A stretch of DNA of 64,000 nt from assembly GCF_000189635.1 (NCBI RefSeq), contig NW_002476396.1:124001-188000 (forward strand), given 5' to 3'. Positions 1 through 64,000 of the stretch are shown here, piece after piece. The position numbers and the translations under genes were made by a program. This DNA is from Tetrahymena thermophila SB210 (Eukaryota > Ciliophora > Oligohymenophorea > Hymenostomatida > Tetrahymenidae). Numbering within the stretch: the first letter of the stretch is position 1; each line of letters begins with the position of its first letter. The notes beneath the pieces were generated by a model. It ran no database searches and had not been told where the DNA came from. It worked only from the letters and a program-made list of their open reading frames with translations.

Positions 1-2663
1 AGAATTAATTAGTGTGATTAAAAAACGTAATTTAATATTTTATAATTATAAAAAAATAAAAAATTGTTTATATAGATATTTATGAAGATACTTTCATAAA
101 TAATGAGTAATAAAAATTGATAGTAATAGTTATGCATGCTACAATTAATTATTTTTGCTCTTTCAAGCTATTAATCGCTAACGCATTAATTAATATTTTT
201 ATAAAGATATTTAATTTTTTTAAAAACAAGTTATCTTTTTTTATAATCTAAAAAAGTATTATTTAGTATATTTAAAAAATATTTTCACTACATACAGGGG
301 ATATTAATTAATTAGAGTAAAATGCCATTTCGATTTACAATAAGCAAAATTTAATGTTTTGGTATATTTTTATAAAAATAAATATTAAATTTCTCTTATA
401 GTAAATCGAAATAGCATTTTACTCTATCTATATAAATGATTTTTAAAAGGTATGATAAATATTTTGGAGAAAAAAAAAAACTTTAATATAGTTTTATTTT
501 ATATTTTAAAACAAAAAACAATAATTTTTTGTTAGAAACATTTAATGATAAGAATTTTATACAAAAAAAATCTGAAATTTTTCGAAATGAAGTAAATATC
601 ATAATATAATTTGATAGAACTTTAATATTAGAGATACCTATTAATATTTAGTTCTAAACAGTTAACAAAATTTCTTTTTTAATAAAATAAAGATAAATAA
701 AGTAAGTTATTATTCCTAGTTATTTCCTATTTCTAAATTGTTCTATTAATTAAAAAAAACTAACTAATTTAATAATTTATAAGTTTATTAGATTTTATCC
801 GTATTGATTGATAAATTAATAATTTGGCTTATAATAAAAAATTAAGCTTATTAAAACAAATATAACTAACTAATTACACAAATCTCTTGATACTGGTGAG
901 ATATTTATGCAAAAATAACTTTATTAACTGAATTAATATTTTTATAAGTAAAAAATTTATTTTTTTGAAACTTCATTCAATAATTTATTAAGATATTTAT
1001 TTTAGTAGTAATACAAATTTTGATAGTTTTTTATCTATTTAAATATTTACTAACAAATTTTCATTCAAACATGCTAAACAATATCTGGAATAAATTAATC
1101 AAACTGTACATTTAAATATATGAAAGTAATTTTAGCTTTAGATGAAATTAAACATCTTTATACTTTATAATTTTAAGCAGTAAAAACATAATTTTAACTT
1201 AAACTTAATGTATATATTGCATTGGATGATTGCTAAAATCAATACAGCTAAATAATTTACAAAAAATTAAAGAATATTAAATAACAACCGACACTTATTT
1301 TATTTCCTACAAACTTGATTAATTAATTTTATTTTAATTTTTATTATAAAATATTTGTTTTATCATTTTTAATTTAAATATGTGATTTCAGATATGAATT
1401 TTTAATTCATTTTGAATAGATTTTTATTTTTTTATAATAAATTTTTGAATGACATTTGGTTATACTTACTAACTAACTTCTGCATTTGTTTGCTTGAGAG
1501 CACTTTATATAACTTAAATTAGATATATAATAAAAAAAATATTGACTGTGGATATTTAATTAAAATCCACCCAAAAGCCCTAATATTATCTTTATTTATT
1601 TATTATCATTTATTTGGTTTTTTATTTATTATTAACAGATTTTATCATACCAATCAAATGTTTTCTTAGTAATTGCAAATCAGCCAGCTTAAAATCTAAT
1701 AAGAAATTAATCAGTTTTCAAATTAATAAATTTGGTGATAAAACATTCAAAAAATAGACACAGCTTTCAAACATGAAAATTAAGATTAAAAAATCTGATT
1801 TATTAAATTATTTTTTGTTAATAGCTAATGAATTAATCATTAAAATGCCTTATTCTGAAAATAATATTTTTCTTTTAGCTTTATAATATTTAATGAATCC
1901 TAAAAATATGTGATTCTATTATTGATTTATTGATTTGAGGTGAGGTGAGGTTTTTTTAATTTCTTAATTTGCTAAGAATTTTAATTCCAATTAACTTTAA
2001 AATTAAGTATGATATAAATATGTTTTTATTATTTTTTTAAATGTATTTGAATATTTTTTAATTTATTTTCCATAACATTATTTTATTTTAAATTCATTTT
2101 TTAGTAAAGAATTCATTATTTTTCAAAAGTGAATTATTATCATTGAATACAAACAACTATTACTATTTTCTTGCACAACTATAACTAAATTTTTTAAATT
2201 AAAATTTTAGAGTATAAATACAAAATTTAATTAGTATATATAGCCAGACAAAAATAAATATGTTAAAATTTATATGATAATTAATAATATTATTTTCTTT
2301 AAAATGTTGCCTTTTTTCTTTTGTGTAAGTATTAAAAATTAAGTGGCGTCATTGATTGCTTCTATTATTAATTTAGACATTGAAAATTTGCTGATTAATA
2401 ATTATAAATTTAATATTAGATATTTTTAATCAAATATTATTTCTTTCTTTTAGATTTTATTTACTTTTAAAAATGCATTGTACTTTTTTAACCAAGGAAA
2501 ATTAATTAATTAATATATTTACTTACTATAAAACAATATATACATTTAGCTTATTAACAAATAATATCTTAGTTATATTTTTATAATTATAACCAAAGTA
2601 GAAGTTAGTTCATTCATTATCAATTTTGGTAGAAATAAGGTTTAAGAGAATAAAAAATTTGTT
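1..2663. other. AT-rich spacer; left part resembles antigen-gene 5' flank
   Basis: No coding region is visible in either strand with the ciliate code. Bases about 60-310 (motif atagtaatag, then an ...aacgca... block, then aggggatattaatta) match blocks lying 0.6-0.8 kb upstream of the surface-antigen genes at about 18580-18800, 24150-24330, 28730-28950 and 33480-33720, in the same orientation. A small inverted-repeat element sits at 314-425. Bases about 1620-2350 match the spacers of the scramblase-like repeat unit (about 3655-4500 and 5815-6545). The rest is simple AT-rich sequence. Confidence 0.6.
314..425. mobile_element. MITE-like 112-bp element with 25-bp terminal inverted repeats
   Basis: The left end (314-338) and the right end (401-425) are inverted copies of each other with one mismatch, beginning agagtaaaatgc. 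About 60 bp of AT-rich sequence lies between them. It interrupts a spacer block that is otherwise conserved upstream of the antigen genes, which suggests insertion. I see no clear target-site duplication and no coding capacity. It could be a non-autonomous DNA transposon remnant or simply a stable hairpin. Confidence 0.55.
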
Positions 2664-3467
2664 TCAAAGAAGACGAGACATGTAAGCTTGTTAGACAATC
2701 CAACCACACATCATCAAGATCTTTTCATCGTCCTTCATTGATGATTCAAATAATATATCAGCCTTTCCGTAGAAAGCATTTTATTCATTCCAGGGTAAAG
2801 TACACATACCGTTGGCTACATGAGAATTGACAATCTAAGTAATAGGAATGCCATCTCTAATTACATCAATCTTTTTAGGGAATTTACAAGCGTAATTCAA
2901 AATGGTATCAATTCTATTAGCGCAAGAAACAACAGGTACTAAAACTATAGGAGATCTTGTTTAGTCAACATGTTTAACAATGAATCTTGGAGAGCTTGCA
3001 CAACTTCCAGAAATAAGACGTTCAACCTTACCAAGGATAACTCCCTTGTATCTAATCATAGCGGTCTTTTAGCAACACATTTCAATTTGAATGGGGCAAC
3101 CTTCGCTAGGGAGATTTTAGAACATGTAAGGGATTTCAGAGTGTTCATAACATAAGCAGCAGCTCTTGGTGTCAAAGCAAGCGAGTTTGCATCCTTTTTC
3201 TCTATAAAATTCGATTTTTCCAAAGTTTTAAGTTTAGACAAATGTAGTGGATTAACCGCAGCAAAGGAATCTTTCAGTGAATTTAAGGTATGTGGTTTCT
3301 TAAGTCCAGTTTTGAGGAACATCGAATTAAACTTTTGATAAAACAGTGGCTTATTATTAACTTTAAATCTTTAAAAGCTATTGTTAGTAGTCATTGGTTT
3401 GCTAATTCTTGGTAGCGTATTCAAGAGGAACAACCTATTAAGTGTTAACTTATTGTATGGGGATCAT
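2664..3467 (-). CDS. Scramblase-like cysteine-rich protein, copy 1
   Basis: A 267-residue single-exon reading frame, open when TAA/TAG are read as Gln and ending at TGA. The start is the ATG of M-I-P-x-Q, the same place in all four copies. The N-terminal third is Gln-rich; residues about 93-132 carry a Cys cluster (including CCLC and a second CC), followed by a GVILGKV segment, about ten residues, then a Cys and a P-R-F-I-V strand. The last 20 residues are hydrophobic (ILMMCGWIVQQ). The spacing of the Cys cluster, the G-x-x-x-G-x-V and P-x-F strands and the hydrophobic C-terminus resemble phospholipid scramblases, which move lipids between bilayer leaflets. This is a remote match made by eye. 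No introns seen. Copy 2 follows as a direct repeat about 2.16 kb away. Confidence 0.65.
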
Positions 3468-4820
3468 TTTTATTATTTTTTTTAATTTAAGTTTGTTTAG
3501 AAATATTTGCTTATTGTTTTTATTGCTAATTAAATTTTTTTAGATTAATAAATTATATTTTATGTAAATGTTTTTTGTATTTGAAGTCATGTTTCAATAA
3601 AAAAGAAACTTAAAAATAGTATTAAAGTAACAATTAAAATCCCCTCATAAATTTAGATTTTTATTGCTGACAGATTTTATCATATCATTCAAACGCCTAT
3701 TAAGCAATTGCAAATTAACCAGCTTAAAATCTAATAAGAAATTAATCATTTATCAAATTAATAAATTTAGTGATAAAACATACAAAAATTGACTAGCTCT
3801 CAAGGTTGAAAATTAAGACTAAAAAATTTGATTAATTAACTTCTTTTTGGCTAATAGTTAATCAATGAATGAATTAGTTAAAATGTCCTATTCTAAAAGT
3901 TCACGTTTATATAAAAAAATAACAGGTAATGACAATAATTTTATTAAAAGTTATCTTTATAAGCTTGCTAATAAATTATAATTTTTCATATCTTTCTTTT
4001 CTTAATATGTGATTATATTTATTAATGGATTTATGGTTTTTACTTCTTAATTTGCTAAAAGTTTAAAATTCCAATTTGCTTTAAAGTTAAGTATGTTTTG
4101 AATATATTTTTTATATATATTCGAGTATTTTTTTTTTAATTTATTTTGCATAAGATTATTTTAAATTCATTTTTTAGTAAAGAATTCAATGAAAAGTTAA
4201 TTATTGTTGTTGAATACAAACACCTATTACAATCTTATTTCGCAACTATAATTATATTTTTAATATTAAAAATTTTAGAGTATAAATACAAAATTGAATG
4301 AAATAATCTTTTAACATATATAGTGATACAAAAATATATTAAAATTTATATAATGATTAAGAATATTATTGTCTTTTTTCTTAATTTAAGGTGAACATAA
4401 TTTTTATTTTTTTATTTTTGGCACCTTAACTAAGAGGATTGAAGGTATTATATTCTTTAAAATGTTGCCTTTTTTCTTTTGTATAAGTATTAAAAATTAA
4501 GTAGCGTCATTGATTGCTTCTATTATTAATTTAGACATTGAAAATTTGCTGATTAATAATTATAAATTTAATATTAGATATTTTTAATCAAATAATATTT
4601 CTTTCATTTAGATTTTATTTACTTTTAAAAATGCATTGTATTTTTTTATCCAAGGAAAATTAATTAATTAATATATTTACTTACTATAAAACAATATATA
4701 CATTTAGCTTTTAACAAATAATATCTTAGTTATATTTTTATAATTATAACCAAAGTAGAAGTTAGTTCATTCATTATCAATTTTGGTAGAAATAAGGGTT
4801 AAGAGAATTAAAAATTTGCT
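3468..4820. repeat. Spacer of the scramblase-like tandem repeat unit
   Basis: Non-coding, AT-rich. It is the 5' flank of copy 1 and the 3' flank of copy 2. The block from about 3655 (starting tgacagattttatcat) is repeated at about 5817 and, more diverged, at about 1634, so the duplicated unit is gene plus spacer, about 2.16 kb. Bases 4600-4820 match 2440-2663 closely. Confidence 0.7.
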
Positions 4821-5624
4821 TCAAAGAAGACGAGACATGTAAGCTTGTTAGACAATCCAACCGCACATCATCAAGATCTTTTCATCGTCCTTCATTGATG
4901 ATTCAAATAATGTATCAGCCTTTCCGTAGAAAGCATTTTATTCATTCCAGGGTAAAGTACACATGCCGTTGGCTACATGAGAATTGACAATCTAAGTAAT
5001 AGGAATGCCATCTCTAACTACATCAATCTTTTTAGGGAATTTACAAGCGTAATTCAAAATGGTATCAATTCTATTAGCGCAAGAAACAACGGGTACTAAA
5101 ACTATAGGAGATCTTGTTTAGTCAACATGCTTAACAATGAATCTTGGAGAGCTTGCACAACTTCCAGAAATAAGACGTTCAACCTTACCAAGGATAACTC
5201 CCTTGTATCTAATCATAGCGGTCTTTTAGCAACACATTTCAATTTGAATGGGGCAACCTTCACTAGGAAGATTTTAGAACATGTAAGGGATTTCAGAGTG
5301 TTCATAACATAAGCAACAACTCTTGGTGTCAAAGCAAGCGAGTTTGCATCCTTTTTCTCTATAAAATTCGATTTTTCCAAAGTTTTAAGTTTAGACGAAT
5401 GTAGTGGATTAGCCATAACAGAGGAATCTTTCAGTGAATTTGAGGTGAGTGGTTTCTTAAGTCCAGTTTTGAGGAACATCGAATTAAACTTTTGATAAAA
5501 CAGTGGCTTGTTATTAACTTTAGATTTTTAAAAGCTATTGTTAGTAGTCATTGGTTTGCTAAGTCTTGGTAGCGTATTCGAGAGGGACAACCTATTAAGT
5601 GTTGACTTATTGCATGGGGATCAT
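4821..5624 (-). CDS. Scramblase-like cysteine-rich protein, copy 2
   Basis: Intact 267-residue frame of exactly the same length as the other three copies, same strand and orientation as copy 1. Differences from copy 1 are scattered single bases, many at third positions; the Cys cluster, the GVILGKV segment and the hydrophobic C-terminus are kept. It is the distal member of a direct tandem duplication whose unit is about 2157 bp. The function is as proposed for copy 1: a possible phospholipid-scramblase-family membrane protein, by motif spacing only. The frame stays open while the surrounding spacer diverges, which suggests it is a working gene and not a relic. Confidence 0.65.
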
Positions 5625-7927
5625 TTTTATTATTCTTTTTAAGTTAAGTTTGTTTAGGAATATTTGCTTATTGCTTTTGTTGCTAGTTTAATTTTTTTAG
5701 ATTAATAAATTATATTTTAAATAAATGTTTTCTGTATTTGAAGTCATATTTCAAAAAAAAAAAGAAACTTAAAAATAGTATTAAAGTAACAATTAAAATC
5801 CAGTCATAAATTTAGATTTTTATTACTGACAGATTTTATCATATCATTCAAACGCCTATTAAGCAATTGCAAATTAACCAGCTTAAAATCTAATAAGAAA
5901 TTAATCATTTATCAAATTAATAAATTTAGTGATAAAACATACAAAAATTGGCTAGCTGTCAAGCTTGAAAATTAAGATTAAAAAATTTGATTAATTAACT
6001 TCTTTTTGGCTAATAGTTAATGAATGAATTAGTTAAAATGTCTTATTCTAAAAGTTCACATTTATATAAAAAAATAACATTTAAAAACAATAATTTTATT
6101 GAAAGTTATCTTCATAAGCTTGCTAATAAATTAGAATTTTTCTAATCTTTTTTTCTTAATATCATATTATATTTAACCAATACTAATAATGTGTGATTTT
6201 ATTTAATAATGAATTTAAGGTTTTTTAACTTCTTTTTGCTAAAAATTTAAAATTCCAAATGGCTTTAAAATAAAGTATGTTTTGAATATATTTTTTTTAT
6301 GTATTCAAATATTTTTTTAAAATTTATTTTACTTAAGATTATTTTAAATTCATTTTTTAGTAAAGAATTCAATGAAAAGTGAATTATTATCGTTGAATGC
6401 AAGCAACTATTACTATCTGATTTCGCAACTATAAAATTTTAGAGTATAAATAAAAAATTTAATGAAATTATCTTTTAACATATATAGTCATACAAAAATA
6501 TATTAAAATTTATATAATGATTAAGTATATTATACTATTCAAATTGTTGTATTTTTTAATTTTGTATAAGTACAAAATAGTAGGGTGATTGATTAATCAA
6601 TAGGTTGTGTTATTAAGTTAGTTGATAATTTATTTTTAATATTAAATTTACACTACTTTATTTTATCTTATCTTACAACCTCCTTTGAAAATTATCATAA
6701 AAATTTAATATCAAAAGAAAGTAGAAGTAAAAAAATAAATATGATGCTTTACTATCTTTTAATTCAGAAGCTAATTTTTTATTTCTCAAAGTATGTATAT
6801 AATAATAAGTATAAATAAATATAATCATTTTTATTATAAATTTAATTTGTTTTAACTTATATTTTAATTTTTAATCATTGCTGATATGGATAAGATTAGC
6901 TGCACTTTTCATTATTTTTTACTATTTTAATAAGAAGCAAAACTATAATAATCGTAATAAAGCCCTTTATTTAAACTTGCTAAAACCTTTTAAAATAAAG
7001 AAAATAATATAAAAAAAATTCATTATAAATTATAGCCTATAAATTTTGAAACTATTTTTAAATTAATTATTATTTAAAATTTATTAGTCTATTTAATAAT
7101 GTAAATACTTAGATGTTATTCATTAACTAATAATCTAATAGTTATATTCAAAATCACAAACAAGTGTTAAGCGCAAAAATTAAATAAAGTTAATAGTACT
7201 AAATTTACAAGGTTGATTGAAGAATGAATAAATAATCTATCAAAAAAAGAGAGTAAATATTTCTAGACTCATTCATTTCATTTATTCCTTTTTTACTATA
7301 TTTATCTCTAAAATATATGTATTCAAGTTATCAAATGCTATTGTATGATAATTAAATTAAAATAAAGAAAACATTCTCCATATTTTTGTAATTTAATTTA
7401 ATAAAAATTAAAGCATTCCAAAATCTTTAGTTTCATATTTATATTTTAAACTAATTTTAATTTGGCTATTTAGCTTAGCTCCTACTAAAAAAATAAGTAA
7501 GAAATTTTAGCAAACTTTAATTTTGCATTTACTTTGCTTTATAATTTTAGAGCAGTCAAAAAAATGAATAAACAAATTATTGCAATTTTAACCAGATTTG
7601 ACTTTTATTCGCCAACTAGTAAAAGGTTAGTCACATTTTTGATAATTTTTTTTATTTAAACCCACCCCTTAAATATATTAATATAAATCCCTTTTTAATT
7701 AAATTGTACTATTAAAAATCAAAATTATAGTTTTATAATTAATAATTTAATACAGATATTCTGTTAGTTTAATACAATTTTTAAGCTTCTTCTTTATTTA
7801 TTGATGCTACTTAAAATACTGATAACATTCATTTAAAATATAATTTATTTATCTAAAAAAATTCAAATAACAATAAAACTTATAAAAAAATATTTTCAAA
7901 TAAACTTAGCTTAAAAAAATAATAAAA
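5625..7927. other. AT-rich spacer between divergent scramblase-like pairs
   Basis: No gene seen. Bases about 5815-6545 are a third, truncated copy of the minus-strand pair's spacer. Bases about 6650-7920 match about 11520-12800, the 5' flank of copy 4, and belong to the plus-strand duplication unit. The junction of the two repeat systems therefore lies near 6550-6650. Confidence 0.6.
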
Positions 7928-8731
7928 ATGATCCCCATGCAATAAGTTAACAATTAATAGGTTGTCCCTCTCGAATATGCTACCAAAACTTAGTAAACCA
8001 ATGACTACTAACAATAGCTTTTAAAGATATAAAGTTAATAACAAGCCACTGTTTTATAAAAAGTTTAATTCGATGTTCCTCAAAACTGGACTTAAGAAAC
8101 CACTCACCTCAAATTCACTGAAAGATTCCTCTGTTATGGCTAATCCACTACATTCGTCTAAACTTAAAACTTTGGAAAAATCGAATTTTACAGAGAAAAG
8201 GGATGCAAACTCGCTTGCTTTGACACCAAGGGCTGCTGCTTATGTTATGAACACTCAGAAATCCCTTACATGTTCTAAAATCTCCCTAGCGAAGGTTGCC
8301 CTATTCAAATTGAAATGTGTTGCTAAAAGACCGCTATGATTAGATACAAGGGAGTTATCCTTGGTAAGGTTGAACGTCTTATTTCTGGAAGTTGTGCAAG
8401 CTCTCCAAGATTCATTGTTAAACATGTTGACTAAACAAGATCTCCTATAGTTTTAGTACCTGTTGTTTCTTGCGCTAATAGAATTGATACAATTTTGAAC
8501 TACGCTTGTAAGTTCCCTAAAAAGGTTGACGTTGTTAGAGATGGCATTCCTATTACTTAGATTGTCAATTCTCATGTAGCCAACGGTATGTGTACTTTAC
8601 CTTGGAATGAGCAAAATGCCTTCTACGGAAAGGCTGATATTTTATTTGAATCATCAATGAAAGATGATGAAAAGATCTTGATGATGTGCGGTTGGATTGT
8701 CTAACAAGCTTACATGTCTCGTCTTCTTTGA
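7928..8731 (+). CDS. Scramblase-like cysteine-rich protein, copy 3
   Basis: Intact 267-residue frame on the plus strand, ATG to TGA with TAA/TAG as Gln. Approximate layout: Gln-rich 1-60; mixed segment 61-92; Cys-rich 93-132 (C-x3-C, CCLC, CC); GVILGKV at 142-148; a strand ending VPVVSC near 182; Asp/Lys-rich 195-206; hydrophobic tail 250-263. A scramblase-type membrane role fits the order of these elements, and Cys clusters of that family can be palmitoylated; both points are inference from family knowledge. Shorter frames in the other phases overlap it but lack the conserved protein features. The tail of the gene is followed after about 200 bp by a (tatc)n microsatellite. Confidence 0.65.
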
Positions 8732-8924
8732 AACAAATTTTTTATTCTCTTAAACCTTATTTCTACCAAAATTGATAATGAATTTCTACTTTGGTTGTTA
8801 TAATTAAATTAAAAATTTATTCTAAAAAATACTGAGTAAAAAGGAAATTAGTCAATTAAAAATTCTTATATTATTTAGAAGTTATAAAATATAAATTATA
8901 TTAATTAATTATGTACTATAAATA

Positions 8925-8998
<74 letters not shown>

Positions 8999-11900
8999 CC
9001 TACCTAATTATCTATCTCAAGAAATATTATTTTATAATTTTCTTTACGAAAGGCATCATTCATTCATTTTTCATAATTGCTTTAAAACTTTTAATTAATT
9101 TATCAAGTATTAAATTAGATAAAGTAAATTATGCTTTATGTTGCATATCAAAAAATAGTAAGAAATCAATAATTTCTACTAAAGAAAAAAACGATAGTTT
9201 TATAATATTTATCTTGATTGTTTGCTTTTTAGAACAACCAAAGTGTTTTATATTATATTAAAGGAAAAAAACATCTTACTAATTAACATTAAATTAACAA
9301 TTTATCCTATTTAAATTAAATTTATACATTTATGTTCTTAATTGGAGTAATGGTTTATCTTGAATCCATAAAAATTGTGTTTCATTTAACCCTTACTATT
9401 GTTTAACTATTAAGATAATAAATGGCTAAAAAAGCCTAAAATATGTATCTTAGTCTGATAAATAAATGAATCACATAATAATTTTGTAAGTTAATAGTCA
9501 TTAAGTTAATATTATATAAAGTAAATGTATTTTTACATTCAATTTCAATAAATAATGATGAAATTAAAAGCTTTGAGGTAGGTATTTACAATATTTAGAT
9601 TACTAATGTTTATGTATACAAATTTAGTTTTATAATTTGCAATACTAAAAGACATTTATTTATATTTTAAGCTTTATAAATCATGAATGAGGGATACTTA
9701 CTTAAAATACTTGTAGTAAGTAATATGATCCTTGAATATAATATATATTTCACTGTTGTAAAAAAAGTTTATTCTCCATTTATTATAATCAATCAATATT
9801 GATAACTTCTACTTTTTTTATATAAAATAGCTTCTGTAAACAAAAAATTGTTAATACTTTAATATATATAAAGAAAAATAGATAAAAAATTAAATAAATT
9901 TATTTTATTTTTAACATTTTTTTAAGTTAAACTTTTGAAAGATATAAATTGATTTTATAATTATGAACAAATATCAAAATTCTTATCAATTAAAAAAATT
10001 ACTTGCTTGATCGATCACTTATTATCAATAATCAAGTATTTTTAAAACAACAAATTTCTCTTTATGTTCAAATCAGAGATGGTAAAATAAATTAAGAGTA
10101 GTAATTTTATAAACTAGTAGTTCGCAAAGTATATAATAAATAGAGTTCCAACTCAAAAATTGGAGATCATGAACCTATAATTATATAAATTTTATGTTTG
10201 TTTGAGTAATAGTTGATTTAAATAGTAATACATACAACAAACACTCATATTTATATATATATATTCAAAGTTAATAAATAAACTTTAACTTTTTTTGGTC
10301 AATTAAATGATAGAAAAATAATTAGAATGCATACTACATTTTTTGTATTGCTTTAAAAAAATGAGAATGATAAGTAAAATTATAATTGTTACACTAGCTG
10401 GTTCTAATGTTAATATTACCTACGCATTAAATTATATGTTAATTTAATTGACTACTACTAGTAAATTTTTAGATCAATAATAAAACAGCTTTGATTTCGC
10501 ATCACTATCCAACAGAATTTTTTACTGTTTTATTTTTTAATTTGTTAAAACATGTATTTTTAGAGCTATTTAAATTTAAGTCACAATTTTTATTCATTCT
10601 CCATTTTATTTGACCATATTACATTAATTATAAATTTATTCAAAAATGAATACTTTTTTGACCTTCTTCGCTGTTATAAAACAAACTTCTTACTTTATTA
10701 TTAAAATATCTATGCTTTTATTAAATAAATATCAACTTCAAATTGTTAATATGGCTCTAATCTAATCAAGGATTAATAAAGCATGATATCTCAATTAGAT
10801 AAAATATTTTTTGATTATCGATTACACCTCTATATTTTACCTATATATATTTTATTATCAACTTATATTATTACTCATAAAAGTTGTTGCTTCATAAATT
10901 ACTTTGAATCTAATTTATGCCATTTTTATAGAGTAAAATTTTGAATGCAATAAATAATTAATGAATTTATCTTACAATGATAATAAATTTTTTTTTAATT
11001 TTTTTTTTTGATCTTTAAGCTATTTGAATGAAAGCTAAAAAAATAGTACAAGCTAAATTTTTTATTGGTTAAAACTAGATATTAAAATGAACTATAACTA
11101 ATAAAATCATTGATTAATAAGTAAATTATTAAGATAATTAGTACTAACAAAATTTAAATAAAGTAATTATTTATTTTATCAAGTTATATTAAGCTAATCC
11201 ATAAGAATTAATTAACTAGTTGCTGACTAATCTTATTGAATGTAAATTTATAAATTTTTACTAATAAATACTGACTAAATGAGCAAATTAATTAGGATAC
11301 ATTAAAAAAATACATGTAAAATAAGTATATATATAAGTTTCAAATTAATATTTTTTATAAAGGCTTTTTGTAATATATTCCTTTTTTGGTAGTGCAGAAA
11401 ATTTCATTCATTTTTTTCTTCTTTTAGAAGAAAGATTTTGAAAATGATCAGTACTGCGACGAGGGTGAAACGAATTGATTTAAAAACAATCGCCTAAAAT
11501 AAATTAAATTTTGATATTATATTTATACTACTTTATTTTATTATGTTTTATCTTACAACCTCCTTTGAAGATTATCACAAAATTATAATATCAATTAAAA
11601 AAAGCAAATATCATATTTTACTATCTTCAATTTCAAAAACCAATTTTTTAGTTCCAGTATTTTATTATAATAAGTATAAATGAATACAATCATAATTTCT
11701 ATTACAAATTTAATTCGATTAAAGCTATACTTTGATTTGAATGATAACTAACATGGATTTGATTTTCTGCGCTTTTAATTATTTTTACTATTTTTGAAAG
11801 AAACAAAACTATAAATATCATAATAAAGTCCTTTATTCAAACAAACTAAAACCTTTTAAAACAAAATAAATAATATGAAAAATTCATATTAAATTCAAAT

Positions 11901-12803
11901 CTACAAATGTTTTTAAACTATTTTTAAATTTTTTTAAATATTTATTAGCCTATTTCACTATATAAATACTTAGACGCTATCTATTAATTATATTCAAAAT
12001 CATAGGTGTTGAGTGTAAAAATTTAATTAAGGAAGAGTACTAAATTTATATGGCAATTGAACAATTAATAATCTATTAAAAAAAGATATTAAATATTTCT
12101 AGACTCATTCATATTATTTATTCCTATTTATTTTAGTTAGTTAATTATCTCTAAAATAAATGCATTCAAATTATCAAACACTGTTACGTGATATTTAAAA
12201 TAAAGGATAAATATTTTCCATATTTTTACTATTTGATTTAATAGTTCAAACAACAAAAGCCTTCAAAAATCTTTCCTACACATTTATATTTTAAACTAAT
12301 TTTAATTTGATTATTTAGCTTAGCTCCTACTAAAAAATTTAGTAAGAAATTTAGCAAACTTTAATTTTGCAGTAAAATCTTAATTTTACCTTGCTTTAAT
12401 TTATAATTTTCGTACAATCAAAATAATTAATAAACAAATTATTGCTAATTTTAACCAGATTTTACTTTTATTAAGCACTAGTAAAGAGATGGATTTATCA
12501 TATTTTTGATAATTTATTTATTTAACCTACCCCTTAAATATATGTTAATATAAACCCCTTTTTAATTAAATTGTACTATTTAAAATCAAAATTATATTTT
12601 TATATTTAATAATTAAACACAGATATTCTGTTAGTTTAATACAGTTTTTAAGTTTCTTCTTTATTGAAGCAAGATAGACTTAAAATACTGATAACATTCA
12701 CTTAAAATATAATTTATTTATCTAAAAAATTAAAATAATAATAAAACTCGTAAAAAAACAAACAAATATTTTTAAATAAACTTAGCTTAAAAAAGTAATA
12801 AAA
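8732..12803. other. Long AT-rich spacer between scramblase-like copies 3 and 4
   Basis: No coding region supported. Bases about 8732-9600 are the 3' part of the plus-strand duplication unit (compare 13608-14400), and about 11520-12803 are its 5' part (compare 6650-7927). The central part, about 9600-11500, has no copy elsewhere in the window that I can see and holds only AT-rich low-complexity sequence. Confidence 0.55.
8926..8998. repeat. (TATC)n microsatellite
   Basis: About 18 units of tatc/ctat in near-perfect tandem. The matching spacer after copy 4 (about 13790-13820) lacks the array, so it expanded after the duplication. It produces a false open frame of repeated Ile-Tyr-Leu-Ser. Confidence 0.95.
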
Positions 12804-13607
12804 ATGATCCCCATTCAATAAGCCAACACTTAATAGATTGTCCCTCTTGAATATGCTGCCAAAGCTTAGCAAACCAATGACTACTAACAATAGCTTTTAA
12901 AGATCTAAAGTTAATAACAAGCCACTGTTTTATCAAAAGTTTAATTCGATGTTCCTCAAAACTGGACTTAAGAAACCACTCACCTCAAATTCACTGAAAG
13001 ATTCCTCTGCTATGGCTAATCCACTACATTCGTCTAAACTTAAAACTTTGGAAAAATCGAATTTTACAGAGAAAAGGGATGCAAACTCGCTTGCTTTGAC
13101 ACCAAGGGCTGCTGCTTATGTTATGAACACTCTGAAATCCCTTACATGTTCTAAAATCTTCCCAGCGAAGGATGTCCTATTCAAATTGAAATGTGTTGTT
13201 AAAAGACCGCTATGATTAGATACAAGGGAGTCATCCTTGGTAAAGTTGAACGTCTTATTTCTGGAAGTTGTGCAAGCTCTCCAAGATTCATTGTTAAACA
13301 TGTTGATTAAACAAGATCTCCTATAGTTTTAATACCTGTTGTTTCTTGCGCCAATAGAATTGATACAATTTTGAACTACGCTTGTAAGTTCCCTAAAAAG
13401 GTTGACGTTGTTAGAGATGGCATTCCTATTACTTAGATTGTCAATTCTCATGTAGCCAATAGTATGTGTACTTTACCTTGGAATGAGCAAAATGCCTTCT
13501 ACGGAAAGGCCGACATTTTATTTGAACAATCAATGAAGGACGATGAAAAGATCTTGATGATGTGCGGATGGATTGTCTAACAAGCTTACATGTCTCGTCT
13601 TCTTTGA
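12804..13607 (+). CDS. Scramblase-like cysteine-rich protein, copy 4
   Basis: Intact 267-residue frame, 804 bp like the other three copies. It differs from copy 3 by scattered substitutions, for example Pro-Ile-Gln instead of Pro-Met-Gln near the start and Asn-Ser instead of Asn-Gly near residue 220, with the Cys cluster and hydrophobic tail unchanged. It is the second member of a direct duplication with a period of about 4876 bp; the flanks on both sides are also duplicated. The start is supported by its conservation in all four copies and by the AT-only sequence immediately upstream. The family assignment is tentative, as for the other copies. Confidence 0.65.
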
Positions 13608-16600
13608 AACAAATCTCTCTTTCTCTTTCTCTTAACCATTAATTCTACCAAAATTGATAATGAATAATTAATTTCTTTTTTGGTTATAATTAATTTTAAA
13701 TTAATAAATTTGTTCTAATAAATACTAAATAAAAAGGAAATTAGTCTATAAAAAGTTATTATATTATTTTGAAGTTATAAAATATAAATTATATAAATTA
13801 TGTACACTATCTCAAATATTTTATCTTATTCTTAATGAAATGTATCGTTTTTCAATTTGCTTTAAAATTTTTAATTGATTTATCAAACAAATATTAAATA
13901 AATAGAGTCAATCATGCTCTTTGTTGTATATCAAAAAATAATAAGAAATCAATAATTTCTACTAAAGAAAAAAGGTTAATTTTTGTAATATTTATCTTAA
14001 TTGTTTGCTCTTTATAACAAGCAAAGTGTCTTAATATTATATTAAGGAAAAAGATATCTTTAGTAATGGAGTTAAAATGATAATTTATGTTGGATTAAAA
14101 ATAAAATCTATAAATTTATATTCTTAATTAAAGTAATTTTTATCTTACATGCAAAAAATAAAATATTATTTTAATATTTTAAATTATTTTTGATTTAATC
14201 CTTAAAATTGTTTATTTTTTATGATATGGTAACTGCTAAAAAAGCTTAAAATTTATATATTAGCCTGTAAAATAAATATAGCGCATAAGAATTTAGTAAG
14301 TTAATAGTCATTAAGTTAACAAAAAAATAAAGCAAATGTATTTATACATTTAATTTCAATAAATAATTATAAAACTAATTACTTTGAGGTATCCATTAAT
14401 TATAATGAATATTGATAACTTCTACTTTGTGATACTGCTTTGAATGAATAAGAACAAACAATTAAATGAATACAAAGCGCTAATCAAATGATATATAAAG
14501 ACCTATTTATAAAAAATGTCATATCATATTTTTAATTTATAGATGTACTGCTTGCTCTACTCTACAAAATTACTATTTTTTTAAACTCTAAAGTTTTAAA
14601 AAATATTTAGTATTTGAATACATTTTTTGTGAATAAGTTATAATCAAATAGAATAAAGATTAGACTATCATGATTAATTATCATTTAATTATTAGTAATT
14701 TGATTTAGATAGTTCTTATAAGCTTAAAAAGTTATTAAACACAAATAAAAGATTAAAATCACTAAAAGGATAAAAAATTAAATTTAACTTCTTATTTTGA
14801 TTAAGTCATTTTGACTGTTTTATTAGTGATCAATCCATAAGGCGACTAGTAATTTAATTTGTACTAGTTTTCCAATTTAATTAAACCAGTATATGATTTC
14901 ATTAATATTGGATAATGTTTACTACAATTAGAGTATGCTTACGCAAGCATTATAATTTTACTTAATATCTTTAGATTAATAAAATGTCATCATGATTTTT
15001 CTAAGCATATTTTAGTCAAAATGAAATAATCTTTCTTAATTATTATTTTTAGTATTCAAAAAAAAAGTTAATATTTTATAATTTCTATATTAAAATGCTA
15101 AGTTTGATAGGAAACTGACGAAATTTCAAGTTTTAAGTTTAATTTTTTACTAACAAATATTGTTTATTGTTAATCTATTCTTAGATTAATTCTAAAATAA
15201 AAAATATTTTTTTACAAAAAATAGACGTTTTCAAGAAATTAGCATTTAATATCAAACAATTTATTGTTTAAAATTTAAATAGTAAAATAGATTAAAAATG
15301 GCTAATAAATATATATATTATACCCAAATTATTTAGATATTTTGCTATTGTTTATCTTAATTTTCTTTGCAATTAATATAGGTAAGATTAATAATTTTGG
15401 CTTTTTTATTATTGATCAATCCATAAAGCGACTAGTAATTTAATTTGTACAGTTTTCTAATTTAATTAAATTAGTATATGATTTCATTAATATTGGATAA
15501 TGTTAACTACAATTAGATTATGCTTACGCAAGCATTATAATTTTACTTAATATCTTTAGATTAGTAAAATGTCATCATGATTTTTCTAAGCATATTTTAG
15601 TCAAAATGAAATAATCTTTCTTAATTATTATTTTTAGTATTCAAAAAAAAGTTAATATTTTATAATTTCTATTTTAAAATGCTAAGTTTGATAGGAAACT
15701 GACGAAATTTCAAGTTTTAAGTTTAATTTTTTACTAAAAAATATTGTTTATTGCTAATATATTCTTAGGTTTGATTAATTTAAAATGATACAAAAAATAA
15801 ACGTTTTCAATAAATAAGCATTTAGTATCAAACATAATATTATTTAAAATTTAAATAGTAAAATAGATTTATGATGGCTAATAAAAGTTATATTATACAC
15901 AAATTACTTTGATATTTAGCTATTGTTTATCTTAATTTCCTTTGCAATTAATTTAGGTAAATTAAATACAATAATAATACTATAAAAACATATTAACTAT
16001 TACTTAAAGATTTTTTGATTGTAATCAATAAATTAAAGATTAATGAGTGAATATTAATTAATAGTTAATGATTCTACCATTATTTTATAATATTCAACTC
16101 TTAATCTTACATTTGTTTGGAGTTAATAATAATTAAGCACATTTTATTCTAAAATAATAATTATAAATTTAAAATTTAAAATAGGAAATTACATAATAAA
16201 TTTAAAACAAAGGTTTTATGATAAAAATTAAAATAATATTATTTATTTAATTAGTCTTCATTATATCAAATATAGGGGTTAAATTCATATTTTCCCACTT
16301 TTCTACAAGAATTTAATACTTGGAAGTAATTTATCTACTTTAAAAAGATTGATTTTGCGTAGAATTTATAAGCAATAAATCTTAAAATAAAATATTAATT
16401 AGAGTTATTAACTCGAGTTAATAAAAAACTCGTTACAGCTCTGCTTCATGCTATCTTACAAACATATATCAATTTTATGAAAAAAATTAATGAATGAATA
16501 AACTAATCTTTATTTACAAAAAAAATATAAATAAATAAATATGCTTATACATCAAAAATCTAAATTTTTATGAATGAATTAATTTTATTTTTAGAAATAA

Positions 16601-16615
16601 ATTTATTTAATTTAT
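13608..16615. other. Spacer downstream of scramblase-like copy 4 and 3' of antigen gene 1
   Basis: No gene seen. Bases 13608-14400 match the 3' flank of copy 3. From about 14400 the sequence switches to the spacer family that recurs between the antigen genes (the landmark cttacgcaagca occurs near 14939, 15522, 19790, 21399 and, slightly changed, at 25249 and 30183). It includes a 583-bp direct tandem duplication. Confidence 0.6.
14815..15980. repeat. Direct tandem duplication, period about 583 bp
   Basis: Bases about 14815-15395 and 15398-15980 are two copies in the same orientation, easily aligned through tgatcaatccataa, cttacgcaagca and gataggaaactgacg. They differ by small indels and substitutions. 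Other antigen spacers carry one copy of this block per spacer segment, so this is a local extra copy. Confidence 0.85.
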
Positions 16616-18022
16616 TCAAATTAAGATAGCTAATAGCATCATAAGTGCTAAAATTTTAAGATTTGCAGAATTTGTACTAACATTAATACTTTAGGATTCT
16701 GAAGTTTCCTTATCTTTCTTTTCTGAATTTTCATTGCTACCTGAAGATCCAGAATTAGTGTTACTACTATTACCTGAAGATCCAGAATTAGTGTTACTAC
16801 TATTACCTGAAGATCCAGAATTAGTGTTACTACTATTACCTTAAGATCCAGAATTACTGTTACTACCTGATGAACCTGAGCTAGATGATCCTTTCTTAAC
16901 ACATCCAATTTCACCCTTTTTTGTTGCTGGATTTCCTGTATATCCGTACTTGCATTCACATTTTGTACTGCTGTAATTTAATTTTTCAGCAAATTAATCA
17001 AAACATTAACAAGAACCCATTGCGCCTTCTTTATTATAAGAATTTTCAGGACAAGGTTTGCATGTTGCAGCATGTTGATTAGAACTAGTCTCACCAGCAA
17101 CTTCTGAAACATAGTAATTTTCAATACATTAATAGCAACTATTAAGGTTTGCTTTTTCACCAGTATTACAACCATGACATTGATTAGAGGTAGTAAGTTC
17201 AGGACATTTTTCGCATATATCTCCATAATTAGCACTCTTTCCATAATATCCTTTATTGCAAGCACATCTACCATCATATTTGGAGGCATTATCAGCGCAT
17301 GCTGGTTCACATCCTGATTTATATCTATCATTAGATGCTTACCCAGTATAACCTGCTTTACAAACACAACTTTGAACGGTATCTGATAATTTATCGGCTA
17401 AGCTATCGATACAACCGCAATTTGCAATTGATCCTACTTCTCTTTATGGACCAGAACCAGATTTTTCTGGGCATTTTGAGCATTAAGCTGCTTAACCAGT
17501 TACTGGGTCTGCAGCTTTAGTCATAAAGTAACCTTCTTTGCACATTTTACAGAATGATGCATCTTTTCCTGCTGTTTGCTTATCTAAAGGAGCAGCACCC
17601 TCGCTTCCACAAGGAAGGCAAACTTTTTTACCATCTTTATTATTCCAATAGTAACCATCTTCACATTCCAAGCAAGCTTTATCTTCAGTTGTGACATTTA
17701 TTCCTCTTGTCGCATATGTAGTCATGGAATGCTCAGGGCATTAAGTGCAAGTAGCAGGTGATTGCTTAGTTCCTTTTACTGTAACATAGTAGTTATATTA
17801 ACATGTATTACAATCTGCAACTGTAGAATCAGGACGGGTGTTATAATAACCAGGAGTAGAATTGGTATTATCTGGGCATTAAACACATTTATCAGCACTT
17901 ACACCATAGTATCCTTCTTTACAATAGCATTTCTCTGATTTTAAGAAACTATTTTCAGGGCATTCTTGTTAGGCTAAAGCAAATATGCCTAACAAAGCAA
18001 GTATTATGAATTATTTTTTCAT
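16616..18022 (-). CDS. GPI-type cysteine-rich surface antigen 1
   Basis: A 468-residue single-exon frame (TGA stop, many TAA/TAG as Gln). It starts with a signal peptide (MKK, then a hydrophobic run to FALA near residue 17). The body consists of EGF-like or furin-like Cys repeats with paired C-x-x-C motifs and C-x(5-7)-GYY segments, the pattern of ciliate immobilization antigens and variant surface proteins. Then comes a Ser/Gly/Asn stalk that includes three 11-residue repeats (SGSSGNSSNTN). It ends in a hydrophobic tail of about 15 residues (KILALMMLLAILI) with small residues before it, as expected for GPI attachment. It would sit on the outer face of the cell or ciliary membrane. First of five tandem homologues on the same strand. 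No ligand or serotype name can be assigned. Confidence 0.9.
16740..16860 (-). repeat. 33-bp coding repeats in antigen 1 stalk
   Basis: Three consecutive near-identical 33-bp units encode Ser/Gly/Asn-rich 11-mers just before the GPI signal, with a partly degraded fourth on the 5' side (Ser replaced by Gln through TCA to TAA). Repeat number differs between paralogues: the unit is absent from antigens 2 and 3 and replaced by looser repeats in 4 and 5. Replication slippage is the likely cause. Confidence 0.85.
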
Positions 18023-21000
18023 TTTTTTATTGAACTAAAGGTTTTTATTTTTAGATTGATTATTAATTTGATTTTAATTATAATTTTTTGTTTTATTTGT
18101 TTTGCAATTTATAATAGTGTGAATACTTGCTTGGGTAAATACAGTTTGAACTAAAATTAATTTTAGAAAGTTATAAATTTTGATAATTTCTTCATAGTAC
18201 TATTTAAAAAGGCAGCAGCATTTAGTAATAGTTTGGGTATAATTTAACTGATTGATGTTTAATAAATTAGCTGAGTTGTATTTGTAATATTAATTAATTT
18301 GATTAAAGCTTGAGTATTAGCTTTTAATAAAATTGATACTTTTAATAAACCAACGAGTGAGTTAAATTTTGTTTAAATCGTCTAAAACTAGTGTGGATTA
18401 ATTTAAATCAATAAATAAATTGGCTTTAAAAAAGCTAGTAAAATATTTTGAAATATAATTTTGAAAAATAACATAGTACATTTACAAATTCAAAATATTT
18501 TAGTAACCTCAATATTTAAAAATGAGTATTGTAAAAAACTTAATTTAATATTAAACAAGTAATAAACAATCTATCTTTATCATGATTTTCATGAGATACA
18601 TTCATAATGATTAATAAAAAATTGATAGTAATAGTAATTATTCTTATTCAAGCTTTTGATTATTAACGCAAGAATATTTTTGCAAAATTATTTGGACCAT
18701 TTTTTAATTTTTAAAAAAGTAAGTTATATTTCTTGATGTTTTAATAAAATTTTAAATATATTTTTTTAAAATATTTTCATAAGGGGGATATTAATTATTT
18801 AAAAATGATAACTTTAAATTTAAAAAGTAAATTTTATATTTTAAGCAAACTAGAGTAATAAAATATAAAGATAATAAATAACCCCCTAATTTAATATAAT
18901 GGATTATGATGAGTTTTTTAGTAATTCGTAATTAAGCAAATAGTATTTTATAAATTATACCTCATAAGTAGATCTAAGTAGTTTGAGTATTTACTAGAAA
19001 AAAACTATGGATTTACATTTAGCAAGTAAGATTAATAAATAATTATATAATAATAATAATAAGTTAAATCAACAGTATTTTGAAGATAATAAATTAATTA
19101 ATATATTACTTTATATTAATTTACTTGGTATTATTTCATTAATTAACTTCTTTAACTAGTAATATCTGCTTTTCTTATCTATTTTAAATCAGTTTGAAAT
19201 TAATTAAGCTTGAGCTCAAGCTAAAGTTATAAAAATGAGTATCATTCATCATATATTTTTATTATTTTTCTGAAGTAATTATTTAAGAAGAGCTGCCATT
19301 TACATGATAATATTTTGAATGAAATAAGAAAAAACAATTAAAAAAGTTCTAATCAAAGGATGAATAAAGGCTTATTTATAATTGAAGGATATAAAAAATA
19401 TCATATCATATTTTTAATTTATAGATAGAATTCTCAACTCAACAAAATTATGTATTTGAATAAAATTCATATGAATAAGTTATGATCAAATAAAATAAAG
19501 ATTAGACTATCATGATGAAGTATCATTTAATTATTAGTAATTAGACTTAGATAATTTTTATACTCTTAACAAGCAATTAAACACAAAAAAAAACAAAAAT
19601 CACTAAAAGGATAAAAAATTATATAAAACTACTTATTTTGATTAAGCTATTTTGGCTATTTTATTATTGATCCCATAATACGACTAGAAATTTATTTGTA
19701 CTACTTTTCTAATTTAATTAAATTAGTACATGATTTCATTAATATTAAATAATGTTTGATACTATTAAAATAAGCCTACGCAAGCATCATAATTTTACTT
19801 ATAATCTATTTATTTTTTAAAAAATGTCATCCTAGTTTTTCTAAGCATATTTTCATCAAAATGAAATATTTTTTCTTAATTATTATTTATAGTATCCAAA
19901 AAAAAAGTTAATATTTTATAATTTCTACTATAAAATGCTAAGTAAGTTTGATAGGTAGTCGAAGATATTTTTACTAAGAAAGATTGCTTATTGTTCATAT
20001 ATTCTTATGATTGATTGATTAATTCTAAAATAAAAAATATTTTATTACAAAAAATAAATGTTTTCAAGAAAAAGTATTTAGGTTCAAACAAAAAATAATT
20101 TAAATTTAAAAATTTTATATAGTAAAATAGATTTAAGATGGCTAATAAAAGTCAAATTATACAATTACTTAGATATTTATTTTGCTATTGCTAATCTTAA
20201 TTTTCTTTACAATTATTTTAGGTAAATTAAATATAATAATACTATAAAAACAAATAAACAAACAAATTGACTATTACTAAAAGTTTTTTATAACTTTAAT
20301 CAATATATTTAAGATAAATGAGTGTATATTAATTAATAGTGAGTGATTCTACTATTATTCTGTAATATTCAACTCTTAATCTTGCTTTTTTACTAAAGTT
20401 AAACGCCTTTTTAATTTTGAATAGGCTATCAAAACTAATGAATATTTAATTAAAGAAATTTAGACAAATGCTTAGCTTAAAAAAATATAAATTAGATTAA
20501 ATTTTGAAAATCTTTGTTAATTTTTTGTTAAAAAATTGATAGAATCTTTGAAACTATCAAAAAAAAAAATCGTAGCTCCCTTTTTTTTCTTTTTGATTAA
20601 TAGAACAATTCCAGGATATTTTTTAATCAATTAATTATTTTTATTTTTTCATTTATATTGATTTAAGTATTAAATGGCTGGGCTTGTGAAAAAAGAGTGG
20701 AATTTAAGTATAATAGTTAAATTAACAGTATTTTGAAGATATTTAATTAATTATTTCATTTAAATTTATATGGTACTATTTCATTATTATCTTATTTTCT
20801 TAGTAATATCTGGTTTACAGGATTATTTTAAATCAGTTTGAAATTAAGTTGGAGTTCAAGCTAAAGTTATAAAAAATTAAAATCATCATATATTTTTATT
20901 ATATTTTTGAAGTAATTATTTTTATGAGCTACCATTTACATAATAATGCTATGATTGAAAAAGTAAAAAGTACTAATCAAATGATTTAAATATAAATGCT

Positions 21001-22379
21001 TATTTTATAATCAAAGGATATCATAATTTATAGAATTGATAGGTCTACTTAACAAAATTGTATTTTTTTTAAAGCTCTAAAAATAAAAAAATATCTAGCA
21101 TCTGAATAAAATTGTGAATAAGGTATGATTATGATCAAATAGAATAAAGATTAGTTATTCATGATGAAGTATCATTTAATTATATCATAATTTTTTAGAT
21201 AATTCTTATAAGTTTAATATGCAATTGAACACAAATAAAAAATTAAACTTAATTACACTATTTATTTTGAATAAGTCATCTTGGCTGTATTATTAGTGTT
21301 CGATAGGTGACTAGTAATTTAATTTGTACTAGTTTTTCTAATTTAATTAAATTAGCATATGGTTTAATTAATGTTAAATAATATTATTAGAGTAGGCTTA
21401 CGCAAGCATTATAATTTTACTTAATATCTTTCAATTAATATAGCGTCTTCTTCATTTCTCAAAGCACATTTTAATAAAAATGAAAAATTCTTTTTTAATT
21501 ATTATTTTTAGTACTCAAAAAAAGTTAATATTTTATAATTTCTATTTTAAAAACAAAGTTTGATAGGTAACCAAGAATATTTTAAAGTTTTTGATTTTAC
21601 TTTTTAACTAAAAAATATTATTTATTATCAAAATATTCTAGCTATTAGCTATTGATTAATTCTAAAATAAAAGATTTATTATTACAAAAAATAAATGTTT
21701 TGAAGAAATACGTTTAGTATCAAACAAAATATTTTTAAAATTTAAATAGTAAAATATATTTGAGATGGTTAACAAAGTTATATTATATACAAATTACTTA
21801 GATATTTTGCCATCGCTTATCTTAATTTCCTTTGAAATTATTGTAGGTAAATTAAATATAATAATACTATCAAAATCAATAACTATTACTTATAAATTTG
21901 TTAACTGTAATATAAATAAATTAAAGATAAAAGAGTGAATGTTAATTAATTAATTATCTATCTATCCATAGCGAATGATTCTACCATCATTCAGTAATTG
22001 TCAACTCTTAATCTTACTTTTTTACTAAAAGTTAATAATTTAATAATTATAAATTCTATGCAAAATCTCTCTTTTAAAGTAGATAAACATAAAAATTACA
22101 AAATTTAAAATATAATAAAATTCGAGGGTAATTATTTATAAATAAATACTTAAATCTTGCTCGGATTCCTAAAAATATGCAGTACATTATTTATTTAATA
22201 CTGGAATTAAAACTACTTTTAAATTTTTAGTACTTAATACTATCTTACAAACATATGTCAATTTAATTGAAAAAAAAATTAACTGATAAATAAATTTTTA
22301 TTAACAAAAAATATAAATATGTTTATACATCAAAAATATAAATTTTTATGCATGAAAATAATTTTATTTTTAGAAATAA

Positions 22380-22413
<34 letters not shown>

Positions 22414-22414
22414 T
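18023..22414. other. 4.4-kb spacer between antigen genes 1 and 2
   Basis: No coding region supported. The first kilobase is the 5' flank of antigen 1 and is homologous to 23726-24450, 28163-29060 and 32876-33800. The rest is made of the cttacgcaagca spacer block, present twice (about 19200-20370 and 20700-22060), in sequence also found before antigens 3 and 4. All AT-rich. Confidence 0.6.
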
Positions 22415-23725
22415 TCAAATTAAAATTGCTGATAACATCATAAGTGCTAAGATTTTAAGATTTGCAGAATTTGTATTAACATTAATACTTTATGATTCGG
22501 AAGTTTCCTTATCATTCTTTTCTGAACTTGAATTGCTGCCTGAAGATCCAGAATTACTGTTACTGCCTGATGAACCTGAACTAGATGATCCTATCTTAAC
22601 GCAACCTACTCCGCCCTTTGTTGTTGCAACTTTACCTGTGTATCCGTACTTGCATTTACATACATTATCGACATAATTTAATCTTTCAGCATATTAATCA
22701 AAACATTTACAAAAGCCCATTCCGCCTTCTTCATTATAAGAATTTTCAGGGCAAGCTTTGCATTTTGCAGCATGAGCATTAGATCCGTACCCGTCAGCAG
22801 TTTCTTCAACAAAGTAATTTTCAATACATTAATAACAACTTCTAATACTTGCTTTGTCACCAGTATTGCAACCATGACATTAATTAGAAAGAGTTAATTC
22901 AGGACATTTTTCACATTTATCCCCGTATTGAGCTTTCTATCCATAATATCCTTTATTGCAAGCACATCTACCATCATACTTGGAGGCATTATCAGCACAT
23001 GCAGGTTCACATCCTGATTTTGAATAATCATTAGATGTTATCCCAGTATAACCTGCTTTACAAACACAAGTTGTAACGGTATCTGATAATTTGTCTGCTA
23101 ATCTATCAACACAAGAGCAACTTGCAACTGATCCAACATCTGTTTACACAGAAGAATAAGATTTTTCTGGGCATTTTGAACATTAAGCTGGTTAACCAGT
23201 TGCTGAATCTGCGGCTTTAGTCATAAAATAAGTTTCTTTGCAACTATTACAGAATGATGCATCTTTTCCTGCTTTTTGCTTATCAAAAGGAACAGCGCCT
23301 TCACTTCCACAAGGTAAGCAAACTTTTTTACCATCTTTATTATTCCAATAGTAACCATCTTCACATTCTAAGCATGCTTAAGCTTCAGTTTTGACATCTT
23401 CTCCATTTGTATGAATTGTAGTCATGGAATGCTCAGGACATTTAGCGCAAGTAGCAGGTTACTCTTTAGTTGCTTTACCTGTAACATAGTAATTATATTA
23501 ACATTTTTTACAATCTGCAGCAGTAGCCTTATCATAGGTGTTATAATACAAACCAGGGAAAGAAGTAGTATTATCTGGGCATTGAACACATTTATCAGCA
23601 CTTACACCATAATATCCTTCTTTGCAAACGCAGTTATCTGATTTTAAGAAACTATTTTCTGGGCATTCTTTTTAGGCTAAAGCAAGTATGCCTAACAAAG
23701 CAAGTATTATGAATTATTTTTTCAT
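22415..23725 (-). CDS. GPI-type cysteine-rich surface antigen 2
   Basis: A 436-residue intact frame with the same order as antigen 1: signal peptide, Cys-rich repeats with C-x-x-C pairs, a short Ser/Gly/Asn stalk (about 25 residues, no 11-mer array) and a hydrophobic GPI-type C-terminus (ILALMMLSAILI). Conserved landmarks include ECPENSFLK after the signal, CEDGYYWNNKDGK and CACNKGYYG. Nearly identical to antigen 3, about 4.4 kb away, so the two arose by a recent duplication of gene plus spacer. The role inferred from the family is an abundant exposed coat protein, possibly expressed one at a time as in serotype systems; the sequence itself does not show how expression is chosen. Confidence 0.9.
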
Positions 23726-26700
23726 TTTTGTATTGAACTTAAGGTTTTTATTATTTAGATTAATTATTAATTTGATTTGAATTATATTTTTTTGTTTTGT
23801 CTGTTTTGCAATTTATAATAGTGGGAATACTTATTTAGTTAAATAAAGTTTGAAACCAAAATTAATTTTAGAAAGTTATAAATTTTGATGGTAGCTTGAT
23901 CGTACTATTTGAAAAAGGCTAGCATTCAGTAATAGTTTGCGTATAATTTAACTGATTGATTTTAATAAATTAGTTGAGTTGTATTTGCTAGATTAATAAA
24001 TTTGATTAAAATTTGAGTATTTATTAGCTTTTAATAAAATTCACAATTATAATAAGCCAACAACGGGTGAGTCAAATTTTGTTTAAATTGTCTAAAATTA
24101 ATGCGGATTAATGTAAATTAATAAATAAATAAATTGGCTAAATAAAGATTAATAAAAAAGTGATAGTAATAGTAATTATTCTTGTTCAAGCTATTGATTG
24201 TTTGTTAACGCATGAATATTTTTACAAAAACATTTGGCCCATTATTTAATTTTCAAAAAAATAAGTTATATTTTTTGATATTTTAATAAAATCTTAAATA
24301 TATTTAAAGAATATTTTTTCATAGGGGATATTAGTTATTTTAAGGTGATAAGTTTAAGATGGAAGATTAAGCAGAATTAAATTTAAGCTAACTATAGAGC
24401 AATATAATATAAAGATAATTACCCCCTTATTCAATATTGTGACTTATGATCATCTTTTTTAGAAATTTGAAATTTTTACAACCACTACTAGCAAAAAACT
24501 ATGAATTTTCATTTAACAAGTAATATTAACAATTATTAAGTATTAATAAGTTAAATTAACAGTTTTTTGAAGATATTTAATTAATTATTTCATTTAAATT
24601 TATATGGTACTATTTCATTAATTATCTTATTTTGTTAGTAATATCTGATTTACAGAACTATTTTAAATCAGTTTGAAATTAAGTTTGAGCTCAAGCTAAA
24701 GTTATACAAAATTAACATCATCATATATTTTTATTATATTTTTGAAGTAATTATTTTTATGAGCTACCATTTACATGATAATGATATGATTGAAAAAATA
24801 ACCAACAATTAAATGAGCAAAAAGTACTAATCAAATGATTTATAAAGGCTTATTTTATAATCAAAGGATATCATAATATATATATATATATCGCTCTTCT
24901 TAACAAAATTGTAATGTTTTTAAAGCTATAAAAATAAAAAAAATATGCAGCATTTGAATAAAATTCTTTTGAATAAGCAATGATTATGATCAAATAGAAT
25001 AAAGATTAGACTATAATTGTAGTATCATTTAATTATATAATAATTTTTTATATAATTCTTATAAGCTTAACATGTAATTAAACACAAATAAAAAATTAAA
25101 CTTAATTACACTACTTATTTTGAATAAGTCATTTTGGCTGTATTATTAGTGTTCCATAGGTGACTAGTAATTTAATTTGTACTAGTTTCTAATTTAATTA
25201 AATTAGTGTATGGTTTAATTAATGTTAAATAATATTATTTGAGTAGACTTACGCAAGCAATATAAATTTACTTAATATCAAATTTGTGAGGTTAGTGCAA
25301 TTCTTTAAAGCAGAAGCTAATGCCAATGTACCTGTATCTCCAATATAATTACGTCTTTTTAAATATTAAACAAAAAATAAAAAATTAATTAATTAGTTAG
25401 TTAGTAAAAATGAATAAATAATAAGAAATTATTGGAGATAAAGATTAGAGGTCTTTCAATTAATATAGCTTCTTCTTCATTTCTCAAAGCACATTTTAAT
25501 AAAAATGAAAAATTCTTTTTTAATTATTATTTTTAGTACTCAAAAAAAGTTAATATTTTATAATTTCTATTTTAAAAACAAAGTTTGATGGGTAACCAAG
25601 AATATTTTAAAGTTTTGATTTTACTTTTTAACTAAAAAATATTATTTATTGTCAAAACATTCTAGCTATTAGCATTGATTAATTCTAAAATAAAAGATTT
25701 ATTATTACAAAAAATAAATGTTTTGAAGAAATACGTTTAGTATCAAACAAAATATTTTTAAAATTTAAATAGTAAAATATATTTGAGATGGTTAACAAAG
25801 TTATATTATATACAAATTACTTAGATATTTTGCCATCTCTTATCTTAATTTCCTTTGAAATTATTGTAGGTAAATTAAATATAATAATACTATCAAAATC
25901 AATAACTATTACTTATAAATTTGTTAACTGTAATATCAATAAATTAAAGATAAAAGAGTGAATGTTAATTAATTAATTATCTATCTATTCATATTGAATG
26001 ATTCTACCATCATTCAGTAATTGCCAACTCTTAATCTTACTTTTTTACTAAAAGTTAATAATTTAATAATTATAAATTCTATGCAAAATCTCTCTTTTTA
26101 AAGTAGATAAATATAAAAATTACAAAATTAAAAATATAATTTATGTCAATATTGATTACGCTAAAATGATTAGATACTATGGTATGTATGTTATTTATAT
26201 TTACTTATACAACATTATAGCACTTCCAGTTATTAATTAAATTCTTGTAGATGTGGAAAAATAAGAAAGAATTTAATTCCTGGATTTGTTTGATATAAAT
26301 ATAGACAATTGATTAATTAAATAAATAATTTTATTTTAATTTTTATCATAAAATCAATTTTTTGATTTTTGATTTATTTAATTATGTAATTTGAATTTTA
26401 AATTTTAAATTTAAAATAGATTTTTATTTTATAATACCACAAATATGCTATATAATTTTAATACAAAATATTAATTATTAAATGCCGTCCGCAGACTTTA
26501 GAGGGTAATTATTTATAAATAAATACTTAAATCTTGCTCGGATTCCTAAAAATATGCGGTACATTATTTATTTAATACTGGAATTAAAACTACTTTTAAA
26601 TTTTTAGTACTTAATACTATCTTACAAACGTATGTCAATTTAATTGAAAAAAAATTAACTGATAAATAAATTTTTATTAACAAAAAATATAAATGTGATT

Positions 26701-26782
26701 ATACATCAAAAATATAAATTTTTATGCATGAAAATAATTTTATTTTTAGAAATTTATTTATTTATTTATTTATTTAACTTTT
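23726..26782. other. Spacer between antigen genes 2 and 3
   Basis: AT-rich, no gene. It starts with the conserved antigen 5' flank and continues with the cttacgcaagca spacer block, aligned with 20700-22400. Two differences stand out against that copy: a 174-bp insertion carrying an LRR exon (25279-25452), and a block at about 26125-26500 that is missing before antigen 2 but present before antigen 4. Confidence 0.65.
25279..25452 (-). other. Orphan LRR exon plus intron piece inserted in antigen spacer
   Basis: On the minus strand, intron-like sequence ends in atttaaaaag and is followed by an exon-like stretch, 25354 down to 25279. It reads in the LRR phase as RNYIGDTGTLALASALKN, then the conserved C-T-N-L-T-N-L, and stops about 15 bases before the usual 5' splice site. 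This is the same exon-plus-intron unit that builds the LRR genes 14-31 kb away, but the residues are not a close copy of any exon there. The homologous spacer near 21428 lacks it and runs straight through (cttaatat then ctttcaat). It is a relic, not a gene. Confidence 0.8.
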
Positions 26783-28162
26783 TCAAATTAAAATAGCTAA
26801 TAACATCATAAGTGCTAAGATTTTAAGATTTGTAGAATTTGTATTAACATTAATACTTTATGATTCGGAAGTTTCCTTATCATTCTTTTCTGAACTTGAA
26901 TTGCTGCCTGAAGATCCAGAATTACTGTTACTGCCTGATGAACCTGAACTAGATGATCCTATCTTAACGCAACCTACTCCACCCTTTGTTGTTGCAACTT
27001 TACCTGTGTATCCGTACTTGCATTTACATACATTATCGACATAATTTAATCTTTCAGCATATTAATCAAAACATTTACAAAAGCCCATTCCGCCTTCTTC
27101 ATTATAAGAATTTTCAGGGCAAGCTTTGCATTTTGCAGCATGAGCATTAGATCCGTACCCGTCAGCAGTTTCTTCAACAAAGTAATTTTCAATACATTAA
27201 TAACAACTTCTAATACTTGCTTTGTCACCAGTATTACAACCATGACATTAATTAGAAAGAGTTAATTCAGGACATTTTTCACATTTATCACCGTATTCAG
27301 CTTTCTATCCATAATATCCTTTATTGCAAGCACATCTACCATCATACTTGGAGGCATTATCAGCACATGCAGGTTCACATCCTGATTCATATCTATCATT
27401 AGATGTTTTCCCAGTATAACCTGCTTTACAAACACAAGTTGTAACGGTATCTGATAATTTGTCTGCTAATCTATCAACACAAGAGCAACTTGCAACTGAT
27501 CCAACATCTGTTTACACAGAAGAATAAGATTTTTCTGGGCATTTTGAACATTAAGCTGGTTAACCAGTTGCTGGATCTGCGGCTTTAGTCATAAAATAAG
27601 TTTTCTTTTNNNNNNNNNNNNNNNNNNNNNNNNNNNNNNNNNNNNNNNNNNNNNNNNNNNNNNNNNNNNNNNNNNNNNNNNNNNNNNNNNNNNNNNNNNN
27701 NNNNNNNNNTTTTTGCTTATCAAAAGGAACAGCGCCTTCACTTCCACAAGGTAAGCAAACTTTTTTACCATCTTTATTATTCCAATAGTAACCATCTTCA
27801 CATTCTAAGCATGCTTAAGCTTCAGTTTTGACATCTTCTCCATTTGTATGAATTGTAGTCATGGAATGCTCAGGACATTTAGCGCAAGTAGCAGGTTACT
27901 CTTTAGTTGCTTTACCTGTAACATAGTAATTATATTAACATTTTTTACAATCTGCAGCAGTAGCCTTATCATAGGTGTTATAATACAAACCAGGGAAAGA
28001 AGTAGTATTATCTGGGCATTGAACACATTTATCAGCACTTACACCATAGTATCCTTCTTTGCAAACGCAGTTATCTGATTTTAAGAAACTATTTTCTGGG
28101 CATTCTTTTTAGGCTAAAGCAAGTATGCCTAACAAAGCAAGTATTATGAATTATTTTTTCAT
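26783..28162 (-). CDS. GPI-type cysteine-rich surface antigen 3 (contains assembly gap)
   Basis: Near-identical duplicate of antigen 2, interrupted by 100 Ns (27610-27709). By alignment with antigen 2 the gap should hold only about 31-33 bases, including the codons around a C-x-x-C pair, so 100 is a placeholder and the true protein is probably about 436 residues. All other landmarks are present: signal peptide, Cys repeats, short Ser/Gly/Asn stalk, hydrophobic C-terminus and TGA stop. With the placeholder the outer parts stay in the same frame by chance (1380 bp); an extra T at the left gap edge suggests poor base calls there. A short patch near 27375-27410 resembles antigen 1 more than antigen 2. 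Confidence 0.85.
27610..27709. other. Assembly gap (100 N)
   Basis: A run of exactly 100 N inside antigen gene 3, a standard placeholder length. It falls where two almost identical gene copies would confuse assembly. Confidence 0.98.
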
Positions 28163-31100
28163 TTTTGTATTGAACTTAAGGTTTTTATTCTTTAGATTAA
28201 TTATTAATTTGATTTGAATTATATTTTTTTGTTTTATCTGTTTTGCAATTTATAATAGTGGGAATACTTATTTAGTTAAATAAAGTTTGAAACCAAAATT
28301 AATTTTAGAAAGTTATAAATTTTGATGGTAGCTTGATCGTACTATTTGAAAAAGGCTAGCATTCAGTAATAGTTTGCGTATAATTTAACTGATTGATTTT
28401 AATAAATTTGTGAGTCGTATCTGCTAGATTAATAAATTTGATTAAAATTTGAGTATTAGTTTTTAACAAAATTCACAATTTTAATAAACCAACGGGTGAG
28501 TCAAATTTTGTTTAAATTGTCTAAAATTAATGATTAATTTAAATCAATAAATAAATTGGTTATCATGAAGCTAGTAAAATATTTGAAAATATAATTTTGA
28601 AAAATAACATAGCACATTTACAAATTTAAAATATTTTAGTAAACTCTCTTTTTCAAAATTAGTATTATTAAATACTTAATTTAATATTTAACAAGTAATA
28701 AAAATCTATTTTTATCATCATGATTTTTATGAAGATACTTTCATCAATAAAGATTAATAAAAAATTAATAGTAATAGTTAGCGAGCTACAATTATTTTTG
28801 TTTCAAGCTATTGATTGTTAATTAACGCATGCACATATTTTTACAAAATATTTGGTCCATTAAAAAATATTAATTCTGAAAAAATTAAGTTATATTTTTT
28901 GATATTTTATAAAATCCTTAATCTATTTAAAAAAAATATTTTCATAGGGGAAGCTAATTATTTTATGGTGATAACTTTAAATTTAATACAAACATAAACT
29001 TTAAATTTAAGCAAACTAGAGTGATTAAATATAAAGATAATAACCCCCTAAATAAAAATAATCGACTATAAATTTGAAATTATATCTCATAAGTATATCA
29101 TACTGATTTTAGTATTTACTAGCAAAAAACTATGAATTTACATTTAGCAAGTAAGATTAACAATTATAAAATATTAATAAGTTAAATCAACAGTATCTTG
29201 AAGTTAATTAATTAATTATTTCACTTAAATTTATATGGTACTATTTCATTAATTATCTTATTTTGTTAGTAATATCAGGTTTTCATAACTATTTTAAATC
29301 AGTTTGAAATTTAGCGTTCAAGCTAAAGTTATAAAAAAATGAATGTAATAATTTATTTTTATCATATTTTTGAAGATAATTAATTAATTATTTCACTTAA
29401 ATTTATATGGTACTATTTCATTAATTATCTTATTTTGTTAGTAATATCAGGTTTTCATAACTATTTTAAATCAGTTTGAAATTTAGCGTTCAAGCTAAAG
29501 TTATAAAAAAATGAATGTAATAATTTATTTTTATCATATTTTTGAAGTAATTATTTTTATGAGCGAGCTGCCATTTACATGATAATTTTTTTTTGTGAAT
29601 GAAATAAGAACCAACAATTAAATGAGTGAAAATTTCTAATAAAAGGATATATAATGGCCTATTATTTTATAATCAAAAGATTTAGATAGTTTTATTTTAT
29701 AATGAAAAGGAAATATAAAGGCTTATCTTATTTATAATCAAAGGATATAAAAAATATCATATCATATTTTTAATTAATAGATGTACTGCTTTATCTACAC
29801 AACAAAATTATGATTTTTTTGAAGCTCTCAAGATTAAAAAAATTACTACAAAGTATTTGAATAAAATTCTTGTGAATAAGTTATGATCAAACAGAATAAA
29901 GATTAGACTATCTTGATGAAGTTTCATTTAGTTATTAGTAATTTGACTTAGATAATTCTTATAAGCTTAACAAGTAATTAAACACATATAAAAAATTAAA
30001 ATCACTAATAGGATAAAAAACTAAATTACACTACTTATTTTGATTAAGTCATTTTTTGGCTGTTTTATTATTGATGGATCAATAAGGCGACTAGTAATTT
30101 AGTTTGTATTAGTTTTCTAATTTAATTAAATTAGTATATGATATAATTAATATTAATTACTATTTACTTCTATTAGAGTAAACTTACGCAATCACTATAA
30201 CTTTACTAAATATCTTTAAATTAATAAAATATCGTCTATCGTCTTCATTTTTCAAAATATACTTTAATCAAAATGAAACATTTTTTCCTAATTATTATTT
30301 TTGGTATTCAAAAAGTTAGCTAATATTTTATAATTTCTATTTTAAAATGTTATTTTTTATTAGTAACAGAAGATTTTTTAAAGTTTTAAATTTACTTTTT
30401 AACTAAAAAAGATTGTTTGGTTATTGTTCATATTTTATTAGGTATTGATTAATTCTAAAATAAAAAATTTATTATTACAAAAAATAAATGGTTTTTTCAA
30501 GAAATAAGCTTTTAGTATCAAACAAAATATTATTTAAAATTAAAAAATTAATTTTAATAGTAAAATAGATTTAAAATGCCTTATAAAAAAAGTTATGTTA
30601 TGCACAAATAAATTACTTAGATATTTTTGCTATTGCTTTACTTAATTTGCTTAGCAACTATTTTAAGTAAATTAAACATAATAATTCTATCAAAACCAAT
30701 AACTATTACTTATAAATTATTTAACTGTAATCAATAAATTAAAGATAAAAGAGTGAATATTAATTAATTATCTATCTATTCATAGCGAATTGTTCTACCA
30801 ATATTCAGATAATTATCAACTCTTAATCTTACTTTTTTACTAGAAGTTAATAATTTAAGGCTTATAAATTCTGCTCAAAATCTCACTTTTTAAAGTAGAT
30901 AAATATAAAAATTACAAAATTTAAAATATAATTTATGTCAATGTAGATTATGCTATTATAATTGGATACGACGCTATTTATTTATACAACATTATAGCAC
31001 TTCCAGGTATTAATTAAATTCTTGTGGCTGTGGAAAAATAAGAATTTAATTACTGGATTTATTTGCTATAAATAAAGTAGATTAATTAAATAAATAATTT

Positions 31101-31444
31101 GATTTTTTATCATAAAATCTTTGCTTTATGATATTTTAATTAAACTAATTATGTAATTTCAGATATTAAATTTTTAATTTATAGTAGATTTTAATTTTAT
31201 AATATAACATGTTTAATTATTTTTAAGAAAAATGTTAATTAATTATTTAATAATCAAATAATTTCATACTAAAAATAAATAGAAGTAAAATCTTGGTTGG
31301 ATTCCATAAAGTTAAAGGATATATGGTATGCGATATGAATTTAATTGAAAAAATAAGCAAATTATATATATATATATATATTTATACATCAAAATTTTAT
31401 GTAAGAAATAATTTTATTATAAGAAATATATTTATTTAACTTAT
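28163..31444. other. Spacer between antigen genes 3 and 4
   Basis: AT-rich, no gene. It contains the conserved antigen 5' flank (28163-29060), a perfect or near-perfect 172-bp tandem duplication, one copy of the cttacgcaagca block (about 29880-30850) and the block at about 30930-31250 shared with 26130-26480. Confidence 0.6.
29205..29548. repeat. 172-bp tandem duplication
   Basis: Two adjacent copies (about 29205-29376 and 29377-29548) are essentially identical from taattatttcacttaaatt through tgaatgtaataatttattttt. Related single copies in other antigen spacers (about 20740, 24580) are diverged, so this duplication is very recent. Confidence 0.9.
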
Positions 31445-32875
31445 TCAAATTAAAATAGCTAATTACATCATAAGTGCTAAAATTTAAAGGTTTGCAGAAT
31501 TAGTATTGACATTAATACTTTAGGATTCTGATGTTTCCTTATCTTTCTTTCCTGAATTTTCATTGTTAATTGAAGATCCTGAATTGTTATTGTTGCCTGA
31601 AGAACCAGAATTGCTACTACCATTGCCTGAAGTACCAGAATTGTTATTACTATTACCAGAAGAACCAGAGTTGCTACTGCTATTTCCTGATGATCCAGAA
31701 TTACTGTTACTACCTGATGAACCTGAATTGGATGATCCTTCCTTAACACATCCAGTTCCATCCTTTGTTGTGGCAACATTCCCTGTATATCCGTACTTGC
31801 ATTCACATTTTGTACTGCTGTAATTTAAGCTGTCGGCATATTTATCAAAGCATTTACAAAAACCATGTCCGCCTTCTTCATTATAAGAATTTTCAGGACA
31901 GGCTTTGCATGTTGCAGCCTTAGCGTCAGGGCCAAATCCGCCAGCAAATTCTACAATATAGTAATTTTCAATACATGAATTACAACTAGTAATCTTTCCT
32001 CTTTCTTCACCAGTATTACAATCTCCACGATGACATTGATTAGAGATAGTAAGCTCAGGACATTTTTCGCATTTACCTCCATAAGCAGCATTTATTCCAT
32101 AGTATCCTTTTTTGCAAGCACATTTACCATCATATTTGGATGCATTTTCAGCACATGCTACTTCACATCCTGAAACTGCAGAACTATTAGATACTTACCC
32201 AGCATAACCTGCTTTACATTTACAAGTTTGAACGCTTTCTGATAATTTTTCAGCTAGTCTATCCTCACAAGAGCAATTTGCAATTGATCCAACATCTGTT
32301 TATATAGTACTACCAGAGTATTCTGGGCATTTTGAGCATTAGGCTGCTGTACCAGCTTTTTCATCTGCAGCTTTAGTCATAAAGTAACCTGCTTAGCAGT
32401 TATTGCAAAATGAGGGATTTTTTCCAGTTTATTCCTTATCAGCAGGAATAGCTCCTTCGCTTCCGCAAGGTGAGCAAACTCTTTTACCACTAGAATTATC
32501 CCAATAGTAACCATATTCGCATTCTGTGCAAGCTTCAGCTTCAGTTTAGACATCTTCTAATTATCTTCTATTTATGGAATGATCAGGACATTTAGAGCAA
32601 GTAGCAGATTTTTCTTTAGTTGCTTTACCTGTAACATAGTAATTGTTTTAACATTTTCTACAATCTCCAGCAGTAGCTTCAGGGTAAGTGTTATAATATA
32701 AACCAGGAAAAGAAGTAGTATTATCTGGGCATTTAAGGCATTTATCAGCACTCTCGCTATAGTATCCTGCCTTACAAACACATTTATCATCTTTTAGGAA
32801 ACTATTTTCTGGGCATTGTTCTTCGGCTAAAGCAAATATACCTAACAAAGCAAACACTATCAATTATTTTTTCAT
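31445..32875 (-). CDS. GPI-type cysteine-rich surface antigen 4
   Basis: A 476-residue intact frame. Signal peptide (MKKQLIVFALLGIFALA), then Cys-rich repeats aligned throughout with antigens 1-3 but clearly diverged (for example CPDNTTSFPGLYYNTYPEA near residue 45 and CHRGDCNTGEERGK in the second half, which has two extra Cys-flanking residues). The Ser/Gly/Asn stalk is the longest of the first four, about 75 residues of degenerate SGSSGN-type units. The C-terminus is hydrophobic with Gln in place of Leu at two sites (Leu-Gln-Ile and Met-Gln-Leu), encoded by TAA. It is probably still GPI-anchored, though those polar residues make the tail less typical. Confidence 0.9.
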
Positions 32876-35800
32876 TTTTTTTTAAACTTGAGATATTTAA
32901 TTTTTAGATTGATTTTTAATTTGATTTTAATTATAATTTTTATGTTTTATCTGTTTTGCAATTTATAATTGTTTGAAGACTTAATTATTTGCTTAATATA
33001 CATATATACATACATATATGCAGTTTGAATCCAAAATTAATTTTAGAAAGTTATAAATTTGATAATTGCTTCATCATACAATTTGAAAAAGGCAGCAGTA
33101 TTCAGTAATAGTTTGCGTATAATTTAACTGATTAATTTTTTAATAAATAAGTTGAGGTCTATTCGTTCTATTAATTTGATTATGTATGACTTCAGTACTT
33201 ATTTTTAATAAAATTGCAAATTTAATAAACCAGCTGGAGAGTCAAATTTTTATTAAATTGTCTAAAATTAAGTGCATTAATTTATAATCAATAAACAAGT
33301 TAGCTCTCACTAAGCTAGTAAATCTTTGCTTGAAAATGAAATTTTGAATAAAAAAAATTGCACATTTATAATTTCATAATAGTAAACTAAATAATGAAGA
33401 ATTTGTATTATATAAAGCGTAACTTAACAATTTACGAATAATAATAATAATAATATTCTCTTTAACTATAACTCTTTATCAAGATATGAAATAAAGATAT
33501 TTTCATCAATAAAAATGAATAGATAGTAATAGTTAATCAAGTAACAATTATTTATCTGTGTTTGTTTAAGCTATTTAGAATGCATATATTAGATCTATTA
33601 GAAAATACTTAATTTTAAAGAAATTAATTTTTTTTTTTGACATTATAATAATATCTTTTATAAAAAATAATATAAATAAATAAATATTTTTCACCAGGGA
33701 TATTAATAAATCATTTTAATTAACTTTATTTATTTTAGAAAACTAAATAATAAAAATTTTTATAATACGTGATACATATAAAAGTAACCCACCCCCTATA
33801 AAGGAATCGCGCTATCTTATTATAAGTCTTTTTAAAAAATATTGATTGATACTTCTTTATATAATTTACTTGTATTTTTTAAATGTATTCCAATTAATTT
33901 GCTCAGTCAGTCAGTATTTATTAGCAAAAATTTATTAATTTACAATCAGCAAGATTAATCAGAAACTAATTAATTAATACTAATGAGTTAGCTTAATATA
34001 ACTTGATAAAATTAATTAATTATTTTTCTTCAATTTATTTAGTACTAACTAACTATCTTATTGATTTATTTACTTATGATTTTGTTAGTTATAGTTCATT
34101 TTGATATCTAGTTTTAATCAATACAAAATTTAGCTTGTAATATTTTTTTAGCTTTCGCTCAAATAGCTTTGAGATAACCAAAAATATTAAATAAAATAAT
34201 TATTATAATTACAAGATAAATTTCATTATTTTATTTTAAAATTTTACTTGATTAGAAATGGCATAAATTAAATTCAGAGTATTTTTTGAAGCAATATGAA
34301 CAATAATATAAGTAGTTGGTATTATAAAAATAAGAGAGAGAAAAATAAAATATAGGTTATTTTACATGCGTAATAGATAATCAAAAAAATATTTTATCTA
34401 AGTGAGGATATTATGCTTTATTTATCCTTGATTAAAGCCATATTAACAATATTTTGTTGATATTTATTCAATATAAACAAAGATATTTTTTATATTAGAG
34501 CCATAGTAAGTTTTAAAATGTGCAAAAGATCAAAAAAATATTCATTTTTTGAATAAAATTTCTAATGAACATGATCTGGTCAAATAAAAGGAACAGTGAA
34601 AAATGATGATTAAAACCCTTTAAATTCTTATGACTTAAATTTAAATAGCTATAAGAAGCTGATTATAAACAAATTTATAAATTTTTTTAACAAATAAAAC
34701 AGTAAAAGATTATGTTAAATAATACAGCGAAAGCGAAGCTGTTTTATTATTGATCAAAAAATTTACTAGTAATTTAATTAGTAATAATATTCTGAACACA
34801 ATTTAATCTATTAAATTAACATATAATTTCATGTATAGGTATATTAAAATTATAATTAACTAGCGTAACTATTAAAATTTTACTTATCAGTCTCATTTTT
34901 TTAAAGTAAAAATGGAGTATTTATTCTATCTTTTTGTTCACTTTTATTTTATTAACCAAAAAAAAAGTTAAAGTTTATTTATTAACTTCTCTCATATTAA
35001 TATATGAATGTTTGTTGTATGTATGTATTACTAATCAAAATCAACTATTACTGAAACAAACATTTACAAGCTTTAATTATTCAAACATATAAAATAAATG
35101 AATGAAAATTAATAATTTGTTTCATGCAAATTATTCTACTTAAATTTAGTTATAGTCAATACCTTTAATATTACATTTTTATTAGAAGATAATTATTTCA
35201 GCTATTTTAATTATGAGCTAACTATCTTCTTTATTTAATGTAAATTTTAGAAAATATTAACAAACCAAAAAATGTTTCTTTTGGTATCTATGGATGGATA
35301 GTCCATCTAATTTTATCTTATTCCTTACTAAACAAAATAGTTTTAAAATACAAGAGACATTAGTATCTAAATATTTCTAAAATCAACAAAATCAAAACAA
35401 AAAAATAGCATATAATTTGGTTAAGCAAACAAGCTTTTAAATACTAAGTAAAAAATATTTATATTACATTTGATTGAAATTTTTGCTTTCAACTAGTATC
35501 ATAATTAATCAAAATTAATGAATGTAAAAAATAATTAAAAATAATTAAATTAATGTAATCAATATCAACTATTACCTAATAAAAATGTATGATTAATTTT
35601 GAAAATATTCTTGAATGGAAATCAATTATTTGTCCATCATTTATTCATAGTAAATTAAAGCAAGTACTTGTTTATAAATCTTACATTTGAATGAGTTCAT
35701 GCTAATAGATAGTAAACATAACTAAGAAATCTAAATCATTACTAAATCCTTTAAAATCATTATTTTCAAAAATTATTATTCTATCTGCTGGTTATTTCAA

Positions 35801-36648
35801 AAAGTAGTGTTTTTATCTGTCAAAACTTAAATATTTAGTTTTTTGATTTAATTTCTTTTTCAACTTACAGATATTTTTATACAAATCACTTTATTTTATC
35901 TTCCATATTTTTGCTTGCTTGCTTTCTTTCTTTCTTTCTTTCTTTCTTTTTGATTATATTGTAGAGTAAAATTCTCAAAAACAAATAATGATTAGTGATT
36001 TAGACAGGGTTCTTTAAGGGTTTTTTGATTGCTTTAAATGTAAATGTTAGTTCTTCTTCATATTTATTTCTGAGACTTTCATTTTATTTAGATGATGTTG
36101 AATTAATCAAGAAAAAAAATGAATTTGATTGCTAAAAACAAATAAATTCTAACTAACTATTATCTTTAAGTACAAAATTAGTATGCTGCGATGTGAGTCT
36201 GTCTGTCTGTCTTCTCTTAATATTTTAATAGTTTTTTATTTCTTTATTTACATCCTTAATATTACCTTCATCTTAATAGCAATTAATTACTTCTACTTTA
36301 GTAATATAAAATTGCAATAATTTTTAGTGTTTTTTTGAAGATAGTAATTTCAGCTTTTTTTAATATAAATAAGTAGAAAATCTAAATAATTAATTTTTAA
36401 AGTAATGAAATAATCTTATAATTAAAGTATTTAAGTTGAACTTTTAAAATCATATTGTAAATCTAATAAATAATAAATATCTAAAATATCTTCATCTTAA
36501 TCAATGTTTTAATTAACTTAATTTTGTTTTTAAAAATAAATGCTGAATTCATTTAAAAAAATATCTTAATTACTTTCATAAGTAGCAAGACACTCACACA
36601 TACATGCATAAAAATACTTTGAAAATATTAATTGATGTATTAAAAATT
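32876..36648. other. Spacer between antigen genes 4 and 5
   Basis: AT-rich, no coding region seen. 32876-33800 is the conserved antigen 5' flank, more diverged than the others. The remainder only weakly resembles the other spacers, consistent with antigen 5 being the oldest branch. A (tttc)n run lies at about 35923-35948. Confidence 0.55.
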
Positions 36649-38100
36649 TCATATTAATATAGCGAATAATATCATAAAAGCTAAAACTTAAAGTTATTTA
36701 GAAGATGTTTTAACATCAGCGTTTTATGATTCTTAGGCTTTATCTTTATTTTCAGTAGATCCAGAATTATTATTATTATTATTGCTATTATTATTATTAT
36801 TATTTCCAGAAGTTCCAGAATTAGTATTATTATTATTGGAAGATCCACTATTACCATTGCTACCATTGGATTATGAATTGTTATTGCTATTAGAAGATCC
36901 AGAATTGTTGTCGCCTTTTTCGGTAGATTCTGGCTCATCTGATTCTTTTACACAACCAGGCCCGTCTTTAGATGTTGCAACATTTCCGGTATATCCATAT
37001 TTGCATTTACACTCAGTGACTGACCAATTTAAATCTGAAGCATTCTTATCAAAACATTAGCACCAGCCTAAAGATCCTTCTGATAAATATGAATTTTTAG
37101 GGCAAGGAACACATTTAGCTCCATGAGCATCATCACCAAACCCACCAGCTTTCTCAATGCCGTAGTAGTTTTCTATACATGCGTAACATTATTTAACATC
37201 ACCATATTTACCAGTATTGCAAGTATCTGTTCCAACGCATGGAGTAGATATAGCAAAATCAGGACATTTCTAACAAGTTTAGCCATAAGAAGCGTCTTTT
37301 CCGTAATAACCTTTATTACATGTACATTTTCCATCTTTGTATGAAGCATTAGTTCCACAAGCAATTTGACATCCAATAGTATCTTTGGATGAATTTTTAG
37401 CAACCTCTCCTGCATATCCTTATTTACATTAGCAAGAAGATACAGTTGAAGATAACTCTTCTGCATTACGATCAAAGCATCTGCAATTTTCAATTGAACC
37501 TACAAAAGATTATTTTGCAGATTAAGAAAATGGTGGGCATTACACACATTCAGCAGATTTACCAGCATCTTTATCTGCACTCTTAGTCATATAGTAATTA
37601 AATGTACAAATATTGCATTGAGAAGCATCTACACCTGAATTTTTGGGGTCTGATGGAGTTGAACCGTTATCTCCGCAAGATTTGCAAACCTTCTTACCAT
37701 CAGAAGTATTCCAATAATAACCTTCATCACAGGAATCACAAGCTTCACTCTCTTTTCTGGCGTAAGACTATTATATACCAGCAATAGAATTATTTTCACA
37801 TTTAGAACAAGTTGCAGCAGAATCTGAGGTAGCATCTTTAGAAACGAAGTAAAATTTTTAACAATACTTGCATGCTGAAACATTGATGCCAGGTCCAGTA
37901 TTATAACTAAGACCTTAACCTTTTAATGAATTAGTATTTTCAGGGCATTACTTGCAATCGTCAGCGCTATTACCGTAATATCCTTCAAGGCAAGCACACT
38001 TACCAGAAAAATCTATCTCACTGTTTGGTGGGCATTTAAGATTTGTATCAGCTAAAGTACTGATAAAGAACAAAGCAAGAATTAAGCAGAGTTTTCTCAT
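36649..38100 (-). CDS. GPI-type cysteine-rich surface antigen 5 (divergent)
   Basis: A 483-residue intact frame, the most diverged of the five. It has a signal peptide (MRKLCLILALFFISTLA), Cys repeats in the same order with C-x-x-C pairs, conserved CDEGYYWNTSDGKK and CTCNKGYYGKDA segments, then a stalk rich in Asn (runs of up to six Asn) with SGSS and SNSN units. The hydrophobic tail is short (FMILFAILI). The Asn runs come from att/aat triplet slippage at about 36765-36830. It has the same orientation as antigens 1-4 and lies at the upstream end of the cluster. Probably the same type of exposed surface protein. Confidence 0.88.
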
Positions 38101-39669
38101 ATTTTTTCGATTTTATTATTTTTAATTTAATTTGAATTATAAATTTTTACTATTGGATGCGCCAGTATTTAAAAGAGAATGTTCTCTTTATAAAACTAAA
38201 TTTATAGAGGTAGATTTTAATAATTGGTTCTAATTTATTCAGTAAGATAGATTTCTTAAATTAATTAACTTTAAAAGTTAATTAATATCAAGTAATACTT
38301 TCGTAACTTTAGCTGGCAGATTTTTTAATTACTAAATTTAAATCTTGTCATATATTAATTTTTTTTTTGGATCTTGATTTATTATCCTTAAATGATAGTA
38401 AAATAGATTGTCATACAAAATAAGAGCTTGAAAATTTTACTTTTTAAAATTAAATGCAAGTAGATCGCTACATTTTTAGATGACAAATAAATTCCCTTAT
38501 ATATTTGTAAAATGTGTGAGTATAAAATTTATAAACAACACTCAAATTTTGTTAAAAGCTAAATAGCATCAATATTATTTGAAAATGCTTTTGAAGAATT
38601 CTATTTATAAAAGCTCATTAAAATATAACTTTGCGTTTTACTAGTAATAATTTAATAGTCTTAATAGATGACTAAAAAAACTACTTTCAAGCATGCGTCA
38701 AAGAAATTTAATCTTAGTGATAGTTATATAAATAACATTCATTAATACGCAAGCTATAAATTTAGTTTTAATAATTTTAGAGAGCAAACTACTAGACTCA
38801 TATAAGTAAATATTAACTAGTAAATAAATCAGTTAGTGATTAATTTTCAAAAGTATAAATAGATTATTTTTAAAATATCTCTCCTAAATTTTCTAAAGTA
38901 AGTGTTAAGATTAAGCAGATCTATAATACTTTAATATTTGCAAAATTTTACAAATTAATTTAAGATAAAACATTGAATACCTTTTAAATAGGTAATAATT
39001 TTGGATCAAGTACTGAAACTTAAATTTTGCTCTTTTTAATTTTGTGAATTCTAATTTTTAACAAATTTAGAATGTAATTTTTAACAATTCAAATCTTAGT
39101 TATACATTTGTTTCATTTATACAATTATATTGCATAAAAATAAAATAATTTTTATTATTTAATATTTGTTGAGTTGATATCTTAAAAAGCTTTATCATAA
39201 TATTAAAATGGCTAAATTTTTGTTTTTTTATTACAAAAAAAATGAATTATAAATCGTTTTTTATTAGTTAAGAAAAAAAATTTTATTATATCAAATTACT
39301 TTTTAAAAAAATCTTTATAATTTAATATATAGTAATTCTCGTATAATAATTTCTTTAGTAAGAAATATACATTTAATAGAATAATATATATTATTAAATA
39401 AATTAAAAAAAATAAAAAAATTTTTGAAGCAGATTTTTGACACCCAAAAAATTTTCAAAAATTTATGGGGGGGGGGGGTGTTAATATATGAGAACTTACA
39501 GTATTTACACATGTAAATAATAATAATAAATCTATACACAAAAATCTATATTTTAGGTTAATTTATCTGATAACAGAATATTCAAGTATAAAACATATTA
39601 TATTAATTAAAGTATTCAAATAAAAAAATTTATTTATAATAATCCATCCGTCTTCATTTCACCAGTTTT
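38101..39669. other. Spacer between antigen gene 5 and LRR gene 1
   Basis: AT-rich with no gene visible. It includes a run of 12 G at 39467-39478. Bases about 39550-39669 are the 3' flank of LRR gene 1 and recur at about 45717-45821 beside LRR gene 2. Confidence 0.55.
39467..39478 (+). repeat. Poly-G run (12 G)
   Basis: Twelve consecutive G residues in otherwise extremely AT-rich DNA. No other run close to this length occurs in the window. It might form a quadruplex with other molecules, or it may be a sequencing artefact. Confidence 0.9.
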
Positions 39670-42600
39670 TCAATATTTTATTTTTAAGCCAACTAATCTT
39701 TTTGATTTAAGGCATTTTACTTTCAATTATTTTGGTTTCATGATATCGTTGTTACTTTTTATAAATTAGTATAAATATAAAATTTTAAATCAATAAATAA
39801 CTCAAATAAATGTTAGTTAGCAGAATAAAAAAAAGAAAAAATAAATGAAATAAAAAACAAATTAATAAATAGATAGATAGATAGTTTTAAATTAATTCAA
39901 AAATATCACAATTTAAAACAAATAAACTATTTATTTTAACTAAAAATCAAGATAAAGTTTTAAATCAATAAATAATTCAAATAAATGTTAGTTAGCAGAA
40001 TAAAAAAAAGAAAAATAAATATTTAAAAATATAGTTTTAAATTAATTTTGAAATAGAAAAATATCACAATTCAAAACAAATAAACTATTTTTACTAAAGA
40101 TCAAGTGTCAAAATTAAGAGATTAGTGCACTTTCCTAAACTAGAAACTAAGTCTGATGATCCTTAATCACCAATTTAATTATCCCTTTTTAAATATCCAA
40201 GAAAAAATAAAGTGTTAATTTGTTAGTTAAAAGGATGAAAAATTTTAATATTAAGAAATTAATAATAAAAGTAAAATTTGAAACTGAAAAAATAAGATAA
40301 ATTAACAAGCAAACAGACAAAGAAGAAAATATATAAAAAACACAAGCAGAATTTAAAAAAAGAAAAATAAATGAAATCTTAAGAAAATAAATCAATAAAT
40401 TGTTTAAATTATTTTTTTATTCAAAAATATCACAATCCACAACAAAGATATAAACTGTTTTTACCTAAGATTAAGTGTCAAATTCTAGAGATTAGTGAAC
40501 TTTACTAAACTAGAACTTAAGCCTGATATGCCTTTATCGCTAATTGAATTTCCACTTTTGAAATATTGTAGAAAAAATATATAGTTAATTAGATAGTTAG
40601 TTAGAAGGATGAAAACAATGAAGATAACAAATAAAGTGTTTTTACCAAAATTTAAGTGTCAGTTTTGAGAGAATAGTGCACTTTTCTAAACCAGAACCTA
40701 ATCCTAATGTACCTATATCACCAATTGAATTTTCACTTTTAAAATATTGAAAAAAAAATTTAAGTTAATTAGTAATCTATAAGAAAAAATTAAAATATGA
40801 AATTATAAGAAATAAATTAATCAATTAATTAATAATAAAAGCAAAACTTGAATATGAAAAAATTAGTTAAATTAACAAACAAACAAATAATTAATTTAAT
40901 AAAAAACTCAATCATTAAAAAAAAAAAATAGATGAATACAAAAAAAGATAATAAATAAATTAATTAATTATAAGAGTTAATTAGTAAGTTATATTTTTTT
41001 AAATTCATTTTTATATTCAAAAATATCACAATCCAAAATAAATAAACTATTTTTACATCAGATTAAGTGTCAAATTTGAGAGATTAGTGCACTTTCCTAA
41101 ACCAGAACCTAAGTCTGATGCACCAATTTCCTTAATTGAATTTGATCTGTTTAAATATTTAAGAAATAATTAATTAATTAGTTAATAAGAAAAAATATTA
41201 AATAAAAAGAAATGATTTAATTAATTAATAAAAAAAGCAAAACTTGAAAATGAAAAAAGAATTTAAATTAATTAATAAACAAAAACACAAGCAGAATAAA
41301 AAAAAGAAAAGAAATTAAATAAAAATTTAATAAATCAATTAAAAGAGTTTGTTGGCTTTATTGTTTTCAATTCATTTTTATATTCAAAAATATCACAATC
41401 CAAAATAAATAAATTGTTTTTACTCTAGGTCAAGTGTCAAATTCTAGAGATTCTTGCACTTCCCTAAACCAGAACCTAAACCTGATGTACCTTCATCACC
41501 AAAACAATTTTAACTTTTTAAATATTGAAGAAAAAATAAAGAGTTAATTAATTAGTTAGGTAAAAGGAAAAAATGAAGAAATAATAAGAAATTAATTAAT
41601 AATAAAAGAAAATTTGAAAATGAAAAAATGAGTTAATTTAACAAACAAGCAAATAAATGAAAAAAAACACAAATAGAATAAATTTTACTAAAGTAAAAGT
41701 GTCAAATTTGAGAGATGAGTGCACTTTCCTAAGCCAGAACCTAAGTCTGATGCACCAATTTCACTAATTAAATTTCCACTTTTTAAAGAAAACATAAATT
41801 GTTAATAAGTTAGTTAAAAGGTAAAATTAAGTAAAATATGAAATAATAAGAAATTAATTAATTAAAAAATAAAACTAAAAAATGAAATGGGTTATATTAA
41901 TTCAATCAAATAAAAAGCTAATATATTAATTAATTAAAAGAGTTCTTTTTTTACTCTAGATTAAGTGCCAAATTTGAGAGATTAGTGCACTTTCCTAAAC
42001 CAGAAGCTAAGTTTGATATACCTTCATCATCAATAGAATTTCCACTTTTTAAGTATTGAAGAAACAATAATTAATTAATTAATTAGTTAAAAGGACAAAA
42101 TGAAGAAAAAAATATGAAATAATAAGACAGACATTAATAAATCAATAATAAAAGCAAAACTAGAAAATGAAAAAATAAAAAATAAATCAAATAAAAAACT
42201 ATTAAATAAATAAATTAAAATAGTTAGTTAGTTTTTTTTGTTTTAAATTCATTTTTATAAAACAGATAAATTTTTTTTACTCTATATTGAGTCTCAAGCA
42301 TGAGAGATTAGTGCAATTTCCTAAACCAGAAACCAAGCTTGATGCACCTTCACCGCCAATTGAATTAACACTTTTTAAATATTTTAGAAAAAATATATTA
42401 TAGTAAATTAATTAGTTAGAAAGATGAAGAAAAAATATGAAATAATAAGAAGTTAACTTTTTATAAATTTGAAATTGAAAAAACGAATTAGATTAACAAA
42501 AAAACACACAAGTAGAATAAAATAAAATAAATAAAATAAAAATCTAAGAAATAAAAAAATTAAATCAAATAAATTTGATTTACCTTAGAAAAAGTTTTAA

Positions 42601-45082
42601 ATTCTAGAGATTAGTGCACTTTCCTAAAGCAGAACCTAATTCTTATGCACCAGTTTCACCAATTAAATTTCCACTTTTAAATATTGAAGAAAACATATAT
42701 AGCTCATTAGTTAGTTAGTTAATTAGTTAAAAGGTAAAATTAAGAAAAATATGAAATAATAAGAAATAAATTTATTAAAAAACAAAAATTGAAAATTAAA
42801 AAATGAGTTAAATTAACTAATAAACAAGGAAATAAATAAATAACAAAAGCAGAATATATAAAAAAGAAAAATAAATCAAATAAAAAGCAAATAACTAATA
42901 AAATAAAAATAGTTTGCTATATTATTTTAAATTTATTTTTATATTCAAGAATATCATAATCCAAAACAAATAAACTTTTTTACTATAGATTGAGTGTAAA
43001 ATTTGAGAGATTAGAGCACTTTTCTAAACAAGAAACTAAGTTTGATACGCCAATTTCAAAAATTGAATTATTCCTTTTTAAATATTGAAAAAAAAATATA
43101 GAGTGAAATACTATATTAAAAATAAAAAATAAATCAAGAAAAATATGAAATAATAAGAAATTAATAATAAAATCAATACTTAAAAATAAAAAATTAGTTT
43201 AATATAAATAAAAAAAACATTAGCAGAATAAAAAAAAGAATGAAATAAAATGTTAATAAATAAATAAATTAAAATTGTTTTTTATATTCAAAAATATTAA
43301 AATTTAAAACAAATAAACAGTTTTTACTCTAGATATAGTGCTAAATTTGAGAGATTAGTACACTTTTCTAAGATAGAACCTAAACCTGATGTACCTTCGT
43401 CACTAATTTAATTTCCCCTTTTTAAATATTGAAGAAAAAATATATTATTAATTTGGTAATTAGATGGAATAGTATGAAATTAATCATAAAAACAAAACTT
43501 GAAAATCAAAAGATGAGTTAAATTAACAAATAAATAAATAAAAGATTAAGAAAATAATAAAAAATGAAAAAGAAATCAAATAAAAAGCTAATAAATTAAA
43601 AAATTAGAAGTGTTAGTTAGTTGTTATTTTATTTTAAATTCTTAAAAGTAATTAAAATTATAAACAACTAAAGTATTTTTACCAAAGTTTAAGTGTCAAA
43701 TTTGAGAGACTAGTGCACTTTCCTAAACCAGAGCTTAAGTCTAATGCACCAATGATACCAATTTAACTTCCACTTTTTAATTAATTATAGAAGAAAAACA
43801 CATAAGAATAAGAAATTAATTAATTAATAATTAAATCAAAACTTGAAAAAAAAAATTAGTTAAATTAGTAAGCAAATAAATAAATAAAAAACACAAGTAG
43901 AATAAAAAAAAGAAAAATAAATAAAATAAAAAGCTAATAAATAAATAAATTAAATGAGTTTGCTAGTTATATTTGTTTATATTCCTTTTTATTTTGTATG
44001 TTTGCTTAAATTTAATTATAATTGAAAAATAAAATAATATTTTTCAAAAATATCACAATCCAAAACAAATAAACTGTTTTTACCCAAGATTAAGGGTCAA
44101 ATTTTAAAGAAAAGTGCAGTTTCCTAAAGCAGAACCTATGTTTTATGCACCAATTTCATTAATTGAATTATTCCTTTTTAAATATTCAAGAAAAAACGTT
44201 TAGCTACTCTAAAATCTCGTTCAAAGCCTCTATCCTCCTTAAAAAATAAATATTTTTTAGAGGATAGATCTAAAATTTTCTTCAAAACCCCATTGAGGCA
44301 TTTATTAATTAGTTAAGGTTTTAGAGTAAGTAAGTAAGTAAGTAATTACTTAGTTAGTTAGTTATATGGATGAAAAAATAAAGAAAAAATAAAAATGAGT
44401 TAAATTAACAAAAAAATAAATAGATAAATAATAAAAACAAGCAGCATAAAAAAAGAAAAATAAATAAATCAAATAAAAAGTTAATAAATAAATAAATAAA
44501 AAGAGTTAGTTAGCTAGTTAATTAGTTAATAATATTGTTTTAAATTCATTTTTATATTCTAAAATATCACAATTAAAAATAAATAAACTTTTTATACTCT
44601 AGATTGAGTGTCAAATTTTAGAGATTAGTGCACTTTCCTAAAGCAGAACTTAAGTCTTATGCATCAATTATAACTCTTTTTAAATAAATATTGATGAAAA
44701 AATATATCGTTAGTTATTTAGCTAGCTAGAAGGAAAAAATGAAGAAAAAATAAAAAATTAATAATCCTAATAAAAATTGAATGAAAATTAGCTAAATATT
44801 AAAAAATATTTGTATTAATTTTGATGATAATTAAATTTGAAAAATAAAGTTGTATGTAAATCATTTGAAAATTAAATAAAAAAAACATTAATAATAATAT
44901 ATTAATAAATCAAACAAACAAACGTACTTACTTATATCTCAGATCAATATGGAGAACCTAAAATGATTAAAGTGAAAAGCTTAAAAACTTTTGTTATTAA
45001 TAAAAATAAATTGAAACTAAATCAATAAAAAATAAATATTTACTTCTTCTAGATTATTAAAATAATTTTTCTATTACATCAT
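39670..45082 (-). CDS. LRR protein gene 1, 14 single-LRR exons
   Basis: Seventeen exons predicted from the 3' end: 39670-39754, 40095-40184, 40465-40554, 40646-40735, 41057-41146, 41424-41513, 41689-41778, 41955-42044, 42281-42370, 42584-42673, 42984-43073, 43328-43417, 43683-43772, 44084-44173, 44598-44675, 44932-44957, 45044-45082. Together they give a 465-residue protein ending in TGA. Each middle exon encodes one ribonuclease-inhibitor-type LRR (N-x-I-G-D-E-G-A-S-x-L-G-S, then L-x-K-C-T-N-L-S-N-L-T-L-x-L). Exons begin after ...aaaag and end before gta; all junctions are phase 2 except the first (phase 0). Exon 1 encodes MMQQKNYFNNLEE and the last a basic tail with CLKSKRLV. No signal peptide or membrane segment seen, so probably intracellular and protein-binding. 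Start and splice sites are my predictions, supported by matching phases. Confidence 0.8.
40095..44675 (-). repeat. Exon-plus-intron LRR array 1
   Basis: Fourteen units of a 90-nt LRR exon (the first is 78 nt) plus intron, repeating every 180-425 bp. The introns are themselves homologous: downstream of each exon comes aaacagtttatttg...gtgatatttttgaatataaaaatgaa, then taactctttt...agctttttattt, and the branch/acceptor side ends ttcttcaatatttaaaaag (given in gene sense, with variation). The repeated unit is therefore exon and intron together. Confidence 0.85.
44205..44328. mobile_element. MITE-like 124-bp element in an LRR intron
   Basis: Inverted ends tactctaaaa (44205-44214) and ttttagagta (44319-44328) enclose a strong internal hairpin, ctatcctcc to gaggatag at about 44230-44268, and a second pair, gcctc/gaggc. 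It interrupts the intron sequence shared by the LRR units and is absent from the corresponding introns. No clear target duplication was identified. Its end sequence (ctctaaaa) loosely resembles the agagtaaaa ends of the element at 314-425, but the two are not obvious copies. Confidence 0.5.
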
Positions 45083-45821
45083 TTATTTTTTTATCTAAAA
45101 AATATTGAATAGCAATTTATTGAAATTTAATTAATTAACTTTTATATCAAATTAATTTAGATAAAATTAACAATTAAATTTTAATAATTATCAAATATAT
45201 ATTATAAATTTGCTTTTAGGATGGACCAGAAATTACAAAAAAGTTAAATTTTAAGATAAAATTAATAATTAAGATTAACAATTTTTAGTTATTTTTTTAT
45301 GCTATCATTTTATAAACCTGCTTCAAAATATTTTTTTGATTTCTTTAAATTTTTTATTACTTTATTAAATAATATTTATCGTTCTTCAAAATATATAATT
45401 CTTACTCAAGAAATAATTATTTGAGTATAGTTATATGCTTAAAATCATATTAATTTCCATTATTAATTAATTTAATTTAAATCTTTGAAATAAAAGATTC
45501 ATATTAATATAATTTAACAATACATAATAAGACATCAGCTATTATAATAAGCTTTGACTGTTAATGGTAAAATTTCTTGGTTCATTTTAAAGGAATTACC
45601 TTATTTAAGTAAATTTAATACTTAAATTTTGTTTTATTTAATAAACTATTTATTAAATAACTTATTAAAATATTTCATTGATAAATATAAAAATTATAAA
45701 AAATCAATCTATCTATGGATATTTTAGGTTAATTTATCTGCTAACAAAATATTAAAATATAAAACATATTATATTAAAGTATTCAAATATATTATTTATC
45801 TTCATTTCGCCAGCTAGTTTT
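45083..45821. other. Spacer between LRR genes 1 and 2
   Basis: 5' flank of gene 1 and 3' flank of gene 2, no gene. Bases 45083-45300 match 51830-52030 (5' flank of gene 2), and 45717-45821 match 39550-39669 (3' flank of gene 1), so gene plus flanks was duplicated in tandem with a period of about 6.15-6.75 kb. Confidence 0.65.
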
Positions 45822-48800
45822 TCAATATATTATTTTTAAGCCAACTAATCTTTTAGATTTAAGGCATTTTGCTTTCAATTATTTTGTATAATTGATATTG
45901 TTGTTACTTTTTTTATAAATTCGTGTAAATTAATTACTAAAAATAAAGAGAATAAAAATAATTTTAAATAAAATATAAAATAACAAATAATTCAAATGTT
46001 AGTTAGCAGAATAAAAAAAAAAATAAATCAAAAAAAAAAGCAAATAAATAAATATTTAAATTTTTAAATATGACAATTCAAAACAAATAAACTATTTTTA
46101 CTAAAGATCAAGTGTCAAATTTGAGAGATTAGTGCACCTTACTAAACTAGAAACTAAGTCTGATGATCCTTAATCACCAATTTAATTTTCTCTATTTAAA
46201 TATTGAAGAAAAAATAAAAAGTTAATTTTCTAGTTAAAAGGATGAAATAGTGAAGAAAAATATTAAATATTAATAATAAATGTAAAATTTTAAACTGAAA
46301 AATGAGTTAAATTAGCAATCAATCAAACAAACAAATAAATAAAAAACACAAGCAAAATAAAAAAAAGAAAAATAAATCAAATCATAAGATAATGAATAAA
46401 TAAATTGTTTTAAAATTATTTTATATTCAAAAATATCACAACCCACAACAAAGAAACAAAGAAACAAACTTTTTTTTTTTACCCAAGATCAAGTGTTAAA
46501 TTTGAGAGATTAGTACACTTTTCTAAACCAGAACCTAAGCCTGATGCACCTTCACCGCCAATTTAATTTTTACTTTTTAAAGATTAAAAAAAGAAAATAA
46601 ATAAATAAATAAATTGAAAGGGTTTGTTAGTAATATTGTTTGCTATAAATTCATTTTTATATTCAAAAATATCACAATCCAAAACAAATAAACTGTTTTT
46701 TACAAAAGATTAAGTGCCAAATTCGAGAGATTCATGCATTTTCCTAAAGCAGAACCTAAGTTTTATGCTCCAATTGCACCAATTTAATGTTCACTTTTTA
46801 AATATTGAAGAAAACATATTTAGTTAATTAGTTAACTGTAAAACTTGAAAATAAAAAAAAGAGTTAAATTAACAAACAAAGAAATTAATAAATAACCGAA
46901 AAAATATAAAGCAAAAAAAGAAAAATAAATCAAATAAAAAGCTAATTAATAAATAAATAAAAAAATTAAAAGAAATTATTATTTATTTTTTAAAATTAAT
47001 TTTTAAATTTTAAATATCTCAATCCAAAATAAATAAATAAGCTGTTTGTTTTTTTGTTTTTACAAAAGATCAAGTTCTAAATTTGAGAGATTAACACACT
47101 TTCTTAAAGCAGAAACTAAGTCTGATACACCAGTTGCACCAATTTAATTTTCCCTTTGTAAATAAAAGAAAACATATTTATCTCCTTATTTAGTTAGTTA
47201 GTTAGAAGGATAAAATGAAGAAAAAGTGTGTAATATTAAGAAATTTAATTCATGAATAATAATAAAGGCAAAACTGAAAAATGAGTTAAATTAACAAACA
47301 AACAAATAAATACATAAAAACACAAGCAGAATAAAAAAATAAAAAAAGTAAATCAAAAAAAAAGCTAATAGATTAATTAAAAGAGTTAGTTTATTATATT
47401 ATTTCAATTCATTTTTGTATTTAAATATCACAATCAAAAACAAATAAAGTGTTTTTACCAAAATTTAAGTGTCAAATTTGAGAGACCTGTGCACTCTCCT
47501 AAACCAGAACCTAAGCCTGATACACCTTCATCAATATTTGGATTTCCACTTTTAAATATTGAAAAAAAAAAATTTTGCTAATTAATTAGTAAGCTAGAAG
47601 AAAAAATTAAGAAAAAATATGAAATAATAACAAAGAAAGAAAGGAACTAATTAATATTTTTACCTTAGATCAAGTATCAAATTTGAGAGATTAGTGCACT
47701 TTCCTAAACCAGTACCTAAGTCTGATGCACCAATTGCGCCGATTGAATTTTCCCTTTTTAAATATTGAAGAAAAATTTTTTTATTTATTAGTTAGTAAAA
47801 AGGTAAAAATTAAGAAAAAATATTAAATAATAAAAAATGACTTAATTAATAAATAAAGCAAAACTTGTAAATGAAGAAAGAAGTTAAATTAATTAATAAA
47901 CAAAAACTAAAGCAGAATAAAAAAGGAAAATAAATCAAATAAAATTCTAATAAATCAATTCAAAGAGTTAGTTAGTTTTATTATTTTGAGTTCATTTTTA
48001 TATTCAAAAATATCACAATCAAAAACAAATAAACTGTTTTTACTGTAGGTCAAGTGTCAAATTTGAGAGATTACCGCACTTTCCTAAACCAGAACCTAAA
48101 CCTAATGTACCTTCATCACCAATTGAATTATTACTTTTTAAATATTCAACAAAAAATAAAGAGTTAATTAATTAATTAGTTAGTTAGTTAGTCATAAGGA
48201 AAAATAAAGAAAAATATGAAATAAATAGTAAGAAATTAATTAATTAATAATAAAACAAAATTTGAAAATGAAAAAATGAGTAAATTAACAAACAAACAAA
48301 TAAACAAATAAATAAATAATAAAAACACAAGTAGAATATAAAAAAAGAAAAATAAATAAAATGAAAAGCTAATAAATAAATTTAGAGAGTTAATTTGTTA
48401 GTTATGTTGTTTTAAATCTATTTTTATATTCAAAATATTCAAAACAAATAAATTGTTTTTACTAAAGATCAAGGGTCAAATTTGAGAGATTAGAGTATTT
48501 TCCTAAACCAGAACCTAAGTCTGATGCACCATTTGCACCAATTGAATTTTCCCTTTTTAAATATTGAAGAAAAAATATATAATTAATTAGGTAGTAAAAA
48601 GGAAAAAATGAAGAAAAAATTTTAAATAATAAGAATTAAAATGCAAAACTAGAAAATAAAAAAATGGGTTATATGAATAAGTAAACAAATAAATAAATAA
48701 AAAGCAGAAAAAAAAGAAAAATTAATCAAATAAAAAGCTAATAAATAAATAAAATTAAAAGAGTTAATTAGTTAGTTAGTTATATTATTTTAAATTAATT

Positions 48801-51800
48801 TTTATACTTTAAAATATCACAATTCAAAATAAATAAACTTTTTTTACTCTAAATAAAGTGTCAAATTTGAGAGTTTAGTACACTTTCCTAAACCAGAAAC
48901 TAAGCTTGATATACCTTCATCATCAATTAAATTTCCACTATTTAAATATTGAAGAAAAATTATATGATTAATTAAAAAGTTAGTTAAAACGAAAAATAAA
49001 GAAAAAATATAAAATAATAAGTAATAATAAAAGTAAAACTTGAAAATGAAAAATCAGTTAAATTAAAAATAAAAACATTTAAACACTAGCAAAATAAAAA
49101 AAAATAAATAAATAAATCAAATAAAAAAATATTAAGTAAATAAATAAATAAAAAGAATAAGTTAGTTAGTTATATTGTTTTAAATTCATTTTTATATTAA
49201 AAAATATCACAATCCAAAACAAATAAACTTTTTTTTACTCTAGATTGAGTGTTAAATTTGAGAGGTTAGGGCAATATCCTAAACCAGAACCTAAGCCTGA
49301 TGCACCTTCACCGCATATTTAATTACTACTTTTTAAATATTATAAAAAAATATATAGTGAATTGGTTAGTTAGAAGGATGAAAAATTAAGAAAAATATGA
49401 AATAATTAGTAAATAATAAATTAATTAATTAATAATAAAAACAAATTTTGAAAATGAAAAAATGAGTTAAATTAATAAACAAAAAAACAAACAAAAACAT
49501 TAATAGTATAAAATAAAAAAATATAAATCAAATAAGAAGCAAATAAACAAAAAAATTAAAAGAGTTAGTTAGTTATATTGTTTTAAATTTATGTTTATAT
49601 TCAATAATATCACAATTTAAAATAAATAAATTGTATTTACATTAGAAAAAGTTTCAAATTAGAGAGATTATTCCACCTTCCTAAAGCAGAACCTAAGTTT
49701 TAAGCACCAATTACACCAATTAAATTTCCACTTTTTAGATATTGAAGAAAACACAAAGAGTTCATTAATAATTTAGTTAAAAGGTAAGATTAAGAAAAAT
49801 ATGATAAAAATAAGAATTCAATTTATTAAAAAATAAAGCTTGAAATTGAAAAAATGATTTAATTTAACTAATAAACAAAGAAATAAAAAACAAAAGTAAA
49901 ATATAAAAAAAGAAAAATAAATCAAATAAAAATCAAATAAATAAAAAAATTAAAATAATTTGTAAAATTATTTTAAATTCATTTTTATCTTCAAAAATAT
50001 CACAATCCAAAGCAAATAAACATTTTTTACTCTAGATTAAGTGTAAAATTTGAGAGATTAGAGCACTTTTCTAAATCATAAACTAAGTTTGATGCTCCAA
50101 TTGCACTAATTTAATTTTTCCTTTTAAATATTGAAGAAAAAAAAGAGAGTTAATTAGTTTGTTAAAATCAAAAAATGAAGAAAAAATACGAAATAATAAG
50201 AAATTAATTAATAATAAAAAAGAAAAACATGAAAATTAAAAAATGAATAAAATTAACAAATAAATAAATAAATACATAAACATAATAATAAAAAAGAATG
50301 AAATAAAAAGTTAGTAAATAAGAAAATTAAAACTATTTTTTTTATTCAAAAATATTAAAATTTAAAACAAATAAACTTTTTTTACCCTAGATTTAGAAAT
50401 AAATTTGAGAGATTAGCGCATTTTCCTAAACCAGAACCTAAACCTGATGTACCTTCATCACGAATTGAATTTCCCCTTTTTAAATATTGAAGAAAAAATA
50501 TAAACTAATTATTTAAATATGTTAGAAAGAATTATAAGAAATTAATAATAATATCAAAATTTGAAAATGAAAAAATTAGTTAAATTAAAAAAGAAATAAA
50601 GATAAAAAAATACAAACAGAATAAAAAAAATGAAAAATAAATCAAATAAAAAGCTAATAAATTAAAAAATTAAAAGAGTTAGTACTTAATTAGTTATATT
50701 AAATTCATTTTTATATTCAAAAATATCACAATTAAAAACAAATAATGTATTATACCAAAGTTTAAGCGTCAAATTTTAGAGATTAGTACACTTTCCTAAA
50801 CCAGAACTTAAGTCTGATGCACCAATGACGCCAATTTAATTTCCACTTTTTAATAAATTATAGAAGAAAAAATATAAAGTAAATTATTTTTTAGAATAAA
50901 AGATGAAGATAAATATAATATAATAAGAAATTAGTAAAAAATAAAAGTAAAACTTGAAAATGAAAAATGAGTTAAATTTGCAAACAAACAAATAAAAAAC
51001 ACAAGTAGAATAAAAAAAAGAAAAATAAATAAAATAAAAAACTAATAAATAAGTAAATTAAATGAGTTTGCTAGTTATATTTTTTTATGTTCATTTTTTT
51101 TTCAAAAATATCACAATCTATAATAAATAAATTAACTGTTTTTTACTCAAGACTAAGGGTTAAATTTGAGAGATAAATGCAGTTTCCTAAAGCAGAACCT
51201 AATTTTGATGCACCAATTTAATCAATTGAATCCCACCTTTTTATCAGTAATAAAAAAAGAAAAATAAATAAATAAAATAAATAGCTATAAATAAATTAAA
51301 AGAGTAAAAAATATCACAATTCAAAACAAATAAATTGAATTTACGCTAGAGAAATTGTCAAATTAGAGAGATTAGTGCACTTTCCTAAAGAAAAATCTAA
51401 GTCTTAAGCACCAATTTAATTTCTTTTTAAATATTAAAGAAAAAATAAAGAGTTAATTAGTTAGTTAGAAGGAAAAAATGAAGAAAAAATATAAAATTGA
51501 AAAAAAATAATTAATAGTCATAATAAAAATTGAATGAAAATTAGCTTGAAATAACTAAAAAGTATTTTGTATTAATATAGATGTTAATTTAAATTTGAAA
51601 AATAAAATTGTAAATTATTTGAAAATTAAATAAAAAAAATATTAATAATAATAATATTAATAAATCAAGTATACTTATTATTCAGATCAATGTGGACAAC
51701 CTAAAAGGATTCAAGTGAAAAGCTTAAAAACTTTTGTTATAAATAAAAATAAATTAAAACCAAATTAATAAAAAAAAATTTAATATTTACTTCTTCTAGA

Positions 51801-51829
51801 TTATTAAAATCATTTTTCTATTGTATCAT
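45822..51829 (-). CDS. LRR protein gene 2, 16 single-LRR exons
   Basis: Nineteen exons predicted from the 3' end: 45822-45906, 46102-46191, 46483-46572, 46704-46793, 47064-47153, 47459-47548, 47664-47753, 48044-48133, 48463-48552, 48848-48937, 49239-49328, 49641-49730, 50031-50120, 50386-50475, 50756-50845, 51147-51236, 51345-51422, 51675-51700, 51791-51829. The sum is 1578 nt, 525 residues and TGA. Exon 1 encodes MIQQKNDFNNLEE, exon 2 VVHIDLNN; fifteen LRR exons are exactly 90 nt and the first is 78 nt as in gene 1. The last exon gives the basic CLKSKRLVGLKI tail. No in-frame TGA in the exons I read. It is a tandem paralogue of gene 1 with two more LRRs. A binding-scaffold role is general family knowledge; the ligand is unknown. 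Confidence 0.8.
46102..51422 (-). repeat. Exon-plus-intron LRR array 2
   Basis: Sixteen exon-intron units with spacing of 200-425 bp and the same conserved intron landmarks as array 1. Two pairs of exons lie unusually close (46483/46704 and 47459/47664, likewise 51147/51345). In those places the intervening introns are shortened, consistent with deletions or unequal exchange inside the array. Confidence 0.85.
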
Positions 51830-52417
51830 TTATTTTTTTTATTATAAATATTGAACCGAAATTTATTGAAATTTAGTTTATTATAAGTATATTAACAATT
51901 TAATTAACCTTTATATCAAATTAATTTAGATAAAATGAACAAATCAATTTTAATAATTATCAGATATAAATTTATAAATTTACTTTTAGGAGAAAAAATC
52001 ACAAAAAAGTTAAAATTTAACTTAAAATTAATTATTAAATCTTCATATTTCTATTAAAAATTTTTACATATAAAATAGTTAGAATCATGATATAAAGAAA
52101 AATTTGTGGTCTAGAGCTTTTTCATAATTCATTTTTTTGTAAGTAAGTAATTACTTGAATTTTTTCAATTTCTAACTACATACCTCCAATTCCTAATATA
52201 TTTTAAGTGTAAGCTTTAAATAGAAATATTAAGATGAATGTTAATTACACTAACTTTTTTGTGATGTCTCTTCCTAAAAGCAAATTTAAAAATTCATATT
52301 TCATAATTACTATAATTTATATATTTATTTATCTTTTTTATCCACTAATAATTAATTTATTAATTAAATTTCGATTAATTGCTATTTAATATTTTTTAAA
52401 AATAAATAAATAAATAA
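51830..52417. promoter_or_regulatory. Shared divergent intergenic region of LRR genes 2 and 3
   Basis: 588 bp separate the two start codons, which point away from each other. The halves resemble inverted copies of each other: for example the segment after the gene 2 start (aaatattgaac...aaatttattgaa) has a reversed counterpart before the gene 3 start (tttcgattaattgctatttaatattt). Any promoters for both genes must lie here or in the first introns. No specific factor site can be named; the AT content is near total. Confidence 0.45.
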
Positions 52418-55105
52418 ATGATATAAAAGTTTAAATATTACAACAAATTAGAAGAAGTAATTATTTATTTTTTATGAGAATACTTTAAATTTATTTTTAT
52501 AAATAAAAAAAGTTTTTAAACTCTTCACTTTAATCTCATTAGGATCTCCATATTAATCTGAGGTATGTTTAATTTATTAATTAATAATTATTAATAATTA
52601 TGTTTTTAATATAATTAACTTTCAATTTATTTTTCATATTATTTTCCTAATAAAATCATTATTTCATATTTTTTCTTCCTTTTTTCCTTCAAAATAACTA
52701 ATTAATTAATTAATTAATAATATATTTTCTTTTCAATATTTAAAAAGTTACAATTCAATTGCTGCAATTGGTGCATCAAACTTAAGTTTTGCTTTAGCAA
52801 ATTGCACTAATCTCTCAAATTTGACACTTTCTCTTAGGTAAAACAGTTTATTTGTTATGAATTGTGATATCATTAATTATAAAAATGAATTTAAAATAAT
52901 AAAACTATTTTAATTTATTAATTAATTAATTAGCTTTATATTTTATTTCTTTTTCTTTTCTATTATGCTTATTTTTTTGTTTCCTTTCTCTCTAATTTAA
53001 CTCATTTTGTTATTTTCAACTTTTTCTTTTCTTATTAATAAATGAATTCGCTTCTTATTTTTTCCTTCTAACTAACTTGTTAATTTTTTATTTTTTCATC
53101 AATATATAAAAAGTTATAATTAAATTGGTGCAATAGGTGCATCAAGCTTAGGTTCTGCTTTAGTAAATTTAACTAATCTTTCAAAGTTGGTACTTGAACT
53201 TTAGTAAAAGCAATTTTTTTTTTGGATTGTGAAATTTAAAATTATAAAATTTACTTTAAACAAAAAACTCTTTTAATAAATATATTAGATAGATTTTTAT
53301 TTGATTTATTTTTCTTTTTCTTTTTAATTTTTCTTGCATTTTTTATTCCTCTATCTTACTCAATTTAATTAATTTATAAATTTTCAACTTTTGATTTTAT
53401 TATTATTTCATACTTATTCCTACTAACTAATTATATATTTTTTCTTCAATATTTAAATAGAGGTAATTAAATCTGGGCAAATGGTGCATCAAGCTTAGGT
53501 TCTGCGTTAGCAAATAGCATTAATCTCTAAATTTTGACGCTTAAACTTTAGTAAAACAGTTTATTTATATTAAATAGTGTTATTTTTAAAATAAATATGA
53601 ATTTAAAACAATTAAACTCTTTTAATTTATTTGATAAATTTTATTTTTTATTTCTTTTTCTTTTACTTTTTTCTTTTAAATTTAACTCGTTTTTAAATTT
53701 TCAAATTTTGCTTTTATTATTAATTAATTCCTTTCTAATAATTAATTACATATTGTTTGTTTATTCATTTTTCCTTCTTACTATATAATTAATTTTTATT
53801 TTTTCTACAATATTTAAAAAGGAACAATTAAATCGGGGCAATTGGTGCATCAAGCTTATGTTCTGGTTTAGCTAATTGCACTAATCTCTCAAATTTGACA
53901 CTCGAACTATAGTAAAAAAAGTTTATTTATTTTAGGTTATGATATTTTTAATTAAAAAAATGAATTCAAAACAATAAGCTCTTTTAAATTATTTGATTTT
54001 TTTTCTTTTTCTTTTTTTATTTTGCTTGCGTTTTTTTTCTTTTAATCTTTCTTAAATTAACTCTTTTTTCATTTTCATTTTCAACTTTTACTTTTATAAT
54101 TCATTTCTTACTTTTTCTTAATTTTTTCCTTCTAACTAACTAACTAATTAAATAATAATATTTTTTCTTCAATAAAAGTGACAATTAAATTGGTGATGAA
54201 GGTACATCAAGCATAGGTTCAGCATTAGCAAATTTTACTAATCTCTCAAATTTGGCACTTTATCTTAGGTAAAAACATATCATTTGTATTGATTTGTGAT
54301 ATTTTTAATCATAAAAATGAATTTATAGTAATAAAATTCTGTAATTTATTTGAAAGTTTCTTATTTTATTTATTTATTTTTTTCTTTATTTGTTAATTAA
54401 ATTAACTCTTTTTTCCTTAATTATTAATTAATTTCTTATTATTTCATGTTTTTTCTTCATTTTTACTTTCTAACTAATTAATTATATGCTTTTTTTTAAT
54501 ATTTAAAAAGTAATAGTTAAATTTGTGATTTTGGCGCATCAAACTTAGGTTCTGGTTTAGGAAAGTGCACTAATCTCTTAAATTTGAAACTTGGACTTTC
54601 GTAAAAACAGTTTATATATTTATTTGTTTGTTTTGGATTGTGATATTTTTTAATATAAAAATTAATTTAAAATAATAAAACTCTTTTAATTTATTTATTT
54701 GATAGCTTTTTATTTGAATTAATTTTCTCTTTCTTTTTAATTGTTCTTAATTCTGTTTAATTTTACTTATTTATTTTTTTATTTTCAACAATTTCTTTTA
54801 TTATAAATTAATTTTTTATAATTTAATTTTTTCCTTCTAACTATCTAACTAGCTAATTAATTATAAATTTTTTATTGAATGTTTAAATAGTTGCAATAAA
54901 ATTGGTGATGAAGGTATCTTAAGTTTAGGTTCTGCTTTTGCAAATTTAACTAATCTATAAAATTTGATATTTGGACTTTAGTAAAATCATTTTTTTTAAT
55001 TTGGATTGCAATATTTTAATTTTAAAAATGAATTTAATAAAGCTCTTTTAATTTATTTAATAGTTTTTTATTTGATTTATTTTTTTTATTGTGTTTATGT
55101 TTTTT

Positions 55106-55137
<32 letters not shown>

Positions 55138-55770
55138 TATTAATTTAATTCATTTTTTATTTTAAACCTTTTGCCTTTATTATTTATTATTATTTTAAAA
55201 AGGTTTTTTTAATTCTTTCCTTTTAACTAAATAACTAAATAACTAACCAATTAATTTTATATATTTTTTTCAATATTTAAAAAGATTTACTCCGTTTAGT
55301 GATAAATGTGCACTAGGATTAGGTTTTGCTTTAGCAAACTGCATTAATCTCACAATTTTGACACTCAATCTTAAGTAATAGCAGTTTAATTGTTTTTGAA
55401 CTGTGATATTTTTAAATATAAAAATGAATTTAAAAAATATGAATTTATTTATTAATTTGTTTATTAGCTTTTTATTTGGTCTATTTTCAAATTTTGCTTT
55501 TATTATTAACTAATTAATTCATTAATTATTATTATTATTTTTTTCCTTCTAACTAACTTATTAATAATATATTTTTTCTTTAATATTTAAAAAGTGGAAA
55601 TTAAATTGGTGATGAAGGAATATCAAGCTTCGTATCTGCTTTAGCAAATAGTGTTAATCTCTCAAATTTAACACTTGAACTTTAGTAAAAATAATTTATT
55701 TGTTTTAGGTTCTGATATTTTTAATTATTAAAATAAATTTAATCTGTTTTATTGTGCTTCTTTTTTTTTC

Positions 55771-55831
<61 letters not shown>

Positions 55832-56678
55832 AATCTTATTTAACCAATTTTTATTTTCAACATTTGCTTTTATTATAAATTGATTAATTTATTATTTTTT
55901 CCTTCTGAGTAAATAATTATACATTTTATCTTTTATCTTTAATATAAAAAAAGTTCTAATTAAATTGGTGATAAAGGAGCATCAGGCTTAGGTTTTTCTT
56001 TAGTAAATTTCATTAAGCTCTCAAATTTAGCACTTTATCTTGAGTAAAACAGTTTTTCTGTCTGTTGGGATGATGATGTTTTTAAATATAAAAATTAATT
56101 TATTTGATTTATTTTTTTCATCTTATTTATTGTGTTTGTTTTTTTCTTTTCAATATAACTTAATTTAAGTTATTTTTTATTTTAAATTTTTGTTTTTATT
56201 ATTAAATCTTTCATCCATATCTTATATTTTCTTCATTTTTTCCTTCAAATTAAAAAGCTAATTTTATATTTTTTCTTCCAAATTTATAAAGAAATAATTA
56301 AATTGGTGCAAATGGTGCATCAAGCTTAGGTCTTTCTTTAGCAAATTGTACTAACCTCTCAGATTTGAATCTTAATCTTTTGTAAAATAGTTTAATTATT
56401 TATTTTTGATTGTGGTATTATAATAAAAAAATGAATTTAAAACAATAAAAATTATTTAATTTATTTGATAGCTTAATATTTTTTTTCTTTTACTTTTTTT
56501 TATTATTCTTCTAATATTTTTTTATTTATTAATTTAAAATATAATTTTTAATTTTTAGTAATTTATTCTAATTTATAATAAAAGAAAAAACTAAATCAAT
56601 GAATAATAATAATAATTGAAATTTAAAAGCAAATGTCTCAAATCTAAAAGATTAGTTGTCTTTGAAATAATTATCTGA
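52418..56678 (+). CDS. LRR protein gene 3, 11 single-LRR exons
   Basis: Exons: 52418-52456, 52543-52562, 52748-52837, 53114-53203, 53461-53550, 53822-53911, 54179-54268, 54511-54600, 54891-54980, 55285-55374, 55595-55684, 55954-56043, 56292-56381, 56585-56678. All eleven LRR exons are exactly 90 nt and phase 2 at both ends; total 1143 nt, 380 residues. Exon 1 gives MIQKFKYYNKLEE, exon 2 DLHINL; the repeats read N-x-I-G-A-I-G-A-S-x-L-x-S-x-L-A-N-C-T-N-L-S-N-L-T-L-x-L. The last exon has a Gln run then KCLKSKRLVVFEIII and TGA. It is an inverted paralogue of genes 1 and 2, more diverged; several split codons at exon junctions are TA|A or TA|G, which read as Gln only in the ciliate code. Probably intracellular, function unknown. 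Confidence 0.82.
52748..56381 (+). repeat. Exon-plus-intron LRR array 3
   Basis: Eleven 90-nt exons with exon starts 244-376 bp apart; introns start gtaaaa(a) or gtaat and end in atttaaaaag-like acceptors. Introns contain local microsatellites not found in the other arrays: (tttc)n at about 55100-55138 and (tatc)n at about 55771-55832. Confidence 0.85.
55771..55832 (+). repeat. (TATC)n microsatellite in LRR intron
   Basis: About 15 tandem units of tatc within the intron between the exons at 55595-55684 and 55954-56043. The motif is the same as at 8926-8998. Confidence 0.95.
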
Positions 56679-57462
56679 TGGTGATAGACAGACAGACAGA
56701 CAATTTGTGAAAAATGATGAATAATATAAAATATTTGAATTTTAGAATATAATATGTATAATTATTTTATATATTGCAATTGTATAATTTAACTTAAAAT
56801 ATATATAAATAGATAAATAAATAGACTTATTATTATTTTTATATTGTAATTAAAATATTTAATTTTTGTGATTTTAAGCTAATTTTACACTTTCTATTTT
56901 ATAATTTTTTTTATCAACCTGATTTTTTAAAGATATTTTCTTATTGCAAAATTTATAAATGAAATTAATTAATTTTAAATAAGTGATAATCAAAAATATC
57001 AAACTACTTTTAATAAAATATAAAATATTTGAATATTAGAATATAATATGTATAATTAATTATTTTATATATTGCAATTGTATAATTTAACCTAAAATAT
57101 ACATAGATAGATAGATAAATAAATAGACTTATTATTATTTTTATATTGTAATTAAAATATTTAATTTTTGTGATTTTAAGCTAATTTTACACTTTCTATT
57201 TTATAATTTTTTTTATCAACCTGATTTTGTAAAGATATTTATTTTCTCATTGTAAAATTTATAAATGAAATTAATTAATTTTAAATAAGTGATAATCAAA
57301 AATATCAAACTACTTTTAATAAAATAAATGAAGTCAAGTAAAAGGAAGCATGAAAAAATATAGAAGTAATTGAAATATAAAATAATAAAAACAGTGATAT
57401 ATATAAATAATATACTTTATAAATTAAGATATTAATTAATTATATAGTAAATATATTTTATT
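56679..57462. repeat. Spacer with 294-bp tandem duplication
   Basis: Between the tail of LRR gene 3 and the 3' end of the ABC transporter. A (gaca)n stretch follows the LRR stop (56686-56702). Two direct copies of a block of about 294 bp follow (about 56727-57020 and 57021-57323), nearly identical from taaaatatttgaat through caaactacttttaataaaata. No gene seen. Confidence 0.85.
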
Positions 57463-60400
57463 TCATTATGATTTATTTTGTTAGAACTGTGAGAAGTAAA
57501 CGAAAATTGAGGCAAGTGAGCTTTAGGAGATTTAAAAGTCACTTATCAAGCCTTACTTTAAGCAGAGATTATTTTCAAAGAAATCAAATGTATTGCTTAA
57601 AGAGAAATTTTAGTAAGGTAAGATAAGAGCAATTTGTTAATTGTCAGACTGGTCATTTAGAAGTTTGGCTTATTGGAATTGCTTTAGTACTTCTTATTTG
57701 GCAACTTCTGTTTTTTATGCTGTAAAAGTAATTTTGTAGCCTTCTCCATATTTTTCTTTCAGGAATTAAGGAGTACCGTAGCAGATAAACTTACCATTAA
57801 TAAGAATACCAATTTTAGAGCACAAGCACTCAGCCTCATCCATGCTGTGAGTCGTTAAAACAATAGCTCCATTTCTTAATTTTAGACTTTGACTGAGAGT
57901 GTTCCATAAAAATCTAAATTATTTATATTAGAATTAGCTTCAAAATTATTTTTAAAAATCTATCTATATTTACCTTCTTGCAATTGGATCGACACCTGAT
58001 GATGGTTCATCAAAGAATTACATGTCTGGACCTCCAATCAATGCCATAGAAACACATAGTTTTCTTTTATTACCTCCACTCAATTAAGAAGCTTTTCTAT
58101 TTATGTAATCTTCTAATTGCATTACTTTCAAGAAATAATCTATGCTTTCTTTCAGATCGTTTCCTTTTAAGCCTTTAATTCTTCCAAACAAGCGGAGATG
58201 TTCAAATACAGTCAAATTTTCATATAAATTATCGAATTGTGGGCAAATTCCTACATCTTAATAAACCTCCATTAAACCGCTTTCGACTTCAATGTTTTTG
58301 AGTTTTACACTGCCTTAGCTCTTAGGGATTAGAGAAGTTAAAATGTTAAAGGTTGTTGATTTACCAGCTCCATTAGGTCCTAATAAGCCTAAAATTTCTC
58401 CATTTTAGACTCCAAATGAGTTATTTTTAATAGCAGTATAAGGAGGTGTCTTTTTATCTATCCTATAAGTCTTATAGAGGTGAGATACTTTTATTTTATC
58501 TTAACAATTCATGTTAGAGACTCTATGATCTTCTGCAGCTACTTCTGCAGGAGTAGGTTGATTTTCAAATTCACTGTAATCGATTTTAGGATCAGCCTTA
58601 AACTTTTCCGTTCTTTGTTCAATTCTTAATGCGATCCAAGCATAAACAATACCTTAACCTAGAAGGATGATAACGTACTACCAAATTTGATTTTACCAAG
58701 ATGGGTAATTGGCATCGTTATATTCTTTGCTGAAAGGTAGAGTGTCTGAAGAAATTAACTAAGTTCCAACATTATAGCAAAGATAAGGAGAAATAAGTAC
58801 CATGAAGCCCTTATATTAAAAAATAAATCAGTATTGAATTAAATATTTTATAAATTAAGCTTACCTAAGCGGTTTTTGACTGAGAAGCAATAAGAGCTGG
58901 GATTGTATAAAAGAGGAAATAGTTGACAAAGAAAACAAGCTAATTAAATTTTAAAATAATGATGAGTTAAAAAAGGAAGGAAATGTATTATTAAATGAAA
59001 TACCTTGTAAGCTGTTTAAGATTTCTCAAAAAAGAAAGAAAGGAAATAAGATTAGCAAATAATTGCGAAGATAAAAAGCTAGGTTAAACCAAAGAATTCG
59101 CCAAAATGATCTGTAACTGCGTTAAATCCAATTATAAAACAGATTATGAAGAAGATATAGAGATTGATTGAAATAAAGATAAAATCAAAAATGAAGGTTC
59201 CCAACCAGTAGGGTAAACTTCTGCATCCCATAACATTAAGGGAATATCTTAATTTTAATTCTCTCTCCATGACAGGAACTCCACAAAAGCTGGTTGTAAC
59301 AAAATTGTATGCGATCATGCCAAAAATTCCTATTAATTTGAAGAATAAATTCAGTAAAGGAATAGATATTGTATTCAAATTTTACCGAAAATGATGATTT
59401 AGAGGAATTAAACAGATATTTATTGGTCAGGATTTGTGTTATCATTATTAACTGTACTCTCTGTTATAGCGTAATTAGCAACAAATACTCCAACTAATTG
59501 TAGTAAAAGAGGTAAAAAGAAGCTTATAACTATAGAAATTGATCTCATAGTTATAAAGACCTTTCTTTAGAAACATCCAAAAGTTTAGTTTAAGAAATCA
59601 AAAATGGGAGCCTTTTTTAAGCATTCAGGAAGAGCAATATTAGAGAAATCTGTGAATTTTTCTTAAACCAACTAAGTCTTTGATAAAAAAGATATTAATT
59701 AATTCAAATATATTTATCTTATTTTTAATAAGAAACATATACCATAATTCCTTTCTATCTTTTTTCACTGCCATATCTAAATTTTATGGCAGAAGAATTT
59801 TTATAAAAATTGTTGGTAAATTAAGTCCTCGACATATTTGCGTGGAAGAGCGGCTAAGGAATTATGGTAAAGAATTAAATAAATGTGTAAAAATTATTTA
59901 GAGGGAAAATTAGATGGTGAATGAATGAAGAAGAATAAGTAGAAGTTTTGTTAAAGTGAAATTAAGATAATTTTACTTGATTTTCAGAAGGATTTAAATA
60001 TTTATTTTCATCCATACCAATGTTAATGAAAGCGTCTTCAAGAGTATTTGCTTCTAGATCGAGATTGAGCTCATTATCTTTCTCTAAAGTTGAAAAAAGA
60101 TTTGAAAAATGCTATTTAGAAGAAAAGGGGAGAGTGAATTTAACTATTCCAACTTGACTCTAAGGGTTGTACTTTGCTTCTGGGATGATTTAATTTATGA
60201 TTTATCTAATTTAATTGCATTTTTCTGATGACAATTGATATTCTTTTTTAGAAATCTCTGGTGCTTCATTTTATTTCAAATCTATTTAAGATTTTTAAGA
60301 TGAGTTTATTTAATTTTCAGATTTTTTAGCTATTGTGAGATGGTAGCCTACTCCGAAATTTCTTTTGATAAACTCGTTTGTGCCAAGAGTTAAAAGCTTT

Positions 60401-62390
60401 CCTTTAGCCATAATTGCAATACGATCAGAGCATTCTTCTGCCTCTTCCAAATGGTGAGTAGTCAAAATGATTGTTCTTTACTCTTTTTTTAACTCAAGTA
60501 GAATTTGTTTGATTTCTTTTCTTGCATTAAAATCTAAACCGCTTGAAGGTTCATCCAAAAATACAATTTTTGATCCTCCAATCTATTTTTATCAATTAAT
60601 TAATTTAAAATTATAATGTGTTATTTATTTGCAATATATAAAATTATCAAATAGATAAATTTTTAAATATATTTAATAATTTACAAGTGCCATTGCCAAT
60701 GAAAGCTTTCTTTTATTTCCTCCACTAAGAATTTTAGCTGTTTTTCCTACTTCGTTCGAAAGTTAACATTTTTTAATAAGATATTTTATTTCATTTTCTA
60801 ATTCAACTCCATCTTTTCCTTTGATTCTTCCTATGAATTAAAGGTGTTCTTCTATTGTAAAATTATCATATAAAACATCCTTTTGCTAACATAATCCAAT
60901 ATTTTAGCGAATTTGATCTTTATTCTAATCAAAATCTAAGCCATTCATGATTATCTTACCCTAATTTTTTTAAAGTAGCCCAGTTAATAAAGATATTGTT
61001 GTAGTTTTTCCTGCTCCATTGTGTCCTAACAAGCTATTAAAGATTTTAGTTAAAACATTTTTTAAAAATCAAATTTTATTTTGAAAATTGTTTTACCAAA
61101 AAATTTGCTTTTCGTATAAGGTGAGCGATAAATGGTCAACAGCTGTAAAATCGCCAAATTTTTTAACTAAATCTCTCACTTTGACACTCACAGAAAGATT
61201 TTAAACATTCAAAAACTCTTCTTTGTACTTTGCTGAGCAAAAATCAATCTCATTTTAAGAAGCATTCATCTCTTCATCATTCTTTTTTTAGTTTTAGCTA
61301 AAAATTTAAGAGCTGTTTTTAGGATTTTTCTTCCAAATCCAATTTATGAAGAACAGAGCATCCCTCTGAGTTCCATATTCATTTTTTACAACCTATTTTA
61401 AATTTAAATAATTAGATCAATAATGCTTTATTTAAATCAATTACTTGATCAAAGTATAAATACAAAATGAAGTAAACAATTGTATCTATGACTAGCATCA
61501 TTATTCCATTACTATAGCTATAATTTTTTGCCATTTTAGAATAACTAAAGCTATGACTTGATTAACTAGAGTTCCATCCAGCTGATAGGAAGATGAAAAT
61601 TATACAAGTCTATGGAAATAGAGATAAAAGGTTTAACAGATTCTAACTTTCTTGCACAGTATCTACGGCTGCAACATATTGCAAAGCTGAAGCTATCAAG
61701 TGAATCAGAGTTATTAAGTCAGATGGTAATTTTGGATGAGAAAAGAATGTGGTGTACATATAGCATTAACTTAATGCTGCGCAAATAAATAAAGCATATG
61801 CCAAAATAATTTCTCCTACTGTTAATGAGCTATCAGAGAATGATTAAGCAGCTAAACATGGAACTAAATAAATCACTCCAATCTAATTTATTATATTTTT
61901 TCTTAATAAACAATTTAAAATGAAAAATCTATCTATTTTACGAGAAAAGCTTTGCCAAAATTAAATGTCAACCAACCTAGGTTATAAGAAATATCTTTAA
62001 GTCCCATTATCTTTATATTAAAAAGCAATATTAAAAAACAATTAAGCAAGGAATAGATAAATGTTACTTTTTGAGTTTCTTTGTATTTCTCAGACTTTTC
62101 GTTAATAAAATTGAAGACAAAAGATCTTAAAAACCCAGAAAGGGATAATGGTAGATATAAAGCAGCTATGAATTGCAAAGCGCTGGCGTTTTCTTTTGTT
62201 TAGTTTAGATTATAAAAAAGTTTAAATATTTAAATTTTTAGTGAAGGTCAAAAAGATTATTACTTGCTACTATATTAAATATGGCTGAAATTAATGGAGG
62301 AAAGATATCCCTTAAATACTCGTAGGATCTTCTGTTGAGTAAAGCATTTTTTTTAATAATAATGCTTGCTTACTTTAGAACAGTTGACAT
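57463..62390 (-). CDS. Full-length ABCA-type ABC transporter
   Basis: Twelve predicted exons (5' to 3'): 62390-62264, 62192-61942, 61882-61445, 61392-61097, 61033-60685, 60582-59977, 59853-59743, 59677-59386, 59329-59004, 58939-58865, 58809-57974, 57913-57463; 4158 nt, 1385 residues, all phases consistent. Order TMD1-NBD1-TMD2-NBD2. N-terminus KKNALLNRRSYEYLRDIFPP is typical of ABCA. NBD1: Walker A GHNGAGKT (about residue 374), signature LSGGNKRKL, Walker B IVFLDEPSSGLD, TTHHLEEAE. NBD2: GPNGAGKS (about 1101), LSGGNKRKL, MQFFDEPSSGVD, TTHSMDEAE. Both sites have all catalytic motifs, so two active ATPase sites are expected. Lacks the very long extracellular loops of animal ABCA proteins. Likely moves lipids or similar amphipathic substrates; the substrate is not readable here. 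Confidence 0.92.
59854..59976 (-). other. Possible 123-nt in-frame intron in the ABC gene
   Basis: Bounded by gtaaaatta and ccttag, 123 nt (a multiple of three), with no TGA in frame. The stretch would encode an Asn/Phe/Thr-rich segment unlike the neighbouring coding sequence, and its base composition is intron-like. If retained, the protein gains 41 residues in the linker between NBD1 and TMD2. All other introns of the gene are 52-102 nt. Confidence 0.55.
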
Positions 62391-63564
62391 TTTAAATGAT
62401 TTAGATAATTTATTTGAGAATTGTAATTATAAATAATTGAACCTTATAATTTTGATATATATATGTAGGAATATAAAGATTTCTTAAAGCTAATTTTGAA
62501 TGGGACCATCTGTAAAAAGCTTATGTTTTCTGATGCCTTGTTTGAAATAAATCTCTATAAATAATCCAAATTAAGCATTGATTATTTTAATTAATAGAAT
62601 TCATCGTATTTTACAAAGCACAATAATTGATTTCGCAAATTAAGAAATAAAGTAGACAAATCATACCATTTCAAACGAAAGACAATAGACAAATCTTTAT
62701 TTAATCAAATTTCAAATTTAATATAAACACTTTCTATTTTATATTAATCAAATCAAATCAAAAATTTTTCTATTTAGATCTAAATAAATTCAGGCTAAAA
62801 AATTATAAGCAAACAATATTTATAATTTTTTGTTTTATAAAATTTGGTAAGTAATGAATCATCTCTTTTCTGTAACAATTCTTAATATTTGTTAAAAGCT
62901 AGCTTATTCTTTATAAAAGATATGCGATTAAAGCTTACTATCTACAAATTAAAATTAGACTCATTTTTCTTTTGTAAAACATAATCATACTCAATCTATA
63001 TTAATTAAGACATTCAAAAATTTTTGTATAATTTGCATTAAAGATAATGTAAAAAAAAATTATCTATCCTTCAAATAATATTGATTGAGTAAATTTTAGA
63101 TTTAAAATATAAATAATTAAAAAACATTCAACTTGGCTTCTGTTTAATTGTAAACCAATAAAATTATGCATTTTACTTTTATAATTTGCATAAATAAATT
63201 TAATTCATTAAATAAAATGTGTCCAAAATTTACTATTTGATTTGAGAGTTTGCTTTGAATATTAAAAAAATAATTTAATTCATTTGTAATCAAAAAAATT
63301 TAATATATATATATATATATAGTACCCTAAGGTAGGCTACATACATGAATAAAAACGAAGTATTAATTATTAGTTCAAATTAAAATAAATCTCTAAAATC
63401 TCAAATAAATGCATCAAACAATAAATAAACATAAAATATATATAAATAAGTAAATAAATAAACTTGCTTGAATATAACAATTTGTTTATCCAAAAGTTTT
63501 TTTACTTAATAATTTATTTAGAACTACTGAATTTTCTTAAATAAATAGAACAATTTCCTTTTTA
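62391..63564. other. Spacer upstream of the ABC transporter
   Basis: Very AT-rich and without a gene I can support. It contains the 5' flank of the ABC gene and a (ta)n stretch at about 63304-63320. The 3' flank of the next minus-strand gene starts at 63564. Confidence 0.55.
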
Positions 63565-64000
63565 TCAATATTTTAAAATTTTAATTTTATTCTATCCATA
63601 GTGTATAAAGATCATTCCGTTAGATAGTTGATTGATGTGTATTTAAACGTCTAATTCATGGTGTTCTAATTATAGACGTTCATCTTCTACAATAATGTCT
63701 TTATTAATAAATTAAACAGAATTTTATTTCACATCATAAAGGCTAAGAATGTTTTAAATAAGAAATTGTCTTCCTGAATAATAACCGAGATAGAGTATTT
63801 TTTAAGAGGTCTTTATGTTTTTTAGGAAAAAATATTATCTTTTCCTATCAATTTCATATTTATTTTCTTAATCATACTACTAAGCTAAACAATTTTTTAT
63901 TTATTTTTTTATTTCAAATTTTTTATTTTGATTGAATTTAATTAAAACATTTGGTTTATTAGGTATTAATACATTGAATGTACTTTTCTTTACATTAAGA
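63565..64000 (-). CDS. Unidentified protein, C-terminal part (runs off right edge)
   Basis: With TAA/TAG as Gln a frame is open on the minus strand from about 63930 down to a TGA at 63565-63567. It reads, in part, YEIDRKRQYFFLKNIK, LYLGYYSGRQFLIQ, INKDIIVEDERLQLEHHE and LSNGMIFIHYGQNKIK. Codon use and the drop in AT content against the flanks mark it as coding. Upstream of about 63910 the sequence becomes lysine/asparagine-like low complexity and may be an intron; a possible acceptor (ttag) lies near 63890. No domain recognised. The 5' end is outside the window. Confidence 0.6.

Follow-up and report, generated by a model that had tools for sequence, protein, structure and literature searches.

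Three genes of the known 90-nt LRR exon family of Tetrahymena thermophila, and a SINE-like element found at one fixed point of related exons

The three genes described here, in which leucine-rich repeats (LRRs) are encoded one per exon by exons of 90 nt, are almost certainly, judging from their sequence, young members of a known Tetrahymena family, group III of the 90-bp-exon LRR genes of Xiong et al. (2019; PMC6564038); the assignment to group III is based on intron length and nucleotide-level repetition. They lie in a 64,000-nt stretch of T. thermophila SB210 DNA (the window), which offers a clear, intact example of a very unusual family and a clean case of gain or loss by whole units. In keeping with this species, two telomerase reverse transcriptase (TERT) exon blocks of the genome, separated by an intron, are identical to the TERT chain of PDB 6d6v, the T. 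thermophila telomerase. The finding of 90-nt exons is correct and already known: the novelty implied by the original prediction does not hold, the family having been published in 2019. What deserves a second look is found outside the window, where related LRR exons carry a short element that inserts at one fixed point and is apparently unreported.

Gene models and predicted products

Gene models were built from the sequence using the ciliate code (code 6), with exon joining predicted from DNA alone (Table 1). Genes 1 and 2 stand in tandem on the minus strand, with gene 3 on the plus strand, head-to-head with gene 2; the first exons of this head-to-head pair are related. The length of 90 nt is exact in 39 of the 41 LRR exons, and the two exceptions, of 78 nt, are the first LRR exons of genes 1 and 2, as had been claimed. 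The models also bear out the predicted counts of 14, 16 and 11 LRR exons. The predicted totals of 17–19 exons and about 465–525 residues suit genes 1 and 2 (17 and 19 exons, 467 and 530 residues) but not gene 3, which has 14 exons and 375 residues. Every intron of the three models is bounded by GT...AG, every LRR-LRR junction is in phase 2, and none of the three coding sequences contains an internal TGA under code 6. Introns between LRR exons range from 91 to 424 nt (median 273.5, n=38). Leu is found at repeat positions 12, 16, 22, 25, 27 and 29 in 36, 38, 39, 37, 38 and 36 of 39 exons, respectively. Gene models, repeat alignment and Pfam matches together support the central rule of the original prediction, namely one ribonuclease-inhibitor (RI)-type LRR per symmetric phase-2 exon.

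Table 1. Predicted exons of the three LRR genes, in window positions
Feature	Position	Strand	Description
Gene 1	45082-39659	-	17 exons, 467 aa, 14 LRR exons, gene model
Gene 1 exon 1	45082-45044	-	39 nt, carries ATG
Gene 1 exon 2	44987-44932	-	56 nt
Gene 1 first LRR exon	44675-44598	-	78 nt, 12 nt below 90, in frame
Gene 1 array	40095..44173	-	thirteen consecutive 90-nt phase-2 LRR exons
Gene 1 90-nt exons, 5' bases	44173, 43772, 43417, 43073, 42673, 42370, 42044, 41778, 41513, 41146, 40735, 40554, 40184	-	
Gene 1 last exon	39719-39659	-	stop TGA
Gene 2	51829-45802	-	19 exons, 530 aa, 16 LRR exons, gene model
Gene 2 exon 1	51829-51791	-	
Gene 2 exon 2	51730-51675	-	
Gene 2 first LRR exon	51422-51345	-	78 nt
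Gene 2 array	46102..51236	-	fifteen consecutive 90-nt phase-2 LRR exons
Gene 2 90-nt exons, 5' bases	51236, 50845, 50475, 50120, 49730, 49328, 48937, 48552, 48133, 47753, 47548, 47153, 46793, 46572, 46191	-	
Approximate place of two-unit difference (gene 2 LRR exons 13-15)	46483..47153	-	47153-47064, 46793-46704, 46572-46483; gene 1 has one unit
Gene 2 last exon	45871-45802	-	stop TGA
Gene 3	52418-56678	+	14 exons, 375 aa, 11 LRR exons, gene model
Gene 3 exon 1	52418-52456	+	
Gene 3 exon 2	52513-52562	+	
Gene 3 array	52748..56381	+	eleven consecutive 90-nt phase-2 LRR exons
Gene 3 90-nt exons, 5' bases	52748, 53114, 53461, 53822, 54179, 54511, 54891, 55285, 55595, 55954, 56292	+	
Gene 3 last exon	56630-56678	+	stop TGA

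According to the gene models the three proteins are almost wholly LRR. A Pfam scan of the gene 1 and gene 3 proteins found neither NACHT nor any other non-LRR domain in these two; gene 3 matches the RI-type profile LRR_6 (PF13516) with 68.5 bits (cut-off 23.4), and gene 1 matches a broader LRR model (PF23598) alone, with 35 bits, below its cut-off of 40. The solved proteins nearest to gene 3 by sequence, among 11 PDB matches, include DRC5 (dynein regulatory complex subunit 5) and RanGAP, alongside further LRR proteins from complexes of cilia and elsewhere. We infer that each product is probably a bare LRR solenoid that would bind other proteins and lack an enzymatic domain. A scan of the window with Rfam (gathering scores) and ARAGORN found no RNA or tRNA. 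A candidate MITE in an intron of gene 1 (44198-44325), the ends of which look inverted by eye, was rejected, its sole genome match being itself.

Place in the 90-bp-exon family

As described by Xiong et al. (PMC6564038), thousands of LRR genes in ten Tetrahymena species have exons of exactly 90 bp in tandem arrays with phase-2 introns, with 1–51 such exons per gene and group III introns peaking near 257 bp in T. thermophila; the authors state that they are aware of no 90-bp phase-2 LRR exon arrays in other organisms, and they cite RNA-seq for other genes (legend of S8 Fig). The window genes share with the family as presented there the tandem 90-bp exons with phase 2 on both sides and one LRR each, the six conserved leucines, the long introns and a unit number that varies among paralogues; all family features from that text that could be tested are present, and no departure was found. 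Compared with the genome at large, so many exons may indeed be extreme in a ciliate; within this family, to which 1,500 of the 1,874 T. thermophila LRR genes belong by having at least one 90-bp exon (PMC6564038), the layout is ordinary. Apart from PMC6564038, our search of the open-licence literature found no paper on 90-bp exons.

The same exon layout was expected in further Tetrahymena LRR genes, and it is there, both in the published family (PMC6564038) and in our own sample. One two-exon stretch of gene 2 has at least 391 matches in the 101-Mb genome. From 32 loci of the genome (30 from the search with this two-exon stretch and 2 from another search), spread over 15 contigs, we collected related units that lie outside the window, 130 of them distinct. 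AG and GT stand exactly 90 nt apart in 124 of the 130, in a sample that consists mostly of the best DNA matches and hence favours sequences close to the query. The remaining six have no AG at the exact place, and two of these six are interrupted by the SINE-like element described below.

Selection on the arrays

One could suppose that the arrays are decaying pseudogenes, the remnants of repeat amplification, and two results would suit that idea: taken over all positions, genes 1 and 2 differ with a dN/dS of 1.08 (0.74–1.63), which by itself looks neutral and not clearly purifying, in contrast to the purifying selection that Xiong et al. found in most genes of this kind (PMC6564038), and codon positions 1–3 vary about equally between units (0.23, 0.30, 0.28). 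However, all three coding sequences are open, and genes 1 and 2 show no exon indel in 1,158 paired exon nucleotides, although their introns, with 63 gaps over 2,623 aligned positions, would lead one to expect 27.8. Moreover, the phase-2 frame contains TGA in none of the 124 outside exons of exactly 90 nt, as opposed to 96 and 88 of the 124 in the other two frames, and core positions of the repeat are constrained about 5-fold, with a dN over overall dS of 0.21 (bootstrap 0.10–0.35). Decay is on these grounds highly improbable. We give equally little credence to the idea that the 90-nt length has been kept merely by the copying of young clonal units and not by selection for the frame. Introns resemble one another between units nearly as closely as exons do, which would fit such copying, but they vary widely in length and carry gaps between genes 1 and 2 where the exons carry none. 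Furthermore, the readable exceptions to 90 nt are multiples of three, both in the window (78 nt, twice) and in three of the outside units lacking an exact AG (87, 81 and 72 nt to the nearest plausible AG), with a further such unit, L032, reading as 94, 75 or 66 nt.

In 22 mutual-best exon pairs, 8 of which involve exons of the window, strand-exposed positions have a dN over overall dS of 1.50 (0.91–2.29), loop positions one of 1.22 (0.82–1.71) and helix-exposed positions one of 1.06 (0.71–1.49), these classes having been assigned from knowledge of LRRs after the profile had been inspected. Set beside the 0.21 of the core in the same pairs, these values near or above 1 indicate that the Leu/Asn/Gly scaffold is held by selection, with the exposed positions free or diversifying. 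That the surface is under diversifying selection, in the manner of a recognition receptor, and is not merely relaxed, is a tentative and somewhat doubtful reading: the point estimates lie in that direction, but the interval of each exposed class takes in 1, so that none exceeds it significantly, and the classes were set post hoc.

Gain and loss of units

Genes 1 and 2 appear to have arisen by tandem duplication of a whole gene, an origin that Xiong et al. give for about 1.6% of T. thermophila LRR genes (PMC6564038). Their LRR exons 1–12 pair one-to-one, and exon 14 of gene 1 pairs with exon 16 of gene 2; exon 13 of gene 1 (40554-40465) has no clear partner in gene 2, and two units were therefore gained or lost near it. 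Among the 12 paired 90-nt exons, the closest match is the colinear partner in 10 cases when viewed from gene 1 (all but exons 9 and 12) and in 9 when viewed from gene 2 (all but exons 7, 9 and 11); the other 2/12 and 3/12 exons, respectively, are closer to another exon, which tells against the reading adopted here. Across 13 colinear pairs the two genes diverge by 0.149 in exons and 0.172 in introns. The proposal that whole units are gained and lost is supported: the genes are colinear and two units apart, a difference in number that they show directly.

Mean exon identity between units is 0.71–0.75, and intron columns are about as alike as exon columns, which indicates that the multiplying unit is exon plus intron. 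A separate conserved intron element was considered and dropped; intron conservation is close to that of the exon along much of the unit, and plain unit duplication suffices. Each gene consists of a short start (a 39-nt and a 50–56-nt exon), an array of roughly 350-nt units, each made of a 90-nt exon coding one RI-type LRR and its own intron, and a short last exon. Since every unit boundary is in phase 2 and the exon length is a multiple of three, unequal exchange between units could add or remove LRRs and leave the frame intact. For array growth in the family, Xiong et al. proposed unequal crossing over, possibly together with the REP retrotransposon (PMC6564038).

A SINE-like element in LRR exons outside the window

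The element was traced from the two outside units with a misplaced acceptor, both of which are preceded by the same GC-rich sequence. An exact search of the genome with a 16-mer of its head, TCGAGNCGCTTAGCCC, gave 43 matches (0 for the control), whereas the window contains no match to it even when 3 mismatches are allowed. At each of the 43 head places the element lies antisense, always oriented alike, and joins an LRR exon at almost the same position, the host exon of L056 being a diverged one. An (ATAC)n tail follows on the far side in 37 of the 43, including L071, which runs off the fetched piece; the other six (L035, L052, L055, L056, L066 and L069) have no such tail within reach, and several of them join the same head to another body. 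Both ends can be read in 36 of the 43, always with a target duplication (13 bp in 31 copies, 12 in 4 and 14 in 1), and removal of the insertion gives an exact, open 90-nt exon in all 36. The break falls after exon nucleotide 19 in 34 of these and after nucleotide 20 in 2, in the codons for N-x-I-G-D.

The element is about 400 bp long, with a body of 390 nt in 31 of 34 aligned copies, whose pairwise identity is 98.3–100% (mean 99.3%). A whole-element search returned at least 41 matching pieces (40 of 54 candidates scored); all are 99–100% identical, so old copies are not seen among the matches listed. Searching with the tail, with up to 3 mismatches, gave 43 places, and one diverged tail place (L085, on contig C20) was found by inspection not to be in an LRR exon. 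Most insertions are independent, because the sequence of the duplication varies between copies along with that of the host exon. Two copies on contig C50 look like a local duplication, and L036, L048 and L057 share 60 nt on the exon side. Two 5'-truncated copies, L079 and L080, have target duplications at the same site and point to target-primed reverse transcription. In 13 host loci, two of which overlap, the other recognised LRR exons are exact and open (71/71), although, given how young the insertions are, little can be concluded from it about function. In the four copies checked, translation continued from the exon into the element reaches a TGA after 64–67 residues. The possibility that the element splices itself out, between a GT of the target duplication and an AG close to the head, was rejected, the added length not being a constant multiple of three between copies.

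At 36 of the 43 head places the insertion shows traits of a SINE, being short and of fixed length, duplicating its target and carrying a simple-repeat tail, and SINE is the best label for the element. The label is not proven, because the head contains a B-box-like GGTTCGAATCC, yet ARAGORN and Rfam called no tRNA in it. In the three element-bearing pieces Rfam gave five weak matches below the gathering score, none of them a tRNA, and the head folds as RNA no better than shuffled sequence (z -0.56; 54 of 200 shuffles folded equally well or better).

We lean slightly towards a wider reading, in which the 90-nt LRR exon is a dedicated landing site for a recently active, site-specific short retroelement that is seen almost only there. 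On this reading a hit exon may be skipped, and the frame would survive because the exon is symmetric; the gene family would in this way serve the element as a safe harbour, and exons nicked again and again would promote the unequal exchange by which arrays lengthen and shorten. Were a hit exon to go unrecognised, a long 'intron with a remnant' would result, like those in the figure legends of PMC6564038. It should be noted that the macronuclear genome may under-represent copies outside LRR exons, because most transposon DNA is removed from it, but such removal cannot explain the fixed nucleotide of insertion. The terms SINE, tRNA, target site and TSD are absent from the main text of PMC6564038, neither SINE nor LRR occurs in the consulted text of the germline genome paper (PMC5182062), and no report of a Tetrahymena SINE in LRR exons was found among the matches listed from titles and abstract starts of the open-licence literature.

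Comparison with known systems

The window proteins share the RI-type LRR consensus with RI itself, RanGAP and the LRR domains of vertebrate NLRs, and differ from RI-type LRR proteins in that the Tetrahymena repeat has 30 residues. The NACHT plus LRR layout of NLR receptors is not seen in genes 1 and 3. In vertebrate NLR genes the LRRs are likewise encoded on in-phase exons. The parallel drawn with these genes in the original prediction was an analogy; the independent origin that it presumed agrees with the dating of 90-bp exons to after the Tetrahymena-Paramecium divergence (PMC6564038).

As to the element, one point of comparison is Tt.REP, a non-LTR retroelement reportedly first described by Fillingham et al. 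It is germline-limited according to Xiong et al., who describe remnants of REP, bearing a 54-bp tail, within LRR gene introns (PMC6564038). From that description, both systems have retroelement tails retained in the macronuclear genome beside LRR units, and both have a short conserved 3' tail, of 54 bp in REP. In contrast to the intron-borne REP remnants, most of the new copies are about 400 bp long with a GC-rich, B-box-like head, and lie inside an exon, at one nucleotide, with target duplications.

R2, Utopia and other target-specific non-LTR retrotransposons resemble the element in habit, sharing with it a fixed nucleotide in a multicopy sequence, a target duplication and 5' truncation. The target of the Tetrahymena element differs from theirs in being a family of protein-coding exons. 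If the reading given here is true, site-specific retroelements, which have homes in rRNA, tRNA and snRNA genes and in telomeres, would have a further one in such a family, and nicking of the LRR exon at a single base would provide a concrete molecular trigger for the expansion of LRR arrays.

Insertions of the SINE-like element in LRR exons

Outside the window, the ~400-bp SINE-like element lies antisense in 90-nt LRR exons, each of which codes one leucine-rich repeat, at 43 places in the T. thermophila genome (loci L022 and L034-L075). Both of its ends are readable at 36 of these 43 places, where the insertion point falls after exon nt 19-20 and the element is flanked by target duplications of 12-14 bp. 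The element in these exons is young.

Incomplete copies are found at the same exon site. Two that are 5'-truncated (L079 and L080) have target duplications and sit where the full copies do. At a further locus (L084, contig C181:12950-13800) a long (ATAC)n run stands there alone, and the LRR exon is partly missing. A diverged element tail (L085, contig C20:79500-80250) is not within any LRR exon.

At six of the 43 places (L035, L052, L055, L056, L066 and L069) the head of the element occupies the usual site but is fused to other sequence, with L056 retaining the last part of the head only; these are perhaps other subfamilies or chimaeras of the element. Two other loci (L076 and L077) carry its 3' tail at the exon site, but the body that follows this tail is different or shorter; they are possibly remnants of a partner LINE.

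The LRR cluster and its surroundings

Within the cluster, an intron of gene 1 holds an insert (window 44198-44325) whose ends look inverted; under the search setting used, it matched a single genomic place. Genes 2 and 3 stand head to head (window 51675-52562), and their related first exons form an inverted repeat. Downstream of gene 3 (window 56730-57320), a stretch of ~290 nt appears, as judged by eye, twice in tandem.

Other features of the window
Feature	Window position	Strand	Remarks
Four related copies, each ~0.85 kb	2273-13627		Direct and inverted order
Series of cysteine-rich genes	16616-38238	-	Ephrin_rec_like matches, weak to moderate
ABC transporter gene (ABC_tran, ABC2_membrane_3)	57940-59426	-	Adjoins LRR cluster

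The four ~0.85-kb copies are about 91-98% alike, and a Pfam scan of two ORFs from their region returned no match. For the cysteine-rich series, Ephrin_rec_like was at or over the cut-off in two of the four ORFs scanned, and some copies share 300 nt of identical sequence.
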